Shown here piece by piece: positions 1 through 64,000 of a stretch of 64,000 nucleotides of DNA. This DNA comes from Komagataeibacter xylinus (GTDB taxonomy: Bacteria; Pseudomonadota; Alphaproteobacteria; Acetobacterales; Acetobacteraceae). The stretch is from NCBI RefSeq assembly GCF_009834365.1, contig NZ_CP041349.1, positions 169,862 through 233,861 on the forward strand, in the 5' to 3' direction. Every line of letters starts with the position of its first letter. Position 1 is the first letter of the stretch. The translations under genes and the position numbers were made by a program. The notes under the pieces were generated by a model, which was given only the letters and a program-made list of their open reading frames with translations, had not been told where the DNA came from and made no database searches.

Positions 1-78
1 ATGACGTGGTCTGCGCATGCCCCTGTATCGATACAAGAGCGGCAGCCACTGACAACAGGACACGGAAGCGCAGACGGA

Positions 79-468
79 TCATGCGGCCTCCTGACGTGTA
101 GCCGGACGCGTCACAGCCTCCAGCAGGGCAATCCTTTGCGGAGCAAGAAGGCGATGAAGCGCCTGGCGCCTGCTTTCCGAGATCACGCCACGTCCAAAAG
201 GGCTGTCCGGCGACAACAGGTCCCTGCGGCCGCGCAGATAGGGGATCAGCGCGTCAAGGGAGCTGACCAGATCAGGCCATTCATGCGGCGCAACACCAGC
301 GAGGATGGCGTACCAGGCCGTCCTCGCTGTCATATCATTGTCCAACATCGCAATGACGTCCTTTCCGCCCCTGATGCGCCAGATCTCGCCGAGCGCATCC
401 AGCGCAAGGGCGACATTGGGCATCGGGGAAGGAGGTCCGGATTTCCGGACGGATGAGGGCTTGTTCAT
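79..468 (-). CDS. hypothetical protein (129 aa)
   Basis: Not recognised. The 129-residue product starts MNKPSSVRKS and has no signal peptide or membrane segment. It is mostly helical in appearance, with a Trp/Pro-containing centre (HEWPDLV) and an Arg-rich C-terminal third. It lies 52 bp downstream of the TcpQ-like gene on the same strand, so the two may be co-transcribed. Its position beside conjugation genes suggests an accessory plasmid function, but that is inference only. The competing plus-strand reading frame across this stretch looks like a shadow: it has low-complexity, Arg-rich translation. Confidence 0.5.
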   Translation of the reverse strand: MNKPSSVRKSGPPSPMPNVALALDALGEIWRIRGGKDVIAMLDNDMTARTAWYAILAGVAPHEWPDLVSSLDALIPYLRGRRDLLSPDSPFGRGVISESRRQALHRLLAPQRIALLEAVTRPATRQEAA

Positions 469-520
469 GGAACCTTCCTCGGGTGGTTACGACGAAGGTG
501 TCGGGCCATCATGCGACCGG

Positions 521-1003
521 TCAGCGAATTCGATGTCGGACCGCGACTTTATTATGGCCGACATCAATGACGTCGCCCGCCTGGGCTACCGTGGTCGCCA
601 GAACCTTGTTCCATTCCCGGCCGCCCTGCCAGTCAACAGGAACGCTGGTGTCCACGTCCGCCGCGAACACGACGCGCACCCCATGCGGAACGATCTGGCG
701 TACGGCGAAGCCAAGTGGAACCTGCTTTCCGTATCCACTGGCGATATGGAAATATCGACGGGCTGGAACATTGCCGGATGTTCGAGGATCCGTACCAGTA
801 CCCGGCAATACGCCCGGCCCTTCCTGACCAGCATCTCCCGGTGAGGGTAAGGTCTCCCCGCCGGTCGTCCCCGTTGAGGGCAACGTCAATGCCGGCCGGG
901 GCGGAGTGTCCGGAGAGGTTGTCTGGACCAGATGAAACGCGGCAGGTGTGGCAGATATGGGGCCAGAGGCCAGCGCCATAACCACGGCAGGCATAACAGG
1001 CAT
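521..1003 (-). CDS. TcpQ-like exported protein, probable secretion/conjugation accessory
   Basis: This 160-residue protein has an Ala-rich hydrophobic N-terminus that looks like a Sec signal. A Pro/Thr/Gly-rich linker (residues ~28-75) follows, then a compact C-terminal domain (~90-155). That domain carries PLGFAVRQIVPHGVRVVF, later VDWQGGREWNKVL, and ends with a short beta-rich segment. This pattern matches the C-terminal domain of TcpQ/PilL-type proteins, which act at the outer membrane of type IV pilus and secretion systems. It is encoded opposite to the Dot/Icm-like operon that begins 2.3 kb away. I infer a periplasmic or outer-membrane accessory of the transfer apparatus. The fold assignment is by eye and moderately sure. 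Confidence 0.55.
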   Translation of the reverse strand: MPVMPAVVMALASGPISATPAAFHLVQTTSPDTPPRPALTLPSTGTTGGETLPSPGDAGQEGPGVLPGTGTDPRTSGNVPARRYFHIASGYGKQVPLGFAVRQIVPHGVRVVFAADVDTSVPVDWQGGREWNKVLATTVAQAGDVIDVGHNKVAVRHRIR

Positions 1004-1199
1004 ATGAGTGTCTCCATCAAGCTCTCCTGACCAGAGCAGCGGCCTTTGCGACCTCAGACACCTTTTTTACGGGCTCCAACTCGACTATCATGACGTTCCG
1101 TCACGGCTGATCCGCTGTCAGGACGCGGCCAGTCGATATCTTCTGGATGTTGGAAGTTTCTTTTGCTGAGGAAAATGCCTGCCGTGAGAGTAAACGAAA

Positions 1200-2003
1200 A
1201 TGTCCCATGACAATGGCAAGATGCAAGCCGAGGCTTTATTTGCATCCGGCCAATTATATAAAGACATCGGGGAAATCATTTATGACAGGCGGACGGCGCT
1301 TGACTGGACGCAGGTGCACCTCGCCAAACTGGCACGGTTGAATGTATCGGTCATACGGAGCATCGAAGCAGGTCGTCCGGTTTCCCTGGAAACATTATCG
1401 GCGCTGCTACGGGTATTTGAAATAGATCCGCGCGATATTCTTCCGCAAGGTGCACCAGAAGGTACATGGTTTGCCCATCTGGATCTGGCGGCATCCGCCA
1501 CGCAGCTGAAAAAAACCATGAAGCAGTGTTCGGACTACAATCTGGCAATCCAGAAATTACGCGACATTATTGGCAATATTTCAAAGACGTTTAACCTGCC
1601 GGAAATACCGGCCAGATTGCCGATCGATCATTATTCACACAGTGTCGCCTTCACCTCGGGGGAACGGCAGGACCTCCTCGAGATATTTGGGCGCAGGATT
1701 CAGATCTTCAGGACGCTTCAGGGGGCAACAGCGAGCCAGATCGCCCATAAATCACACGTTTCCCTGACCAGCCTGAGCCTGATCGAAGCAGGACTCAGAA
1801 ATCCAAGCCTTGAAACGGTTTATCGCATTGCCGAAGGACTGTCTGTCTCCGTTTATTACCTGATCCCGGGAATACATGACGACGCAGACCTTTTGCGTTC
1901 CCTGGACATGACCGCGTGGGCAATGTCCGCGCAATCACAACTCGAAGCCCTCGCTGATCTCGAGTCCATTATTGGTCACCTCGACGATATCGCAAACCAC
2001 TGA
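1200..2003 (+). CDS. XRE-family regulator with two helix-turn-helix domains
   Basis: The 267-residue protein contains two separate Cro/cI-type HTH domains. One is at about residues 22-80 (DWTQVHLAKLARLNVSVIRS, then SIEAGR and an ILP end). The other is at about 160-220 (ATASQIAHKSHVSLTSLSL, IEAGLRNPS, ending YYLIPG). A helical linker of ~70 residues separates them, and a short acidic tail follows. Tandem XRE domains in one chain are uncommon and would let a monomer contact both half-sites. The gene lies just upstream of a second regulator and the dotI-dotO operon on the same strand, so control of transfer genes is a reasonable inference. No signal peptide or membrane segment is visible. Confidence 0.75.
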   Translation: MSHDNGKMQAEALFASGQLYKDIGEIIYDRRTALDWTQVHLAKLARLNVSVIRSIEAGRPVSLETLSALLRVFEIDPRDILPQGAPEGTWFAHLDLAASATQLKKTMKQCSDYNLAIQKLRDIIGNISKTFNLPEIPARLPIDHYSHSVAFTSGERQDLLEIFGRRIQIFRTLQGATASQIAHKSHVSLTSLSLIEAGLRNPSLETVYRIAEGLSVSVYYLIPGIHDDADLLRSLDMTAWAMSAQSQLEALADLESIIGHLDDIANH

Positions 2004-2251
2004 CCGGGTGCATGAAGGTATGGAGGCTGCCAGGAAAGGGGTCTCCTTTCTTATGGCAGGCACTATGCCTTGGACTGTCCATTCCAGGTGATGTGCCCCG
2101 GCTGATCACCAACGCGGACCGGAAACCGCGTCCGGAGTCATATTAGCGCGTTCTGCGCTATTTATTTCTTGACGGTTATATAACGCTTAAGAGATATTAT
2201 TGCCAAAACACGCAGCCTATCCCGAAAACGCGATGACGAGGGCATACCGCC

Positions 2252-3130
2252 ATGAAGTCAGCATCGTTCGGCCAGGTTATAAAACACGGTCTGTTTACAT
2301 GGCTTCAGACCTATCCCACGCCAGAAATGACGCGCGCCCTCTATGCCAGGCTGTGCGACGAGGTCCTTGTAGCGACAATGCTTACCCTGACAGTGCAGGA
2401 GGTAAAGGAGTCAGTCGCGCAATGGGCCGACCGACCCCAGAATGTTTTTTATGAAGCGCCTGCACGCAGGGGAGCATGGACAAGGACCCAGTTGCTCATC
2501 CTTGGCCAACGCTGGCTCTGTGGTGATAAAACCGCCGACATAGCCGAGATGCTTGGCCGCTCGGCCGGGAGCGTGCGTGCAAAAAGAAAGCAGCTTGGCC
2601 TGCCACCGCGCATCAGGCTCTCAAAAATACAGGCGGAGACCATACTTGCCGAAAAGCGGAGCGCCATTCCCGCAGATCCCGAAGCTGTCCTGACATGGGA
2701 ACAGGCCTCCCTGCTTCCTCATGAAGCCCGGCGGGGACGGACATGGCTTGTCAGGAACAGCCTCAACAAGCTGACCCTCACAGGACATAAGGGAGGAGAC
2801 AAGGTACGGTGGCACGAGGCCGCCAACATTGAAATCGCATACCGCCATTTTGCATTTCAGAACCCGCGTGAAATTGCGCGGGACTTCCTTATTTCGGAAA
2901 GCGCGCTGAAATCCCAAAGCTGCTGGGAACAGCTTCCGCCACGACGCGGCGCCAAAGTGCCCTGGTTCATTCACGCGAGGGCCGAATATTATATCGGCGA
3001 ACACCACTACATCCGGCGGGAATGCCTCTGCAAGAGCGGATGCTTTTTCTGGACCACCCGCAAGGGTGGTGACCGGGTCAGCAGACGATACCGCCGCAGC
3101 ATTGCCGCCACGCATGGCATTGCCGCCTGA
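2252..3130 (+). CDS. GcrA/Myb-like DNA-binding protein
   Basis: The product is 292 residues long. A GcrA/SANT-like segment lies at ~75-115 (WTRTQLLILGQRWLCG, then TADIAEMLGRSAGSVRAKRK), resembling the N-terminus of the alphaproteobacterial cell-cycle regulator GcrA. A second basic helical stretch at ~195-235 (PREIARDFLISESALKSQ) could be another HTH. The C-terminus has three Cys (residues ~263-269). It stands 249 bp after the double-HTH gene and 132 bp before dotI. It may regulate the transfer operon. The family call rests on one motif, so it is moderate; the DNA-binding role is more certain than the target. Confidence 0.55.
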   Translation: MKSASFGQVIKHGLFTWLQTYPTPEMTRALYARLCDEVLVATMLTLTVQEVKESVAQWADRPQNVFYEAPARRGAWTRTQLLILGQRWLCGDKTADIAEMLGRSAGSVRAKRKQLGLPPRIRLSKIQAETILAEKRSAIPADPEAVLTWEQASLLPHEARRGRTWLVRNSLNKLTLTGHKGGDKVRWHEAANIEIAYRHFAFQNPREIARDFLISESALKSQSCWEQLPPRRGAKVPWFIHARAEYYIGEHHYIRRECLCKSGCFFWTTRKGGDRVSRRYRRSIAATHGIAA

Positions 3131-3262
3131 GTAGTAGCGGGAACCGTCAAAGAAAAAACGTGCCGGTCGCAAGATAGACTTCCAGCCTGCTCTCATCACC
3201 GTCGGGAAATGAGAGTAGAGTGATGACCACCTTTTTTCATGCCCCCGTAAGGGAGGCGCGCC

Positions 3263-3898
3263 ATGCGGCTGTTTAATTCCGCAGTAACCAGGCGGCTTAC
3301 CGACCCCGACTTTCAGGGGATTGTTGTAGACAGATCACTGCTGCTCAACATCGCACTGGCGGGCGTGGTCATCGTGTTCGCGGCGCACGACGCCTATATC
3401 CGTGCACACCCGCCCACACCCCTCTATTTCTACGTTGACGGCCAGAATGCTCCCCGACCGGCCGTGGCCCTCACCAGTCCGGTACTTGGCCAGGATCAGC
3501 TTCTCGGCTGGGCCGTCAAATGGGCGATCGCACCCTACAACATCAACTATCGTGATTTTCCAACCCAGATGAACACCGCGGGCGCTCACTACACGCTCAA
3601 CGGATGGAACACCTTTGCAAAGTCTTTCATTACGCAGGGGAATCTGGCGAAACTCAGGGATGCAAAACTGCTCTGTTATGCGCAGCCGACACGGGCCGCG
3701 ACCGTACGCGCCGAGACAGTCGTGCAGGGACACGCGCGCTACGTAATACAGTTTCCTTTCATCCAGACCTGCGAAAACGTGAACCAGCAGAACACGCAAA
3801 TGCTGATGGCAACCGTGACGATTGATCGCGTGGAGGACCTGGATCACCCGGATGGACTGGCCATCGAACAGCTTGTCGTCTCGTCGGGGAGGGAGTGA
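3263..3898 (+). CDS. dotI: type IVB secretion inner-membrane protein DotI/IcmL (TraM-like)
   Basis: The 211-residue protein has one N-terminal membrane segment (about residues 27-44, LLLNIALAGVVIVFAAHDAY) followed by a periplasmic domain. That domain shows the DotI/IcmL pattern: PLYFYVDGQ near the membrane, then QDQLLGWAVKWAIAPYNINY, FPTQMNTAGAHYTLNGWNTF and a C-terminal beta-rich part. DotI forms an inner-membrane subcomplex of Dot/Icm and IncI transfer systems. The ribosome site AGGGAGG lies before the ATG. The next gene overlaps its stop codon (GTGA). It is the first gene of an ordered set equivalent to IncI traM-traU. The assignment is firm by motif and by synteny. Confidence 0.85.
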   Translation: MRLFNSAVTRRLTDPDFQGIVVDRSLLLNIALAGVVIVFAAHDAYIRAHPPTPLYFYVDGQNAPRPAVALTSPVLGQDQLLGWAVKWAIAPYNINYRDFPTQMNTAGAHYTLNGWNTFAKSFITQGNLAKLRDAKLLCYAQPTRAATVRAETVVQGHARYVIQFPFIQTCENVNQQNTQMLMATVTIDRVEDLDHPDGLAIEQLVVSSGRE

Positions 3899-4875
3899 CA
3901 ACCGTGCGAATTCTTTCTCTCTTTCCGCTGACCCTGTCCATCCTGCCACTTGCGGCACTCGCACAGCAGCCATCACAGCCCGGGCCTGCGGCAACGACAC
4001 CTGCAGACGATCAGGATCAGGCAGCCGAAGGTGAGGCCGAGCATGAGGCCATTCCTTTCACCCCCGAAGAAATCCTTCGGCTGGGGGAACGCCTGAAGGA
4101 CGTGCGTCGTGCCACGGAGCAGGTCGGTACGGAATTCGCGACCCCTAATGCGCGCCCTGCGATCCGTGTCTCCTTTGCGCCTGGTCAGCAGACAAGCCTG
4201 ATCTTTACGACAAAAGGCTATCCGACCGCATTGTCCTTCGTGGACAGCACGGGACAGCCCTGGCCGATCGCATGGAATACGTCTGGCAATTCCGCCAACC
4301 CGGACGGCAGCACGAACTGTGCTTCCGGCAAAAGCGGCGCGTCGGCCGGGAATCCTGCGGTTGAGACAACGGGTTTCTATACCTGCGTCCCGTTCAAGGG
4401 CTCCAATACCATCAATATCGAACCGATGTCGCTCCAGCCCAGAGGTGGACTGCTCGTAACGCTTCAGAACGCGCCAAAGCCGGTCTCCTTCCTGCTGATC
4501 GCGGGACGTGGATCCTACGATGACAACCTGACCGTTCGCATGTCCGAGGGAGGGCCCAATGCCCGGGAGCCGGTCGACAGCCGCCCCGGAGTGCCCGCGA
4601 CAGGCGAGCCCTACATGAACGCCATGCTAAGCGGCATTCCACCAGCGTCAGCCGTTCCGCTGGCCGTCGAGGGTATTTCACCCGATGACGTACGCGCCTG
4701 GCGGATTGGAAACGAGGTCTATCTTCGCACGCGCCTTCATCTCATGACGCCCTCCTCGGACAGCATGGAGCAGGGTGAAGGGGGATACACGCTCTATGCC
4801 TTCCATGAGTCCCCCGTTGTCCTTCTCTCCGATGCGGGACGGACGGTCTCGGCCCATATCAGGGACGCACAGTGA
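3895..4875 (+). CDS. dotH: type IVB outer-membrane core protein DotH/IcmK (TraN-like)
   Basis: The 326-residue exported protein has a Sec signal ending ALA before QQPSQ, an acidic linker, and a C-terminal DotH domain. Characteristic segments include FAPGQQTSLIFTTKGYPTAL, FVDSTGQPWPIAW and SMSLQPRGGLLVTLQN-like residues (EPMSLQPRGGLL). DotH assembles with DotC and DotD into the outer-membrane ring. Translation appears to begin at a GTG overlapping the dotI stop (GTGA); a second GTG three codons later is also possible. The dotG start overlaps its stop. The tight coupling indicates a single operon. Two Cys in the C-terminal domain (near residues 142 and 163) could form a disulfide. Confidence 0.85.
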   Translation: MTTVRILSLFPLTLSILPLAALAQQPSQPGPAATTPADDQDQAAEGEAEHEAIPFTPEEILRLGERLKDVRRATEQVGTEFATPNARPAIRVSFAPGQQTSLIFTTKGYPTALSFVDSTGQPWPIAWNTSGNSANPDGSTNCASGKSGASAGNPAVETTGFYTCVPFKGSNTINIEPMSLQPRGGLLVTLQNAPKPVSFLLIAGRGSYDDNLTVRMSEGGPNAREPVDSRPGVPATGEPYMNAMLSGIPPASAVPLAVEGISPDDVRAWRIGNEVYLRTRLHLMTPSSDSMEQGEGGYTLYAFHESPVVLLSDAGRTVSAHIRDAQ

Positions 4876-6113
4876 TGAAACCCAGGTTCAACCAGCTGCT
4901 CAGTGATGCGTCGCGGGGCGGAAACCGGCGTCTGCTCGCAATCCTTGGGAGTATAGGCACCGTTCTTGGTGTCACGCTGCTCATCTCCACCATCCACCGT
5001 AAGGAGCTTCCACGCTCGGACCCCGGCAGGCCGCCCGCCGCCAACCCCCTGCCCGGCGGCCTGAATTCCAATCCGCGCCAGCAGGAACTCCGCGAAGATC
5101 AGATCCGCGACGAGGCAGGTCGGGCACAGACTGCGGGACAGTCGTATTCACCCGATATTGCACCGGGCACGCCCGCCCATCCCGACGACAAGCTTCCCCC
5201 GCCCCCAGTCGCCCAGGAGGTCGGGGCGGACGTCAACCCGGCGCTGGCCAAGGCCGCCGCAGCGCCAGCCCCGCACGCGCCTGAGGTCGTGCCAAGCGTT
5301 CCCGTCGTACCAGTGCAGACGGATGCAGCCTTCCGTGCAGCCATGCCACGTGACCCACAGCTCCAGAAAGACGCCATCACCGCATACAGACATGCGATCA
5401 TGGATCTCGCGGGCCGTCTTGATGGACGCTTTCCTGTCACAAATGTCCTGTATGAAAAGACGGAAATCGGAAGGGAACAGACAAAAAAACCGGTGGTCTC
5501 CCCTTCAATAACTTCGGCCGCGACAGCAAATTCCCAGACGGCCCTCTCCCGCGTCCTTGTTCCTGCCGGGCGGGGGATTTACGCCCATACGGTTTCAGCA
5601 ACCAACAGCGATCTCGGGGGAGAAATCATCCTGGAAGCTGATTCAGGTCCACTCGCTGGCGACAGGATGAAAGCATCCGTCAGAAGGGCCGGGGGACATC
5701 TGAACAGGCTGGTTGTCCGCGTTGATCAGGTCTTCCATAAGAATGATCCGACCCCGATCCAGGTCGAAGGTATGGTGGTTGCGCCGGACACCATGGAAGC
5801 TGCGGTGGCCTCAAGCGTTGACCAGCTATACGTCGAGCGCTTTGTTCTTCCCGCCGCAGCCGCCTTTGTCCAAGGGCTCGGGCAGGCGATCGAGATGACG
5901 TCGAACACGACCGGTTCGATCGGAGCCCTCGGCAACGTCAACTACGTCCAGTCACTGAATTTCCCGCAACAACTGGGCGTGGCGGCCGGTGCAGCGGCCT
6001 CGCAGGTCAACAGCGCGCTCATGCAGCAGATGCCGACCCAGCCGCGCGTAAATCTTGCCGCTCAGGTCAGTGTTGGCGTGATCTTCATGTCGGACGTCGT
6101 CATGAAGAAGTAA
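4875..6113 (+). CDS. dotG: type IVB periplasm-spanning channel protein DotG/IcmE (TraO, VirB10-like)
   Basis: About 412 residues. A short cytoplasmic N-terminus is followed by a membrane segment (~residues 17-37, LLAILGSIGTVLGVTLLIST) and a long Pro/Ala-rich periplasmic region (~45-165). The C-terminal VirB10/TrbI-like domain (~205-412) contains RVLVPAGRGIYAHTVSATNS, GGEIILEADSGPLAGDRM and MVVAPDTMEAAVASSVDQ. DotG links inner and outer membrane rings. Legionella DotG is much longer because of repeat modules; this short form is typical of conjugative IVB systems. I placed the start at the ATG overlapping the dotH stop (TGATG); a GTG lies one codon upstream. Confidence 0.85.
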   Translation: MKPRFNQLLSDASRGGNRRLLAILGSIGTVLGVTLLISTIHRKELPRSDPGRPPAANPLPGGLNSNPRQQELREDQIRDEAGRAQTAGQSYSPDIAPGTPAHPDDKLPPPPVAQEVGADVNPALAKAAAAPAPHAPEVVPSVPVVPVQTDAAFRAAMPRDPQLQKDAITAYRHAIMDLAGRLDGRFPVTNVLYEKTEIGREQTKKPVVSPSITSAATANSQTALSRVLVPAGRGIYAHTVSATNSDLGGEIILEADSGPLAGDRMKASVRRAGGHLNRLVVRVDQVFHKNDPTPIQVEGMVVAPDTMEAAVASSVDQLYVERFVLPAAAAFVQGLGQAIEMTSNTTGSIGALGNVNYVQSLNFPQQLGVAAGAAASQVNSALMQQMPTQPRVNLAAQVSVGVIFMSDVVMKK

Positions 6114-6179
6114 GTTTTCGGGCACCGGTCGCATGATATCGGCGAATTCTGCACTCTCTACCAGAAGGCAGCATTCACC

Positions 6180-7346
6180 ATGACCTCAGCCGCAACCGCA
6201 ACGACGTCCCGGGATCCGTTCAGCGCGGATCGCGGCATTGAACCTGTTCCGTTTCGCAAGCTGGGCACGACGCCCGAGCCTGACCCTTCGCCTGAACCGG
6301 ACACAATTGCCGAGCCTCTCTCTCCTCACCCGCAACCTGTGACAGCAGCACCTGACAGAAACCGACCCGTTCCACATGCAATAGCCCTTTTCAGGGCGCT
6401 TCCGCGCCGCAGGCAGGTCATCATCGCGGGTACTGCCGTCGGCAGTCTGCTCTCCCTCTTCCTCGTGATGGGCATAACAAAGAGGCAGGCGTCTCCCGTG
6501 GGCCAGGAAGTCGGAATGATTTCCGCCCCGCTACCAGCAGGCCCCAAAGCGTCTCCAGCGCCAGGGCACTCACCTACATCATTGCCATCACCCCCGGCAC
6601 CTCAGGTCTCAGCTACAGATGAGGATCTCAAGGCACTCCTTGCGATGAAAAAGCCGCCCCATCCCGCCGACCCAATACCGGCAACTCCGTCGGCTGAGAA
6701 CACGCCTACGCAGAGACACGATATCGGCATCGAAACGGCCGTTCCAACCGACGATGCGGTCCAGAAAGCAACCCGGCTGCAAGCGGCTCCCATGACATCG
6801 GACGACCAGTTGCAGGTGCTGCAGCTTGTAACGGAAGAAGCAGCACTGGTGCAGCGGACCCGCAGCGACATCGCAGCGCTCCGGCAGGATCTTGACCGGC
6901 TGCGTATCGCAGATACGGCAAAGGCTTCGGATCTCAACCGCCGGATGTCGCTCCTCGAAGCGAAACGAGCCGTGGCCGACGCCGAAGCACCCCCGTCAGA
7001 TGGACCGGCCGCCACACGCGCCGCGGCCGACAAGGCACGGGCAGCTCTGGAAGCGGCGGCGGCCGAGCCGCAGCCAGCACCAACGCCGCCGCAATCTCCA
7101 GCGTCCCGGACAGCGAAAATGCGCCAGATGCCTCCTGCTCCGCCCCCGACATGGACGCCGCACTACCGGATACTTGCCGCATCTCCCCAGCTTGCCATGG
7201 TGCAGGACGACGCTGCGCCGGCCGGACAACCGCCGCAGTCCGAAATCGAAATCGGCACCGATCTCCGCGGATATGGTCGAGTGCGCGCCATCTCTCAACG
7301 CGGCACGATGTGGGTGATCCAGGCTGAACGCGGCATCATCCAGTAA
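6180..7346 (+). CDS. DotF/IcmG-like (TraP-like) transfer protein
   Basis: The 388-residue protein has a Pro-rich cytoplasmic N-terminus and one membrane segment (~residues 80-97, VIIAGTAVGSLLSLFLVMGI). A Pro/Ala linker and a coiled-coil stretch (~220-265, rich in Leu/Arg/Asp heptads) follow. A short C-terminal globular domain reads EIEIGTDLRGYGRVRAISQR, then GTMWVIQAERG. That architecture and its place directly after dotG fit IncI TraP / Legionella DotF, which binds the periplasmic core. Sequence similarity in this family is low, so the call leans on gene order and the C-terminal motif. It starts 66 bp after dotG. Confidence 0.65.
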   Translation: MTSAATATTSRDPFSADRGIEPVPFRKLGTTPEPDPSPEPDTIAEPLSPHPQPVTAAPDRNRPVPHAIALFRALPRRRQVIIAGTAVGSLLSLFLVMGITKRQASPVGQEVGMISAPLPAGPKASPAPGHSPTSLPSPPAPQVSATDEDLKALLAMKKPPHPADPIPATPSAENTPTQRHDIGIETAVPTDDAVQKATRLQAAPMTSDDQLQVLQLVTEEAALVQRTRSDIAALRQDLDRLRIADTAKASDLNRRMSLLEAKRAVADAEAPPSDGPAATRAAADKARAALEAAAAEPQPAPTPPQSPASRTAKMRQMPPAPPPTWTPHYRILAASPQLAMVQDDAAPAGQPPQSEIEIGTDLRGYGRVRAISQRGTMWVIQAERGIIQ

Positions 7347-7363
7347 GGCAAGGACACATCGAC

Positions 7364-7909
7364 GTGCAAGGTCTGGTCAACCTCGTCAACGATCTCGCTC
7401 TCGCCATGGCCTGGCTGCTGCCAATGGCCTGCTATATTGCAGCGTGGATTGCCTTCCTGACCGGGGCATGGGGATTATGGCAGCAGCGCCAGCCCCAGAA
7501 CCCGTTCGTCGGCCGTCCCTGGGTGCCCTGGATCGGGATTGTCCTGTCCGGCGTCTTTGCCACTTTTGACAGGATACTCACAAAATCCACCACCTCTGCC
7601 GGTCTCGATACGCAGGTTGCGCTGGGAGCTTCTGTCACCGGCTACACGGAAGCGACGACGGGAAGCGTCATTTCCGGGACTGGCCCAGAGGATGCCATCC
7701 TGTCAATCGTCAGTGATTTCGCCCTGTTCTTCGAAATGTTCGGCGCCTGGGCGGCGTTCATGGCGGTCGTTGCGTGGAACGCGTCAGCGACCGGAAAAAC
7801 AAACCGCTCAAAACTCAGTTGCCTCATCCAGTTCGTTTTCGGCGTGATCCTCCTCAATCCCGTCAAGGAAGCAACCTGGATCCTGAACCACTGGACAACG
7901 TCCGGCTAG
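7364..7909 (+). CDS. TraQ-like (DotE/IcmC-type) inner-membrane transfer protein
   Basis: The 181-residue protein is highly hydrophobic, with about four membrane segments (residues ~8-33, ~52-66, ~112-135, ~148-165). It starts at GTG preceded by AAGGCAAGGA at good spacing; no ATG fits the N-terminal helix as well. In IncI plasmids the gene after traP is traQ, a polytopic membrane protein related to Legionella IcmC/DotE. Length, topology and position agree. The sequence itself has no catalytic motif. The likely role is structural, in the inner-membrane part of the channel. Confidence 0.6.
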   Translation: MQGLVNLVNDLALAMAWLLPMACYIAAWIAFLTGAWGLWQQRQPQNPFVGRPWVPWIGIVLSGVFATFDRILTKSTTSAGLDTQVALGASVTGYTEATTGSVISGTGPEDAILSIVSDFALFFEMFGAWAAFMAVVAWNASATGKTNRSKLSCLIQFVFGVILLNPVKEATWILNHWTTSG

Positions 7910-8002
7910 GTCCTGTCCGCAAAGAAAGCGTTCGAAGTCGCATGTTGCCGACAGAACAATGATTTGGGGGACATGATCCCTCTTTCAACGGAGCCCTCGA
8001 CC

Positions 8003-8473
8003 ATGAACCTCTCTCGCACAGGCACCACCAGCGCGGCGCGACTGACGCGTCTGGTGACACAACGGGCCGGATACAGACAGCGTGCCGTCACGGCACTTGG
8101 CACATTGGCCGTCCCGATCCTCATTGCCAGCCATGCGCTGGCCCAATCCGCAACCGGCAGCGCAAACGGTATCGGGGCCCAGATGCAGGCCACCGCCCAG
8201 GAGGGACTGACAGCGGGCGGCTTTGTCGCTGCTGCATGCATGTATGTCGCTGCCTTCATCTGCTTCATCGGCGGCGTATGGGCGGCCTGGCAGAGCCGCA
8301 ACGAACAGAACCGTTCGCCCGGAAAGGTCGGTATGGCAATCGCCGGCATCGTGCTGTGCGGTCTTTTCGCAACGGGTCCGCAGTGGATCAACAAGGCTGC
8401 CAACACCGCGTCCGGTGGCTCGGCAACCGTTGGTACGCAGGCTCAGGCCTATCAATTCACGAGCGGCGGCTAG
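8003..8473 (+). CDS. TraR-like (IcmD/DotP-type) small membrane protein
   Basis: About 156 residues from the ATG preceded by GGAG; an upstream in-frame TTG at 7964 would add 13 residues but lacks support. An N-terminal basic region is followed by a cleavable-looking hydrophobic stretch ending SHALAQSA. Two membrane segments follow (about residues 74-91 and 108-124), and the C-terminus is polar. This is the IcmD/DotP/TraR layout, and the gene sits between the traQ-like and dotN genes as in IncI plasmids. It probably forms part of the inner-membrane channel. The family is short and divergent, so the call depends largely on synteny. Confidence 0.6.
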   Translation: MNLSRTGTTSAARLTRLVTQRAGYRQRAVTALGTLAVPILIASHALAQSATGSANGIGAQMQATAQEGLTAGGFVAAACMYVAAFICFIGGVWAAWQSRNEQNRSPGKVGMAIAGIVLCGLFATGPQWINKAANTASGGSATVGTQAQAYQFTSGG

Positions 8474-8486
8474 GAACCCGATCGCA

Positions 8487-9149
8487 ATGGCCCGTCTCAC
8501 ACAGTCTTTCCGGCTGCTGCCGCGCCCATGGGATCCGTCAGCGCCAGACGCCGGGGAGATGGGTGAGCCGGGCCTTTTCACATGTGCCTGCTGCGGCCTG
8601 ATAACGCCTGGTCGCAGGTTTCCATGGCATGGTGACGGACCCGGGCCTGTCTGCGCCTTATGCAACATCCTGCAGGATCCGACCCGTCCGGCCATTGAAC
8701 GCGAAGCCGTCCTGATATGGTGGCCGAAACTGCCGCAGGCCCGCATCATGACCCTGACCCGCTGCGCGCATCAAGCCCTCATGCAGACGCTCGGCAATGG
8801 GCCAAACGGACAGGATGTCGTCTGGCATCGTGCAATGGACGCGATCGCGTCAGGGTCGGACACCGCGATGATGCCTGCGCAATGCAAAAGCGCTCTCGCT
8901 GTGCTCCGCGCTCTGCACGCGCGAACGACCGAAGCCCGGCGGCGGCTGGAGACAACCTCTCCCCGACTGCTGGCGACTGCCCTGCTGATGGCGAACCGGG
9001 CTGACCCGCAGATCAATGAAAGCGCGACCGCCCTGATGGACGGCATCCGGCTCTTCCCCCTGGGCCGTCTCCATAACGGCCCCACCGACATCTACCCGGC
9101 GCTTGTCAGGGAATGGCTTGATGCCGATCCCCAACCGGTCATGACGTGA
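8487..9149 (+). CDS. dotN: coupling-complex protein DotN/IcmJ (TraT-like)
   Basis: About 220 residues from the ATG at 8487, 13 bp after the preceding stop. Near the N-terminus two Cys pairs (FTCACCGLITPG and VCALCNILQDP) form a likely zinc site, as in IcmJ/DotN. The rest is helical, with WWPKLPQARIMTL and a Leu/Arg-rich middle. In Legionella, DotN binds the coupling protein DotL and helps recruit substrates; in IncI plasmids the homologue precedes the DotO ATPase, exactly as here. A longer reading frame extends upstream but overlaps the previous gene and is not used. Confidence 0.75.
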   Translation: MARLTQSFRLLPRPWDPSAPDAGEMGEPGLFTCACCGLITPGRRFPWHGDGPGPVCALCNILQDPTRPAIEREAVLIWWPKLPQARIMTLTRCAHQALMQTLGNGPNGQDVVWHRAMDAIASGSDTAMMPAQCKSALAVLRALHARTTEARRRLETTSPRLLATALLMANRADPQINESATALMDGIRLFPLGRLHNGPTDIYPALVREWLDADPQPVMT

Positions 9150-9162
9150 CAGGATCATATCA

Positions 9163-12100
9163 ATGGGCGGTATTCTTTCCAGTCTGCTGGCCGGCATCAG
9201 CCTCGGGCTGCGCCAGCCCCTTGCCTCATTCTGCGATGTGGAAAGTACGCACGGGGACCATCTCATCACCAAACGCGGTGAATATGTCTCCGTACTGCGC
9301 ATCAATGGCCTGCGTCGCATGTGCACGCGGCAGGAAGTGGAAGCGCTCGCCGAGCAGCAGCGTATAGAATTGCAGGGTCTCCTTGAAGAACGTGGCCATG
9401 CCATTGTGGGATGGTATATTTCCGATCCCGAGCGCTCAGGTATCGAGATTGACCGCCTGAGTCTCAATGGTTGCCGGTCCATAGCCAGACAGATCGGAGC
9501 GGACCTTTCGGACGTCATCGAAGAGAGGCGCCGACGCTGGCCAAACGTCATGCGCTGGGAGACCACTTGCTATGTCCTGTGGACCCGGCCCAGCGTGCTG
9601 ACACGTGAGGACCGCAAACAGGTGGCAGAGGAGCGCCGGACCCTTGCCTCCCAATTTCCTCGCGTGGGCAATACCCAACGTTTTGCCCTGCGCTCCGATA
9701 TCATGGCGGCCCGCCATGAATCGTTCATTTCACGCGTCCAGGCCGCCTTGCAGGGGTTCGACATTTCCTGCGAATTCCTCGGTCCACATCAGGCATTGCA
9801 GGTCGCGCGCGAAGCGACCTATCGTGAAACGGCGGGCTCCGCCTGGAAACCGACCTTGTTGGGTGACCGGGTAATGCCACGGCTTCCGGACGATCTGGAT
9901 GACCCGCAGCCACATCCGCAGGGCCTGCTCTGGCCAGCGATCCGGGACCAGATCTTCAATGCCGACGCCGAAACGAAAGGCGGACAGCTCGTGACCGTGG
10001 GGGATTATACATACGCCCCGGTCGACATGACGATTGGCCCAGAGGATCCGCGCCCGTTTTCCGAACTCTCCAGCGTGCTTGGCCGCAAGAGACTGCCGTG
10101 GCGCAGCGCCATGATCCTGGAGGGTGGCGGCCGCGCCGCCTTCGGCTTCAAGGAAGCCGGAGCCGGGTTTCTGGCGATGTTTCCCGGAAATAGCGACATT
10201 CGACGGGCGTTTGCCGCACTCAAGCTGGAGCGCCAGAAAAACAACCATAATTCCGTGCGGATGCGCATGACCGCCACAACCTGGGCTCCGGTTGGAGCAG
10301 AGGCGAAGCTGCGACGGCAGGCGTCGGACCTCTCCCAGGCAATTGATGCGTGGGGCAACAGCAAGACAACGCGGATCTCTGGCGATCCGCTGGAGGCGGC
10401 CATGGGTTCTGTCCCTGCCCTGGCGCTCGGTTCGACTGCGACCTCATCGCTCGCTCTTGTCGGTGACGCGTTCTCCATGATGCCGTGGGCACGCAGTGCG
10501 TCACCGTGGCAGAGGGGATCCATTCTCTTCCGCAAACCCGATGGTTCAATCTGGCCCTATGATCCGACCGGGGGCGGGCTACGCCCATCCGTCGTAGACA
10601 TTATCATCGCCCCGCCTGGCGGCGGAAAATCCGTTCTGGCCAATACCATTCTGCTGGGCTTGATCCTCAGCAGCGCCGCGATCAGCAGCCACGGCACGAA
10701 GCTCCCCTATATCGGCAAGCTCGATATCGGGCCGTCCTCGCGCGGACTGATCGAGATGCTGCGCAACGCGCTTGGCCCCGAACGCCAGCACGAGGCGGTT
10801 TACGTCAAGATGCAGGCAATCCCGGGCTTCGAGGTCAATGTCTTCGATACCCAGGTCGGACTGGAATATCCTCTGCCACTCGAGCGCGTTTTCCTGCAGA
10901 ATTTCATCTCGCTCCTTGCTACGCCGCTGGATGGCAGGCCGTGGGAGGGCATGGACCATCTGGTAGAGGACGTGATTGATGAAGCCTACCGCCTCTGTAC
11001 CGGGGTGCAGGGGGGCACGCCCAAAATCTACACTCCGGGGATCGAGCCCGACGTCGATGCCGCAATAACATCGCTGGGCATCAGCCTGCCCCACCATGCG
11101 GGAGAGGACGATCCGACATGGTGGCGGGATGTCGTCGATGCCCTTGTCAATCTCAGGGAATACCGCCTTGCAGGTTTTGCCCAGCGCCATGCAGTACCGG
11201 TCCTGCAGGATCTGCTGATTGCGGCCCGCAGCCCGGAAATCGAAAAACGCTATTCCAAGATCACCCTGGAAACTGGAGAAAGCCTGATCGACACGTTTGA
11301 TCGCTACATCATGAACGTGATCAAGAATTTTCCCATGCTGGCGTCCCCGACAAGGCTGGATATGGGGGACGCGCGCGTGATCGTTCTCGATCTTGCCGAG
11401 GTGGCACCATCCGGCTCTCCCGCGGCCAACCGCCAGACAGCGCTCATGTATATGCTTGGCCGCCATATCCTGGCCCGGAATTTCTTTCTCCATCCCGATT
11501 ATGCCGACGACCCGCATATGCCCCCGTCCATGCGGGACTATCATCTCGCCCGCTTCACTGAGATGTATGAAACGACGAAGCGTGTCGACTTCGATGAGTG
11601 GCACCGTACCGAACCAGCGCCCCAGGTAGACAAGCAGGCTGTCCGCGACGGCCGCGAGGGGCGCAAGCACAACGTCCAACTCGCCTTCATTTCACAGAAC
11701 CATACCGATTTCAGCGAGGACCTTTACAAGATATCAACCGCCCGATGGGTCCTCAAATGCGGTGATCAGGAGACGGCAGACAGCCTTATCCGACGCTTTA
11801 AGCTGTCCGATGCCAGCGCCTATGTGATCCGCAACGCACTGCCGGGACCGGGAAAGAATGGTGCGCCATTCTTCGTGGACATGTCGGCCGGAGAAGCAAA
11901 GTATGAACAGCTTCTGGTGAACGTCCTGGGGCCAATCGAACTCTGGTCTTTCTCGACGACGCCTGGCGACACGGCGCTCCGTTCGCGCCTTTACAAACGG
12001 ATCCACTTTGCCCGAGCCCTGCGGATGCTCGCCACCGTATTTCCCTCGGGAACAGCAAACAGCGAGATCGAACGCAGAAAAAGCGAGCGCATGAATGTTT

Positions 12101-12246
12101 TCGGTCTCGCGACCGATGAAGCGTTTGCCGGCGTTCTGGATGAACTGGCGGATGAGATCGTGGAAGGTAGAGGCGTGGCCGCAGGATTGTATGAAACCCT
12201 GCGCGCCATTGATGAACAATCGGAACTCGAATTTACCATTGGGTAG
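9163..12246 (+). CDS. dotO: type IVB ATPase DotO/IcmB (TraU-like)
   Basis: The 1027-residue protein is the size of DotO/IcmB. A Walker A motif (APPGGGKSVLAN) starts near residue 482; a conserved RVIVLDLAEVAPSG segment near 740 is the likely Walker B region. The N-terminal half is rich in helices with no membrane segment, and the C-terminal half contains NVQLAFISQNHTDFSEDL, typical of VirB4-class energy modules. It powers assembly or substrate transfer at the cytoplasmic face of the inner membrane. It starts 13 bp after dotN and ends the first transfer operon; the next operon resumes four kilobases away after an insert with toxin-antitoxin genes. Confidence 0.88.
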   Translation: MGGILSSLLAGISLGLRQPLASFCDVESTHGDHLITKRGEYVSVLRINGLRRMCTRQEVEALAEQQRIELQGLLEERGHAIVGWYISDPERSGIEIDRLSLNGCRSIARQIGADLSDVIEERRRRWPNVMRWETTCYVLWTRPSVLTREDRKQVAEERRTLASQFPRVGNTQRFALRSDIMAARHESFISRVQAALQGFDISCEFLGPHQALQVAREATYRETAGSAWKPTLLGDRVMPRLPDDLDDPQPHPQGLLWPAIRDQIFNADAETKGGQLVTVGDYTYAPVDMTIGPEDPRPFSELSSVLGRKRLPWRSAMILEGGGRAAFGFKEAGAGFLAMFPGNSDIRRAFAALKLERQKNNHNSVRMRMTATTWAPVGAEAKLRRQASDLSQAIDAWGNSKTTRISGDPLEAAMGSVPALALGSTATSSLALVGDAFSMMPWARSASPWQRGSILFRKPDGSIWPYDPTGGGLRPSVVDIIIAPPGGGKSVLANTILLGLILSSAAISSHGTKLPYIGKLDIGPSSRGLIEMLRNALGPERQHEAVYVKMQAIPGFEVNVFDTQVGLEYPLPLERVFLQNFISLLATPLDGRPWEGMDHLVEDVIDEAYRLCTGVQGGTPKIYTPGIEPDVDAAITSLGISLPHHAGEDDPTWWRDVVDALVNLREYRLAGFAQRHAVPVLQDLLIAARSPEIEKRYSKITLETGESLIDTFDRYIMNVIKNFPMLASPTRLDMGDARVIVLDLAEVAPSGSPAANRQTALMYMLGRHILARNFFLHPDYADDPHMPPSMRDYHLARFTEMYETTKRVDFDEWHRTEPAPQVDKQAVRDGREGRKHNVQLAFISQNHTDFSEDLYKISTARWVLKCGDQETADSLIRRFKLSDASAYVIRNALPGPGKNGAPFFVDMSAGEAKYEQLLVNVLGPIELWSFSTTPGDTALRSRLYKRIHFARALRMLATVFPSGTANSEIERRKSERMNVFGLATDEAFAGVLDELADEIVEGRGVAAGLYETLRAIDEQSELEFTIG

Positions 12247-12283
12247 AAGGTGACCGATATTTTCCTGACGGCCTCACATCCCG

Positions 12284-12303
12284 ATCATTGCGGACACAAT
12301 GAT
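12284..12303. repeat. small inverted repeat after dotO
   Basis: ATCATTG, six bases, CAATGAT. The arms are perfect but AT-rich and no T-tract follows, so a rho-independent terminator is doubtful. It may be a weak hairpin at the end of the operon. Confidence 0.3.
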
Positions 12304-12370
12304 GTTGACCATGCTGTTCGATCAATAGCGCGGCGACGTCTGGCAGGGATAGATTCGACAAATTTATGTG

Positions 12371-12392
12371 TCGTATCTGGCATATTATACGA
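12371..12392. promoter_or_regulatory. inverted repeat between dotO and hipA ends
   Basis: TCGTAT and ATACGA arms are separated by ten bases that contain TGGCAT, a word also found in the hipB upstream repeat. It sits just beyond the 3' end of hipA. It could be a protein-binding site; function unknown. Confidence 0.3.
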
Positions 12393-12414
12393 TATTATCA
12401 GTCATATGTGACTA

Positions 12415-13647
12415 TCAGATCGTTAGCGCGATCCCGATCTGATCGTTTATGAAGGCGGCTTCATAATGACGCGCCATCGCCCCGGAAACACCAACCTCTC
12501 GCAGAACAGGCCTCCACTCATCCGAAATTCGCCGCGCTGTCACGCGGATCATCTGCCGGGCCTCAGCAGGGGTAATTTCGAAGAATTCACACGCCTCCAG
12601 TGCCAGACGGATGGACCGATCATGCGGACCGCCCTCCAGTATCGCCGTTTCCAGATGCGGGTTACGGTCGGGTGCTGGATTCACATCGAAAACGGGGGAT
12701 AACCGCCAGTGTCCAGCGCCCACATAGAGAAATCCGTGATTTTTCAGATGATCGTCCTTATTTGACACGAGAATAGTATAAACCAGACGCAGGAAGAGTT
12801 CGCGGAACTCTGCCTGGGGATCGGCGGCATAGGTCCGGATAAAATCGACAATCTCCGTATAGGAACCCAGTTCCGTTCCGGTTTTCCCCAGAGCAGTCCT
12901 CGCCGAAATATAAGGAATCCGGCCAGCCCCACGCCGATCAAACCGCTGGATCAGAGCCACAGGAAACGGCGTTTCAGCCAGTTCCAGCCTGACCTCTGGC
13001 GTCCGGATTCCGCATGCTCTTGCCAGACGAAGCGTGGCAACTTCAATACGTTCTATTGGCCACTGGTCGTGAACCGAGGTAAATTTTGCAAGCCAGAGCA
13101 CATCGCCGTCCCGAACATTGGCCTTCGGTCGCGCCCCACCCGAACCACCTGCACCAGCGAGCGCCTGCATATCCCTTTCGGATATGTCCTTGCCCTGTTC
13201 ATATGCCCGCGCGATAGCCGTAATAGCGGCAAGATCGACCAGACGCGGTATGGTGTCATCGGCGCCGCCACGAATGATTTCTCCGTTATCATCGGCGAAA
13301 CGAAGCGCACCCTGCCGACATACGTCATCCGACAGTGTGAGATATTCAAACTCGGAAAGCCCATTACCGTAGGCACGCTCGAGAAGCCTGCGCCCCCAAC
13401 TGTCGGGCGCAGCATCAGCAAAGACACCCGCAAGGGCATCGCGCACGTTCCTTGGCTGGCCAGCCGCATGAAACGGCCCAGAGCCAAGGGGAAAGGTTGG
13501 CTGGATGGCAAAGGCCCGAGAATTCTCGACCCAGGCCGGATCATAAGTGAAGGTCGAAAACTGCCGTGGACCTGCCTGCGTAAAACGCAGTTGACCCACG
13601 GGAGTCAGGCTGTCGCCAAGAACGACATGGGCGCTGAAATCAGGCAT
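12415..13647 (-). CDS. hipA: HipA-family Ser/Thr kinase toxin
   Basis: The 410-residue protein matches HipA. The N-terminal HipA_N part contains GVFADAAPDSWGRRLLER. The nucleotide-loop segment is AGGSGGARPKANV, the catalytic loop is NKDDHLKNHGFL (Asp and Asn present) and the metal-binding segment is LSPVFDVNP. HipA kinases phosphorylate tRNA synthetases or related targets and cause growth arrest; HipB neutralises them. All catalytic elements are intact, so the toxin is probably active. It overlaps hipB by one base (TGATG), the usual antitoxin-first order. The pair likely stabilises the element and separates the two transfer operons. Confidence 0.9.
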   Translation of the reverse strand: MPDFSAHVVLGDSLTPVGQLRFTQAGPRQFSTFTYDPAWVENSRAFAIQPTFPLGSGPFHAAGQPRNVRDALAGVFADAAPDSWGRRLLERAYGNGLSEFEYLTLSDDVCRQGALRFADDNGEIIRGGADDTIPRLVDLAAITAIARAYEQGKDISERDMQALAGAGGSGGARPKANVRDGDVLWLAKFTSVHDQWPIERIEVATLRLARACGIRTPEVRLELAETPFPVALIQRFDRRGAGRIPYISARTALGKTGTELGSYTEIVDFIRTYAADPQAEFRELFLRLVYTILVSNKDDHLKNHGFLYVGAGHWRLSPVFDVNPAPDRNPHLETAILEGGPHDRSIRLALEACEFFEITPAEARQMIRVTARRISDEWRPVLREVGVSGAMARHYEAAFINDQIGIALTI

Positions 13648-14024
13648 CAGAACGAAGCACCGTCCATATCAATAACATCCGCTCCCCCATGCGTGGCCTT
13701 ATCCTTATCCTGCTGCCTGCGTAACGTGGTCGCAGAAGACCGGCCTCGACGAGGCTGACGTTCAGCAGCCAACGCCAGTCCCAGATCATCCTTGCGGATA
13801 TCAATCAGGTCGGCCAACCGGTCCAGAAGACCAAGCACGACCAGCACGTCGGCCAGAGTGCCGATCCCCACACCCGGGTCTCCCTTTTCCAGGCGCGCGA
13901 TGGAACTTGCTGACGTGCCGGCACGAGCGGCCAGGTCGGCTATCGCTATGCCGCGCCGCAGGCGCGCGCCACGAAGGTCACGCCCCAGTCGCTCAAGAGC
14001 CGCACGGGATTTTGGTGAGCCCAT
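13647..14024 (-). CDS. hipB: HipB-family antitoxin, XRE repressor
   Basis: About 125 residues from ATG at 14024 (MGSPKSR); a GTG three codons upstream is possible. The Cro/cI HTH at residues ~15-70 (GIAIADLAARAGTSASSIAR, LEKGDPGVGIGTLADVL) is followed by a basic, disordered-looking C-terminal tail. HipB represses its own promoter and inhibits HipA. Its stop overlaps the hipA start by one base. The tail is longer than in E. coli HipB (88 residues) and may contact HipA. An inverted repeat immediately upstream (14042-14056) is a candidate operator. Confidence 0.85.
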   Translation of the reverse strand: MGSPKSRAALERLGRDLRGARLRRGIAIADLAARAGTSASSIARLEKGDPGVGIGTLADVLVVLGLLDRLADLIDIRKDDLGLALAAERQPRRGRSSATTLRRQQDKDKATHGGADVIDMDGASF

Positions 14025-14041
14025 TACTATCACTCATATTT

Positions 14042-14056
14042 GGCATATAAAGTGCC
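14042..14056. promoter_or_regulatory. candidate HipB operator
   Basis: GGCA, seven bases, TGCC lies 18 bp before the hipB start in an AT-rich stretch. This spacing resembles the short, interrupted palindromes bound by HipB proteins. Assigned by position only. Confidence 0.35.
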
Positions 14057-14232
14057 TTATAGCATCATATATGGAATTCTGTAAACTCCACAGCCTCTGC
14101 CCTTCACAACACGTTCCTGGCAGGAACTGGCACGTCGCGTAGAAAGCGTTGGGCAGGCCGCCTGATTTCCAAGGGCGGTTTCTGGTCGCAGGGCGATCAT
14201 CACCCTATAAGTCTATTTTCCACCTTGAGGTC

Positions 14233-15396
14233 ATGATGCCTGTTCCGCCAATCGATCCCTTCCACGCGCTGTCCATCAGCGCACTGGCGCATGAACTGGC
14301 CGCGCAGGGGCGCAGCATCATTCAAATGGAATTTGGCCAGCCTTCCACCGGCGCGCCAAGCGCAGCGATCGAACGCGCCCAGCACATACTGGCGACAGAC
14401 CCCATGGGCTATTGGGAAAGCCAGCCCCTGAAGGAACGGATCGCCCTGCACTATTACGAAACATATGGCGTTTCGCTCCGGCCTGAACAGATTATCCTGA
14501 CCTGTGGCGCATCACCCGCGCTGGTTCTGGCGCTAATGACCAGTTTTGTGCCCGGCGCGCATGTAGCCATGGCGCGACCGGGTTATGTGGCCTACCGCAA
14601 TGTCGTGCGCTCGCTCCATATGAAACCGGTTGAAATTCCATGTGGGGAAAAAGAACGCTTCCAGTTGACCCCCGACGCCATTGCCGCGCTTGAACCTGCT
14701 CCCGACGGGTTGATCCTGGCCAGTCCCGCCAACCCCACCGGTACCATCCTGTCTCCTGATGAAATACGGCGCATTGTTGACGTCTGTCGCGCGCACGGGA
14801 TCTGCATCATATCGGATGAAATCTATCACGGCCTGAGTTTTGGCGAACGCGCGCACAGTATTCTGGAATATGATCCCAATGCGCTGGTGGTAAACAGTTT
14901 TTCCAAATACTTCAGCATGGCGCCGTGGCGGCTGGGGTGGCTGGTTGTCCCGCCAGCAAAGGTGGAAGCCGCCCGCGCGCGGATGGGTAACCTGTTCCTG
15001 CCGCCCGCCGCCCTCAGCCAGCACGCGGCCCTTGCCGCCTTCGACTGCCGCGATGAGCTTGAAGGGCATATGGAAACCTACCGGCGCAATCGTGACCTGC
15101 TGCTGCGTGCCCTGCCCGAAATGGGGCTGCGCCATATCGCGCCACCAGATGGAGCGTTCTATATCTATGCCGATATCCGGCACCTGACGGATGACAGCAT
15201 GGCGTTTTGCAAGCGCCTGTTGCTGGATACGGGTGTTACGACAGCACCGGGCATTGATTTCGACCCCATAGACGGGAAATACTTCATCCGTTTCAGCTTT
15301 GCGGTCGCAACGGACCAGATTGAAGAAGCCATCCGCCGCATGGTCCCATGGTTTCGTCACCAGAAGGACCGCTTACCCGTCAATGCAGTGATTTAA
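14233..15396 (+). CDS. PLP-dependent aminotransferase, class I/II
   Basis: About 387 residues from the ATG preceded by TTGAGG; a longer frame upstream adds 28 unlikely residues. It is a fold-type I aminotransferase: MEFGQPSTGAPSAAIERA near the N-terminus, LTCGASPAL cofactor loop, SPANPTGTILS, ISDEIYHGLSF (Asp/Tyr contacts to the cofactor), and NSFSKYFSMAPWRLGW with the Schiff-base Lys. The C-terminal FIRFSFA segment carries the carboxylate-binding Arg. The family converts amino acids to keto acids; aspartate- or aromatic-type substrates are most common, but specificity cannot be read here. It is unrelated to transfer and was probably carried in with the hipBA insert. Confidence 0.85.
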   Translation: MMPVPPIDPFHALSISALAHELAAQGRSIIQMEFGQPSTGAPSAAIERAQHILATDPMGYWESQPLKERIALHYYETYGVSLRPEQIILTCGASPALVLALMTSFVPGAHVAMARPGYVAYRNVVRSLHMKPVEIPCGEKERFQLTPDAIAALEPAPDGLILASPANPTGTILSPDEIRRIVDVCRAHGICIISDEIYHGLSFGERAHSILEYDPNALVVNSFSKYFSMAPWRLGWLVVPPAKVEAARARMGNLFLPPAALSQHAALAAFDCRDELEGHMETYRRNRDLLLRALPEMGLRHIAPPDGAFYIYADIRHLTDDSMAFCKRLLLDTGVTTAPGIDFDPIDGKYFIRFSFAVATDQIEEAIRRMVPWFRHQKDRLPVNAVI

Positions 15397-15606
15397 AGGG
15401 GGATATACGTCTGGAGCGCGTATAGTTGTGTTTCTGATCAGGAGACATGCGAATACGCACTTACCGCGACCCACTACTACGGACCATGCAGGTAGTTTCT
15501 TCCAACTTAAGTTCTGCGGCACACGTCTTGATTATAGTCAACCCCTGCTGCATGCCTTGCCCAGATCAATACATTCATACCAAACCATTACCTGCCTGCG
15601 ATATTA
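15397..15606. other. convergent intergenic region
   Basis: Between the aminotransferase and a convergent lipoprotein gene. No clear hairpin terminator or open reading frame with coding character was seen. Confidence 0.4.
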
Positions 15607-15996
15607 CTACCTCAAGCCACTGCTGGAACTGAAATGCGAGGTGGCAAAACTATGCTTCAGCACGATCCCGTTACTCAACACAACAGTCAGCATCTTGCTT
15701 TTGTTATTTGATCTTTCTCCAAGCATGCCAAGTCCGACTACGTCCTGCGCTATTGAAAGACCATCCTCCCTGCCGGACGTAAAACTATAAATCCAGACCT
15801 CATAACCATCTTCATAGGTTTTCTGCCCCGGTTCACCGTAAATCTGACGCACCTGGGATGAAGTTGTCACACCATCATGAATATTCTGATCAACTTCCGC
15901 GATGGTTGTTTTTTTTATGGAAGCATCACCCGTGGACGAACAGGCACTCGTGCCTGCAATGATCGCCATCACGATGGCCGTTCTGATGATCTTCAT
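15607..15996 (-). CDS. small lipoprotein, BamE/SmpA-like
   Basis: The 129-residue product has a lipoprotein signal (MKIIRTAIVMAIIAGTSAC), with the lipidated Cys at residue ~19. A domain follows with TTSSQVRQIYGEPGQKTYED and GYEVWIYSF, the beta-alpha pattern of SmpA/OmlA (BamE) proteins. The C-terminus is basic and Ser-rich. Such proteins are attached to the outer membrane inner leaflet; some assist outer-membrane protein assembly and others are plasmid envelope proteins of unknown role. It lies just before the second transfer operon but on the opposite strand, so it is not part of it. Confidence 0.7.
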   Translation of the reverse strand: MKIIRTAIVMAIIAGTSACSSTGDASIKKTTIAEVDQNIHDGVTTSSQVRQIYGEPGQKTYEDGYEVWIYSFTSGREDGLSIAQDVVGLGMLGERSNNKSKMLTVVLSNGIVLKHSFATSHFSSSSGLR

Positions 15997-16322
15997 CCTG
16001 CACTCTACCCTCTCGGCTACATATCATCGACATACCTCATTGTGTCCCATCGATACAGATTGTTCAGCGCACATCAGATGCTTGGTAGGACTGTCAGCAA
16101 CATGGATGGCTGCCGGTGATCCCCTCACGTTCAGAGCCGAAAACAGAAAAGGGTTGCTCCTGTCCCACGCAATTCTGCGCGTCAATCCGGCGACAGCATA
16201 CCCCAAAAGAGGACACGAATCCGCTCTCGGGGCCTGCATGAAAGAAAAAGCAACGCAGCCAATTTTTGCTGCAGCAGTCGCAAGATGATCTTCGAAGCTT
16301 CTTCCGTTATCCGGAGAAGCTC
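15997..16322. other. intergenic region upstream of the dotD operon
   Basis: 326 bp between the divergent lipoprotein and dotD genes. Overlapping short frames look non-coding. The promoter of the 10-gene operon should lie here; no convincing -35/-10 pair was singled out. Confidence 0.4.
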
Positions 16323-16781
16323 ATGAAACATTCTCTGCTCATTTTTCTTTTGCCCATGGCGCTCAACGCCTGTGCGCAGAGCCTGTCGTCACCTTCTCCC
16401 ATTGCGACGACCGGCATGGCCAATCCTGAACTGGCCTTGCAGCGGTCAATAGCAGAGACCACGACTGATCTTCGGGAACTTGGCAGCATCCGCCCGTCTC
16501 CGGTCGTGGCATCTGCCAACCAACCCCCGCTCCCCGATGACCTGACCCGCCGGATCTGGTTCGTGTGGGACGGCCCGCTGGGCAAGGCCGTCGCAAAACT
16601 CGGCCAGGAGATTGGCTATAGCGTGATTGTCACCGGCCATCCCCGATCAATGCGCGTCGCGACCAACAGTGTTGCCGCCGTGGTGGATATCCTTCGGACA
16701 TTGGGCGATCAGGCCGGAGATCAGGCCATGGTCTCGGTAGACCCGCTTCACCACGCGATAACGGTGGCCTGGCATGCGTAA
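16323..16781 (+). CDS. dotD: type IVB outer-membrane lipoprotein DotD (TraH-like)
   Basis: About 152 residues from ATG 16323, preceded by GGAGAAG. The lipobox is ALNAC, with Cys at residue 17. The C-terminal domain (~75-152) has the DotD hallmark FVWDGPLGKAVAKLGQEIGY followed by SVIVTGHP and a beta-alpha tail, a fold shared with secretin N-domains. DotD and DotC recruit DotH to the outer membrane. It is the first gene of the second transfer cluster and overlaps dotC by eight bases. The longer frame upstream would remove the signal peptide and is rejected. Confidence 0.82.
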   Translation: MKHSLLIFLLPMALNACAQSLSSPSPIATTGMANPELALQRSIAETTTDLRELGSIRPSPVVASANQPPLPDDLTRRIWFVWDGPLGKAVAKLGQEIGYSVIVTGHPRSMRVATNSVAAVVDILRTLGDQAGDQAMVSVDPLHHAITVAWHA

Positions 16782-17814
16782 GATGGCGCTCTTTCTATCT
16801 TCGGCCATCGTCGTGACGGCCGCAGGCAGCCCGACCCATGCGGCGTCTGTCTCCACGGGGAAGGTTGTCATTGAGGAGGGGCAGCACGTCCGGCTACCGA
16901 CATCGTCTCCATCCCCACCACCGGCCCGCAGCGGCACATTGGTCCCGGAGCCACAGCCGCCCCAGCCGGGTGCGGATCAGGTGGACGGGGCTGACCCCGC
17001 CCTTGCCAATCCCATCAATAAACCGGTGACAGGGGCCTCAACGCTCGACGAGGTAGTCGGCGGCGAAGCGCCTCCCTCTCTTGAGGCCCTTCAGAACACC
17101 CGCCCCAATGACGAGCCAGGCGATGACCTGAAACCCGGTCGAAGCACCCAGCTTCGGGAAGCCGCGCATATTTACGGCGCGCAGGGCGGTCTGGCCGCCC
17201 GGGCATTCGCCATCAACGAGATGCTGCGGCGCCATGAGGAGACACTCGACGCCACTTATGATTTCCGGTCGATCGTGCTTCCGATCGGGAGCGGCCAGAC
17301 CCTCATGCAGCCCCCCATCGTCACCGAGGCACAGATGGCCTTTGCGCTCAATGACACCGGCCAGGTGGCGCACGAGACAGAATGTGTTTTCGAGATCACC
17401 CGGGAGGCACAACTGACATCCGCGCCCCCGGACTGGCGCACGTATCTCGTCCGGACATGGGGCAAACCGCATCACCCGGTGGCCGCGGCCCTGCCCCGCA
17501 CAAAGGCGGAAGTGTCACACTGGAACCAGTGGGTGGCCGAAGGCTGGGCAGATGGAGAGAAGCAGGCGACCGAGATCTTCCTCTCCGATCTGTCGCGCCT
17601 GCAGCGCGACATTACCGGCATGGCCCGCTACCGGGTGCTGCTGAACGCCGGGCGCGTCGAAGAACCGCGCGTCGTGTTCGAGCACCAGGACGCCGTGGGA
17701 GGAGGAGACACCCTCCACCTCAATGACCGCACGATCCGGATCGCGAGCCAGCCGGGGCTTCAGGGCCACGTCCGGCGCGGAAGCGATTACGGTTATCCGG
17801 AGCATTGCCGATGA
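16774..17814 (+). CDS. dotC: type IVB outer-membrane protein DotC (TraI-like)
   Basis: The 346-residue protein begins with a Sec signal (cleavage likely after THA), a Pro-rich linker (~45-75) and then the DotC domain. That domain has LREAAHIYGAQGGLAARAFA, LDATYDFRSIVLP and MQPPIVTEAQMAF. Legionella DotC is a lipoprotein, but no lipobox Cys is visible at the cleavage site here, so this homologue may depend on DotD or DotH for outer-membrane attachment. The dotB start overlaps its stop (ATGA). Synteny dotD-dotC-dotB is as in IncI plasmids. Confidence 0.82.
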   Translation: MRKMALFLSSAIVVTAAGSPTHAASVSTGKVVIEEGQHVRLPTSSPSPPPARSGTLVPEPQPPQPGADQVDGADPALANPINKPVTGASTLDEVVGGEAPPSLEALQNTRPNDEPGDDLKPGRSTQLREAAHIYGAQGGLAARAFAINEMLRRHEETLDATYDFRSIVLPIGSGQTLMQPPIVTEAQMAFALNDTGQVAHETECVFEITREAQLTSAPPDWRTYLVRTWGKPHHPVAAALPRTKAEVSHWNQWVAEGWADGEKQATEIFLSDLSRLQRDITGMARYRVLLNAGRVEEPRVVFEHQDAVGGGDTLHLNDRTIRIASQPGLQGHVRRGSDYGYPEHCR

Positions 17815-18974
17815 ATATCACCATCCCCGTCACGACCGACGAACCCTGGCCGGATGAAGGCAGGAAAGCGTTTGCCTGGGTCGAGGAACGACGGCGTAAC
17901 GCGCCGGGACTGGACTCCCTCCTTCGCTGGGCGCATGGCCTCGGCGCCTCGCGCATCGACATCAAGACCGGCCATCCGGTCACGATCAAGGTGCACGGCG
18001 TGATCCGCTACGCCACATGTAAAGCGACGGACTCCCTCGCGCTGGCGGATATCGTCGGCCATGTCTATGCCTCTGACGGGATGGCCATGCTTGGTGTCGG
18101 CCATATCCTCGATACGGCCTACAGCGTGGCACTGGACCGCAAGGTCAATCTGCGTTTCCGGATCAATCTTTCACCCATTTCGGTCAAGCGGGGCAGCGGC
18201 GTCCACGTCGTCATGCGTCCAATCCCCGCGCGCCCCGCAAGCCTTGACCAGCAGATGGTCGAACAGGAAATCCGGGACACGAACAGGCTCAAAAGCGGCA
18301 TGGTCCTGTTTGGCGGGGCAACCGGTTCCGGAAAGACCACGTTGCAATTCGGGCTCGCCATCGAAAAACTGATGGACCCGACCGTATACTGCGACATGGC
18401 AACCGGCGAGGAGCCCATCGAGTTCCTGCTGGACGACCTGCGTCCGCCTTCAGGATCGCGGATCAGCCAGACGGAGATCCGCCCCCCTACCCTGACTTTT
18501 CCCACCTTCACCCGCAGCCTGACACGCCGCGAGATGAGCGATGGCATCATCACGGAATGTCGGGACGGCGAGACCATGAATGCAGCCATCAATATCGCCA
18601 TGATGGGCGGTATCCTGGGCACGACGCTGCATGCAGACAGCGTCTCCCTCATGATCCAGCGCGCGATCGCGCTCTGTCCCCCCTCGGAACGTGACAACCT
18701 GGTCTCGGCCCTCGCTCAGGCGCTCCGGTTCTGCATCAACCAGCGCCTTGTGCCCCGCAAGGGCGGCGGGCGTGTTGCGATCCGCGAATTCCTCACCTTC
18801 GATCGTGATCTGCGCCGCAAGCTGACCCGGACCGAGCCAACAGACTGGCCGGACGTCGTGGCCGACGCGGTCGAGGCGCAGGGCCAGTCTTTCGGAAAGG
18901 CCATCCGCAAACTGCTTGATGCCGATCTGATCACCGAAGACACCGCTCTGGCGGAAGAAAGGAGAGACGCGTGA
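17811..18974 (+). CDS. dotB: type IVB secretion ATPase DotB (TraJ-like)
   Basis: About 387 residues from the ATG that overlaps the dotC stop. It is a VirB11/PilT-class hexameric ATPase. The N-terminal domain starts SLLRWAHGLGASRIDIKTGH, and Walker A GATGSGKTT is at ~169-177. An Asp-box-like acidic segment TGEEPIEFLLDD, then SDGIITECRDGETMNAAINI and GTTLHADSV (His box) follow. DotB docks on DotO and supplies energy for translocation. All nucleotide-binding motifs are present. The icmT start overlaps the stop by one base. Confidence 0.88.
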   Translation: MNITIPVTTDEPWPDEGRKAFAWVEERRRNAPGLDSLLRWAHGLGASRIDIKTGHPVTIKVHGVIRYATCKATDSLALADIVGHVYASDGMAMLGVGHILDTAYSVALDRKVNLRFRINLSPISVKRGSGVHVVMRPIPARPASLDQQMVEQEIRDTNRLKSGMVLFGGATGSGKTTLQFGLAIEKLMDPTVYCDMATGEEPIEFLLDDLRPPSGSRISQTEIRPPTLTFPTFTRSLTRREMSDGIITECRDGETMNAAINIAMMGGILGTTLHADSVSLMIQRAIALCPPSERDNLVSALAQALRFCINQRLVPRKGGGRVAIREFLTFDRDLRRKLTRTEPTDWPDVVADAVEAQGQSFGKAIRKLLDADLITEDTALAEERRDA

Positions 18975-19222
18975 TGTGGCGTGCAACGGCCTATCCTGTC
19001 CGGGTTTTCATTCTCGATGCCCGCAGTTGCTTTCCCATTCTCATCTCCGTGACACACTGGAGCCTCACCACCCTGCTGATCGGGATCTTCGGCGTGGTGT
19101 TTTTCGGGACGATCTCGTTTTTCGGGCTGACGCTGCCGGCCGCGATACGCTCCATCCGACGCTTTCTCATCGGGCCGGTCCGCACCGCCCTGCCGACATG
19201 GCAAAGGAGGCGGTTCTCATGA
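18974..19222 (+). CDS. icmT: type IVB small membrane protein IcmT (TraK-like)
   Basis: About 82 residues. The conserved IcmT pattern is visible: MWRATAYPVRVFILDARSCF, then a hydrophobic segment (~25-50) and a basic tail with a TALPTWQRRR ending. IcmT is an inner-membrane component needed for pore function in Legionella, and TraK in IncI plasmids. I chose ATG 18974, which overlaps the dotB stop (TGATG); a GTG one codon earlier is also possible. The next gene starts within its stop (ATGA). Confidence 0.8.
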   Translation: MWRATAYPVRVFILDARSCFPILISVTHWSLTTLLIGIFGVVFFGTISFFGLTLPAAIRSIRRFLIGPVRTALPTWQRRRFS

Positions 19223-19641
19223 GCGCGATCGATCTGGCGGCGATCAGTGCCGCGCAGACACGGCTTCTGGCCGAAATCGGCAAGCCGATTGAACTGCTGG
19301 ACCGTGGCACCGGAAAACGGATGGTCATATCACCGGCTGACGCGGCACACCCTGAAGCCTATCTGCCCATTTTCCTGATCAGTGCCGAAGCCCTGTGGCT
19401 GGAACTGACAGGGACGGGCTTTGCCCTTGATGTCAGCAGGACGCCCGACAGCGCGCTCGGCTATGCCGTCCGCAAGGTGCGCGCCGGTTCATTTACGGTC
19501 GTGATGTTATGTCTGATCGATGTCACGATGAGGCTTGCGGAGATGGACGACGCGCTGGTCCTCAATCATCTGATCGACTTCTGGGGCGAAGCCCATGGCC
19601 GGATCGCTGATGTCGCGCCGACCTTGCAGGGGGCGACATGA
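19219..19641 (+). CDS. unknown transfer-operon protein in the icmS position
   Basis: Not recognised. About 140 residues, acidic, without signal or clear membrane segment. Notable pieces are RLLAEIGKPIELLDRGTG and an acidic C-terminal helix (DDALVLNHLIDFWGEAHGRI). The start is the ATG overlapping the icmT stop; a longer frame upstream runs inside icmT and is rejected. In Legionella the gene after icmT encodes the acidic adaptor IcmS, and size and charge are similar, but I see no convincing sequence match. It overlaps the next gene by four bases, so it is translated with the transfer machinery. Confidence 0.6.
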   Translation: MSAIDLAAISAAQTRLLAEIGKPIELLDRGTGKRMVISPADAAHPEAYLPIFLISAEALWLELTGTGFALDVSRTPDSALGYAVRKVRAGSFTVVMLCLIDVTMRLAEMDDALVLNHLIDFWGEAHGRIADVAPTLQGAT

Positions 19642-20147
19642 TCCCCCGCCTCGCTCTGGCGGCACTCGGGGCGTTTCCCCTCTTTGCCGCCAGCACGACC
19701 GCCCGCGCCACGAGCGTCGAAGAAAATGGCCGCCAGATTGCAGCCTGTCTGGAGGCTTCGGCAAAAATCTCCGGCGTGCCCCGCGGCGTGCTGCTCGTCC
19801 TCCTCTATGTCGAGGCCGGCCGCCCCGGAATGGTCAGCCCGAACGGTAACGGCACGGCGGATCTCGGACCGATGCAGGTCAACACGACATGGGTTGATCG
19901 CATCGCGAGGCGATGGCACAGCACGCCCGCGCAAACATATGCGGCGCTGCGCGACAGTTCGTGCGCCAATATCGAGGCAGGCGCCTGGATCCTTGGTCAG
20001 GCGATGCACGAAGCACACGGCGACCTCTGGCAGGCCGTGGCATTCTATCACTCTCATACCCCACGCCATGGCAATGCCTATCTCCGGCGTTTCTACGACA
20101 TCGCCCTCACGATGATGGCCAGAAACCGCAGGGATGATCGCTCATGA
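19638..20147 (+). CDS. lytic transglycosylase (SLT/VirB1-like)
   Basis: The 169-residue exported protein has a Sec signal (ends TTARA) and an SLT fold. The probable catalytic Glu is in LLYVEAGRPG, followed by NGNGTADLGPMQVN and a C-terminal VAFYHSHTPRHGNAYLRRF motif. These enzymes cleave peptidoglycan so that the secretion channel can pass the wall; IncI TrbN plays the same role. The start overlaps the previous gene (ATGA) and the stop overlaps dotM. The usual Glu-Ser pair reads Glu-Ala here, a minor deviation. Confidence 0.78.
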   Translation: MIPRLALAALGAFPLFAASTTARATSVEENGRQIAACLEASAKISGVPRGVLLVLLYVEAGRPGMVSPNGNGTADLGPMQVNTTWVDRIARRWHSTPAQTYAALRDSSCANIEAGAWILGQAMHEAHGDLWQAVAFYHSHTPRHGNAYLRRFYDIALTMMARNRRDDRS

Positions 20148-21325
20148 GCACAAACCGCGTCCCATGGTCATCCAGCGATGACTATCTGCTCTTTTCCTCG
20201 ATCATCATCATCGTCGGGGTCCTGCTGTTCAGCTACATGGCCTGGAGCCTGTGGCATACGCAGATCACAGCCTTCTATCTGCGGGCCATGCTGGGGCAGA
20301 TCAACCTGCTGCATACGTCTAATCCCGACCTGATGCGCCTGCGGTTCCAGTTGCAGGCCGCGCAATATCGACCGGACCTGGTGCGGGCGATCCAGCTTTA
20401 TTATGGCCTTGCGATCCTGGGCAATGCCCTGAAATGGCCGGTGGCCATCGTGATTGCCCTTCTGGGTGGGTTATGCATGTGGCGTGCTGCCCCCGGCCGA
20501 TTTGCAAAAGCGCTCGATCTGGAAGGTCTGATCGCGGTCCAGGCAGAAATGTTTCCAACACTGAAAGGCTTCGTCAGACGCCGACTGGACAGGCTTGTAA
20601 CGCCCACGGACGGTATCCCCCTGCCGGCGGACCCGGCCCTGACACGTGCCGAATGGGGTGCGCGCTTCGCTGTCGATGCACAGGACCGCTACAGTGAAAC
20701 CGGCGCGCTCGAGGCGTTCACGCGCCAGTTGGGCCGCCACTGGACCAGCATCCACGCCGCGTCCCCTGTCGAACAGGTGCTTCTCGTTGCCTTTGCGATG
20801 CACTACCTCCAGAGGCGCCGGGACGCCCTCGCCCTGCTTGGTGAACTCTCTGCCGGCCTGGCCGACGCCGGCCTTGATGGTCCGCATGGTCCTCTGACGC
20901 CGCTTACGGTGCCAGAGTCCGTTGTGCGAAGCGCCCGCTCTGCCCTGCAGGACAAGGAAATCACAAACTGTATCGATACGCTCTGCGAACGCAGCGGGTG
21001 GAGCGTGACCGCGCTCATGACCCTGCTGCACGAAGCCCGGCGGCAGGCGGGCGTACTGGCACCCTCCTCATTCGCCATCGTGAAGCTGATCGACCGATCA
21101 TTGTGGTACGCGCTGCATTCACTCGGCTTTCCTGCTGAAATCCCGGCCGAAGACCTTCATCCCAATCCCCGCATCGAGGCCGCCGGCGCGCGTGCGCACT
21201 GGAGCGAAGAACGGCGCCACCAACGTCCGATCTACATCCCTGCGGTTGAGAACGCACTCGCCGTCCTGCGCCCGATGCCCGAAGCACAAGGATCTTCCCA
21301 TGACCCGTATCATCCTCCACGCTGA
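20144..21325 (+). CDS. dotM: coupling-complex membrane protein DotM/IcmP (TrbA-like)
   Basis: The 393-residue protein has two N-terminal membrane segments (~17-40 and ~84-108) and a soluble C-terminal domain. Conserved DotM features are LKWPVAIVIALLGGL in the second helix and, near the C-terminus, FAIVKLIDRSLWYALHSLG followed by EAAGARAHWSEE. DotM binds DotL and helps recognise substrates with acidic tails. Here it is coupled to the transglycosylase upstream (ATGA). The downstream gene begins inside its last codons (about 26 bp overlap), consistent with tight co-expression. Confidence 0.82.
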   Translation: MSTNRVPWSSSDDYLLFSSIIIIVGVLLFSYMAWSLWHTQITAFYLRAMLGQINLLHTSNPDLMRLRFQLQAAQYRPDLVRAIQLYYGLAILGNALKWPVAIVIALLGGLCMWRAAPGRFAKALDLEGLIAVQAEMFPTLKGFVRRRLDRLVTPTDGIPLPADPALTRAEWGARFAVDAQDRYSETGALEAFTRQLGRHWTSIHAASPVEQVLLVAFAMHYLQRRRDALALLGELSAGLADAGLDGPHGPLTPLTVPESVVRSARSALQDKEITNCIDTLCERSGWSVTALMTLLHEARRQAGVLAPSSFAIVKLIDRSLWYALHSLGFPAEIPAEDLHPNPRIEAAGARAHWSEERRHQRPIYIPAVENALAVLRPMPEAQGSSHDPYHPPR

Positions 21326-21851
21326 TGGCCGGGCGCCCATCACCATTGAACTCGACGGGACAGGCTTACAGCCGCTCCATTTCCATCTCGGATCTGATTT
21401 CGGGCAGACGGAGACGGGCGATGCGGCACCGACTGTACCAGAAACGGCAGCAGCACGACGCGGGCGCCTGAAAAAGGCATTGCCCGCGCTCATCGCCGGG
21501 GGGCTGGCCGCCATCCTGATCATCGGCACACGTCAGGCCATGGTTTCCGACCGCGCTGTTCCCGACACGGGGCCCGCTGGCATGCTACGGCCGCCTGCAA
21601 TTCTACCCCCACTCTCCGGCGCGCGCATGCCGGTCGATGGAAATGTGGTCGACAATCCCGACGGTCACCCGGCGAGCGCGGAAATCGATGCCGCACGACG
21701 CATCATGACGCAGCGGCCCGTCGTCACTTATCCGCAACCCCCAGGTAGCGCGCAGACAGCGCCGACGGCGCCGGTTTCCCCCACGGCACCAACCGCGCCC
21801 GTGGCGCCTACGATCGGCACCGGAAAATCTCCTTTCGGGCTGGAAGACTGA
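21300..21851 (+). CDS. unknown membrane-anchored Pro/Thr-rich protein of the transfer operon
   Basis: Not recognised. About 183 residues from ATG 21300. A short N-terminal cytoplasmic part precedes one membrane segment (~62-78, ALPALIAGGLAAILIIG). The periplasmic tail is Pro-rich and ends with a degenerate APT/PTAP repeat (~155-173). It starts inside dotM and ends three bases before dotL. In IncI plasmids trbB occupies this place, but trbB encodes a thioredoxin-fold protein and no CxxC is present here. A scaffolding role is possible; nothing in the sequence proves it. Confidence 0.6.
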   Translation: MTRIILHADGRAPITIELDGTGLQPLHFHLGSDFGQTETGDAAPTVPETAAARRGRLKKALPALIAGGLAAILIIGTRQAMVSDRAVPDTGPAGMLRPPAILPPLSGARMPVDGNVVDNPDGHPASAEIDAARRIMTQRPVVTYPQPPGSAQTAPTAPVSPTAPTAPVAPTIGTGKSPFGLED

Positions 21852-21854
21852 AGC

Positions 21855-24197
21855 ATGGTGAAGCGCGAGATCGGCGGACCGCAGGTCCACCAGCAACTGA
21901 AACACGGCTCCACCTATCGCGACACGCGTCCCTTCACGGTCCGGATCGCCGAAGAGCTGCAATCCAGCAGTTCCGGGTTCGCCCTCATGATTCTGGCAGG
22001 GCTCAGCGTGCTGGCTCCCGCGATCGTCGGGATCACCTTTCCCCTCGCCCTCTGCCTGACGCTCTGGGTCATGACCCGCCAGCCCGTGCTGCCTTTTCAT
22101 CTGCCCAGGTATTGCGGACTGAGAGACAAACACGATCTTGATCCCAAAACCCGTCGGCCGCAGGCGGCGGCAGGCATCATATATCTTGGAACGGACGGAC
22201 TGACCGGCCAGCAACTCTGGCTTTCATCCGACGCGGGGCGCCAGCACGCCGCCGTGCCCGGCACAACGGGTGCAGGCAAAACGACATCCGCCATCTCCCT
22301 GCTGGCCAATCCTCTTGCGCACGGATCCGGGTTCATCCTGATCGACGGCAAGGGTGACAACACGGTCCACGGCGATGTGCTGGCGCTCGCCCGCCGCTTC
22401 GGGCTGGACGACCAGGTTCTCAATCTCAACTTTCTGACCGCAAGCGGCATCCGCCAGTCCAATACGTTCAATCCGTTTGCAACCGGCAATGCCGACGCCA
22501 TCCGTGAAATGCTGGTCAGCCAGCTTGGTGAGCCGTCCAGCAACGACGCCAACGGCGTCTTTCGGGACCGTGCCGTCGGCCTTGCCGGCACGATCGCGCC
22601 GGTGCTGACCTGGATGCGCGACACGCACGGCGTGCCGATCAACATCGAGACCATGCGCTACGCCATGGAACTGCGCTGGATCGGCACGCTGGCCCGCCAT
22701 CGTGTGTTCCTGATTCGCAACCCCGGCTCCGATCACCCCATCGAGATCAGCGTTCCCGAAATTCCCGATGATATCCTCTATCCGGCCCAGGCCTATCTGG
22801 GCGAACTGCCAGGATATGATTCCTCTCTGGCGTGGAATGAGCAGAAGGAAAACAAACCGAGCGAGCAGCATGGCTACGCCAAGATGTATTTCACCCGGGT
22901 CTTCACACAGCTTGGCGTCAGTCTCGGGCACATATTCCGTGCCCAGATCCCTGATATCGACATGCGCGATGTGGTGCTGAACCGCCGCATTCTCGTCGTC
23001 ACGCTGCCCGCGCTGGAGAATTCATCGGATACGCTGGCCGGACTGGGCAAGATCGTGGTCGCGGCCGGTCGCGGCGTCATGGCCCAGCTTCTTGGCGCCC
23101 GCCTTGACGGCCCCGCCGAGCAGGTCTTCAAGCTCAAGGCAGGCAGCGGCGACGCACCGTTCCATTTTTTCTACGACGAACTCTCCGCCTACGTCACGGA
23201 CGGCATGGACCGGCAGCTGGCCATGGGACGCGGCCTGAACTGCATGTTCTGGCTGGGATTTCAGGATCTTCCGGGTCTTACGACACGCATCGGCGACAAA
23301 GCCTTTACCCTGCTCGGCAACGCCAACCTCACCCACGCCATGCGCCTGCAGGATGCCATGCGCACGCGCGAGTGGATCGAAAAGCAGTCCGATCGGATCG
23401 AGGTCAGTCAGGCCACGCATTTCGAAGGCAACTCGGCTGGCAGTTACCGGGAAGGACGAGGTGCCGAAGTCCGGGAAGTCGCCCGTATTCCCTGGGCAGA
23501 CCTTCAGTCACTCATCGAGGGCGAGGCCATAACGATGTATGCCGGCCGCATCGTCCATTCGAAGACGTTCTTTGCCGCCGTCAATGGGCGGTCAGGCGCG
23601 ATCCGCATGGCTCAGCCGGTCATGCTTGCAGCGCCGCTGGACCTGAATCGGGTGCCCCCGGACCAGCAGTTGCTCGCCCTCCTCGCGACGATCGAAGGCG
23701 GCCTGTTTCAGTCTGAACTGACCACGGTACACGACGAGCCGGATGTTCGCGCACTCCAGGAAGCAGTCGACCGCCTCGGTCCAGGTTCTCAAGACATCCT
23801 GCGCAATTTTGCACAGATCGGTGCAGCGGTCGCCGCCGCACCACGCCGGGTTGCGACCGCCAGTGACGATGAAGGGAATGAACACACAGCCGGCACAGAC
23901 ATACTGACACCGTTTTCCTATATGCTGCGTGATGCTGCCTCCACCCCGAAACCCGGTTTTCAGACACCGCCCCGCACCATACCTCCCATCGACGGTCACC
24001 TGCTTGGACGCCTGGAGGCTATTGAACGCCGCGTGGACCGGCAGCCCGGTGTAGCCCGGCGTCAGGCACTGCTTATATTGGGTGTCAGGGACGCTATGAC
24101 AAAAGGCGCACCGAAGGAGGGCGCGACCAGCACCGGAATGACCGAAAAGGAAATCCTCACCCAGATCAGGATATTGCGAGAAAAAACCTCGGCATGA
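21855..24197 (+). CDS. dotL: type IV coupling protein DotL/IcmO (TrbC-like)
   Basis: The 780-residue protein has two N-terminal membrane segments (~40-60 and ~62-78). The nucleotide-binding domain follows, with Walker A GTTGAGKTTSA near residue 136 and Walker B-like FHFFYDELSAYV near 438. A long C-terminal tail (~600-780) would bind adaptors. It links the relaxase-DNA complex to the channel and hydrolyses ATP at the inner membrane. Its start is four bases from the previous stop and its stop overlaps the next gene (ATGA). The family call is firm from domain order and from the dotM-x-dotL arrangement. Confidence 0.88.
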   Translation: MVKREIGGPQVHQQLKHGSTYRDTRPFTVRIAEELQSSSSGFALMILAGLSVLAPAIVGITFPLALCLTLWVMTRQPVLPFHLPRYCGLRDKHDLDPKTRRPQAAAGIIYLGTDGLTGQQLWLSSDAGRQHAAVPGTTGAGKTTSAISLLANPLAHGSGFILIDGKGDNTVHGDVLALARRFGLDDQVLNLNFLTASGIRQSNTFNPFATGNADAIREMLVSQLGEPSSNDANGVFRDRAVGLAGTIAPVLTWMRDTHGVPINIETMRYAMELRWIGTLARHRVFLIRNPGSDHPIEISVPEIPDDILYPAQAYLGELPGYDSSLAWNEQKENKPSEQHGYAKMYFTRVFTQLGVSLGHIFRAQIPDIDMRDVVLNRRILVVTLPALENSSDTLAGLGKIVVAAGRGVMAQLLGARLDGPAEQVFKLKAGSGDAPFHFFYDELSAYVTDGMDRQLAMGRGLNCMFWLGFQDLPGLTTRIGDKAFTLLGNANLTHAMRLQDAMRTREWIEKQSDRIEVSQATHFEGNSAGSYREGRGAEVREVARIPWADLQSLIEGEAITMYAGRIVHSKTFFAAVNGRSGAIRMAQPVMLAAPLDLNRVPPDQQLLALLATIEGGLFQSELTTVHDEPDVRALQEAVDRLGPGSQDILRNFAQIGAAVAAAPRRVATASDDEGNEHTAGTDILTPFSYMLRDAASTPKPGFQTPPRTIPPIDGHLLGRLEAIERRVDRQPGVARRQALLILGVRDAMTKGAPKEGATSTGMTEKEILTQIRILREKTSA

Positions 24198-25507
24198 CGG
24201 GCACGATCATCATCCTTCCTGGCGGGGAAAGGTTCCAGCTCGAATGGCGCCGGACTGACCCGGAGCGCTGGGAACGCCGCCTGAAGGCAAAATATGATGA
24301 AAGCCGGAGCGCGGAGCGTTCTGACAAAGCGCGATGCCTATGCCAGCATCGCGGCGCCGTACTACCTCTACAGATCCGTTACCGGGCAGAGAGTCACAGT
24401 TATCACCTCGCCGTCTGGCCAAATGAAGGGTCGTTGCACGAAAAGACATGCCCGTTCTACAAGCCTGATCCGGAGAAAAGTGGGCGCGCCAGCTATGTAA
24501 ATAGCGTAATTCGCGAGGGTGAGGATGGGGATGTCGCTGTGACCCTGTCGATCGGCCTGCGCCGCAAGGGGCCACCCCGGCCAGTCGATGACACGCCGCT
24601 GCCTGCTTCAGATCGGCCTGGACAGGCGCGACAGCGCCGGATGACGCCTCTCGGGCTGCTCCATCTCCTGTGGGAACGGGCGGGGCTGACCGAATGGCGG
24701 CCGCAATTTGCCAGACACCGCACACCGACGGTGGCCCTGGGTCGGATTGCCTCTGCCGGAACCCGGATCCGGGCGCAGGGCAGACTGATCTCCGATCTTC
24801 TCTGCCCTGTTGCCCCAGGGCATGAAAAGTTCGGACGGCGTCTCCATGCCGTTATCAGGACAGAAGGACAGGAAAACCATCTGTTCCTGATCGGGTTCGT
24901 GGAGGCTCTGGAACCAGATCCCAGGGGCAATTTCACCATGACCCTGAACGGACAGCGCGACGGTTACCGCTGCTTTCTGACAGTGCCTGCAGCCGAGAGG
25001 AACCGTCTTGCCCGGTCGCACCAACTGGCGGCAGCCACGCTCGCTCTGCCCGAAGCGGCGCGGCAGGCACACGTTGTAGCGTTGCTCTATGTGACGGCAC
25101 GAACCATCGGAACGCCCAATAGCCGGTGGAGGGGCTGGATCCAGGCGGAAGTCAGGACCGGTGCCCTGATGACCGTCTCTCGCAGCATGCTTCCTTTCGA
25201 AAGCAGTCATGAACTGGCGGTAGCCGATGCCCTCGTGGCAGCGGGGCGCGCATTCGAAAAACCACTGCGTTTCGACGCGGAACGGGATCTCGTTTTCCCG
25301 GATTTCATCCTGCAGGACACTGCGCGGAGTGCCGGATATCCAATGGAAGTTTTTGGCCGCACGGACGAGGCCTATGCCGCCAGACGAGCCGGGAAAGACA
25401 ACTACTACAACATGACTTTCGGCGCAGGCGGATGGTGGTCATGGGATGCGACAATAGGTGGCCGGCCACCGCCTTTTCCACCAAGCAGAGCAAAACCCAT
25501 GTCGTGA
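24194..25507 (+). CDS. DUF1173-like protein with possible nuclease fold
   Basis: The 437-residue protein overlaps the dotL stop (ATGA). It resembles DUF1173 proteins of proteobacterial plasmids: an N-terminal Cys/His cluster (RCLCQHRG, then HEKTCPFY) that could bind zinc, a middle helical domain (LGLLHLLWERAGLTEW), and a C-terminal part. The C-terminal part reads HELAVADALVAAGRAFEKPL, LVFPDFIL, YPMEVFGRTDEAY and KDNYYN. The spacing of Pro-Asp, then Glu-Val, resembles a PD-(D/E)xK nuclease core, though the second catalytic pair is not canonical. Possible role: DNA processing during transfer. Family call moderate; nuclease idea is inference. Confidence 0.55.
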   Translation: MTGTIIILPGGERFQLEWRRTDPERWERRLKAKYDESRSAERSDKARCLCQHRGAVLPLQIRYRAESHSYHLAVWPNEGSLHEKTCPFYKPDPEKSGRASYVNSVIREGEDGDVAVTLSIGLRRKGPPRPVDDTPLPASDRPGQARQRRMTPLGLLHLLWERAGLTEWRPQFARHRTPTVALGRIASAGTRIRAQGRLISDLLCPVAPGHEKFGRRLHAVIRTEGQENHLFLIGFVEALEPDPRGNFTMTLNGQRDGYRCFLTVPAAERNRLARSHQLAAATLALPEAARQAHVVALLYVTARTIGTPNSRWRGWIQAEVRTGALMTVSRSMLPFESSHELAVADALVAAGRAFEKPLRFDAERDLVFPDFILQDTARSAGYPMEVFGRTDEAYAARRAGKDNYYNMTFGAGGWWSWDATIGGRPPPFPPSRAKPMS

Positions 25508-25702
25508 CGATCATATCCGCCAATGATGTTGTGCCGAAGCCTCTGAACCGAGTGTGTTCTCCAGTCCATTGGGACAACTGAAGCCCAGAAGACTACTTGT
25601 TTCGAGATCCCGCAGGCGCCGAGAAATAGAGGCTCATCTCCATCCGGCACGCTGACATAAAACGTGGTGACTTCGTCACTTGGCTGCATTATATGTAGTA
25701 TC

Positions 25703-25882
25703 ATGAAACCGAACTCCCACCAGGGGGCTCTGGCAGCAATAAGAAAGCAAACCCTTGCGAACATGAAGAGCAAGCGGACAGCCCGTGCGGCTTTGCTGCG
25801 AATGGGGATTATCGATAGCAAAGGCGCGGTTACCAAAGATTACACGCGTGACCCACGCATTGAGGGCATGCTTAAAGCATAA
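25703..25882 (+). CDS. small basic hypothetical protein (59 aa)
   Basis: Not recognised. MKPNSHQGAL... is rich in Lys/Arg and Ala, with a predicted helix (IRKQTLANMKSKRTARAALL) and a short C-terminal part reading GIIDSKGAVTKDY. The pattern of a basic helix followed by a small beta turn occurs in small alphaproteobacterial proteins of unknown function. An upstream start at 25664 adds 13 residues. No partner gene is adjacent. Confidence 0.45.
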   Translation: MKPNSHQGALAAIRKQTLANMKSKRTARAALLRMGIIDSKGAVTKDYTRDPRIEGMLKA

Positions 25883-26206
25883 CTGTGTTGACCGCTCTTC
25901 ACACACGTTTTGATCGCGGTTATCATGGTTGCTCTAAAGAAATCGGCCGGAAACTGATTAACGAAGAAAGCGCGCCAACTCCGTTGGAGATGCGTTTCGT
26001 CATGCCGCAAGCGCTACATGCATACGCTTTGGGCTGGCACATAACACTTGTGTATTGTGTCGTCCGAGGACTGCTTGTCAACGCGTAGCCCAACCGGACT
26101 GACCATCCCCCGTCTCTTTGCCGCCAAATCGGAAAAAAATATTTTCCCACGACATTCTGGTGGGCTAAATTACCGTATCATATTTTTAATTTACCGAAAA
26201 AAGATC
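25883..26206. other. intergenic stretch, no gene seen
   Basis: 324 bp between the small basic protein and the hydrolase. One weak frame (25885-26088) lacks coding character. The DNA becomes AT-rich towards the hydrolase start, where its promoter would be expected. Confidence 0.4.
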
Positions 26207-28183
26207 ATGATCATCCGACTGGACATTCGAAGCAGAAGGCAACTCCCTCAAAAGAAAGGTGCGCATCCATATGAAATTTTACGCGGCGAGTTTCATGGTG
26301 AACTTAACCCAGACATCCAACCGAACGCGATCATCACCGATCTGAAGCTTGCGCCTGCCAAGATGCGCCAACGTGTCAGCTATTCTGCGACGTTCGCGAT
26401 CATAAAGCCAATAGACCTGCAACATGCCAGCGGCCTTGTACTCCATGACATCCCTAATCGAGGACTAAGCGTGTTCGGGCTAGCAACAGGTGAGAATATT
26501 ACGCCCGAGCGCGCCCAGGCTGATCCCGATGGCCATATACGGGTGATCAGCGGCTGGCAGGGAGACATTCCGCCACATGATGAACTCCAGACTGCATGTG
26601 TTCCGGTGGCAAGGAAGCCCAACGGCGACAAGCTGACCGGATCTGTTCTGGTGCGGCTCGGAGACATGCCGCAAGCCTGTGTGACCCTGCCGCTTGTTCA
26701 GGGCCTCGGCCGTCCGATCCCCTGCCCTGCACCGGCCTCGCTTGATACTTCGAGCGCTCGCCTGCTCCGTTTTGAAGCCGATGACCGGCCGCCCGTTCAA
26801 GTAGCTTCAGAAGACTGGTGTTTCGGGAACTGTGACAGTGTGCCCTTTCCTGGCGTGCCGGATCCTACGAAAATCAGTCTGCGTGAGGGCTTTGATCCCC
26901 ATTTCGCCTATGTGCTAGTGTATGAAGCGGTTGATCCAAAGATACTTGGTATTGGATTTGCCGCGACACGTGATTTCGTTACATTCCTGCGCCATGCGAC
27001 CAGCGATACTTCGGGTCAGCCAAATCCGTTGGTAGGTGCGGTAAGATGGACAGTCGCTTCGGGCGTATCCCAAGCGGGTAATTTTCTGCGTAGCTTCGTC
27101 CATCTGGGTTTCAATCAGGGGGAAGACGGTCGCAGGGTGTTTGACGGCATGAACATCCATATCGCGGCCCGACAGCTACCGCTCAATGTCCGGTTTGGCT
27201 CGCCATCTGGGGCAGCCAATCTCTATGAACTCGGCAGTGAGGGAACGTTGTGGTGGGGAAGTTATGATGATTCCGTAAGAGGAAGAGGAATCAGCAGTCT
27301 GCTTACTCGGAGTCGTGCTACCGGCACAATTCCGAAAATAATCGAGACATTCGGTTCATCGGAATTTTGGGGACTGCGTATGTCACCAAACTTAGTTGGA
27401 ACCGATGCCCTTGCAGACATCCCGCTCCCGTCTAATGTCCGTCGCTACTACTTTCCTGGCGTCACACATTATGGGGCCCTGACGACGAGCTTTTCCCTAC
27501 AGGAGGGACAATGGTTTCCGGGCATGCCGAAAGCAGTCATGTCCGGTAACCCCAATCCGCTGGGACCGACCATGAGGGCTGTAAACAGGATGCTTATTGC
27601 GTGGGTGATGAAGGAACGCGAACCACCGCCCTCAAGCTACCCGACGATTGCTGCGGGCGAACTGGTTGAACCTACGGCGACTGCAATGGGATGGCCTAGG
27701 ATACCAAATACCCCAGTCCCGGACGGAAAACTCAACCCCTTTCTGGATTATGCTTTAGGGCACGATTTCGATTATATTGATCTAAGTGGCATTGTAAGCA
27801 TGCAGCCACCAATCATACGCAGCGTCCTGCCTTCTCTTGTACCCCGTGTCAATGAAGACGGAAACGAAATGACTGGCATACCCACATTACACCATATCGT
27901 GTGTCTGGGCACCTATACCGGCTGGAATGAGCGGATTTCAGGGTATGGCATTGGGCGCGGCACCGGATTTTACGGGGGATTCGTTCCATTTCCAATAAGT
28001 CGCGATGAGCGACTGGCTACCAATGACCCCCGGTTATCTTTGGAGGAACGCTATGGTGATCATGCCGGCTTCGTCGCAAAGGTCCGTGAAGTAGCACTCA
28101 AGCTGCAGGCAGAGGACTGGCTGCTTCCCGAGGATACTCGAACCCTCATTAAACAGGCGGAAGAGAGCAATATCTTGCTATAA
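26207..28183 (+). CDS. alpha/beta hydrolase domain protein (hydrolase_10 family)
   Basis: About 658 residues from ATG 26207 (MIIRLDI). It resembles the large alpha/beta hydrolase-domain family (Abhydrolase_10). The nucleophile elbow is SGVSQAGNFLRSF near residue 285, followed by GFNQGEDGRRVFDGMNIHIA, and the C-terminal half contains YYFPGVTHYGAL and RDERLATNDPRLSLEERYGD. The substrate is unknown; members are esterase-like. Most relatives carry a signal peptide, but the N-terminus here begins directly with polar sequence, so export may be lost or the true start altered. Base composition is lower in GC than the transfer genes, a sign of separate origin. Confidence 0.7.
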   Translation: MIIRLDIRSRRQLPQKKGAHPYEILRGEFHGELNPDIQPNAIITDLKLAPAKMRQRVSYSATFAIIKPIDLQHASGLVLHDIPNRGLSVFGLATGENITPERAQADPDGHIRVISGWQGDIPPHDELQTACVPVARKPNGDKLTGSVLVRLGDMPQACVTLPLVQGLGRPIPCPAPASLDTSSARLLRFEADDRPPVQVASEDWCFGNCDSVPFPGVPDPTKISLREGFDPHFAYVLVYEAVDPKILGIGFAATRDFVTFLRHATSDTSGQPNPLVGAVRWTVASGVSQAGNFLRSFVHLGFNQGEDGRRVFDGMNIHIAARQLPLNVRFGSPSGAANLYELGSEGTLWWGSYDDSVRGRGISSLLTRSRATGTIPKIIETFGSSEFWGLRMSPNLVGTDALADIPLPSNVRRYYFPGVTHYGALTTSFSLQEGQWFPGMPKAVMSGNPNPLGPTMRAVNRMLIAWVMKEREPPPSSYPTIAAGELVEPTATAMGWPRIPNTPVPDGKLNPFLDYALGHDFDYIDLSGIVSMQPPIIRSVLPSLVPRVNEDGNEMTGIPTLHHIVCLGTYTGWNERISGYGIGRGTGFYGGFVPFPISRDERLATNDPRLSLEERYGDHAGFVAKVREVALKLQAEDWLLPEDTRTLIKQAEESNILL

Positions 28184-29186
28184 GCGAACATCGGCCATAA
28201 CGTCCGGTGCGCCGGGTGATATCGAAAAAAACATAGCTATCATTTGCATTATGGCAGCTAATTGACCAACTATTTTTTTATCGTAACGATAAAATTAAAA
28301 CAGATTATGCTGCCGGTATTCATGCCGTTCTTATACAGGTGCATGCTAGCACGACGAAAGTCTCATTATTCACGACTCTTGTATGGCCGCGTAAGCTGAA
28401 TTTTTTACAGCCCATGCCTCGAACACTCTCGATAATTCCGACGTTCGGCTCCGCGGCCTATTTTCGTCGTTCATAAAGCTCTCCGGCTTTGCGGGCGCCA
28501 GCCTCTCCTTCATGGCGAGACGCTATGGTTCAGCTATGCGGTGTGACCCCTCCTCTCCGGGATATGGAGAGGAAATTGTATGGCCTAGGGCCGTGGGGTC
28601 GTTCCCGATAGCCGCCATCGAATCAATGCTCTTTTCTCCATAGTTTCTGGATAGCGGGTGCCTACTCGCGTAACCAGTGTCGGTGATCTTTAGGCATAAA
28701 CAAAAGTCAATATATATTTAAGTATAATATCGAGAAATAATTTATTTTTTTATATTATTTGAAACATTTAAACCCATCAATCACAGAAAACGATATAAAA
28801 TTTCTAGGATATCTATTTGGCTACCAGAGTTGCAGTGTTAGCCAAAGACCGACAAACGACCGAATCCACACCAAAGTGTAACACACGGACGCCAGTCCGA
28901 TCTATAATAGTGCCTACGGGGACCCGACATCCCGGTCCTCTGGACGCACGGGTTTAAGACATGCTTACGTAGTTTTTATGATAAAAAAAGCGGACTTCAA
29001 GATTCTTATTACGTCTGAGCTTAACTCGAGTCCCCATAATACAACCAGTTGCCAAAAGGCGCCTGAATAATTCTGTCGACCTCTATGCTGTACCTCGCTG
29101 ATCAAAAAAAATTATTAGAAGAACAAAGAAGAGAAGGGTTTCATAATAAATTTCAGGAAGGTTAGTCCATTAGATCAGAAATCTGT
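28184..29186. other. AT-rich non-coding region
   Basis: About 1 kb with no convincing gene. It holds long A/T runs (28690-28800 and 29100-29160), a GC-richer patch at 28430-28620 with a short open frame lacking a start signal, and many stops in all frames. It probably contains remnants of insertions. Confidence 0.5.
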
Positions 29187-29358
29187 ATGAGCCCATATTG
29201 TTGTACTGGCTTGATAGTCAACCCCCATAGTTACGATCGCGATCAGGGTCAGTTCAAACAGTCACGACGATGTATCAGTCTGGAATCCGATTTTTTCCCG
29301 CTGCAGCCATATTCACCGCCGCTCACTCACCAGTCCAGCCGGAGTCATAACCGAAGCA

Positions 29359-30562
29359 TGATGAATTCACGTTACCACCAACCCCTCGTTCCATCCTGGT
29401 ACGCAAGCCCTCAGCCAGTCTGGAAAGACGAAAGCATCTTTCCTACCAAGCTGATTCCGCTTGCTGACATGACCGTGAGACAGCGCGTGAGACTCGGATA
29501 CGGAGGTCGCGCACCGCGACTGCTTCTATCCAACGCCTATGGTCATGAGTCCGTTCATATTGACGCTATTTCTTGCGCCCTGGCTGCAGACAGCGCGGAA
29601 ATTGATCCGAAACAGCGCGGGACCATCACTGTGGCGGGTTCACGATCGATCGTTCTGCCACCTGGCGCGACGGTACTGACCGACCCGGTCGACCTAGTAG
29701 TAAATACAGGTGATGTTCTTTCAGTCTCAATGTACTTCGCGCAAGCACCCACCATCAATAGCTTTCATTGGGAGGGCCGCAGCACCGCGTATCTGCTGCC
29801 CGGTCAACAGGTTGACGCTATCTGCCCTAAGGCGACTGCTACGACCACGGTTCGGCTGTTTCTGGCGAGCGTACTCGTTGAAGCACCCTCACGCGGCACG
29901 ATTGTTGCATTCGGAGATTCGATCACGGACGGGGCCGGCGCGAGCTTGGATGCCGATACACGCTGGCCCGCCTTCTGGCCGACCGGGCGGCTCCTTTGGG
30001 GTTGGCTGTGATCAACGCCGGTATATCAGCGGCGCAACTTCTACGTGATGGCATGGGTGCCAATGCGTTAGCCCGGCTAGACCGCGAGGTTTTGGCCCAG
30101 CCCGGAGCACGCGCGCTAGTATTCAAGTTGGGTACTAACGATATCGGCTTTCCAGGCACCCCTTTTATGAGGGACGTCTCATTACCATCGTTTGAAACAA
30201 TGGTCCAAACCTACAAAATGATAACTGCACGTGCCCATGCCGCAGGGATTCATGTCACCGCCTCTACAATAGCACCATTCGCTGGGGCGCTTCCTGATAC
30301 ACCGTTTGCCGGACACTACCATACGCCCCCAAAAGAAACCTTGCGTCGCCGTTTGAACACCTGGATTCGAAACGCGGAAATATTCGATGCTGTTGCCGAT
30401 TTTGCCGCAGTGCTTGCTGAACGCGACGCACCGGAACGAATGGCACCGCAGTTTGATAGCGGGGATCATCTGCATCCTAATGATAAAGGAAACCGCGCCA
30501 TGGCCAACGCTTTCAGTTTCACTGGCTTAACAGGCCACGGTAATGGGCCGTCTGCTACATAA
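29359..30562 (+). pseudogene. SGNH/GDSL hydrolase, broken by a frameshift
   Basis: Two overlapping frames together encode one SGNH hydrolase. The first (from MMNSRYHQ at 29359; frame open from 29187) contains PSWYASPQPVW, GYGGRAPRLLLSNAYG and block I VAFGDSITDGAGAS, and runs off at RWPAF into an unrelated tail. The second frame (to 30562) resumes with LAVINAGISAAQLL, FKLGTNDIGFPG and block V DSGDHLHPNDKG with the catalytic Asp-His. One added C near 29973 (TTC-CTG) would restore a continuous chain of about 400 residues. It is a real loss of function or a sequencing indel. The family hydrolyses esters; the substrate is not predictable. Confidence 0.75.
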
Positions 30563-30983
30563 TTTTCACATATTAATGCGGATCTGACTTTGTCTGATCG
30601 TTTTATTAATTACACGCATATACGACCTCGAGAGTATTATGTATCTTACCCGAGTATAGCAGCATTTCTAAGCATGAACCACGCGAACGCAATGACATGG
30701 AGACTTGCGAGTGTTGAAGCGCAACGCTCGTATTCCTTAACCGGCGTACCACAGCGTGATGCCCATGCGAAAGATCGCTCGGCCAGCCGACGACCTCAAG
30801 GGCGATCCTGTAGGCCCGTGCTGCTCTCGCAGGTTTCTCGCCGGTATGTCCCTCCCTGATCGACATAGGCCAGTTCAACGCTCTCGTCCGTCACATCCTG
30901 AATGGCGGCGGCAAGAAGAGGTGGTCCCGGATCTTCGGACCGATGATTAAGCTATAATCCAACCTGAACAGAGGACGGGTTTT
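30563..30983. other. degraded stretch before an IS3 remnant
   Basis: 421 bp. Short frames on both strands (for example an open stretch near 30850-30950 reading NALVRHILNGGGKKRWSRI) suggest fragments of a lost gene, but no family was recognised. Confidence 0.35.
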
Positions 30984-32135
30984 ATGGGTAAGGTTACGAG
31001 AAAACGGTAATCAAGTGATTCCAAGTCGCGAGTGGCACTCAAGGCAGTCTGTGGCGAATTGACGCTGGCAGAGCTGGCGTCTAAACATGGCGTGTATCAG
31101 ACGATGATCGCCCAACGGAAATGCCACGCTATCGCGGGGATGACGGGTATCTTTTCCGGGAAGTCGGGGTCAACAGCGTCGGCCAGTCCAGTTGATATAG
31201 AAAAGCTACATGCGAAAATCGGCGAACTGTAGGTGAAACGAGATTTTTTTAGGGATGCCTCTTGCTCAGCTGGGCGTAATTAGAGGCCGCAGATGACCGA
31301 CCTGATACAGCCGCGGCTCTCGGTGGTGCAGCCATACATACGCGACTTCAGCTTAAGTGGTCTGGCATTTATTACCGGCCTATGCCCGAAAACGTGGTGA
31401 ACTTGGCGTGGAAGCGGCTAATCGCGGTACAGCTCCTGAAGACACCGTATTAAGGGTCAGCGCAGATGACGCGTTATCTTCGGCGTCTGGACCACGAAGT
31501 TGGCCGCAAACGAGCCAGCAGGCTCATGCCAAAGATGGCGTCGCGGGCAATCTACCAGAAGCCCCGCACAACAGTGCCGCATCTTGAGCACCGGAAATAT
31601 CCCTATCTGCTGCGGGATCTGACGATCAACCGGCCCAACCAGACCTGGCGTTCTGATAGTACCTACACCTCCAGGAGAAGAGGCTTCCTCTACCTCATGG
31701 CGATCATGGGTTAGGCGACGCGCCGAGTTCCGCATCGAGGCGCTCCAAGAAGCACCGACGCGCTACGGTTCACCTGATATTTTCAATGCCAACCACGGTT
31801 CGCAATTCACGACGGCCCATTTCACCGAAGTATTGGAGGAAAGTTAGATCCGCATCAGCATGGACGGCCGAGGCCTGTGGCTGGACAATGTCTGCGTCGA
31901 GCGTCTATGGACGTCACTGAAATATGAGTGGGTCTACCTGCATGCATCTGAGACCGGCTCAGATCTCCGCGCGGGTCTCGCAAAGGGGATCGCCCATTAT
32001 AACGGGCAGCGTCTGCATACCCCGTTGGGTGAACTTACGCCTGATGAGGCGTATCATACCGCACCAACGCCATCTGGTCTGGGGTTAACCCCCGACCAGA
32101 TGGCCAGCAGCAATGCCGTCAGAATGGCGACATAA
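30984..32135 (+). pseudogene. decayed IS3-family insertion sequence (OrfA and OrfB)
   Basis: OrfA begins MGKVTRKR at 30984, then hits an in-frame stop where relatives have Tyr. It continues as LTLAELASKHGVYQTMIAQR and LHAKIGEL, ending in another stop near 31232. OrfB is recognisable from GIYYRP-like sequence (near 31365) through HLEHRKYPYLLRDLTINRP, the first catalytic region WRSDSTYTSRRRGFLYLM, then ISMDGRGLWLDNVCVERLW and KYEWVYLHASETGS. Several frameshifts and stops interrupt it. The copy cannot encode an active transposase. It differs from the intact IS3 element at 44543, so it is an older, separate insertion. Confidence 0.75.
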
Positions 32136-32332
32136 CATCAATCGGGTACAGGTTATTCAACGCCCAACACTGTCCTAACAAATGGCGCTGCCTCTTAGCA
32201 TCTGCAGAATCTGAACGTCAGAACCATAAAGATACTTCATCAATCCAACCCACCAAATCCCGAGACTGAACACCTCACAAGCACCTTCATTTTCCGGATA
32301 CATTAACTGATCGTGCATACACGACCGCAGGA

Positions 32333-33010
32333 TTATTTCCGCGTGCTGTAACGGGTAATAGCATGATCTCTAACATCCAGTAGATCGGCGAGACGCACCA
32401 GATCAGCAAGTGACTGTGCTGCCATTTTCTTCATTACATTAGCTCTATGAATTTTTACCGTTATCAAACTGAGACCCAAATCGCCCGCAATTTGTTTATT
32501 CATCAAGCCACTCGCGACTAACGCCATAATTTCTTTTTCACGTGGTGATAGGCTAGTGTAGAGTAGTTTTGTTTCACTAAGCTTCTTCTGTTCTCCCGCA
32601 TAGCGCAATGAGGCGCTGAGTGCGTCAGACACTGCGCGGAGCATAGCCTCCTCAGTGAACGGTTTTGCCAGAAAGTCGATAGCACCAGCCTTCATTCCTT
32701 TGACGGTCATCGGAATATCGCCATGGCCAGTTATTATAATAACCGGAATGTTCGCCCCGGACTCCATGAGATACTTCTGAAAGTCGAGGCCGTCGGTGGC
32801 CCGTAATCTTACGTCCAGGACAAGACAGCAAGGACTAGGCGGAAGTTGGGATTCAAGAAATTCCGAAGGATCTCCAAAGGTTGTAACCCTGAGATCAGCA
32901 GACCGAAAGAGACTGTCGAGCGACGCCCTTATGTCCGCATCGTCGTCAATGACGAGTACATGACCATTAGCTTCTTCGGGCATGCCACCCGCGGAAGATT
33001 TAGTTTCCAT
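32333..33010 (-). CDS. FixJ-family response regulator
   Basis: The 225-residue protein has a receiver domain (~17-130) with acidic pocket IDDDAD, phosphoacceptor Asp66 in LVLDVRLRATDG, conserved Thr in IIITGHGDIPM, and Lys in FLAKPF. A LuxR/FixJ-type HTH follows (~150-215, LSPREKEIMALVASGLMNKQ, then SLITVKIHRANVMKKM). It is translated from within the 3' end of the kinase gene (11-base overlap), so the two are coupled. FixJ-type regulators bind DNA as dimers after phosphorylation. Its targets may include the nearby oxalate and tat genes, which share a promoter element. Confidence 0.88.
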   Translation of the reverse strand: METKSSAGGMPEEANGHVLVIDDDADIRASLDSLFRSADLRVTTFGDPSEFLESQLPPSPCCLVLDVRLRATDGLDFQKYLMESGANIPVIIITGHGDIPMTVKGMKAGAIDFLAKPFTEEAMLRAVSDALSASLRYAGEQKKLSETKLLYTSLSPREKEIMALVASGLMNKQIAGDLGLSLITVKIHRANVMKKMAAQSLADLVRLADLLDVRDHAITRYSTRK

Positions 33011-34943
33011 GGGATGATCCTGCAGCGTTTAACATCACCGTTACGTTGGCGCCGCAAGGGACTCTGTTTTTTGCCTCAATGGTTCCCCCGTGACTTGTGA
33101 TGATTTCACGGCAGATCGAAAGACCCATTCCCATGCCCTGGGTTTTCGTTGTGACGAACGGTTCGAAAAGTTCAGTCGGGTCCAGACATGAGAAACCAGG
33201 ACCAGAATCTTCGAATGTCATGCGAATTGCATTGGATCCGGATTCACCGTCTGCAACCATGATGTCGAGTAACCTCGGTCGTTCGGTAATTGTCATCATG
33301 GCCTGAATGGCGTTCATCATCAGATTCATGATGACCTGCTGTATCTGTACCTTATCGCCCGAAATAGCCGGTAAGCCAGGCGATACCATGACGCGTAACT
33401 CGACATTTTTCGAAGATAATTCACCTCTTAGCAGCAGGATAACCTCTTCCAACAAGACAGCGGGGGAAAGAAGAGCCCGGCTGGCAGGTTCCTTCCGTGT
33501 AAGGGATCTGACGCGTTTGATTATCTCCCCAGCGCGCGTGCCGTTGCGCACGATCTGGTCAAAACAGGACAAAGCTTCGTTGATGTCAGCTTGTGGCCTT
33601 TTCAGCCAACGTTGGCCTGAACGTGCAAATGTAATGATCGCGGATAGCGGTTGATTGACTTCATGTGCAATCGAAATGGCGAGCTGCCCAAGCGTCGTGA
33701 CACGGTCAGCATGTGCGAGTTCCGATTGCGCCACCCGCAGTTTCATCTGCGCTTCATTTCGCTCCGTGATATCCAAGGCCATCACGAGAACATGTCGGTT
33801 TTCCACATCGTTCAATGGCCGGGTTACACGCAAAAAGACATCACGTGTCGCATTATTGCTGCCGTTAAACGTTGTTTCGATTTCATATTCGCTGTAACCT
33901 AACGCCAGCTGTCTTAGAACTTCACGAAAGACCGCCTGATCTTTGAAGAGACTTCGGAGCGAATTACCAGTAAGATCTTGTGGCGACGACGCACCCAGCA
34001 AGAGTGCTGCGGCTCCGTTTGCATCGCGAATATATGGATAATCTTGGAATTTATCCACGCGCGCGTCCCACAGTACAGAACTATGTGTTTCCCAGTCCTT
34101 GATTAATATGTTCATAACCGAACAGTCAACTTCAAAGATGGCGGACCCGACGGCCTGAAAGATCGCACTATATCGTTGCTCTGAACGCTCACGTTCCGCA
34201 GTCGCCTTACGTTGTTCGGTCAAATCAGCCCCGAATTCAATAACGCCGCATTCTCTCCCGTCGCTATCGATCCTGACAATCCATCTTGTGTCAATTACAA
34301 TGGTTTCCCCGGATCTGCGATTACGGGTAATCTCGCCGTTCCACTGCCCAGAAGACTTCAGGTCGTGCGCTGCATGAGCAGGCAACGGACTGCGCCCCAG
34401 TAAGTCAGAACTTTTTTTTCCAACCGCCTCGTCTTCTCGCCAACCATATAGATGTACTGCACCATCATTCCAGTAGGTGATCGTATCGTCCTGGTCACGA
34501 ATGATCACTGTGTCGTGGGTAAGGGCAAGCATCCGCACTTGTTCGGACAGTAATGTCCTCGTTCTCCTGTTTCTTGCCGAAAGTTGTGCGGCGACACCAA
34601 TTGCAACGATGCTAACGGCCAGACGAGCATATGGGCCGCCCAGAGGTTCACCGTAGTGCTTCAGCAAAAAAGACGTACAGGCCAGCGCGATGCAGCCTGC
34701 ACTTGTCAGAAGAATAATTGTTACGCCGCATGTATCTGCCACCAGAAACACGACGAGGACATAAAGAACCGCAAAGGCATCATGGAATTGTGTCAGAGTA
34801 TTAAGAATAAATACGCATATCGCAACAATAAAAGCGATGCATCGAGCCCCAAGGATGTAAAATCTTTTTGGTGCACCTCCACTCATGGCAAGGAAAGATA
34901 ATACCGGCGAGAACGTCACAACATAGGCTCCCAACGTCGTCAT
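33000..34943 (-). CDS. FixL/DctB-like PAS sensor histidine kinase
   Basis: About 647 residues from ATG 34943; a GTG at 34997 would add 18 residues. Several N-terminal membrane segments (~30-130) are followed by two PAS domains (~145-255 and ~265-400; YWNDGAVHLYGWREDEAVG, then a RDANGAAALLLG segment). The phosphoacceptor His is in SIAHEVNQPLSAI. The catalytic domain has the N box NLMMNAIQAM, EDSGPGF, and FVTTKTQGMGMGLSICREI. No haem-binding His typical of true FixL was confirmed, so the input signal is unknown. It lies downstream of the cytoplasmic oxalate decarboxylase on the same strand. Confidence 0.85.
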   Translation of the reverse strand: MTTLGAYVVTFSPVLSFLAMSGGAPKRFYILGARCIAFIVAICVFILNTLTQFHDAFAVLYVLVVFLVADTCGVTIILLTSAGCIALACTSFLLKHYGEPLGGPYARLAVSIVAIGVAAQLSARNRRTRTLLSEQVRMLALTHDTVIIRDQDDTITYWNDGAVHLYGWREDEAVGKKSSDLLGRSPLPAHAAHDLKSSGQWNGEITRNRRSGETIVIDTRWIVRIDSDGRECGVIEFGADLTEQRKATAERERSEQRYSAIFQAVGSAIFEVDCSVMNILIKDWETHSSVLWDARVDKFQDYPYIRDANGAAALLLGASSPQDLTGNSLRSLFKDQAVFREVLRQLALGYSEYEIETTFNGSNNATRDVFLRVTRPLNDVENRHVLVMALDITERNEAQMKLRVAQSELAHADRVTTLGQLAISIAHEVNQPLSAIITFARSGQRWLKRPQADINEALSCFDQIVRNGTRAGEIIKRVRSLTRKEPASRALLSPAVLLEEVILLLRGELSSKNVELRVMVSPGLPAISGDKVQIQQVIMNLMMNAIQAMMTITERPRLLDIMVADGESGSNAIRMTFEDSGPGFSCLDPTELFEPFVTTKTQGMGMGLSICREIITSHGGTIEAKNRVPCGANVTVMLNAAGSSHGN

Positions 34944-34944
34944 T

Positions 34945-34961
34945 CTGCCTGAGTCAGGCAG
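34945..34961. promoter_or_regulatory. perfect palindrome just before the sensor kinase start
   Basis: CTGCCTGA, one base, TCAGGCAG; eight-base perfect arms located immediately before ATG 34943. It could be an operator or a translation-controlling hairpin. Confidence 0.45.
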
Positions 34962-34996
34962 AGGGGTATAGCAGACCTTGCGGTGGAAGTGCACCA

Positions 34997-35014
34997 CGGT
35001 CTCACCGGAGACCG
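34997..35014. promoter_or_regulatory. inverted repeat between oxalate decarboxylase and kinase genes
   Basis: CGGTCTC, four bases, GAGACCG. A GC-rich hairpin in the 101-bp gap between the two minus-strand genes; no T-run follows, so attenuation or binding is more likely than simple termination. Confidence 0.4.
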
Positions 35015-35044
35015 ATGGGATTTCTTACTGGAAAGCGTCGTACG

Positions 35045-36217
35045 TCAGACCACGAGAGGCTTGGTTTTCGAAAGCGCTGCTATGGTCTCGTCATCAACAT
35101 TCAGATGCGCTTTCACCATATCATGTGGAGACAGGGCCAGCCACTGATTGGCTGAGAAGTCAGCAAACTGGGAGCTTTTAAACGCTTCAAGGAAAACCAG
35201 CGGTTCATCCCCGATATTTTCGAGGTAGTGACCCATGCCAAACGGGACATAACCGACGTCACCAGCACTATAGTCGAAGGTCCTCGCCTTCCCCCCCGAC
35301 GCAAAAACGGTCATCCGGGCTTTACCACGGATGAAATACTGCCATTCATCGTTATTGCTATGCCAATGCAGTTCCCTTAGCCGTCCCGGTTCCACGACCA
35401 CAATGGCAGCAGCGATCGTTGACGCGGCAGGGAAGTTTGTTGAATCGACAATTCTCACTTCACCCCCCGCTGCTTTTATCGGCTTCTGCTCCATGAGATG
35501 ATGTGTGTACTTAACCGGGCTTTGTCCCAGTGGGGAAGGCACCCGTTCATCTTCGATCGGCCCTGGAACGGCTCCTGAAAATATCCAGCGTGAATGCTCG
35601 ACATCCTTCGGAAGATTATCGAACTTCGCGGCTGGCACGCCAAAATTTTTGGCCAGAATGTGCCGGGGGGTATGGGCCAGCCAGTCGCTGATCAGGAAAG
35701 TCTCATTTTCAGAAAAGCTGCCATCGTCGAAAACAAGGAGAAACTCGCAGCCATCGTCTTCCAGACCCTGGATGGAATGAGGGACACCAGCTGGAAAATT
35801 CCAGATATCGCCAGCTTGAACATCATCGATAAAGTCGCGCCCCTGTGGGTCAAGCGCGGTTACCCTTGCTTTACCGGCGAGCATCAGGCCCCATTCGGCT
35901 TCCTTATGATAATGGAGTTCACGATACCCGCCGCGATTAAGTCGCATATTGACACCGGCAAGCGTCGTTGCCACCGGGAGTTCACGCTCGGTGATTTCGC
36001 GCGCCCATCCTCCGGTACCGAGACGGTTACGCGCCGTACCGTACGAGAACTTGAGGTTGGGAATGGTTCCCGCGTCGGTATCAGGCGACGCCATTAGGTC
36101 GGGGTTCTCGCGTTCTAATGGTAGATTGCGCGGTCCGAGGACCGTGCCGCCGCGGTTCCCGCGCTGAGGCTGAGGGGTTGTATCAGCAGGGGCTTCTTTC
36201 CAGGGTAATTCAACCAT
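35045..36217 (-). CDS. oxdC: oxalate decarboxylase, bicupin, cytoplasmic
   Basis: About 390 residues from ATG 36217 (MVELPWKE), preceded by GTGGGAAG. The upstream frame to 36460 is longer than the family and is not used. It matches Bacillus OxdC closely. Cupin 1 has RELHYHKEAEWGLMLAGKAR and cupin 2 has RELHWHSNNDEWQYFIRGKA, each with the His/His/Glu/His manganese ligands. The lid loop reads SENE, retaining the Glu that favours decarboxylation (oxalate to formate and CO2) over oxidation. No signal peptide, so it acts in the cytoplasm. A related copy with a Tat signal lies at 37250. Its probable promoter at 36314-36326 resembles the element before that copy and before tatA. Confidence 0.9.
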   Translation of the reverse strand: MVELPWKEAPADTTPQPQRGNRGGTVLGPRNLPLERENPDLMASPDTDAGTIPNLKFSYGTARNRLGTGGWAREITERELPVATTLAGVNMRLNRGGYRELHYHKEAEWGLMLAGKARVTALDPQGRDFIDDVQAGDIWNFPAGVPHSIQGLEDDGCEFLLVFDDGSFSENETFLISDWLAHTPRHILAKNFGVPAAKFDNLPKDVEHSRWIFSGAVPGPIEDERVPSPLGQSPVKYTHHLMEQKPIKAAGGEVRIVDSTNFPAASTIAAAIVVVEPGRLRELHWHSNNDEWQYFIRGKARMTVFASGGKARTFDYSAGDVGYVPFGMGHYLENIGDEPLVFLEAFKSSQFADFSANQWLALSPHDMVKAHLNVDDETIAALSKTKPLVV

Positions 36218-36313
36218 TTGGTAACTTCCCACTTTGGATTTTTGCTTGTCCGGCCGCACGCTTGCGTCTGGACGCATAACACCCGAGGATAAGGCAAGCG
36301 AGACATTCGAGCG

Positions 36314-36326
36314 ATTATACCAAGGT
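36314..36326 (-). promoter_or_regulatory. candidate promoter element for oxdC
   Basis: On the minus strand this reads ACCTTGGTATAAT. It matches 10 of 13 positions of the ACCTAAGTACAAT core shared at 37178 and 41796. The end TATAAT fits a -10 box about 90 bp before the chosen start. Confidence 0.45.
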
Positions 36327-36515
36327 ATGATTTCTTGGAGCGCCATTTTTCGGCAGTTTGCCCCATCCTTTTCGGTCAGTCGCCGACGGAGAACGAAATA
36401 CTGCGACCGACAGGAGTGCCCGTCCGGCGGGCACCAGCCGACCATAATAGCATCGTGCAATAACCTGCATATGTTAAATGCGATAACTTTTTCAATCAGG
36501 GAGGTAAACCGATTT

Positions 36516-36737
36516 ATGCGTAAACTTTTTTTTCTGGCGAGCTGCGCGTCTTTGATTCTATCGCCACTTTCGGGATTTTGTGCTGACCCAGAAATTCATC
36601 ATACGCGCCCGGGCGGTGAACCTGAACGTCTCGGTGATCAGGAGACAGCAGCGACTCCCCAGGAACCGACTTATTCCGCGCCCAGCGAGAAGAAGCCGCG
36701 GCACGTACTAAACCACAATCGTAAGGCAACCAGATAA
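36516..36737 (+). CDS. small exported protein (73 aa)
   Basis: Not recognised. It starts at ATG 36516, 11 bases after GGGAGG, a strong ribosome site. The signal peptide is MRKLFFLASCASLILSPLSG with cleavage near FCA. The mature ~50 residues are polar, Pro/Glu/Lys-rich and probably disordered (TRPGGEPERLGDQET, SEKKPRHVLNH). It is divergent from oxdC and upstream of the Tat-type bicupin. Role unknown; it may be a periplasmic partner of this island. Confidence 0.55.
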   Translation: MRKLFFLASCASLILSPLSGFCADPEIHHTRPGGEPERLGDQETAATPQEPTYSAPSEKKPRHVLNHNRKATR

Positions 36738-37177
36738 AAGATGGTTACACGGAGCGATGAGAACATCGCATCCTGCAGGGCATCAAGAAGAACTTACGTC
36801 ACACCCACCAGGTTCTCTGGTTTTAGACTGATGATAATAGCGGTTCATCATGACTGCTGTTGTCAATGATCCGTGATTACGTACATTCATGAGCGGGTGT
36901 TCAGTTAGCGTGCGGCACTACCATATGTCTGATCTGTAATGCTCTATCGCTGCCTCCTGAAGAGATATGAATACGCGGTGACGTGATCTCGAGTGGCGAA
37001 GTTTCTAATGCAAAAGCGGTGCAATCCGACGGACTGACCTGACAACGAAAAAGACTTTCCGAATACGGTCTCATCAAATCGGGCGTAAGCACGCACACGG
37101 ACGATCAGCGCGATGTAGGTTTGCCACTGCAAAAAATATCATAACCGTAAAGTTAATTTTAGATACTGCGTCCGTGA
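36738..37177. other. intergenic stretch upstream of the exported bicupin
   Basis: About 440 bp with no gene seen; several short frames are non-coding. It ends at the conserved 18-bp element that probably drives the next gene. Confidence 0.45.
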
Positions 37178-37195
37178 ACTAAACCTAAGTACAAT
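37178..37195 (+). promoter_or_regulatory. 18-bp element shared with the tatA promoter
   Basis: ACTAAACCTAAGTACAAT, identical to 41796-41813. TACAAT looks like a -10 hexamer, and the preceding bases could be an activator site covering the -35 region. The bicupin ATG is 54 bp downstream. Confidence 0.65.
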
Positions 37196-37249
37196 AGATA
37201 CTCTGAGCGCCGGTTCCTATTGTAATCATGGTAACCAACGGAGAATACC

Positions 37250-38488
37250 ATGAACCCAATGCAACGCAGAGGATTTCTTTCAGCCGCGAGCTTTTTCGGA
37301 CTTGCCGGCGCCGCACATGCGGCTACGTTCGGAAATCCTGACCGTCCGGCACAGGGCATGCAGAATGCTGTCTCGCCTTCAAGCCGTTCCGACCCGGGAC
37401 CGAAAAACCCTGCGCTCGCCTCGCAGTTTCCGGATTTCCAGTCTCCGCCGGCAACTGACGTAGACGGTATGCCCTTATTCTGGGCTTCGTTTAACAACGC
37501 ACATAAACGTATCCAGAACGGTGGCTGGGCTCGAGAAATTACCCAGGATGACTTTGCCATTTCCGAGGATATCTCGGGTGTCAACATGCGTCTCAGCGCT
37601 GGCGGCATTCGGGAGATGCACTGGCACCAGCAGGCAGAATGGGCAATCATGCTTACGGGCAAGTGCCGCATCACCACCCTTGACGAAGAAGGGCGTCCGA
37701 GCGTTGATGATGTTGAGGCTGGAGATCTCTGGTATTTCCCTCCCGGTCTGCCGCATTCCCTCCAGGGCCTTGGACCCGATGGCGCAGAATTCCTGCTCGC
37801 ATTCGACAATGGGAAATCCTCGGAGTTCAATACCCTCTTGGTGACGGATTGGCTCGCTCACACTCCGCCGGAAGTTCTTGCAAAAAACTTCGGCGTGCCA
37901 GAAGCGGCCTTCAAAAACATTCCGCTTGACAACCTGTGGATATTCCAGGGCGACATCCCACCGGATCTGCCGGTTGATCGGAAAAACGCCCGGGTCGTTC
38001 CCGGTGCCCAGAAAGTCATCTACAAACTTTCACAAGCACAACCTCTGTCCCGTACCCATGGAGGGATGGCGCAGGTTGCGGACAGTCGGAACTTTCCGAT
38101 CTCCAAGACTGTAGCCGCCGCTTTGGAAACCATAGAGCCGGGCGGCATGCGCGAAATGCATTGGCATCCAAACGCTGACGAATGGGCGTTCGTCATCAAA
38201 GGCAAGGCGCGCGTGACGGTGTTTAATACGGGGCCAAAAGCGCAGACCGCGAACTTTAATCCGGGCGACGTGTGGTATATTAAGAAAAGCCTCGGTCATT
38301 ACGTCGAAAATACGGGAAATGATGTCTTGCAGATCATTTCGGTATTCAAATCCGATCGCTTCGCTGAGGTGTCACTGACCGACTGGCTGACGCATGTGCC
38401 GCCGGAAATGGTCAGACAGACCCTGAATCTCGATCCAGACGTGCTTGCGCGATTCCCGACCGGGCGGCCTGACTTTATGCCCCTCTGA
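37250..38488 (+). CDS. Tat-exported bicupin, oxalate decarboxylase family
   Basis: The 412-residue protein starts with a twin-arginine signal (MNPMQRRGFLSAASFFGLAG, cleavage near AHA), so it is exported folded, as expected for a manganese protein. Cupin 1 has REMHWHQQAEWAIMLTGKCR and cupin 2 has REMHWHPNADEWAFVIKGKA. The lid reads SSEFN; the Glu is present but the loop differs from the SENS/SENE of classical decarboxylases, so activity could be decarboxylase or oxidase. It is about 50% similar in pattern to the cytoplasmic copy. A strong terminator follows. The accessory tatABC genes 4.7 kb downstream share its promoter element. Confidence 0.82.
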   Translation: MNPMQRRGFLSAASFFGLAGAAHAATFGNPDRPAQGMQNAVSPSSRSDPGPKNPALASQFPDFQSPPATDVDGMPLFWASFNNAHKRIQNGGWAREITQDDFAISEDISGVNMRLSAGGIREMHWHQQAEWAIMLTGKCRITTLDEEGRPSVDDVEAGDLWYFPPGLPHSLQGLGPDGAEFLLAFDNGKSSEFNTLLVTDWLAHTPPEVLAKNFGVPEAAFKNIPLDNLWIFQGDIPPDLPVDRKNARVVPGAQKVIYKLSQAQPLSRTHGGMAQVADSRNFPISKTVAAALETIEPGGMREMHWHPNADEWAFVIKGKARVTVFNTGPKAQTANFNPGDVWYIKKSLGHYVENTGNDVLQIISVFKSDRFAEVSLTDWLTHVPPEMVRQTLNLDPDVLARFPTGRPDFMPL

Positions 38489-38495
38489 CCAACCG

Positions 38496-38530
38496 ACCGC
38501 TCCCGCGTTAAATGGCGGGAGCGGTTTTTT
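38496..38530 (+). terminator. rho-independent terminator after the bicupin gene
   Basis: An 11-bp perfect stem (ACCGCTCCCGC / GCGGGAGCGGT) with an 8-base loop is followed directly by a run of T. It starts 8 bases after the stop. Confidence 0.9.
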
Positions 38531-38576
38531 CCCTTGTTATGCCCGCCTGTTTTTTTCGAAATCACGTCCTTGCAAA

Positions 38577-38858
38577 ATGGAGTGCCACGTGTCGTTGCGG
38601 GTAAAATTTGATCCGTCTTTCATTGGGCAGGAAGTCGCGCGCCAGTGCTTCAACGAAGGGCGGAATGCAGATGAGCTTGAATATTACCTTGCTGGCGCTT
38701 CATACGCGATATGCCTAACGCTAGCAAAAGACAAACCATGGATGAGCGCGGAGTTCGTTAATATAGGTAACACTATTGCAAAAGCTGGAATGCAGACCTT
38801 CATAGATCTGATGAAAAATAACTTTTTGACGAATGTAACGCCTATGGGAACGGCGTAA
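38577..38858 (+). CDS. hypothetical protein (93 aa)
   Basis: Not recognised. MECHVSLRVKFDPSF..., about 93 residues, cytoplasmic, helical, with an acidic N-terminal half (GRNADELEYYLAGASYAICL) and a C-terminal helix GMQTFIDLMKNNFL. It follows the terminator of the bicupin gene and has no close neighbour on its strand until the porin. The start was chosen at the first ATG after the terminator, but the ribosome site is weak. Confidence 0.45.
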   Translation: MECHVSLRVKFDPSFIGQEVARQCFNEGRNADELEYYLAGASYAICLTLAKDKPWMSAEFVNIGNTIAKAGMQTFIDLMKNNFLTNVTPMGTA

Positions 38859-39002
38859 TGCTATAAAGAAAATAACATGCCATTCCAACAATATAGACAG
38901 ATAGCGTCATGTTCTCAGAAACTGATACGTAGAATGTATAATGTGTCGTATATGATCGACTCTAAGACCGCCACTTCGCGCGAGCCAAATTGGTGAAGAT
39001 GA

Positions 39003-40337
39003 TTGAAGTGGTCTGATTCTTTTTTTTGCATGGCGTTTCTTTCGGGTGCATGCACTACAGCATGCGCTCAGGTTCCCCCTGTACGCTTCTTCAGTTCCGG
39101 CGTAACACCGCAGCAGATCGTTCCGGACAGCATTGACCCAATGTCTCATTTTTCCGGGAACTGGGGAGGTGCCCGAGACTGGCTTCTCAAGCGAGGAATT
39201 GACATCCGTTTATCCGACGCAAACGAGTTCTGGGCCGACCCAGTCGGTGGAGCGCAAGCATCAAATAACTACGTCGGGTCAACGGCGGTTGAAATGCTGG
39301 CGGATTTACATACTTTGACCGGGCTGCCTTTAGGGACATTTGACATCAGTGCCATGGAAATTCGTGGACGACCTTTCAGTAATGATCCTCTTTATGTTTT
39401 TAATCAGACTTCGAATATTGAAGCTGACGACAACACTAGGCTTTACGAGTTATGGTACAGTCAAAAATTCGCACATGGGCACTTTGCATTCAAAATCGGC
39501 AAGCTGGATCTTGGACATGACTTCATGATCAGCGATGTCGCTCTGAGCTTTTTGAATGCCTCTTTTTCATGGCCCATGATGCCCGATAACGATCTGTATG
39601 ACCAAGGCCCAGTATCTCCCGTGGCGACCCCTGCAGTGAGGCTACGTTACACGCTCTCGCAATGCTGGAATTTTCTGTTTGCAGTCGGCGATGATAACCC
39701 CATCGGGGCACCGTTCATCAATACGCAGGATCCGTGGAGCCAGAATAGCGATCCGTCTGGAACCCGGTTCAACTTCTCAACAGGCGCACTATTTTTTGCA
39801 GAATCCCAATATCGTAGGCGAATAGCGGGGAAAGAAGGCATATATAAAATTGGTGGTTACTTCGATACGGGACGATTTCCGGACCAGGTTGATTCAAGCC
39901 GCCTGCACAAAACCAATTGGTCCGTCTATGCCATCGCTGATCAGACCCTGCAGAAGTTCCGGAATTCAAGCGAACTCGACGCTTTCATTCGCGGTAACTG
40001 GACTGCCGATACCGACCGCAATCAGATCGTCTACGCCGTAGACGGTGGTATTGCTCTGAAGAACCCTCTTAACCGGGATGGTGATATCGTTGGACTTGGC
40101 GCTGGGGTGGGTGCCGCGAGCCACTCTTTGGCAAGAGCCGACCGGGTGGATGGCCTACCGGGGCAAAAGCGGGAATATCACCTGGAACTGACATATCAGG
40201 CGCAAGTCAATCCATGGCTGATGCTGCAGCCGGATATTCAAGGGATTCTGTCACCCAGTGGAGGCGTGCTCGACAACGCCGGCCGACGCGTCCGAAACGA
40301 AGCGATATTCGGCATCCACGGCGAAATAACCTTCTAA
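39003..40337 (+). CDS. OprB-like carbohydrate/organic-anion porin
   Basis: The 444-residue product (TTG start; ATG 39030 is the alternative) has a signal peptide ending CAQ. The OprB pattern follows: FSGNWGGARDWLLKRGIDIR, many short amphipathic beta strands, RLYELWYSQKFAHGHFAFKI, GKLDLGHDFM, and a C-terminal aromatic residue in ITF. Such 16-strand barrels let sugars or small acids cross the outer membrane. Position next to oxalate genes suggests it admits the substrate, but OprB proteins are common in acetic acid bacteria and the specificity is unknown. A possible extended -10 (TGTATAAT) lies at 38935-38942. Confidence 0.82.
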   Translation: MKWSDSFFCMAFLSGACTTACAQVPPVRFFSSGVTPQQIVPDSIDPMSHFSGNWGGARDWLLKRGIDIRLSDANEFWADPVGGAQASNNYVGSTAVEMLADLHTLTGLPLGTFDISAMEIRGRPFSNDPLYVFNQTSNIEADDNTRLYELWYSQKFAHGHFAFKIGKLDLGHDFMISDVALSFLNASFSWPMMPDNDLYDQGPVSPVATPAVRLRYTLSQCWNFLFAVGDDNPIGAPFINTQDPWSQNSDPSGTRFNFSTGALFFAESQYRRRIAGKEGIYKIGGYFDTGRFPDQVDSSRLHKTNWSVYAIADQTLQKFRNSSELDAFIRGNWTADTDRNQIVYAVDGGIALKNPLNRDGDIVGLGAGVGAASHSLARADRVDGLPGQKREYHLELTYQAQVNPWLMLQPDIQGILSPSGGVLDNAGRRVRNEAIFGIHGEITF

Positions 40338-40364
40338 TGAATAAATTGAAAGACTGTAAAAAAT

Positions 40365-40883
40365 ATGCGCAGACGTTCTCTACGTAAGCTTAACAAATGG
40401 CGTCACATGTCGGCTGTCCTCGCCTGCACGTACGCCTTAGTGTCTGGTCGGTTGTCCAGCGCGTATGGAAAAGAAACCCATGAGTTGATATGCCCAGGAG
40501 TACAGGCCGGTATCATGCTGACAGTGTTTGGCACTTTCAACGGTTATCCGCATTCGGCACTCCATGACGCTGTTGTGCGCGGCATTGCATGCCCCCGTGG
40601 AGAAACACAACTACGGGCGTTTGAGAAAATTGGCGTGCCGCCCCCACACCTGAGGATCAACGTTGAACACCCCGCCGGCCAGGGTCTCACGGGAGCCGTT
40701 TCCGTTACGCTGTTCTGGCGGGGGCGGCTTATCCTGGGAGAACGGAAAAACCTCTCTTTATTGGCCAAAACCCGGGCTCCTTCCATCGTCTCTAGCGATA
40801 TTAATGTCATGACCGATCGGTTGTGGCATGACCTCGCTGAACTCGACCGAGCGACAGGATCCGCTAAGGCGGTCGGCCCGTGA
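40365..40883 (+). CDS. small exported hypothetical protein
   Basis: Not recognised. The 172-residue product has an Arg-rich N-terminus (MRRRSLRKLNKWRH) and a hydrophobic segment that may be a signal or anchor (~15-35). Conserved-looking strands include ELICPGVQAGIMLTVFGTFN and a basic C-terminal half with a VSVTLFWRGRLILG segment. Start ATG 28 bp after the porin stop suggests co-transcription. Likely periplasmic; function unknown. Confidence 0.5.
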   Translation: MRRRSLRKLNKWRHMSAVLACTYALVSGRLSSAYGKETHELICPGVQAGIMLTVFGTFNGYPHSALHDAVVRGIACPRGETQLRAFEKIGVPPPHLRINVEHPAGQGLTGAVSVTLFWRGRLILGERKNLSLLAKTRAPSIVSSDINVMTDRLWHDLAELDRATGSAKAVGP

Positions 40884-41795
40884 CGGTTTCTCACGCCCGG
40901 CTGCCTTAGAGTGGTATGATTGAACATAGACATTGCCTTGCTTTTCGGCTGACCATGCCGCTTCAGTCCGACGAGCAAATCGCGCTGATACCGCATCGCT
41001 TCCGGCAAACTTCGGCGCGGCGCGCGCGATTAGGGTCTCGCTGATACGCCTCGTCACTGACGCCGAGCTGACAGCCACGCGAGTTATGGCAACATTGCGC
41101 CGGCACAGCCGCGCTCGGGTGCCAATGCCTGTGGCTTCAGTGGCCCTGACAGAGGGGCTGGGACAGGCCTGACGCCGACATGACCGCCGCACGCGTTCTC
41201 TGCTGCTTATGTCAGCTCAGAAACTTAAAGCGTTGCTCTATGGAGCACATAGCGCCAGCAGGTCAATGGAGCCGCAGCGCGACTGCAGTCAGTTAGGTTA
41301 GACCACAACTGCAGCCGAGCTGAACGGGCCTAAACCGGGCTGAGCTCTCACTTTTCGACAGGTGGGACTGGGATGGCCTAGTGACGAACTGCTCGGAACA
41401 GCGACACCATCCTTGCAAAATTAATCCAGGGGAGATTTACAGACCTGACCGCGTCTGGTCGCATTTTATCCTTGGCTGGACCGCCGTCGTCGAGACACTA
41501 CGTAGCCTTCGCGGCTGTCATAATGTCCTGCAATCGGGCATTGACGCATGATTTCAGCCGACCATGCCGAACTTCGTGCGGATAGAAGACAGCTACCCAA
41601 ACGGTCCAACCCAGTCACCAGATTGGGCGCGGACAATACAGCGCCTTAACTCATACTTCCGCGTACCGGTGCGTCCCAATCCGCACGCCCATTCCTGTCG
41701 ATCGCGGTTCACATGAGATGATGTTCATTTATGGCACGGAGAGCCGCATGCGACACATCAACAGCCACCGTCTGGATTGCCGCAATTTTTGACTC
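40884..41795. other. non-coding/degraded region before tatA
   Basis: About 0.9 kb with no recognised gene. Overlapping frames at 40933-41192 on both strands have biased GC composition without start signals, and stops abound after 41200. It may be a remnant of a deleted gene. Confidence 0.45.
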
Positions 41796-41813
41796 ACTAA
41801 ACCTAAGTACAAT
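41796..41813 (+). promoter_or_regulatory. 18-bp element shared with the bicupin promoter
   Basis: ACTAAACCTAAGTACAAT, identical to 37178-37195. It lies 181 bp before tatA, implying a long leader or additional control. Confidence 0.65.
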
Positions 41814-41994
41814 GGCGACCTCAATATTATGCGCTCATGGTGCTTCCAGGTGCAGCGGCGAGTTCCTCATCCCCATGCGCGAGTCATGAGACGAAACCCG
41901 CGTAGAGACGAGGAACTTCCATGTCGGTGCGGCCTGTTATTCCCGGTCGGCCCAATCAACCGATGGCGCGCGCATAACACTGAGGAGATAAAAT

Positions 41995-42219
41995 ATGGGT
42001 TCATTTAGTATCTGGCACTGGGCACTCGTTTTCGGCGTGGTCCTTGTTCTTTTTGGTGGAGGGAAACGCCTTTCATCTACGATGGGTGATCTTGGGAGGG
42101 GTCTCAAGGTCTTCCGTAAGGAGATCAGCGATCTTAGCACCGACGATCCGCCGACCTCGCTGGAGGATAAGCGCCCTGTAGTCACTGAGCATATCAACAA
42201 AGAGGCTGTCCCTTCGTGA
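41995..42219 (+). CDS. tatA: Tat translocase subunit TatA
   Basis: 74 residues. One N-terminal transmembrane helix (WHWALVFGVVLVLFGGGKRL) is followed by an amphipathic helix (TMGDLGRGLKVFRKEISDL) and an acidic tail. The FGG hinge is present. TatA multimers form the passage for folded twin-arginine proteins. The next gene overlaps its stop. With tatB and tatC downstream this is a full Tat set. Confidence 0.88.
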   Translation: MGSFSIWHWALVFGVVLVLFGGGKRLSSTMGDLGRGLKVFRKEISDLSTDDPPTSLEDKRPVVTEHINKEAVPS

Positions 42220-42797
42220 CAGGACGGCAATGTGGTTACAAAGGAGCGTCCGATTGTTGTGAGAACGGCATGATCTTTCATCCAACGAATTGTCACAGTC
42301 TCGCCCCCATACGTTTTATACTTCGATGTGGAATTCTTGTAGCCCTTCTACTTCCTTCTGGTGCTGCCATGTCTCGACAACCTACCTCCCGTGGAGCACC
42401 GCGAAAGGAATTCATGCTCCATGCTGAGGGGCAGCAAATATATGTATGCCACCGATCCGCGACAGGAGCATTAGAATGGAAGCTCGACGAACCAGCGGCA
42501 GAATTATTCGAAGGGTATGTGTACTATGGGATACATTCGGCCGGCCCGAGTTGGTTACTATCTGATGGGTCATCCGTTCGAGCCACCGTAATGGAGGTGA
42601 CACATTCGGCGAGGCATACCGACGTGCCGCAATTGCATTTGAAGGTTACGCAACATGGGGGCAGGGGACTGCTTAGTGGCGCGCGCTACGTCGATCGCGT
42701 GCAGACCATGGGCGGGGCATTGTCAGGTACGTGTACGCTAGAGGACCTCAGCTTCGGAGTGCCCTATGAAGCCAACTATAGGTTCACATTTGATTAA
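42216..42797 (+). CDS. DUF3455-like exported protein
   Basis: 193 residues from a GTG overlapping the tatA stop (GTGA); ATG 42270 is more likely and gives 175 residues with a hydrophobic export signal (RCGILVALLLPSGAAM). The mature part reads EGQQIYVCHRSATGALEWKL, AGPSWLLSDGSSVRATVMEV and VPYEANYRF. This matches DUF3455 proteins, which are secreted beta-rich proteins of unknown function. It is inserted between tatA and tatB, an unusual position that suggests it is a client or partner of the local export system. Confidence 0.65.
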   Translation: MTGRQCGYKGASDCCENGMIFHPTNCHSLAPIRFILRCGILVALLLPSGAAMSRQPTSRGAPRKEFMLHAEGQQIYVCHRSATGALEWKLDEPAAELFEGYVYYGIHSAGPSWLLSDGSSVRATVMEVTHSARHTDVPQLHLKVTQHGGRGLLSGARYVDRVQTMGGALSGTCTLEDLSFGVPYEANYRFTFD

Positions 42798-43128
42798 GAA
42801 TTCCCCGCGCTGCGTATTGCCATAAAGCACAGGCAAACGATCCCTTTACATCGTGGAACGCTGGCGTGAGGCGATCGCTGCCTGCGCGGGTTCCTACGAC
42901 AATCCACATGATTCTCGCCGTGCGGAGCCGTCTAATTGCTCGGTGCGACGCTGGTGCCCGTCATCTATGGCACCACAGATTTCACGCTGAAAAGGGATAT
43001 GTTGGAGAGCGGGTTTCCATATGACTAGGAATGTGGCCGAAACTATTGACGTCTGAGAGGCCACGAATGGACCAACCTAAAAAAGTTCTGTCGATCACCA
43101 GAACTGCAGGTAAAAAGGACAAAAATAC
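42798..43128. other. intergenic region between the DUF3455-like gene and tatB
   Basis: 331 bp, no gene recognised. Fragments such as VERWREAIAACAG in one frame suggest remnants. No clear promoter was singled out. Confidence 0.35.
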
Positions 43129-43527
43129 ATGTTTGGACTTTCGTGGAGCGAAATTTTGGTGGTAGCGGGGCTCAGCGTAATGCTTCTGCGGCCAGAAGAT
43201 CTGCCTGTCATCATGCGCGGTCTAAAGGAAGCCCGAAAAAAAATAGGTGAATTGCGTGGTGAGTTTGTCCAAAGAATTTCTGACATCAGTAGAGAACTAG
43301 AACTCAGCGAAATTCGAAACCAAGTGCGATCATTCGAGCAGTCAGTTGATCCTCGTCGCATCATGGATTGTCTTCAGCCACATACCGAATATAGATCTGG
43401 CGCCGAGCAAAAAAAAGTCATCGTGGCGATGTCCACGCACAACACAACGAACGTGATGGCAGACCACGCCGAGCGGGTCAACGCGGTACTGCCGCCAGAT
43501 CATGCTCCGCCTCATGAGCAGAAATAA
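43129..43527 (+). CDS. tatB: Tat translocase subunit TatB
   Basis: 132 residues. The N-terminus MFGLSWSEILVVAGLSVMLL and LRPEDLPVIMRGLKEARKKI form the TatB membrane helix with Glu at position 8 and the following amphipathic helix. A charged coiled-coil-like part and polar tail follow. TatB with TatC recognises twin-arginine signals. tatC starts 21 bp later. Confidence 0.88.
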   Translation: MFGLSWSEILVVAGLSVMLLRPEDLPVIMRGLKEARKKIGELRGEFVQRISDISRELELSEIRNQVRSFEQSVDPRRIMDCLQPHTEYRSGAEQKKVIVAMSTHNTTNVMADHAERVNAVLPPDHAPPHEQK

Positions 43528-43547
43528 GCTTCTGCTTCGGAGATTTT

Positions 43548-44330
43548 ATGATGGACCATGTTCAAACCGCCCGCCTGGCAGACAGCCCCGTAAGCATATG
43601 GGAGCATATCTCGGAACTCAGGCGGCGCCTAATCTGGTCACTATGCAGTATCGTGGCCTGTTTTATATTCTGTTACCATTTTTCAGACAGGATATATGAC
43701 TTTGTCGCAGAGCCATTAACAGCCTTACTGCGCCGTGAAGGCGATCATCCCCAGCTCATTTTTACTGCACTAAGCGAAGCTTTTTTTACATACATAAGGC
43801 TTTCAATATTTTCTTCCGTATTTATATCAATACCATTTGTGTTGTTGCAGGTCTGGATGTTCGTATCGCCCGGACTCTATCCCAAGGAGAAGCGAGCTTT
43901 TGCGACTTTATTAATATCAGTCCCCCTATTTTTTTTGTTGGGAGCCGCTTTGGCATATTTTGTGGTGCTGCCGCTGGCATGGAAATTTTTTCTTTCATTC
44001 CAGGCCGCAGGAGGCCCTGATGGCACTCAAATACAACTTCAGGCCAAAATCTCCGAATACTTAAGCCTTGTGATGCAAATCGTTACGGCTTTTGGTGCTG
44101 CCTTCGAATTACCCGTGATTTTGTCAGCTCTATGTTATCTCGGACTCATAAAGGGAAGTCACTTAAGGAGCTTTCGGCGCTATGCCTGCGTGGGTTCGTT
44201 CGCCATCGCCGCCATAATCACTCCTCCCGATGTGATTACTCAAGTGTCGTTGGCTGTCCCGTTGATGCTGCTATACGAAGTCTCTATTCTCGCTTCTGGC
44301 GTAATCGAACGGACGGCTGACAATCGCTAG
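43548..44330 (+). CDS. tatC: Tat translocase subunit TatC
   Basis: 260 residues with six membrane segments. Conserved TatC features: N-terminal SIWEHISELRRRLIWSL (Glu of the signal-binding face), the FVSPGLYPKEKRAF loop, FFLGAALAYFVVLPL-like helix, and LGLIKGSHLRSFRRYACVGS, IAAIITPPDVITQ. It completes an accessory tatABC on the mobile element. Base composition is lower in GC than in the transfer genes. The Tat-type bicupin nearby is the likely client. Confidence 0.9.
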   Translation: MMDHVQTARLADSPVSIWEHISELRRRLIWSLCSIVACFIFCYHFSDRIYDFVAEPLTALLRREGDHPQLIFTALSEAFFTYIRLSIFSSVFISIPFVLLQVWMFVSPGLYPKEKRAFATLLISVPLFFLLGAALAYFVVLPLAWKFFLSFQAAGGPDGTQIQLQAKISEYLSLVMQIVTAFGAAFELPVILSALCYLGLIKGSHLRSFRRYACVGSFAIAAIITPPDVITQVSLAVPLMLLYEVSILASGVIERTADNR

Positions 44331-44542
44331 CATCAGGACCATTAGATTGTGACATCGAACTGCAATGGGCAGACCGTGGCTAAAAAGGAAACGCTCCTTC
44401 GGACAAACTGGCTTTCCTGTCTGAGCACCGGGGACACAGACTTGACCATATAATCGGCCAACGCATTTGGCAGGATCGAATACCAACTGCTGCACTCTGA
44501 AATCACATGGCTATGCGGCCATTTACAGCCCGCGGTTGCAGT
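44331..44542. other. short intergenic stretch before IS3
   Basis: No gene seen; ends at the left terminal repeat of the IS3-family element. Confidence 0.4.
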
Positions 44543-44609
44543 GGACCTGTGACGGTTTTGTGCCGGTTGACTGAGCGTTTAAAGCTTTCAACAAGAGAGG
44601 CATGATACC

Positions 44610-44894
44610 ATGGCATTGAAGCAGACAGAAGAGTTTCGCCGCGAGGCGGTCAGGATCGCGCTCAGCAGCGGTTTGCCCAGGACGCAGGCGGCGGCGGATC
44701 TGGGGATTGGCAAATCAACGCTGAGCCACTGGATTTCGCAGTATCGGTCGAGCGATCTGACAGCAACAGCGGCTGAAGCGCAGACGGATCTCGTCCGGGA
44801 GAATGAGCGCCTTCGCCTGGAAAACCGTGTCCTACGGGAGGAGAGGGAAATATTAAAAAAAGCCACGCAGTTCTTCGCGAGCCAAAAGACGTGA
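44610..44894 (+). CDS. IS3-family transposase OrfA
   Basis: 94 residues: an HTH (FRREAVRIALSSGLPRTQAA, DLGIGKSTLSHW) and a C-terminal leucine-zipper helix (ENERLRLENRVLREEREILK). OrfA binds the terminal repeats and regulates transposition. A run of seven A at 44855-44861 sits in frame near its end, a typical -1 slippery site; the -1 frame is open from there into OrfB, allowing a fused OrfAB transposase. Confidence 0.85.
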   Translation: MALKQTEEFRREAVRIALSSGLPRTQAAADLGIGKSTLSHWISQYRSSDLTATAAEAQTDLVRENERLRLENRVLREEREILKKATQFFASQKT

Positions 44895-45748
44895 GGTTCG
44901 CGTTTATTGGGACGCATCGTGACCGCTGGCCCATCGTGCGCCTGTGTCGGGTCCTGCAGGTCTCGACGCGTGGCTACCGGGCATGGGTTTCCAGGCCCAT
45001 GTGCGAGCGCCAGCGCACCGACCTGAAGGTCCTGGCGCATATCCGCGAGCATTTTGCCCTGAGCAACCGGACCTATGGCCGTCCGAGGATGACCATGGAG
45101 CTCAAGGAAGCAGGGCTTGCTGTTGGTGAGCATCGTGTGGGGCGACTGATGAACGCCAACGATCTTCGTCCCGTGCGTACGCGTCGGCACGAAGCCACGA
45201 CCGATAGTCATCATACCCTTGGTTTTGCAGACAATATTCTGGGCCGCAACTTCATGACTGATGCCGCCAACCGGAAATGGCCAGGCGACATCAGTTATAT
45301 CTGGACCAGCGAAGGCTGGCTTTACCTTGCTGTCGTCATTGACCTGTTCAGCCGCCGCGTTATCGGTTGGGCCGCCAGTGACCGGATCAAAAAGGACCTT
45401 GCTATCAGGGCGCTCGATATGGCGGTGCGTCTACGCAATCCACCACCTGGCTGTATTTTCCATTCTGATCGCGGCAGCCAATACTGTTCCCATGATTTCC
45501 AGAAAAAATTGACTGAATACAGGATGACACCGTCCATGTCCGGCAAGGGAAATTGCTACGACAACGCCGTGATCGAGACCTTTTTCAAAAGCCTGAAGGC
45601 CGAAATGCTCTGGAGACAAAGTTGGCCAACATGGCGTCAGGCAATAGCCGCCATCTTTCAATACATCAACGGCTTCTATAATCCGCGACGGCGCCACTCC
45701 TATCTCGGGAGTATCAGCCCACTCGCTTTCGAGGCCAAAGCCGCGTAA
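44891..45748 (+). CDS. IS3-family transposase OrfB, DDE integrase domain
   Basis: 285 residues from GTG overlapping the OrfA stop. An N-terminal HTH_21 region (LAHIREHFALSNRTYGRPRM after VLAH) precedes the rve domain. Catalytic residues: Asp in WPGDISYIWTSEGWLYLAVV, Asp in FHSDRGSQYCS, Glu in YDNAVIETFFKSLK. The C-terminus has YINGFYNPRRRHSYLG. All three acidic residues are present, so it should be functional when made as an OrfAB fusion. Confidence 0.88.
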   Translation: MRFAFIGTHRDRWPIVRLCRVLQVSTRGYRAWVSRPMCERQRTDLKVLAHIREHFALSNRTYGRPRMTMELKEAGLAVGEHRVGRLMNANDLRPVRTRRHEATTDSHHTLGFADNILGRNFMTDAANRKWPGDISYIWTSEGWLYLAVVIDLFSRRVIGWAASDRIKKDLAIRALDMAVRLRNPPPGCIFHSDRGSQYCSHDFQKKLTEYRMTPSMSGKGNCYDNAVIETFFKSLKAEMLWRQSWPTWRQAIAAIFQYINGFYNPRRRHSYLGSISPLAFEAKAA

Positions 45749-45867
45749 AAGAGATCACATACCGGCACAAAACCGTCACAGGTCCAGAGAAGTTCTGCCT
45801 TCGTATATTGCCGCGTTCCTGAGCCAGGAGAGCGCCGCGCCGGCCGGTCCGACGGCGCGTTCCACTT

Positions 45868-46353
45868 CTAGTGAACAGCTTTCTTTCTGCCCCGACGCCT
45901 TCCTTGTGGCTTGTCAGGCAATGCAGGATCCGTCGCGCCCTCATCACCAGATTTGGTGGCAGTGGACATTATATCCCGCCCCAGCCCAATCTCTCTTGCG
46001 AGTTCCGATCGGCGTACTGTGTAATTGGGAGCGACCATAGGGTAATGAGATGGAAGTCCCCATTTCCGCCGATATTCTTCAGGCGTCATGCCATAGGATG
46101 CCTGCAGATGCCGTTTGAGCATTTTCAGCTTTTTCCCATCTTCAAGACATATGATATAATCCGGAAATACGGACCGCTTGATGGGAACGGCAGGTATCTG
46201 TTCTTTTACGCCCGAAGTAGTCGGGACGGACAATGAATTGTAAACAGTCCCAATCAGCCTGATAAGTTCGTCCGGCGATATTTTATTTTCCGATACATAA
46301 GCAGTTATGATTTCCACGGTCAGCGCCAACTGTCTTTGTTGTTCTTCGGGCAT
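45868..46353 (-). CDS. mucR: MucR/Ros-family zinc-finger regulator
   Basis: 161 residues. The conserved MucR block is RSVFPDYIICLEDGKKLKML, KRHLQASYGMTPEEYRRKWG and YPMVAPNYTVRRSELAREIG; the core zinc finger ligands Cys/Asp/His are present in the CLEDGKKLKMLKRH region. The basic C-terminal tail (RRRGRKKAVH) is longer than usual. MucR proteins silence AT-rich, often horizontally gained genes and control exopolysaccharide and virulence in alphaproteobacteria. On a mobile element it could restrain expression of transfer genes. Confidence 0.87.
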   Translation of the reverse strand: MPEEQQRQLALTVEIITAYVSENKISPDELIRLIGTVYNSLSVPTTSGVKEQIPAVPIKRSVFPDYIICLEDGKKLKMLKRHLQASYGMTPEEYRRKWGLPSHYPMVAPNYTVRRSELAREIGLGRDIMSTATKSGDEGATDPALPDKPQGRRRGRKKAVH

Positions 46354-46597
46354 TGTCCATCACCTTAACAGACGAAAAAACTGTGGCCCTGTATATAACA
46401 CCGCTATTGGGAATAGTCCTCGGCGTTTTCGACGATTTGGCAGATTGCAGAACAGGTATGCTCTTGAGCAGATATCCAATAGGATCCTGTGCCTGCTCAT
46501 CTGTATTTCATCTGACCGTCAACACTTCTTGCTTTCTACGGCAATCCTGTTACCCGTTTCCCGCCCAGCATCAAGACGCCATATCCGCGATAAGAGA
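46354..46597. other. upstream region of mucR
   Basis: 244 bp between mucR and the NepR-like gene, both on the minus strand. Plus-strand frames here look like shadows. The mucR promoter should lie in it. Confidence 0.35.
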
Positions 46598-46882
46598 TCA
46601 TCTGGATCCGGTGTCAGCAGAACACTCGGACACAGCTTCCTCTTCGGTCCAGGAAGGTCTTGAGGCGTGAACATGCCCGGAAGCTTCAGTCGCGCCAATA
46701 ATGCGCAGCAGACTTTCAGGGATCGGTTCACGCACAACATCATTGAACCGGGCACGCAATTCGTTCTTCAACCAGCAGTCGAACGGATCAGGATCTCCCC
46801 GGAAAGACACATCGTCCATCATTGGCCTGTTATCTGCTGCTCCCCGCCTGCCTGACGATACGCAGCCGACTTCGTTGCGCAA
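46598..46882 (-). CDS. NepR-like anti-sigma factor
   Basis: 94 residues, or 74 from the internal Met (MMDDVSFRG). The core WLKNELRARFNDVVREPIPE followed by SLLRIIGA matches the NepR family, whose two short helices clamp the ECF sigma factor of the alphaproteobacterial general stress response. The flanking regions are polar and probably disordered, as in NepR. No PhyR or EcfG gene is visible nearby. A mobile-element NepR could modulate the host stress response. The match is confined to about 25 residues, so the call is moderate. Confidence 0.6.
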   Translation of the reverse strand: MRNEVGCVSSGRRGAADNRPMMDDVSFRGDPDPFDCWLKNELRARFNDVVREPIPESLLRIIGATEASGHVHASRPSWTEEEAVSECSADTGSR

Positions 46883-46978
46883 ATGACCAAAGCGTGCGTC
46901 AGATCTGAGATGTTGTCGCGGTATGGCACATGGTCGGCAGGATTCAAATCCGGTAAGAACAGCAGAAAGCCGGACGCT

Positions 46979-49900
46979 CTAGCTGGCGGCGCCTGGCGAC
47001 GCAGATGGCACAGGGGGACGCCTGCCCAGCACCTGGGCGGCCCGTTGGCTCCGAAGCGTCTGCTCCGCACCCGTCATGACCGCTGGTGCGTTCCTGATCA
47101 TGACCTGCAGCCTGGTGTCGATCTCGGCCAGACGCGCCTTATGCAGGCGCTCGGCCTGCCGCGCCTGCGTTTCCAGAATAATCTCCCTTCCATAGGGGCG
47201 ACCTGACTTCGTCAGTGTCTCCTGCATGCGCCCAAGCGCGATCAGTTCCCGGATCCTCGCATCCCGGGCCTTGCGGGTTCGCGCAACCAGATCCGTACCC
47301 AATGATTTATAGGGTTTATGCGCCATTTTCTTTGCCACATGATTCCACAGGTCGTCACTGGTGATGGGCGTCGTGTCCCCGAGCGCCCTCTGGTTCCGGA
47401 CCGCCTCAAACGTCGCGCCATCGGAGATCATGGTCCATGTGGTCCCGCGCGCCCGGCTTTCCGCGACGTATGAGGTAAATCCCGTCGCCAGTTCAACGCC
47501 TCGCGGCAGGGCATTGATATGCTCGTCTGAAGTAAGCCCCTGTGCCGCATCAATCGTCATGGCATGCCCGAACCCCAGCAGTAGCCGACCAGTCTTCGCG
47601 TCACGAAACCGCCGCCATTCGACATCGGCAACAAGCCCGTCCTTCGTGCGAACGCGAAGCCCCGCATCGCCATGGGCCAGAACCTCCACCACATCACCGT
47701 TATTTCCGACTGTGGCGCCCTTTCCATCCACACTGCCCCATGTCCGACGATACAGCCGAAGCCGGTCGCCCATAGCGATCGCAAGATCATAGGTTTCGCC
47801 GCGCTGATCAATAGCCTGCACGGTGATTTCATGCGTCGAGATCTCGCCGCGCTCCTGCAGGATTGTACGGACTGCCCGACTCAGATCGGCAGCATCCTGA
47901 TTGGTCAGCGCCGACATGCTGATCGTCTTGGCCCGGCCACGCCGCAGGCCGGCACCCTCGGCGGCCAGGGCATCGCGACGCGTCACATACAGCCGGGCAA
48001 TATCCTGCAGGACTTCCTCATGGTCGCCGCCGACCAGACGGATCGTTCCATCCGCCCGTTTCATATCAATCGCGTCCCGGACTTCCTTCAGATGGAACCT
48101 GTTACGGACGTCGTCATCATTTTCCTCGTCGGTATGCGCGTTGGCCGCAGCCCCCTTGAACTCGTGGGATTCCAGATCGCTCTCTTCCGGCTCTGCGCCA
48201 CGAAACAGATCAGCAATCTGGCGATTTCTTGCAGATACCTGCCGGACACTGGACAGAAGCTCAGGCATATCTTCCGGATCCAGGACCCGGCGCAGCATCT
48301 CGATGGCGTCCCCTGCCTCGATATTCTGCGCCTGCTCGTGGTCACCCAGCGCCTTGATCGTGCAACCGGTATCGCGCTGCAACTGTAACAGGCGAAGCAT
48401 CTGGCGCGGGCCGACCTGACCGACCTCGTCAATCACCAGCACCGTATTCTGGTCCACATCAACGTCACCGCGCTCCAGCCGCGCCAAAAAGGGCAGCATC
48501 GCGCTTGTGTCAAAGATGCCGGCCTCACGTAATGCGTCCGCCTGGCGCCAGGCATTGGCAATCCCGATAACCCTGCGACCATTCGTGTCATAACGCGTAT
48601 CATGTTTCCACGCATCAACCAGCGGAGACAGCAGGGCCGTCTTCCCGGAACCCGCGACGCCGGTGAGCATGGAGAGCGCACCGCCCCGGCCAAGAGCGTA
48701 GATCGCAGCCTTCTGGGTCTTTCCATGCTCGCTTGCGAAGTCGAGGGGTGATCGTCCGATCGCTTCCGTGATCTGGCGGTCCGACAGCGCCCCGCTCCGG
48801 TCTCCTGAAGCACGAGCCGCCTGAATCGCGAGGTCCTCCTCAATGGCGATCTGCGCGGAATTCGTCACCCTCAGCCTGTCGCCACGCATCTCCTGAATCA
48901 GCGAGACCCGTTCCCCGCCGAGTTCAAGACCACGCTGTTCAATAAGGGCCACGACATGATCAATGTCCTTCACGCCACCCTCGATGCCGGTGCCGATCAG
49001 GCCCCGGGCCGCATACGTTCTGAGCTTGTCGTGATCGATCACGGCGGCTGTTTCAAACTCCCTCGCGAGATGGCGCGCAGCGAAACGGTAGGCAATATCG
49101 TATCGTTGTTCCCTGGCGCCCACGGGCGCTACTGGCGTGCCAAGCAGACTTTTTTTCTCCCAGCCAAGACGCCTGGCCTGCTCGTGCCATATCTCATGGT
49201 CACTCGTACCTTTGTCCTTGTCGAGCCGGGCTGCCAGGCCGGCCATGGACAGGATGCGGCGCTTGCGTTCGATCGGCATATGCGCCCAGTCCGCTCCTTC
49301 CGCCGCGGCATACTCCTTGGCCGCCCTGATGACGTTGCGTCGTCCCTTGCTGAAGAAATCCGATATATCCTGCGGCACGGCCGAGATGACCGTCGCCTGT
49401 TCACTCGCATCGTATTGCTGGGCGATGCCGATCCGGCGCAGTTCATCGGCGAGCTGTGCCTGGAAATATGCTCCAAATTCGTGAACGCGCGATCGCAGCC
49501 GCTTCGTGTCGAGTGAACCCACATGTCCCTCTTCCGTAACCACGACATTGAACAGGGCATTATGGATATGGGCATGGGGATCGCCGCCTGCTGGCGTATC
49601 GATCAGATAGGTCTGACCTGTCCCCGCGTCACGCGCCTCGACCGTCGGGCGCGCGGTATCATGCCGGAATGACACCCAGGCGACCTCGCCCGGGTTGGCA
49701 CCGTCTTCGCCCCCATGACCGCGCCGCGCGAAGCCGATTTCCCGCGCGACATAGAGCATGGTGGCGTCGTTTGCCCGATCAATGGCGTGCCAGATGGCTG
49801 CCCTCTCGGCCTCGGTCGGCGCAAACTCGGCCGCAAGCGTAACTGATTTGTGTGGCGCCAGAGTCAGATCATAGGCACTGATCTTGCGGGCATTCCTTGA

Positions 49901-50197
49901 CCAGTCATCGCCATTATCGGCCCTCTTTGCTTCAAACAGGCGATTGAGTTGCGCGTTCTTAGGTGGTGTCTTCGGATCAATGCCAAGAGCCGCTGCAATC
50001 TCGGGTCGCATGTCCGGTCGCCACGAGGCCCGCCCATCGCGACCGGTGTAATAGCTGGTCAGTCGGCCACCATCCGCGTCGGGCACTTTTCCGGGCCGGG
50101 TACGGAAATCGTGCTCTGGCTCTGGCAGCTCCTGCGTGAAATAGGCAGTGATCAGGCGACCACTACTCTCAGCCGAGATTTTCCGGAACGTCATCAT
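46979..50197 (-). CDS. MobF-family conjugative relaxase-helicase
   Basis: 1072 residues. The N-terminal relaxase domain has the tandem Tyr in LTSYYTGRDGRASW, the substrate segment APHKSVTLAAEF and the metal-binding HUH site GGDPHAHIHNALFNVV (~203-218). The helicase part has Walker A LTGVAGSGKTALLSP (~510-523) and Walker B VLVIDEVGQVG. Such TrwC/TraI-type proteins nick the origin of transfer and unwind the strand. The start overlaps the stop of the small upstream gene (TGATG). The pairing of a MobF relaxase with a type IVB channel is unusual. Confidence 0.9.
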   Translation of the reverse strand: MMTFRKISAESSGRLITAYFTQELPEPEHDFRTRPGKVPDADGGRLTSYYTGRDGRASWRPDMRPEIAAALGIDPKTPPKNAQLNRLFEAKRADNGDDWSRNARKISAYDLTLAPHKSVTLAAEFAPTEAERAAIWHAIDRANDATMLYVAREIGFARRGHGGEDGANPGEVAWVSFRHDTARPTVEARDAGTGQTYLIDTPAGGDPHAHIHNALFNVVVTEEGHVGSLDTKRLRSRVHEFGAYFQAQLADELRRIGIAQQYDASEQATVISAVPQDISDFFSKGRRNVIRAAKEYAAAEGADWAHMPIERKRRILSMAGLAARLDKDKGTSDHEIWHEQARRLGWEKKSLLGTPVAPVGAREQRYDIAYRFAARHLAREFETAAVIDHDKLRTYAARGLIGTGIEGGVKDIDHVVALIEQRGLELGGERVSLIQEMRGDRLRVTNSAQIAIEEDLAIQAARASGDRSGALSDRQITEAIGRSPLDFASEHGKTQKAAIYALGRGGALSMLTGVAGSGKTALLSPLVDAWKHDTRYDTNGRRVIGIANAWRQADALREAGIFDTSAMLPFLARLERGDVDVDQNTVLVIDEVGQVGPRQMLRLLQLQRDTGCTIKALGDHEQAQNIEAGDAIEMLRRVLDPEDMPELLSSVRQVSARNRQIADLFRGAEPEESDLESHEFKGAAANAHTDEENDDDVRNRFHLKEVRDAIDMKRADGTIRLVGGDHEEVLQDIARLYVTRRDALAAEGAGLRRGRAKTISMSALTNQDAADLSRAVRTILQERGEISTHEITVQAIDQRGETYDLAIAMGDRLRLYRRTWGSVDGKGATVGNNGDVVEVLAHGDAGLRVRTKDGLVADVEWRRFRDAKTGRLLLGFGHAMTIDAAQGLTSDEHINALPRGVELATGFTSYVAESRARGTTWTMISDGATFEAVRNQRALGDTTPITSDDLWNHVAKKMAHKPYKSLGTDLVARTRKARDARIRELIALGRMQETLTKSGRPYGREIILETQARQAERLHKARLAEIDTRLQVMIRNAPAVMTGAEQTLRSQRAAQVLGRRPPVPSASPGAAS

Positions 50198-50487
50198 CAG
50201 ACACCCGTTCCGTCCTTTTCCTCGGGTCGAGAGGTGAGGGGCGCCCGGCCCTCCTGAATATCGAGGGTTCTGCCGGTTGTGGCGTCAATATGCCTGAGAA
50301 CAGGGCACTGCGCGGCGACAAGTGTCACCAGTCGGCCGAGGATCTCATCAAGTGTCGGACCATCAGATTCCTTCGGGGCGAGAATTTCAATGATCAGGGA
50401 CAGCTTGTCTTCGATCATTCGAAGCCGTTCCCGGATATCGTCGTCCCAACTTGCGGTCGTGTTAGGTTTTCCGACTGACTCGCTCAT
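50197..50487 (-). CDS. small relaxase-partner protein (hypothetical)
   Basis: Not recognised. About 96 residues from ATG 50487 (MSESVGK); the longer frame adds nine. A coiled-coil-like helix (RERLRMIEDKLSLIIEILAP) is followed by a second helix (LDEILGRLVTLVAAQCPVL) and an acidic tail. It is translationally coupled to the relaxase (TGATG). A relaxosome accessory role is likely from position; no DNA-binding motif is obvious. Confidence 0.6.
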   Translation of the reverse strand: MSESVGKPNTTASWDDDIRERLRMIEDKLSLIIEILAPKESDGPTLDEILGRLVTLVAAQCPVLRHIDATTGRTLDIQEGRAPLTSRPEEKDGTGV

Positions 50488-50544
50488 TATCGTCACCCCC
50501 CGTGTCAGAATCACGGGAAGCGTGACGCGGAATCATGCGACCGT

Positions 50545-50838
50545 TCAGGCCTTCTTCTGGTTGACCCCGGTGAGTTGGTCCTTGACGGCCTTGGCCGGCG
50601 CAAAAACCAGTTTGCGCGAGGCCGGAATCTGCATCTCAGCACCGGTCGCCGGATTGCGACCCATGCGGGCAGCGGTGTGCCGGACGGTAAACTTGCCAAA
50701 GCCGGGCAGCGATACCTCGTCGCCGACCTCTGCAGCCTGAACGATAGAGGTCAGGACGGTCTCAAGAGCGGTCTTCGCATCGGCCTTCGTGCCGCCCGTG
50801 GCTTCGGCGATACGGTCAATCAGATCGGTACTTTTCAT
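50545..50838 (-). CDS. HU-family histone-like protein
   Basis: About 97 residues from ATG 50838 (MKSTDLID). It matches HU/IHF: helices with LIDRIAEATGGTKADAKTAL, then VSLPGFGKFTVRHTAARMGR, NPATGAEMQIPASRKLVF, with the Pro at the intercalating tip of the beta arm. It bends DNA and may help form the relaxosome or replication complex close by. It lies between relaxase and BRO-N genes on the same strand. Confidence 0.9.
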   Translation of the reverse strand: MKSTDLIDRIAEATGGTKADAKTALETVLTSIVQAAEVGDEVSLPGFGKFTVRHTAARMGRNPATGAEMQIPASRKLVFAPAKAVKDQLTGVNQKKA

Positions 50839-50897
50839 CAACGCTGTCTCTTTCAATTAAGGTGACACGGAAAGATCGAATCACAACCGTGGCGGCT

Positions 50898-51650
50898 TTA
50901 TGATTTCTCTCGGGTGGGCACGATGATGCTGCGGGACAGGTCTACCCCGATGCGAATGGCGTCATCAAGCTGGCGACCAATACCACTCTGCAGAACGGCG
51001 GAACAATACATCACCCCGTCGATTTTGCGGCATACGCTCCAGACCGACCCGATCAGGTTCATGGCATGAACCAGCCCCTCCACGTCGTGACGATCCAGAT
51101 CGTGAATGAACTGGTGAGGATCAACCTCCTCAATGTATGGCTCTTGTCCCGGCATCACAAAAACCATGTGAGGACCGGGCCGAGAAAGGCGCCTGAGAAG
51201 ATCCATCTGGCTGCTGGTGACTGTAAGTTGCACGCCACTTCCGGGGCATCCACCGGGGATATAGGCACCGGTTCGACTGATCTGTGGCATCACCTCTCCA
51301 GTAATCCAGCGCCGAACCCGTTTGGCAACAGGCTTTCGAGAAATGAACGTCAGGTGGTTGGCTCCGCTTTCACTGACGAAGAGCTGTTCCTGCGTCCCTC
51401 CTGCCGTCACCACGCCAATACGGCAATATTCATCATCATCAAGCCGTTTGACCGTCGCAGAAGGATTGCTGAGGCCCAATATGGAGCAAATCTCCCGGGC
51501 CGAGATCCATCGCCTTCCGGTGACTTCCTGAACTGAGATCCGGGTGTCTTCAAATGTCAGATAGTCTCGTTCGCTTTTATGCAGAATAGGTTGAACCGGA
51601 TCACTGAGCAGTTTCCTGACTCGCGGCCTGTTAGGGATGGTATCTCGCAT
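50898..51650 (-). CDS. BRO-N (phage antirepressor-like) protein
   Basis: 250 residues, start preceded by AAGGGGAG. The BRO-N domain is clear: RRWISAREICSILGLSNPSA, VKRLDDDEY, LFVSESGANHLTFISRKPVA, RVRRWITGEVMPQI. The C-terminal half (~130-250) is not recognised; it has HQFIHDLDRHDVEGLVHAMN. BRO-N proteins bind DNA and act as antirepressors in phages and plasmids. It is transcribed away from the repeat-rich region at 51731-51899, and may bind it. Confidence 0.78.
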   Translation of the reverse strand: MRDTIPNRPRVRKLLSDPVQPILHKSERDYLTFEDTRISVQEVTGRRWISAREICSILGLSNPSATVKRLDDDEYCRIGVVTAGGTQEQLFVSESGANHLTFISRKPVAKRVRRWITGEVMPQISRTGAYIPGGCPGSGVQLTVTSSQMDLLRRLSRPGPHMVFVMPGQEPYIEEVDPHQFIHDLDRHDVEGLVHAMNLIGSVWSVCRKIDGVMYCSAVLQSGIGRQLDDAIRIGVDLSRSIIVPTREKS

Positions 51651-51730
51651 CTCATATCTCCCCTTTTCCTAAGGAGATTGTGCGCGGGGAACATGCGACC
51701 TCTTGTTAAAATGGGCTCAGCGGCATCCGG

Positions 51731-51757
51731 AAGGGTCTAAGCATTGCTTACACCCTT
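51731..51757. repeat. 27-bp inverted repeat, candidate origin element
   Basis: Thirteen-base arms AAGGGTCTAAGCA and TGCTTACACCCTT around one T, with one mismatched pair. It lies in the divergent gap between BRO-N and the plus-strand operon, next to two hairpins and an array of direct repeats, as in origins of transfer or replication. Confidence 0.6.
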
Positions 51758-51775
51758 TCCAACTCCCCCGCTCCT

Positions 51776-51804
51776 GGCGGCGAAGCCGCCCGCACCAACG
51801 GTGC
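51776..51804. repeat. two adjacent GC-rich hairpins
   Basis: GGCGGC-GAA-GCCGCC (51776-51790) and GCACC-AAC-GGTGC (51792-51804), both perfect, stand between the long inverted repeat and the direct repeats. Confidence 0.55.
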
Positions 51805-51833
51805 AATGGTGTATATGAGGCTCCTTAAATCAG

Positions 51834-51899
51834 AGGGAGCGACAGGGGAGCGATAAAGGAGCGATAAGGGAGCGGCAGGGGAGCGGAAAGGGAGCGCTG
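51834..51899. repeat. six 11-bp direct repeats (iteron-like)
   Basis: Six head-to-tail copies of an 11-bp unit with the invariant core GGAGCG: AGGGAGCGACA, GGGGAGCGATA, AAGGAGCGATA, AGGGAGCGGCA, GGGGAGCGGAA, AGGGAGCGCTG. The 11-bp spacing puts each copy on nearly the same DNA face, as for replication or partition iterons. Confidence 0.8.
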
Positions 51900-51962
51900 T
51901 AGTGGCAATGAAGCCGAAAATCCCCACATAACCTCTGAACGCTGGAAACAGGGATACTGACC

Positions 51963-52547
51963 GTGGCCAATATCGATGTCCAAAAGCGCCTACGCGAACA
52001 CGCAGTTGCCATGACCACCCAGGCAGCGACCCGTTCCGTCCTGCTCTGGCTAACCGAGCATCATGACGCCGTTGCCGCCATCAGACCGCCTGGTGGCTCA
52101 TGGAAGCCCGTCATCGCCGTGATGCGCGAAAGCGGCCTCGATATCTCCGCAGACCACTCCGGCCTCAGGAAGGTAAGGAAGCTCTGGGTACAGGTCAGGA
52201 ACGCCCGAAAAGGACATGCTGAGGAACAGACCGCCTCGGTAGAAGTCGATCCCCCCGTCCACACCACCCATCCGAGCCGGCTGCCGCAGGACTGGAAGCC
52301 CGACCTTGTCGATGATGGCCAGAAAAACCTCCCCCCCTCCCCGATGCATCAGCTGTACCCGCACAAAGAGTGTCCGCCGAAAAAAACGCGCAGGTCGCAT
52401 CATTGCCCGCGACAGTACCAGAGTGCTCGGGCAGCGAGACAACCGGGGAGAAGAACTTTCCCATTGGCCGCGCCCGGGCTGAGGCCATCAAGCGGGACCT
52501 TCTTGCGCGACTGAAGCGGAAGGAGCCCGGTTTTCATCGGGAGTAAG
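51963..52547 (+). pseudogene. hypothetical protein, frameshifted near the middle
   Basis: Not recognised. From GTG 51963 the frame reads MANIDVQKRLREHAVAMTTQ and RPPGGSWKPVIAVMRESG, a helical DNA-binding-like N-terminus. Near a run of seven C (52329-52336) the frame switches to low-complexity Arg/Pro sequence. The -1 frame downstream is open and natural-looking: SAEKNAQVASLPATVPEC, GRARAEAIKRDLLARLKRKE, ending with TAA just before the NTPase gene. One more C would join them into a ~195-residue protein. It may be intact in life and truncated by an indel error. Confidence 0.55.
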
Positions 52548-52549
52548 GC

Positions 52550-53380
52550 ATGGCATCCGCCACGACCACAGACGCCGCAGAACCAACGGTGCTGGTGACA
52601 CGCCCAACCCTGCTCGTCGCCATCGGGCGCCAGCGGGTGGGAAAGACGACATTCCTCAAATCACTGGCCGAGATCACGGCCCAGCAGGGAGGCAGACCGG
52701 AGATCTGGAACACGGATTCCATGAACCGCTCGCATACGCTTTCATCGCTTGGTCCGCAGGTTCTGGAAGCGGACAGCATGTCCCCGACCGGGCAGGCTGC
52801 CTGGCTCGAAGGGCAGATCGAGAAGCTGGTTGAATCCCGCCATGATGCGATTCTCGACATCGGGGGAGGATGGACCGCGATGCACGAACTGATCCGCTCA
52901 TCTCCCCTTGTCGCGGCGCTGGACGAGCTCGGGGTCTCGCTTGTGACGATCTTCATGATCGGTATGGAGAATGCGGACATCGACTATCTGCAGGACCTTC
53001 AGGAGCAGCATGGCTTCCTGCCGCCCCGCACGGCTATTGTCATAAATGAGGGCCTGCTTCCCGTCGGTATCGATACACCGCAGGCGGTCAGCCAGATCCT
53101 CGAAAACGAAGCGGTGCTCAACGCTCTGGACCGAGGCGCCGCGCATGGAGTTTTCCCCGCAATCAACGGGCTGAAGAAAATCGCGGATCGTGGGCAGTCA
53201 TTCATGGATTTTGCTGCGAACAAGCCGGTTCCCGGACAGCCGAAAAGCTCGGTCTTCGACAGGCTACGGGTCAATCGCTGGCTCAAACGGGACGTGCCCC
53301 TCTTCCTGCGCGACCTCGGAGCGGACTATCTGCCCCGGATGCCAAAGGGGCTGCCCGACGTGGTGATGGAGAATGTCTGA
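52550..53380 (+). CDS. ParA/MinD-like P-loop NTPase
   Basis: 276 residues. A deviant Walker A IGRQRVGKTTFLKS (~27-40) is followed by WNTDSMNRSHTL and a Walker B-like segment AILDIGGGWTAM. This resembles the ParA/VirC1/TraL group of plasmid NTPases, which partition plasmids or help relaxosome assembly. The typical KGGxGK signature is replaced by GRQRVGKT, so it is a divergent member. The next gene overlaps its stop by one base (TGATG). No ParB-like gene is obvious. Confidence 0.7.
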   Translation: MASATTTDAAEPTVLVTRPTLLVAIGRQRVGKTTFLKSLAEITAQQGGRPEIWNTDSMNRSHTLSSLGPQVLEADSMSPTGQAAWLEGQIEKLVESRHDAILDIGGGWTAMHELIRSSPLVAALDELGVSLVTIFMIGMENADIDYLQDLQEQHGFLPPRTAIVINEGLLPVGIDTPQAVSQILENEAVLNALDRGAAHGVFPAINGLKKIADRGQSFMDFAANKPVPGQPKSSVFDRLRVNRWLKRDVPLFLRDLGADYLPRMPKGLPDVVMENV

Positions 53381-53874
53381 TGGCAGCCCAGGGCGACATC
53401 GAGGCGGCGGACCGTGAATTCGCGATCCGAATGGAGAACCTGCGCCGGGTCGCCGCCCAGTGGGTCGAGCGTCCGATCGCGCCCGAAGTCGAAGTCCTTT
53501 CGGCGCTGGTCGCAGCGATAGACCAGATCGGCACCCTCTGCATTGAAGCCAGGCGCGCCTCCATCCGCTCCGTTGCCGAGAGCAGGCTGGTGGCCGAACA
53601 GCAGCGCGAAACCCTGGCGCAGGACACGATCGCCATCCGCAGTCACCTCAGGGACGGCATTGAAGCGGTGCACACGCTGCGCACCATCAACGAAAAACTG
53701 GTTGAGAAGAAACTCCTCGCGATCACCGCGGATATGACGAAAGGATTAAGGGGGGCCATCGAGAGCCAGGCCACGGCCATGACCAGACGGTACAACCTGC
53801 AGACGGCCTTTCGCGTCCTGGGATACAGTTCCATCGTCCTGATAGCGGGATTTGCGCTCGGACGGATGCCCTGA
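53380..53874 (+). CDS. tail-anchored helical protein, TraM-like position
   Basis: Not recognised. 164 residues, mostly long helices with coiled-coil character (AEQQRETLAQDTIAIRSHL, HTLRTINEKLVEKKLL) and one C-terminal membrane segment (LGYSSIVLIAGFALG). It overlaps the NTPase gene by one base. In some plasmids a ParA-like TraL is followed by a TraM of similar build, which suggests a functional pair. Probably inner-membrane bound. Confidence 0.55.
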   Translation: MAAQGDIEAADREFAIRMENLRRVAAQWVERPIAPEVEVLSALVAAIDQIGTLCIEARRASIRSVAESRLVAEQQRETLAQDTIAIRSHLRDGIEAVHTLRTINEKLVEKKLLAITADMTKGLRGAIESQATAMTRRYNLQTAFRVLGYSSIVLIAGFALGRMP

Positions 53875-53984
53875 GCGTGTCCACAATAGACACGCTCAGG
53901 GCCGGAACCGAAACGCCGTACGAAGTACTGACACAGGTCGCATGATGCTGGCCGATCCTGTCCGCCTCGCAACAGGAGGCCAAG

Positions 53985-54797
53985 GTGATCCGGCTCCCCT
54001 TTCCATGCCGCCGCACGACGCAAGCGACCGTGGTCCTAGTAACATGCGGCCTCCTCGTTCCACCGATCGGGCACGCACAGACAGTAAACGTGCCGGGCGG
54101 CCTCCCGACACATGTCAACGCGACCTATCAGGAACCAGGGCTCGGTGGCTGGACCCCGGACACGACGGGCACAGCCCAGGCCACCAGCGGAAGCGGCACC
54201 GTCACCCAGACAACGACAGCAGGCACGTCCGACAGCGATGCGCTCGAGACCCTATACCAGCAGTCCTGGGGCTATGCAGCAGCCCAGAACGCCGAGGCGC
54301 TGGGCGTCAATCCCTCAGCACTGGCCGCGACCTGCGTGGTGGAATCCGGTTGCCAGAACCTCTACACGGCCGGAAACGGCAGTACGATCACCGGCGCGTT
54401 CCAGATGAGCAACGGGACCTACAGCCAGACCCTTGGAGAGGCACTGGCTGCAGACCCCTCGCTGGCCTCATCCATCACCAGCGGCACGGCGGGCCAGCAG
54501 GATCCGGCAACGCAGGCAGTGGCTGCAGCGCAGTATCTCAAGGATGCCGCAACCAGCCTGCAGCAGAGTGGCATCAGCAACCCGACAGCCCTTGATGCCC
54601 GGGCCTATTATAACTTTGGCCCGAGCGCGGGCGCTGAAATCGCGACGGCCGACGACAGCAGCCTCATGTCGTCCTACATATCGAGCACGGCGATGTCGGG
54701 GAACAATATCAGTTCAACCACCACGGTCGGCCAATGGCGCGCGGCGGTCGCAGCAAAAATGGGCAGTGCCGCGTCCAGTTCGATCCTGACCGGCTGA
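53985..54797 (+). CDS. secreted lytic transglycosylase-like protein
   Basis: 270 residues from GTG preceded by CAGGAGG. A signal peptide (VVLVTCGLLVPPIGHAQ) leads to a Gly/Thr/Ser-rich linker (~45-85) and an SLT-like domain with ATCVVESGCQN (probable catalytic Glu-Ser) and TITGAFQMSNGTYSQ. The C-terminal YYNFGPSAGAEIATADD resembles the end of these domains. It would be the second wall-lytic enzyme of the transfer system, after the one at 19638. Assigned by motif; substrate not tested. Confidence 0.68.
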   Translation: MIRLPFPCRRTTQATVVLVTCGLLVPPIGHAQTVNVPGGLPTHVNATYQEPGLGGWTPDTTGTAQATSGSGTVTQTTTAGTSDSDALETLYQQSWGYAAAQNAEALGVNPSALAATCVVESGCQNLYTAGNGSTITGAFQMSNGTYSQTLGEALAADPSLASSITSGTAGQQDPATQAVAAAQYLKDAATSLQQSGISNPTALDARAYYNFGPSAGAEIATADDSSLMSSYISSTAMSGNNISSTTTVGQWRAAVAAKMGSAASSSILTG

Positions 54798-54810
54798 CGA
54801 GGAGTCCAGC

Positions 54811-55218
54811 ATGAGGTTTTCCCACCGGGCCGCGATCCTTGCGGCCATCACCTGCAGCATCAGCCACCCGGCCTTCGCGCTGCATAGAACCCCGGTCCGT
54901 GCGCTCGACGGGTACAGATGCATGGCCCTTGATGCACCTGAGCGGGTCATGATGGATTTCAGGCATCCGATCCCGCTGCAGAGCGAACCACGGGACGATG
55001 CCCCGAGCCTTGCGCCCGCGCTGGCGGTACTCCCGGTCGCCACGAACGCACCGCCTACGAACGGCTACGTCCGGAGCATGAATCTCGCATTGCGTCCCGG
55101 CTGGGTCTCGACAAGATGGCTAAAAGCCTACGACGCGGTCCATCCCGGCATGACCTGCACGCCCTACATCATGAATGACGGCAAGCTGGGCTTCATGTTC
55201 GGCAGGGCGACACAGTAG
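54811..55218 (+). CDS. small exported hypothetical protein (135 aa)
   Basis: Not recognised. A signal peptide (AAILAAITCSISHPAFA) is followed by ~110 residues with RALDGYRCMALDAPERVMMD, and a C-terminal part SMNLALRPGWVSTRWLKAYD then CTPYIMNDGKLGFMFG. Two Cys may bond. The layout resembles small SH3-like periplasmic proteins on plasmids. It starts 13 bp after the transglycosylase-like gene, in the same transcription unit. Confidence 0.6.
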   Translation: MRFSHRAAILAAITCSISHPAFALHRTPVRALDGYRCMALDAPERVMMDFRHPIPLQSEPRDDAPSLAPALAVLPVATNAPPTNGYVRSMNLALRPGWVSTRWLKAYDAVHPGMTCTPYIMNDGKLGFMFGRATQ

Positions 55219-55570
55219 GTTTGTCATCTCCACAGTCCGGCATACTGCATGGCCTACATTGTTTTCCCCGGGAGCGGATCAGGGAAGGCCGCTGCCCGCC
55301 GGGAGGGCCGCGAGGCGCCCGGGTCAGGCCTGAGGGCATGCCCCTGAGGTGAACCGGGTTGCCCGGAGCGCGGGGCACCGCCCTGCGATCCGGGCGGCCC
55401 TGTTCACTGAAAGGGGCGTGTCCTCACCGCGCGAAGCGCGGCGCGTAGCGGGCTTGAGGCGGGCGCCTCGCGGCGACATGCTGGTTTCAGGGCATTTTTT
55501 TACAAGCACGATGGCGACCCCGGACACCAGAAGCAGGAACCCGGTTTCCGGGCTCCTGCGGCGTGGTCTC
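55219..55570. other. GC-rich intergenic region with hairpins
   Basis: 352 bp, no gene seen. It holds a perfect hairpin CCGCGC-GAA-GCGCGG at 55427-55441 and several near-palindromic GC blocks (55325-55350). Could end the plus-strand and minus-strand transcription units. Confidence 0.45.
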
Positions 55571-55873
55571 TCAAGGCGTTGGATCGTCGGGCCACCAGGG
55601 GTCGGGGGCGTCCGAGATCTCGCGCGCTTTCGCTTCGGCTGCGGCGATGGCTGCGGCCCTTGCGGCCCTGGTCGCCTCCCGCCATGCGTCGATGCCGTGG
55701 TCGGCAATAAAGTCATGGGCGCCGTCATCTTCGGGGTGCGGCATTTCCGGGCCATGATAAAAAGGATTGCGATGCCAGACGTCCCGGTCCGTCAGGACCC
55801 AGGCGTGGTGGGGCGCAGCACGCGAAAGCTCAAGGGCTTCGTCGCGGTCTGCCATGGATTCATATTCGCTCAT
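55571..55873 (-). CDS. hypothetical protein (100 aa)
   Basis: Not recognised. A cytoplasmic acidic protein with SRAAPHHAWVLTDRDVWHRN, then an Ala-rich helix (REATRAARAAAIAAAEAKAR) and a short Trp/Pro end (DPWWPDDPTP). It is 70 bp downstream of the next minus-strand gene and may be its operon partner. Confidence 0.5.
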   Translation of the reverse strand: MSEYESMADRDEALELSRAAPHHAWVLTDRDVWHRNPFYHGPEMPHPEDDGAHDFIADHGIDAWREATRAARAAAIAAAEAKAREISDAPDPWWPDDPTP

Positions 55874-55943
55874 GCGGGTCGATCCTTGCGGAAAGGTACC
55901 TAGCCGTGGGTGGCCGGACCCGCCGTGGGTCCGGCCGGGTCGG

Positions 55944-56624
55944 TCAGAAGCCGAGGGCGTCCATCTCGGCGGCTGCGGCCCGCTGGTCGATGGTGCGGGC
56001 GTTGCTGGCCGTGTAGGGCTTCCACGGGGTGCCGATCATGTCCTCGTAGGCGGCAAGGGCCCCGCGGGCGGACGCGACCAGAGCGGCGGCCTTGATCCCC
56101 TGCTCGGCTGCGAAGCGGCGGGCGTTGGCCGCCCTGTTTTCCAGCCCGTCGACGCCCATCCGGTCCTCTTCGCGATACTCGTTGAACTGTGAGGACAGTT
56201 CGCGGGCCTGCGCGCGCTTGGCGTCATAGAACTGGGCGGCCCCGAAGGCGGACGCGACAGCGGCGCCCGCCATGCGCTGGAGGTGCATTTCCAGCCCCTT
56301 GTCGTTCTGCTCGCCGTTCCATGTGGTCACGACCAGCACGGGCGAGAGGCTGCGGGCGATGACGGTGAAAGCCTGCCGGGCCGTTTCCGCGAGGGCGTCG
56401 GCGTCGAAGTCCTCAAGACCGAAATGGGAAACGATCTTGGTGATCTGGTCGGGAACGGGGATCAGGGCTTCGGCGGCCTCGATGGTGATGACAGGCGCGC
56501 GCCGGGCCGCTTCCTCGAAACGGCGGGCAGCAGGGGCCTTCTGGCCTGATTTTGCCTTGCTGGCTGCTTTCTTCTCTTGCGCGGAAGCAAGGGCGGCGGT
56601 CATTGTGTTGGTAGCGTTGGACAT
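55944..56624 (-). CDS. hypothetical plasmid protein (226 aa)
   Basis: Not recognised. Ala-rich and basic at the N-terminus (KKAASKAKSGQKAPAARRFE), then VITIEAAEALIPVPDQITKI, a helix-rich middle (ADALAETARQAFTVIARSL) and a C-terminal Ala-rich helical region ending MDALGF. No signal peptide. High GC and Ala usage match plasmid core genes. Its upstream region (56625-57147) is AT-rich and structured. Confidence 0.55.
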   Translation of the reverse strand: MSNATNTMTAALASAQEKKAASKAKSGQKAPAARRFEEAARRAPVITIEAAEALIPVPDQITKIVSHFGLEDFDADALAETARQAFTVIARSLSPVLVVTTWNGEQNDKGLEMHLQRMAGAAVASAFGAAQFYDAKRAQARELSSQFNEYREEDRMGVDGLENRAANARRFAAEQGIKAAALVASARGALAAYEDMIGTPWKPYTASNARTIDQRAAAAEMDALGF

Positions 56625-57147
56625 GAAACCTAACCTTTCTGTCTGGCGTCAGCCCTGTCCGGTGTTCCAGCACCGGGCGGGGCGTCTGTGGCGGGAACCA
56701 TTTCCCTCTCCACAAATAAAGAATAGTACAGACAGAATATAAATACAATAAGAAAGACAATATATTAAAAGTAAATATTAGTTTACTGCTGTTTTTATTT
56801 CCTTTATTTCCTTATGCCCATTTTATTAATCGCGGAATTATCAGTAATATCATAAGTATTCATCCTAAAGAACCCCCGGGCGAGCGGTCGAACCGTTGCG
56901 CGAAAGCGTGGAGACCCCGCAGGGGGCTCCAGTGAGGTTAGCGGCGCAGCCGCTTAGCGAACCAGAGTGAGAGAACCCCGAAGGGGCCGCCCCTGATTTT
57001 CTTTTTTTCCTGCTGAACAGAGATGTTTCCCGAACCGGGCCTTCCGGGAGAGGCAGCTATAACCAGACGCCCTGGGCTTACGCCGCGTTTTGCGGGCATG
57101 CGCTGCAGGGACACAACTCCCATTCGTCTGTGACCCGCGACATGACT
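56625..57147. other. AT-rich plus palindrome region
   Basis: About 520 bp without a gene. 56710-56870 is strongly AT-rich. 56880-57010 is GC-rich with perfect hairpins AGCGGC-GCA-GCCGCT (56939-56953) and AGGGG-CCG-CCCCT (56982-56994), the latter followed by a T-rich run to 57010. This may be a terminator and/or an origin-type region. Confidence 0.5.
56982..57010 (+). terminator. possible rho-independent terminator
   Basis: Stem AGGGG/CCCCT with a three-base loop, then GATTTTCTTTTTTTCC. The stem is short; no plus-strand gene clearly ends just upstream. Confidence 0.35.
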
Positions 57148-57582
57148 TCAGATACTCTTGATGAAACCGGAAGGCGTGCCTTCGGCAGGATCGACAAACA
57201 CCACGTCATCCGGTGCCCGACGCGGTGTGTCGATGGCAAGAAAAATGACAGGATCACGCAGGATACGCGGCACCGCATGCACCGCACGCCGCGGAAAGAC
57301 CAGCAGGTGCCCGGGGACAAACGGCGCTTCCTCAGCCGGGTCATCAATCCAGAATGTCCCTTCTCCCGAAAGCACATGGAGGACTTCATCACACTGGGTA
57401 TGATAATGCGGCGGCACGTCCCGATAGATCCGGAACACCCTGATGCTGGCTTCAGGCCTGTCGGTCAGATAGGTATCCAGCAGCATCGTATCCGCGGTCT
57501 GCGGGAACGCTGCCGCAATCCTGTTGAGATCGAACCGTCCACCGGTACGGTTCAGGGTCATCAGATGCTCTTCATCAGTCAT
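57148..57582 (-). CDS. cupin-domain protein
   Basis: About 144 residues from ATG 57582. A single cupin: YRDVPPHYHTQCDEVLHVLS with His/His/Glu, then GEGTFWIDD, PFVPGHLLVFPRRAVHAVPR with the last His. Metal-binding ligands are complete. The enzyme or sensor role is unknown; small cupins may be isomerases, dioxygenases or ligand-binding. It lies 78 bp downstream of the oxidoreductase gene and is probably co-transcribed. Confidence 0.75.
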   Translation of the reverse strand: MTDEEHLMTLNRTGGRFDLNRIAAAFPQTADTMLLDTYLTDRPEASIRVFRIYRDVPPHYHTQCDEVLHVLSGEGTFWIDDPAEEAPFVPGHLLVFPRRAVHAVPRILRDPVIFLAIDTPRRAPDDVVFVDPAEGTPSGFIKSI

Positions 57583-57659
57583 GAGGCCTGTTCTCCGCCC
57601 ATGTTCCACACCCTGTCTCGACGAGCGCTTTTGCGGATTCAGTCATGGTCTTCTCCATT

Positions 57660-58679
57660 TCAGCCCGAAAAACCTTCGAGCACGATCTTGCCCTTTGCCT
57701 GACCGCTCTCGATCAGGGCATGGGCCTGCCGCAGGTTCGCCGCCGTGATCAGGCCGAGGTTCCTTCCAAGCGTGGTGCGGATACGCCCGTCATCCACGAG
57801 GCGTGAGACGTCGTTGAGAATCTCGCCCTGCCTGCCCATGTCGGCTGTGCCGAACAGCGGACGGGTGAACATCAGCTCCCAGTGCAGCGACAGGCTTTTT
57901 TTCTTCAGCGGCAGGGCGTCGAGCGCGGCCGGGTCATCAATCAGGCCGAAATGCCCCTGGGGCGCGATCAGCGCGACAATCTCTGGCATATGCCGATCCG
58001 TCTGCGTCGTGGAAAAGACGAAGCCGGGCGCACCGGTCGGAAGGGCCGCGACCTGCGCGGCAAGAGGCCTGCTGTGGTCCACCACATGATGTGCCCCGAG
58101 GGATGTCACCCAGTCGCGCGTTTCTGGCCGGGAGGCGGTGGCGATGACCGTGACATCGGTCAGGACCCGGGCCAGCTGGATGGCGATGGAGCTGACCCCG
58201 CCCGCACCCCCGATAATCAGCACGGCCGGCTTCACGCCAGGGATTGACCGACGGATATCCAGGCGATCGAACAGCATCTCCCAGGCGGTGATCGCTGTCA
58301 GCGGCAGGGCCGCGGCTTCAGCCCAGTTCAGGGAACGGGGCTTACGGCCGACAATCCGCTCGTCGACCAGGTGGAATTCGGCATCGGTTCCCGGGCGATC
58401 GAGCGCGCCTGCGTAGAAAACCTCATCCCCGATGGCAAAATCCGTGACGTCAGGCCCGGTGCCGACAACGATCCCGGCGGCGTCCCAACCCAGAACCCGC
58501 CATCGACCCGCATCCGGCGTGGCGCTGCGGCGGACTTTTGTATCGACCGGATTGACCGAAACAGCCCTGATTTCCACCAGGAGATCCCGCTCTGAAGGGA
58601 CCGGCTTCGGCAGATCGATGTCCTGAAGGGATGCGGGATTGTCGATCGGGAGAGGCGTCTGGTAACCGACGGCGCGCAT
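57660..58679 (-). CDS. zinc-less alcohol dehydrogenase/quinone oxidoreductase-like
   Basis: 339 residues. MDR-family pattern: VEIRAVSVNPVDTKVRRSA, VLGWDAAGIVVGTGPDVTDF, GDEVFYAG, LPLTAITAWEMLFDRL, and the NADP-binding loop LIIGGAGGVSSIAIQLARVL. The structural zinc Cys cluster is absent, as in quinone oxidoreductases of the ZADH type. It likely reduces quinones or enones. It is divergent from an HxlR regulator 100 bp away, which usually controls such genes. Confidence 0.85.
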   Translation of the reverse strand: MRAVGYQTPLPIDNPASLQDIDLPKPVPSERDLLVEIRAVSVNPVDTKVRRSATPDAGRWRVLGWDAAGIVVGTGPDVTDFAIGDEVFYAGALDRPGTDAEFHLVDERIVGRKPRSLNWAEAAALPLTAITAWEMLFDRLDIRRSIPGVKPAVLIIGGAGGVSSIAIQLARVLTDVTVIATASRPETRDWVTSLGAHHVVDHSRPLAAQVAALPTGAPGFVFSTTQTDRHMPEIVALIAPQGHFGLIDDPAALDALPLKKKSLSLHWELMFTRPLFGTADMGRQGEILNDVSRLVDDGRIRTTLGRNLGLITAANLRQAHALIESGQAKGKIVLEGFSG

Positions 58680-58759
58680 GATGTCTGCTCCTGTGTTGAT
58701 GAAGGAGAACAGTGAGCATTATGCTGGGTTCGGACAAGAACGCACTTTTAACGCCCATA

Positions 58760-58775
58760 GTATCGGAAATGATAC
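58760..58775. promoter_or_regulatory. candidate HxlR operator
   Basis: GTATC, six bases, GATAC in the divergent gap between the oxidoreductase and the HxlR-type gene. Such small interrupted palindromes suit winged-helix dimers; assigned by position. Confidence 0.4.
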
Positions 58776-58779
58776 CGTC

Positions 58780-59192
58780 ATGGCCCGTATCCGGCATAAA
58801 TCACTTGATTGCAGTCCCGGCTGTGCCGTTGAAGCGACGCTTCAGCTGATCGACGGGAAATGGAAAGGGGTGATCCTCTACCACCTGCTTGAGGGAACCC
58901 TGCGCTTTAACGAAATCCGCAGGCGCCTGCCCAATATCACCCAGCGCATGCTGACGGCGCAGCTTCGCGAACTGGAACAGGACGGGTTTGTCCTGCGGAC
59001 GGTCTACGCCGAGGTGCCCCGAAGGTGGAATACAGCCTGACGCTGCGGGGACGGACCCTGGAGCCGGTCATCATGGCCCTCAAGAAATGGGGGGACGAGA
59101 ATACCGGGTTCAGGCGGGATCCTGAATCCCCTGCGGAGCTGGACGAGCCTGCCGCCGATTGTCCGGTCTCCTGCGTTCAGGCTGGCGGTTGA
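58780..59192 (+). pseudogene. HxlR-family regulator, frameshifted
   Basis: From ATG 58780 (MARIRHKSLDCSPGCAVEAT) the winged-helix domain is complete: LIDGKWKGVILYHLLEGTLR, FNEIRRRLPNITQRMLTAQL and RELEQDGFVLRTVYAEVP. After that the frame ends prematurely at 59040. The next frame continues naturally as VEYSLTLRGRTLEPVIMALK, KWGDENTG, to TGA 59190-59192. One extra C in the C-run near 59020 (GTG CCC CCG AAG) would restore it. Two Cys near the start may sense aldehydes or electrophiles. It is either an indel error or a recent knockout. Confidence 0.75.
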
Positions 59193-59346
59193 GCAGGCAC
59201 TGTTGGTGATCCGCATCCACGTTGCGGACATGCACCCGGACTCTCACCCGGAACATACGCGGTTCCCGGTATTTCCTGCCCCAGTCGCATGACAGACATA
59301 TATACGGCACACGCTATCGGGCCATGGAACCACAGGGGGAGACTGC

Positions 59347-59952
59347 GTGGTAAGACTTCGACGTCATCGCGTGAAGCCTCCCGGCAGCTGCCGCCTGACG
59401 GCCCATGAGGCGCAGGTCTGGCGGTCCTTTCGCGCCGCCATCCAGGGCGAGAAAGGAGAGAGCGCCGTAGCCCACGTACTCGACCGGAGCGGCCTGGCCG
59501 TGCTGCACAACGCCATACTGCCGACAGGTGACGGCAGGACCACCCAGATTGACCACCTGTTCCTCAGCCCGCGGGGCATCCATGTCGTGGAGACAAAGCG
59601 GCATGGCGGCGAACTGACCGGACACCCGGAAGATGAACGGTGGCGACAGCGTTTTGCTGGCGAGGCGCCCGACGCCCCGCCCCGGCTGATTTACAGCCCG
59701 GTGATGCAGAATGCCGCCCATTGCCGGGCCGTCTACGCGCTGGCCCGCCTCGTGGACCCGACCATCCAGGTCTTCAGCCACGTCGTGATGACGGGAACTG
59801 CGGTCCTGTCACCGGCGCTTGTCGCCTGCACCCTTTCCCTTTCCGAGTTGGAAACCCTGCTGCACGATCTTGAGCGCAACGTGCCGCAGGGCACACTGAT
59901 TAACGCATGGCGGCGCATCGGGCTGGTCTGCCATGCCAGCGGGCATCAGTAA
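59347..59952 (+). CDS. NERD-domain protein
   Basis: 201 residues from GTG. The NERD (nuclease-related) domain: QGEKGESAVAHVLDRSGLAV, LHNAILPTGDGRTTQIDHLF, LSPRGIHVVETKRHGG, matching the Glu, Asp and Glu-x-Lys core of a PD-(D/E)xK fold. NERD proteins occur on plasmids and in phage-defence contexts. Here it is alone except for a convergent unknown gene whose end overlaps by seven bases. Confidence 0.8.
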   Translation: MVRLRRHRVKPPGSCRLTAHEAQVWRSFRAAIQGEKGESAVAHVLDRSGLAVLHNAILPTGDGRTTQIDHLFLSPRGIHVVETKRHGGELTGHPEDERWRQRFAGEAPDAPPRLIYSPVMQNAAHCRAVYALARLVDPTIQVFSHVVMTGTAVLSPALVACTLSLSELETLLHDLERNVPQGTLINAWRRIGLVCHASGHQ

Positions 59953-60380
59953 GCGGCCTCCCTGTCGAGAAAATCGAGCAGTTCCGCGATTTCCCCGGTT
60001 GAAAGCATGCGTCCGCGACAGGCCTCGCTATCGCGGGGAAAATCGAGCGGCTCACCACCATGGTCACGGTTGCCGGCACTGATCCAGAGCACCCGCTCCG
60101 GCTCCTCGGGATCATAATCGAGGCGAACCCCGAGGCCATCGCCAAGGTCGATGAAATCGGAGAGCAGGTCGTCCTCACACCGAAGCGGAAGCGTGCCGAT
60201 TTCCACACCGACCCATCTGTCGGGAAATCTGGCCCGGAGAAGGTCGGTGAGCTGGCGCGTATGCGGCCTGAGATCCGTCGGATCCCGGACGGGCGGCGGT
60301 GGCTCCAGGGGCTGCAGGAAACCCGCCTCGTCATCATCCCAGTCATCGGGCTCAATCGGCGGCACCGGCTTTTTCGCCAT
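59946..60380 (-). CDS. hypothetical protein (144 aa)
   Basis: Not recognised. From ATG 60380 (MAKKPVPPIE) the protein is acidic, with a Pro/Asp-rich N-terminus (DDWDDDEAGFLQPLEPPPP) and a folded middle (HTRQLTDLLRARFPDRW, VGVEIGTLPL, GLGVRLDYDPEEPERVLWIS). The frame upstream to 60461 is longer but lacks support. Its end overlaps the NERD gene end by seven bases on the opposite strand. Confidence 0.5.
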   Translation of the reverse strand: MAKKPVPPIEPDDWDDDEAGFLQPLEPPPPVRDPTDLRPHTRQLTDLLRARFPDRWVGVEIGTLPLRCEDDLLSDFIDLGDGLGVRLDYDPEEPERVLWISAGNRDHGGEPLDFPRDSEACRGRMLSTGEIAELLDFLDREAAY

Positions 60381-60537
60381 AAAGCAGACGTCCTTCGACC
60401 AAAAGAAAAGCAATTTACGACCACAGCGTCGGACGGAACAGCCTGTTTGGGTTGTACACATATACGCATCATCGTCTCAGGGGACATGATTGTTGCTAGA
60501 CGAGCACCAGAGGTTTTCCGAGCATGTTTATACAGGC

Positions 60538-60553
60538 TACCCTAAGTAGGGTA
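60538..60553. repeat. perfect inverted repeat TACCCTA-AG-TAGGGTA
   Basis: Seven-base arms with a two-base spacer about 160 bp upstream of the minus-strand gene and 190 bp before the IS5 end. Could be an operator. Confidence 0.4.
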
Positions 60554-60741
60554 AGATAACTTCTTTGTCACGAACAATAAAAACATATAAACAACGAGAT
60601 GATATTACATTATAGTTCGTGAGCCATCCAAGTGTAATATTGGGATATTTTACTAAGAAGACTTCTGGCGCACAATAAGGTCACTTTTCTGCTTGTGTAG
60701 AAATATACCGAAATATATATTGATGGAACCAAATCGCATTA
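60554..60741. other. AT-rich stretch before IS5
   Basis: No gene seen; AT-rich, with several A/T runs, ending TTA before the IS5 left terminal repeat (a typical TNA target). Confidence 0.4.
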
Positions 60742-61640
60742 GAGCCTGATCCGAAAGTTTTTGAACAATACCAGCCTGTTGTGATTCATCCGTCTTTACG
60801 AAGAGATGGAGTGAATGGTGACATGGACTGGTATTGCCCGACGTGAACATAGCCGGGAAGGACTGCGATATCCATCGGATATGATGGACGGGGAATGGGC
60901 TTTGATCATGCCATTTGTGCCCCCTGCGAAACGGGGCGGTCGCCCTCGCACGACGGATATGCGCGAGGTGGTCAATGCGATGCTCTACATAGCCTCGGCC
61001 GGGTGCGCGTGGCGCCTGCTGCCGAAATGCTTTCCGCCGGTCTCGACTGTCAGGCGCTATTTCTACGCCTGGCGTGATACCGGGCTGTTCGAGGTCATGA
61101 ATACGGTGCTGGTCATGAGCCTGCGCGAGATCGAGGGGCGTGAAGCCTCCCCGAGCGCGGGCGTGATTGACAGCCAGTCGGTGAAAACTACGGAAAGCGG
61201 CGGGCTTTCGGGCTATGACGCGGGCAAGAAGGTCAAGGGCCGCAAGCGCCATATCGTGACTGATACCTGCGGCTTCCTGATCTTTCTCCTCGTTCATGCC
61301 GCCGATATCCAGGATCGTGATGGGGCCGTTGATGTCCTGGCGGCAATACGCAGGCGCTTTCCCTGGCTGCGCCACATCTTCGCTGATGGCGGCTATGCTG
61401 GCGAGAAATTGCGATCCGCGCTCGCCTCCATGGGAAAATGGACGGTCGAAATCATCAGGCGGTCCGATACGGTGAAAGGCTTTCAGATCCTGCCGCGCCG
61501 CTGGGTGGTTGAACGGACATTCGCCTGGCTGGGACGGTGCAGGCGGCTCGCCAAAGATTGGGAACAATCCATTGCGTCCTCAACCGCATGGACATTGATC
61601 GCCTCGATCCGCATGCTCACACGACGGACAGCAAGGCATT
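60742..61640 (+). mobile_element. IS5-family element (IS1031-like), right end missing
   Basis: The left end begins GAGCCTGATCCGAAAG after TTA. About 900 bp follow with the transposase. The matching right repeat is not found: homology stops around 61640 and unrelated sequence begins. So the element was truncated by a later event. Confidence 0.7.
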
Positions 61641-61708
61641 TACACGCTATATGTGTCGTACGCACAACAGACCGCAAACATATCCCGGTTGTCGTTGGGG
61701 AAACATGA
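60815..61708 (+). CDS. IS5-family transposase, C-terminus replaced
   Basis: 297 residues. IS5/IS1031-type DDE transposase: N-terminal MMDGEWALIMPFVPPAKRGG, AMLYIASAGCAWRLLPKCF, first Asp in SAGVIDSQSVKTTESGG, GKKVKGRKRHIVTDTCGFL, second Asp in HIFADGGYAGEKL, Glu in WVVERTFAWLGRCRRLAKDW. After RRTARHL (near 61640) the sequence departs from the family and ends in unrelated residues (VVRTTDRKHIPVVV) from the flanking DNA. All three catalytic residues are present, but without a right end the copy cannot move itself. Confidence 0.8.
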   Translation: MVTWTGIARREHSREGLRYPSDMMDGEWALIMPFVPPAKRGGRPRTTDMREVVNAMLYIASAGCAWRLLPKCFPPVSTVRRYFYAWRDTGLFEVMNTVLVMSLREIEGREASPSAGVIDSQSVKTTESGGLSGYDAGKKVKGRKRHIVTDTCGFLIFLLVHAADIQDRDGAVDVLAAIRRRFPWLRHIFADGGYAGEKLRSALASMGKWTVEIIRRSDTVKGFQILPRRWVVERTFAWLGRCRRLAKDWEQSIASSTAWTLIASIRMLTRRTARHLHAICVVRTTDRKHIPVVVGET

Positions 61709-61734
61709 TGCTTTTCGAAGGATACCATACTGTG

Positions 61735-62214
61735 ATGCGAATGCGACCAGTGTTATTTCTTCGGACATACGCTCCACTGACCTTGCAGCTCTGCCTGTTC
61801 GGTATTCCATGGAAGGCATCTGCCACGCCAGCCAAGGCACCAGGGGTCGCTTATTTTACTCCCCAGAACGCTTCGTCATCTTCACCGCATTCGATTCCGC
61901 TTTCCAATCCGTCCGCAACACCGAACTCGCGCACCTTACAGGAAAGTTTTTATCAAAGCGCTCCCGCTCCTCGCTCGCTTACGACGTCGCCCGGCCTCAA
62001 GAATTTGGATCATGTTGGTCCTTTTGCAATCGAACATAGCCAGAGCAGCCCTATTCCGCTGGAGCAGGGGACAACGATCACCGCAGCTTATCCCGTAAAA
62101 GGCGTACAGGGCATGGACCTCGTCGTAAACGCATTTGGTGGCCATCGACAGACCAATACAGGTAGCAACGTAGGCTCCGCCGCCGTAACCGCTGGCGTGC
62201 GTTTCAAATGGTAG
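61735..62214 (+). CDS. exported hypothetical protein (159 aa)
   Basis: Not recognised. From ATG 61735 (MRMRPVLFLRTYAPL) a signal peptide ends near KASA. The mature part is Ser/Pro-rich (~35-85), then a domain ending VVNAFGGHRQTNTGSNVGSA, AAVTAGVRFKW. The terminal aromatic residue and alternating pattern suggest an outer-membrane strand end. It lies right after the truncated IS5, so the promoter may have been altered by that event. Confidence 0.5.
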   Translation: MRMRPVLFLRTYAPLTLQLCLFGIPWKASATPAKAPGVAYFTPQNASSSSPHSIPLSNPSATPNSRTLQESFYQSAPAPRSLTTSPGLKNLDHVGPFAIEHSQSSPIPLEQGTTITAAYPVKGVQGMDLVVNAFGGHRQTNTGSNVGSAAVTAGVRFKW

Positions 62215-62262
62215 TGCCGGCACGTGATGTGATGACTGTATATAGGCGTCGTTGACCGGACA

Positions 62263-62976
62263 ATGATCTATCTTTTCGAAAACGTCATCGATCTGGCTGC
62301 TGCAATGCGGCAGGCATCCGAAATAGATGAACTGAACCGGTCTTTTCGGACACTCGTGGCCCGACTTGGGCCGTTTGCTCATGCTGCGGGGACAGTCCAC
62401 AAGACCAGGCTTGGTGAGCGCTACCTGATCGACACGACCTATCCTGAACAATGGCTGGAACACTACGTCCGGAATAATTACCAGAAGATTGATCCCGTCA
62501 TAGATCCCGTCAGCCACGGCCTGACGCCCTATGACTGGAAGCAGGTCTATATCCGGAATGCAGACCAGCGAAAAATAATGAATGAATTCAGGGATATTGG
62601 TTTTCAGACTGGGCACGCCATCCCGTTTTACTTAACCCCGAGCATACTACTTCTGGTGAGTGTGGCTTCCCCTGAAAAAGAGATCGACTTCCGAACGCAA
62701 GCACTGCTTCAACTGATTGTTGGTCAATATCACACGCGTTATTGTCAACTCGCCAAACTGCTGGCTCATGATGACCGCCCGCTTGTGACAGAGCGAGAGC
62801 AAGAATGTCTCCTTTGGGTTGCTCAGGGCAAGGACACAACCGAGATCGGTTCCATTCTTTCGATAAGCGACAATACCGTCAAGCATCATCTAAAGAACCT
62901 GATGCAGAAACTTGGGTGCCACAATCGTGTGCAGGCTGTCGTACGCGCCATTCAACTTGGCCTGATACATCCATGA
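62263..62976 (+). CDS. LuxR-type quorum-sensing regulator (solo)
   Basis: 237 residues. An autoinducer-binding domain (~15-165) carries the acyl-homoserine-lactone contacts: Trp and Tyr in WLEHYVRNNY, Asp-Pro in KIDPVIDP, Trp in YDWKQV, and Gly in GFQTGHAIPF. A LuxR HTH follows (~175-235, LVTEREQECLLWVAQGKDTT, then SDNTVKHHLKNLMQKLG). All key ligand residues are kept, so it probably responds to AHLs. No luxI-like synthase is visible in the window; it may be supplied by the host (for example a GinI-type enzyme of acetic acid bacteria) or lie beyond. Confidence 0.88.
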   Translation: MIYLFENVIDLAAAMRQASEIDELNRSFRTLVARLGPFAHAAGTVHKTRLGERYLIDTTYPEQWLEHYVRNNYQKIDPVIDPVSHGLTPYDWKQVYIRNADQRKIMNEFRDIGFQTGHAIPFYLTPSILLLVSVASPEKEIDFRTQALLQLIVGQYHTRYCQLAKLLAHDDRPLVTEREQECLLWVAQGKDTTEIGSILSISDNTVKHHLKNLMQKLGCHNRVQAVVRAIQLGLIHP

Positions 62977-63095
62977 TGTGTATGGACAACTCAACTGAAA
63001 CATATTGTAACATATCGACTACCCGGATGGGTAGTAGGCCATATTTATCAAGATTCTAGAATGCGGAGATCGCGAACTTTGTGGTCTTTGTGTTC

Positions 63096-64000
63096 ATGCT
63101 TTCACCGCTCGTCCACTTCATGTCCGGTCTGCCACGCTCAGGTTCGACCCTGCTAGCCGCAATCCTACGCCAGAATCCGGTTGTAGCCGAAGCGGGGTAT
63201 ATTTCTCCCGTTGCACCAATGATCGTTAAACTCACCTCAGTCATGGTCGAGGGAGAATACCAGACCGAATTTGACACCAAAACCCGCGATCGTGTCCTGC
63301 AGGGCGTGCTGCTGAACTATTACGGCAAGCTGTCAGCGCCCGAAGGTCAACAACCGATGATCATTGATAACAGCCGCATCTGGTGCACCCGTCTCGGACT
63401 GGCAAACGCACTCTTTCCCGGTTCCAAAGTCATCTGCTGCGTAAGGGACCCGGTCTGGATTATTGATTCTTTCGAGCGCCTCATTCAGAAAAATCCGCTG
63501 CTGGGATCAAAAATCGTGCCCATCGAACGCCGGGGCAATCTTTACAGCCGCATAGACTACATCCTTGCGGCAGACGGTCCGTTCGGCTTCTGCTGGCGAG
63601 CCTTCAACGAAGCCTATCATGGTGATATGGCGCATAATCTTATTATCGTCGATTATGACCGTCTGGTGAACGATCCAGCCGGGACGATGGCCATCCTCAC
63701 CGATGCACTCCAGCTTCCTGCATGGAGCTACGATTTTGAACGCGTACAGTTCGAAGAACCTGTTGCATTCGACCAGAACCTGAATTCGCCCGGTCAGCAT
63801 ATCGTGCGTGAGCGGTTGGGGCTATACCCCGGAGACTGTCTATTCCTCCCGAAATTGCTTCCCGGTTGGCAGGTGGTACTTTCTGGCGTGATCCCCGCAA
63901 AAATCCGGGTGGAGCTACGATCATTGCCTGAGTCCTCCCCGCCTGGGATCGTGGCGACAATCGGCCCTGTTTCTGCAAATCATGAAATGCTGCTGGCCCT
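63096..64000 (+). CDS. sulfotransferase-family protein, cut by window end
   Basis: At least 301 residues, open to the last base. The PAPS-binding P-loop is FMSGLPRSGSTLLAAILRQN near the N-terminus and the second cofactor motif is VICCVRDPVWIIDSFERL. A YSRIDYILAADGPFGFCWRA stretch and an IVDYDRLVNDPAGTM segment are typical of the bacterial sulfotransferase family. The start is uncertain: ATG 63096 lies between weak ribosome sites, and GTG 63081 or 63090 are also in frame. The acceptor is unknown. It follows the LuxR gene by 119 bp. Confidence 0.8.
   Translation, partial: MLSPLVHFMSGLPRSGSTLLAAILRQNPVVAEAGYISPVAPMIVKLTSVMVEGEYQTEFDTKTRDRVLQGVLLNYYGKLSAPEGQQPMIIDNSRIWCTRLGLANALFPGSKVICCVRDPVWIIDSFERLIQKNPLLGSKIVPIERRGNLYSRIDYILAADGPFGFCWRAFNEAYHGDMAHNLIIVDYDRLVNDPAGTMAILTDALQLPAWSYDFERVQFEEPVAFDQNLNSPGQHIVRERLGLYPGDCLFLPKLLPGWQVVLSGVIPAKIRVELRSLPESSPPGIVATIGPVSANHEMLLA

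What the first reader, a model, noticed from the sequence alone, without database searches (positions are those of the whole stretch)
32333..44330. Oxalate decarboxylase pair carried with its own tatABC and FixLJ-type regulators
One oxalate decarboxylase is cytoplasmic (no signal, SENE lid) and a second bicupin has a twin-arginine signal. A complete accessory tatA/tatB/tatC set lies in the same 12-kb lower-GC segment, with a PAS histidine kinase/FixJ pair and an OprB-like porin. Mn-cupins fold before export, so they depend on Tat. A mobile unit that brings both the enzyme and its export machine would be unusual. The coupling is inferred from proximity and shared promoter DNA.
Basis: partly seen in the sequence, partly recalled or inferred. 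Interest (0 to 1): 0.88.

Follow-up and report, generated by a model that had tools for sequence, protein, structure and literature searches.

The report
Oxalate enzymes with linked Tat exporter
A plasmid of a vinegar-type bacterium carries two predicted oxalate-destroying enzymes, a sensor-regulator pair and a spare exporter for folded proteins; the exporter genes share a rare upstream sequence with the exported enzyme, which suggests that enzyme and exporter travel and switch on together.

Summary
A 19.8-kb insert (25,991-45,787) in a pGX5-type conjugative plasmid of a Komagataeibacter carries OxdC-HK-RR (minus strand), a divergent bicupin with an RR signal, an OprB porin and tatA-DUF3455-tatB-tatC. 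The host also has one chromosomal TatC and TatA. The accessory TatC belongs to a rare lineage (three clusters among the best 120 hits) and is not a recent copy of the host's.

The coupling no longer rests on proximity alone. (1) An exact 18-nt element starts 72 nt before the bicupin and 199 nt before tatA; its 17-nt core has no other match in the 3.98-Mb genome with up to 3 mismatches. (2) A Gluconacetobacter (G332) has the same OxdC-HK-RR/bicupin cluster with a tatA of the accessory type 62 nt after the bicupin, and DUF3455 and a formate transporter near by.

Against an obligatory pair: six genomes with close RR-bicupins have one TatC and one TatA, and one 89% TatC relative shows no linked HK or bicupin. 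Best reading: a mobile oxalate cassette with co-regulated, non-exclusive Tat capacity. Nearest precedent: phoD-tatAdCd of Bacillus subtilis.

The parts
25991..45787 (.). 19,797-bp insert in a pGX5-type conjugative Komagataeibacter plasmid, in place of about 3 kb of pGX5 that holds a Fic gene
   Evidence: blastn of window 23000-48000 against CP004365 203000-213000: backbone matches end at 25990 and resume at 45788; annotation and typing
32333..33010 (-). response regulator, receiver + LuxR/GerE domain (FixJ architecture)
   Evidence: PF00072, PF00196; 64% identical to the G332 regulator in the same gene order
33000..34997 (-). PAS sensor histidine kinase, hydrophobic N-terminal part (first ~20 residues uncertain; P0241, 100% identical, has 644 aa)
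   Evidence: PAS, HisKA, HATPase_c
35045..36217 (-). oxalate decarboxylase bicupin without signal (start Met82 of the longest ORF)
   Evidence: TIGR03404 555.4 bits; OxdC PDB match 5.9e-153; start supported by orthologues
36314..36327 (-). candidate operator with palindrome TACCTTGGTA, 101-110 nt upstream of the OxdC start
   Evidence: pattern written after seeing the sites; TACCAAGGTA lies 115-124 nt before OxdC in G332
37178..37197 (+). shared element ACTAAACCTAAGTACAATAG, starting 72 nt upstream of the bicupin
37250..38488 (+). oxalate decarboxylase bicupin with twin-arginine signal (R6, R7)
   Evidence: TIGR03404 526.9 bits; RR invariant in 11 aligned sequences
38495..38526 (+). terminator-like hairpin with T-run directly after the bicupin
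   Evidence: 16 such sites in the stretch, 8.7 in shuffles
39003..40337 (+). OprB-type porin; no copy of the shared element upstream
   Evidence: PF04966 3e-62
41796..41815 (+). shared element ACTAAACCTAAGTACAATGG, starting 199 nt upstream of tatA
41995..42219 (+). accessory tatA
   Evidence: PF02416 39.5 bits, cut-off 21; groups with the G332 accessory TatA
42216..42797 (+). DUF3455 protein (ATG start 42270 also possible), probable Sec signal by eye
   Evidence: PF11937 2.1e-21; family found in 2 of 20 genomes searched, G000 and G332
43129..43527 (+). accessory tatB (weak by profile)
   Evidence: TIGR01410 30.3 bits, cut-off 56.5; position before tatC
43548..44330 (+). accessory tatC
   Evidence: TIGR00945 210.9 bits, cut-off 132.7; PF00902
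44542..45786 (+). IS3-family element forming the right end of the insert
   Evidence: 26-nt perfect inverted repeats; orfA/orfB Pfam; 92.7% to an IS3 of an Acetobacter plasmid

Best explanation
A plasmid-borne oxalate-degradation cassette. A membrane kinase and a LuxR-type regulator sense oxalate or the accompanying acid stress (inferred) and act on operators of the type TACC-NN-GGTA / ACCTAAGTAC (inferred; only the sites are seen). They switch on three units together: OxdC-HK-RR, the RR-signal bicupin, and tatA-DUF3455-(tatB-tatC). OxdC removes oxalate in the cytoplasm. The bicupin folds and takes its Mn in the cytoplasm (known for the Tat-exported Mn-bicupin MncA) and is exported folded to the periplasm, where it removes oxalate before entry; OprB may admit the substrate. 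The accessory Tat proteins add export capacity for a strongly induced folded enzyme. They use ordinary RR recognition and probably share substrates with the host's Tat rather than forming an exclusive route. Shown: genes, insert, shared element, synteny in G332. Inferred: inducer, regulator binding, enzyme activity, export, capacity role.
For: 18-nt exact repeat before bicupin and tatA; its 17-nt core has these 2 matches only in 3.98 Mb with up to 3 mismatches, the backward control 4; 0 of 1000 shuffles in local alignment. Gluconacetobacter G332: OxdC 85% - HK 61% - RR 64%, divergent bicupin 87%, then tatA after 62 nt; the TatAs of window and G332 separate from 11 housekeeping TatAs, 100/90, on a short alignment; DUF3455 in G000 and G332 only, of 20 genomes; a second TatA in G000 and G332 only, of 12 genomes. 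HK P0246 and TatC P0003 (Gluconobacter MAG) report the same longest contig, 134,187. HK/RR flank the bicupin in G048 and G219. TatC signal-binding residues intact. tatA of window and G332: pN 0.225, pS 0.867. A simple RR scan of the contig in pieces flags four genes; the bicupin is the one that looks like a Tat signal, the other three (window 4872, L173 12551, L176 7859) were judged false by eye.
Against: Six genomes with 72-82% RR-bicupins have one TatC and one TatA. TatC relative P0002 (89%, longest contig 138,839) has no HK or bicupin cluster of that contig length in the lists; the 134,187 contig shows no bicupin among the 120 best. G332 has an accessory tatA but no accessory tatB or tatC in the stretch read, and one TatC elsewhere, so the full set is seen in one genome only. 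The element sits at different distances from its two genes. The window bicupin site matches G332's modestly (32 of 1000 shuffles) and G048's not in the gapped test (278 of 1000). A matrix from three G332 sites scores two other places on the contig (13.61, 13.11) above the bicupin and tatA sites (11.6).
Confidence: 0.62

Rival explanations
1. Dedicated translocase: the bicupin is exported only or mainly by the accessory TatABC, as PhoD is by TatAdCd.
For: Shared element; same cluster in G332 with tatA 62 nt after the bicupin gene; precedent of phoD-tatAdCd, co-induced and strictly dependent (passages of PMC3068169).
Against: RR signals are kept in six genomes without an accessory TatC or TatA; RR-binding residues of the accessory TatC are ordinary; G332 has one TatC only.
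Confidence: 0.15
2. Passenger: tatABC was carried in by chance next to the oxalate genes (IS-rich mosaic plasmid) and has no functional link with them.
For: Insert is a mosaic with an integrase-core remnant and a complete IS3; TatC relative P0002 without a linked HK or bicupin in the lists; other genomes with the bicupin lack an accessory tat.
Against: Exact shared element found nowhere else in the genome; accessory tatA and DUF3455 at the G332 oxalate cluster; HK and TatC contig-length match.
Confidence: 0.18
3. The accessory Tat serves another exported protein (for example a substrate on the chromosome), and the shared element is only a common stress-regulator site.
For: TatC keeps general RR recognition; one TatC relative appears apart from the bicupin in the lists.
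Against: No other convincing RR signal on the 233.9-kb contig by a simple scan; element found only before the bicupin and tatA. Chromosomal substrates were not scanned.
Confidence: 0.05

Closest known systems
phoD-tatAd-tatCd of Bacillus subtilis (PMC3068169, passages read)
   Same: Tat substrate gene beside its own extra tat genes, co-induced; host has another Tat.
   Different: TatAC type, chromosomal loci, phosphate-controlled, strict dependence shown by experiment; here TatABC type, plasmid-borne, oxalate enzyme, dependence untested.
MncA of Synechocystis (PDB 2vqa; PMC11742986, passages read)
   Same: Mn bicupin oxalate decarboxylase, Tat substrate that folds in the cytosol; sequence relative of the window bicupin.
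   Different: The passages read say nothing of extra tat genes; MncA is a more distant relative than OxdC (239 against 364 bits).
OxdC of B. subtilis (PDB 1j58, 5vg3)
   Same: Both window bicupins align over both domains with the metal ligands and the lid Glu.
   Different: OxdC is cytosolic (PMC11742986); the window RR-bicupin has Ser364 where OxdC has E333.
Genomes with more than one tatC (PMC3827258, passages read)
   Same: Extra tatC with substrate genes such as phoD or ywbN near by; about 5% of species had two or more tatC.
   Different: That survey of 2012 names Ilyobacter as the one plasmid-encoded tatC; no oxalate link in the passages read.
FixL/FixJ
   Same: PAS histidine kinase + receiver-LuxR regulator.
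   Different: Scores below the equivalog cut-offs; hydrophobic N-terminal part; linked to oxalate genes.

Membership tests
TatABC translocase | TatC family profile | tested here: met
   TIGR00945 210.9 bits, cut-off 132.7; PF00902 231.9, cut-off 25.1
TatABC translocase | TatC residues that bind the RR motif (E. coli H12, E15, F94, Y100, E103) | tested here: met
   H20, E23, F105, Y111, E114 by the alignment, numbers checked; roles from passages of PMC13323110
TatABC translocase | TatA | tested here: met
   PF02416 39.5 bits, cut-off 21; TIGR01411 53.4, just under its 53.9
TatABC translocase | TatB | tested here: inconclusive
   TIGR01410 30.3 bits, cut-off 56.5; no Pfam hit; position and N-terminus (Glu8) fit; usual Gly-Pro hinge (recalled) is Arg-Pro
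TatABC translocase | transports folded RR proteins | not testable with these tools
   needs export assay
Oxalate decarboxylase bicupin | family profile | tested here: met
   TIGR03404 555.4 and 526.9 bits, cut-off 254.2
Oxalate decarboxylase bicupin | 3 His + 1 Glu in each cupin and the lid Glu | tested here: met
   H124, H126, E130, H169, H304, H306, E311, H350, E192 invariant in 11 sequences and aligned to OxdC; OxdC_cyt by alignment
Oxalate decarboxylase bicupin | decarboxylase activity | not testable with these tools
   needs enzyme assay
Tat substrate | RR motif, h-region, AxA | tested here: met
   MNPMQRRGFLSAASFFGLAGAAHAA; R6, R7 invariant in 11; no signal-peptide predictor on hand
FixLJ | FixL and FixJ equivalog scores | tested here: not met
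   FixL 182.5 bits against 850; FixJ 192.3 against 255
Substrate-dedicated Tat (phoD-tatAdCd type) | substrate gene near tat genes under common control | tested here: inconclusive
   same insert and shared element; the control itself is inferred
Substrate-dedicated Tat (phoD-tatAdCd type) | export depends on that Tat | not testable with these tools
   comparative data speak against an obligatory need

The most novel reading that the evidence does not exclude
A mobile 'enzyme plus own folded-protein exporter' cassette: a conjugative plasmid of acetic acid bacteria moves a periplasmic Mn-bicupin together with a co-regulated accessory Tat machine, assembled stepwise from a bicupin-tatA cluster (as in Gluconacetobacter G332) to a complete tatABC, so that a new host can at once export a highly induced folded enzyme.
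Probability: 0.4. Interest if true: 0.75.

Novelty: new variant of a known kind. Interest (0 to 1): 0.6.

Why it matters
Tat capacity and specificity could limit horizontal transfer of periplasmic metalloenzymes. A natural unit that moves a Tat-dependent enzyme with co-regulated Tat genes would make this testable, and would give a TatABC-type counterpart, in a Gram-negative, of phoD-tatAdCd. The pair of accessory systems (tatA only in G332, tatABC here) lets one ask which Tat component limits export.

Tried and rejected
Plasmid collection: no PLSDB record covers the cluster; hits to the region are the IS3 element and the backbone next to it; TatC matches there, 120 records, are below 60%. Named species genomes: best of the 80 loci kept (of 218) is 59% identical, so no close accessory TatC (records of the own genome may be left out there). 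Genus searches: second TatC in 1 of 19 of the own genus and, with P0003 as query, 0 of 26 of G218's genus. HK in genus g31 (Acetobacter): 0 of 49, although a protein named after Acetobacter persici matches at 74%, so absence is not proven. Viral contigs: nothing. The family count of HK, 3 of 397 at E 1e-120, is a lower bound: three candidates per genome were scored and the G048 and G219 kinases did not ring.

A common operator for the whole cluster was rejected: the upstream regions of OprB, tatB, DUF3455 and the 172-aa ORF show no match above shuffles. The same test gave 47 of 200 shuffles for OxdC, 2 of 200 for the G048 bicupin, 34 of 200 for the G219 bicupin, nothing notable for five further bicupin regions, and an unexplained 0 of 200 hit on the other strand before G142 OxdC. 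The pattern WACCTWNGTAYNRT was written after seeing the sites, so its 3 hits against 0.01 expected are not independent. A weight matrix from three G332 sites, chosen by eye, ranks the OxdC site first and second (both strands) and tatA and bicupin sites fifth and sixth in the window, but two places elsewhere on the contig score higher than these; with G048 added, tatA is 8th and the bicupin 19th, with all seven sites 6th and 9th. Recent duplication of the host tatC was rejected: the accessory clade (100/100) is apart from the Komagataeibacter clade, with a warning of long branches. Papers: judged by titles and the starts of abstracts, the searches listed none on an oxalate decarboxylase with accessory tat genes; only open-licence papers are held.
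Full report
WHERE IT IS. The window is the last 64 kb of contig C2 (233,861 bp) of a 3.98-Mb genome. A 3.7-kb stretch around its chromosomal tatC is 94% identical to Komagataeibacter xylinus. Window 1-25,000 is 98.2% identical to plasmid pGX5 of K. xylinus E25 and most of 46,400-60,450 is 96% identical; pGX5 is typed as conjugative. Backbone similarity stops at 25,990 and resumes at 45,788, so 19,797 bp stand in place of about 3 kb of pGX5 with a Fic gene. The right end coincides with a complete IS3-family element with 26-nt inverted repeats. An integrase-core remnant (31,466-32,135; the first part under the Pfam cut-off) lies to the left of the regulator genes and is a different element. GC is about 0.50-0.56 in the insert and mostly about 0.57-0.66 in the flanks from 2-kb windows.

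WHAT IT HOLDS. Minus strand: OxdC (Met82 start), histidine kinase, response regulator. Plus strand: RR-signal bicupin, OprB porin, a 172-aa ORF without family, tatA, DUF3455, tatB, tatC. Both bicupins pass TIGR03404 (555.4 and 526.9 bits, cut-off 254.2) and align with B. subtilis OxdC over both cupins with the metal ligands and the lid Glu. The RR-bicupin has Ser364 at the place of OxdC E333. These two are the matches that the bicupin query has in this genome. The bicupin N-terminus is MNPMQRRGFLSAASFFGLAGAAHAA; R6 and R7 are invariant in an alignment of 11 sequences, the window's and ten that I chose from the 120 listed. The genome has one further TatC (56% identical) and one further TatA (53%), both on contig C1.

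HOW RARE THE ACCESSORY TAT IS. In a search of 5.8 billion proteins (8,000 candidates scored, 120 listed), three clusters stand apart, at 99, 89 and 64% identity (P0001-P0003); the other 117 listed are at 60% or less. In a tree of 33 TatCs the window protein, P0002 and P0003 form a clade (100/100) apart from the Komagataeibacter chromosomal copy; the program warned of long branches. A second TatC occurs in 2 of 299 Acetobacteraceae genomes: this one and G080, whose two copies are 52 and 53% identical to the query; 14 of the 299 gave no match. In the own genus it is 1 of 19 and in the genus of G218, with P0003 as query, 0 of 26. The accessory TatC keeps the five residues that contact the RR motif in E. 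coli.

LINK 1, SHARED ELEMENT. ACTAAACCTAAGTACAAT occurs at 37178 (starting 72 nt before the bicupin) and 41796 (starting 199 nt before tatA). The 17-nt core, allowing 3 mismatches, has these 2 exact matches and no other in the whole genome; the backward control pattern has 4. Local alignment of the two upstream regions is reached by 0 of 1000 shuffles. OxdC-HK-RR has a related palindrome, TACCTTGGTA, 101-110 nt before OxdC. In G332 TACCAAGGTA, the same palindrome on the other strand, lies 115-124 nt before OxdC, and in G048 it lies between the formate/nitrite transporter and the kinase gene, whose exact starts are uncertain. The G332-to-G048 match is reached by 2 of 1000 shuffles, window OxdC to G332 OxdC by 42, window bicupin to G332 bicupin by 32, window bicupin to G048 bicupin by 278, although an ungapped test gave 2 of 200 for the last. 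So an operator family is plausible, and the bicupin-tatA identity is the one link that is strong by itself.

LINK 2, SYNTENY IN ANOTHER GENUS. G332 belongs to genus g43, whose members G215, G277, G123, G174 and G042 match named Gluconacetobacter records at 100%. It holds OxdC 85%, HK 61%, RR 64% in the same order, a divergent bicupin 87%, and, 62 nt downstream of the bicupin on the same strand, a 74-aa TatA (67% over 61 codons), with a strong stem-loop of -29.5 kcal/mol between them. Close by are DUF3455, a formate/nitrite transporter, a molybdopterin oxidoreductase (formate-dehydrogenase type by inference) and a MoaA-like gene; VirB8 and TrbI genes lie on the other side. No accessory tatB or tatC was found in the 37 kb read, and G332 has one TatC, elsewhere. 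The TatAs of G000 and G332 separate from 11 housekeeping TatAs (100/90; short alignment). Of 12 genomes chosen for having bicupin or HK relatives, G000 and G332 alone have a second TatA; nine have one and G415 gave none. Of 20 genomes, G000 and G332 alone have DUF3455. tatA of window and G332 looks constrained (pN 0.225, pS 0.867, synonymous sites saturated).

LINK 3, CONTIG LENGTHS. HK cluster P0246 and TatC cluster P0003, both named after a Gluconobacter potus MAG, report the same longest contig, 134,187 bases. That is taken as co-location; the contig was not seen.

AGAINST OBLIGATORY COUPLING. G048, G219, G073, G071, G251 and G056 have bicupins of 72-82% identity, each with an RR signal, with one TatC and one TatA. 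G048 and G219 carry HK (42%) and RR (50%) beside the bicupin but no tat match there; G048 also has FdhD, a molybdopterin oxidoreductase and a formate/nitrite transporter there. So the wider unit may be bicupin plus regulators plus formate handling, to which Tat parts were added. P0002 (89% TatC) has a longest contig of 138,839 bases, a length that no listed HK or bicupin cluster reports; only 120 rows are listed, so this is suggestive. The 134,187 contig has no bicupin among the rows listed.

MECHANISM AND PRECEDENT. Passages of PMC11742986 state that MncA is a Mn-dependent oxalate decarboxylase and a Tat substrate that folds and traps Mn in the cytosol. Passages of PMC3068169 state that phoD lies upstream of tatAd-tatCd, that all three are induced by phosphate starvation and that PhoD secretion needs TatAdCd. 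Passages of PMC3827258 give about 5% of species with two or more tatC and one plasmid-encoded tatC, in Ilyobacter, in a survey of 2012. Passages of PMC8254039 place catalysis at the N-terminal Mn site. Together with the data above the most likely reading is a mobile oxalate cassette that brings co-regulated extra Tat capacity, with ordinary RR recognition and overlap with the host's Tat.

Noticed in passing
window 43129-43527: Accessory TatB reads RPEDLP where a Gly-Pro hinge is usual (recalled); it scores well below the TatB equivalog cut-off.
   Followed up: no
window 37250-38488, Ser364: The RR-bicupin has Ser at the place of OxdC E333; of the 11 aligned sequences P0138, P0139 and P0177 keep Glu there and the other eight have Ser or Thr.
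   Followed up: partly
window 29187-30562: A GDSL/SGNH hydrolase-like gene split over two overlapping frames, probably broken.
   Followed up: no
window 26048-28183: Alpha/beta hydrolase (PF20091) at the left end of the insert.
   Followed up: no
window 40365-40883: 172-aa ORF with a signal-like N-terminus and no family, between OprB and tatA; two family-less secreted-looking proteins also lie by the G332 cluster (L183 9464-10075, L184 387-998).
   Followed up: no
plasmid records: TatC matches occur on 33 Acinetobacter plasmid records, all below 60% identity; the Acinetobacter rows shown are at 32%.
   Followed up: no
L004 11133-12801: A 56-kb Methylobacterium plasmid carries tatA, tatB and tatC near Tad pilus genes.
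   Followed up: partly
L183 10836-10892: Very stable stem-loop (-29.5 kcal/mol, z -5.5) between bicupin and tatA in G332, without a T-run; in the window a terminator-like hairpin follows the bicupin.
   Followed up: partly
L165 upstream of 10083 (-): The region before OxdC of G142 holds a 14-of-19 match to the shared element on the other strand, reached by 0 of 200 shuffles.
   Followed up: no
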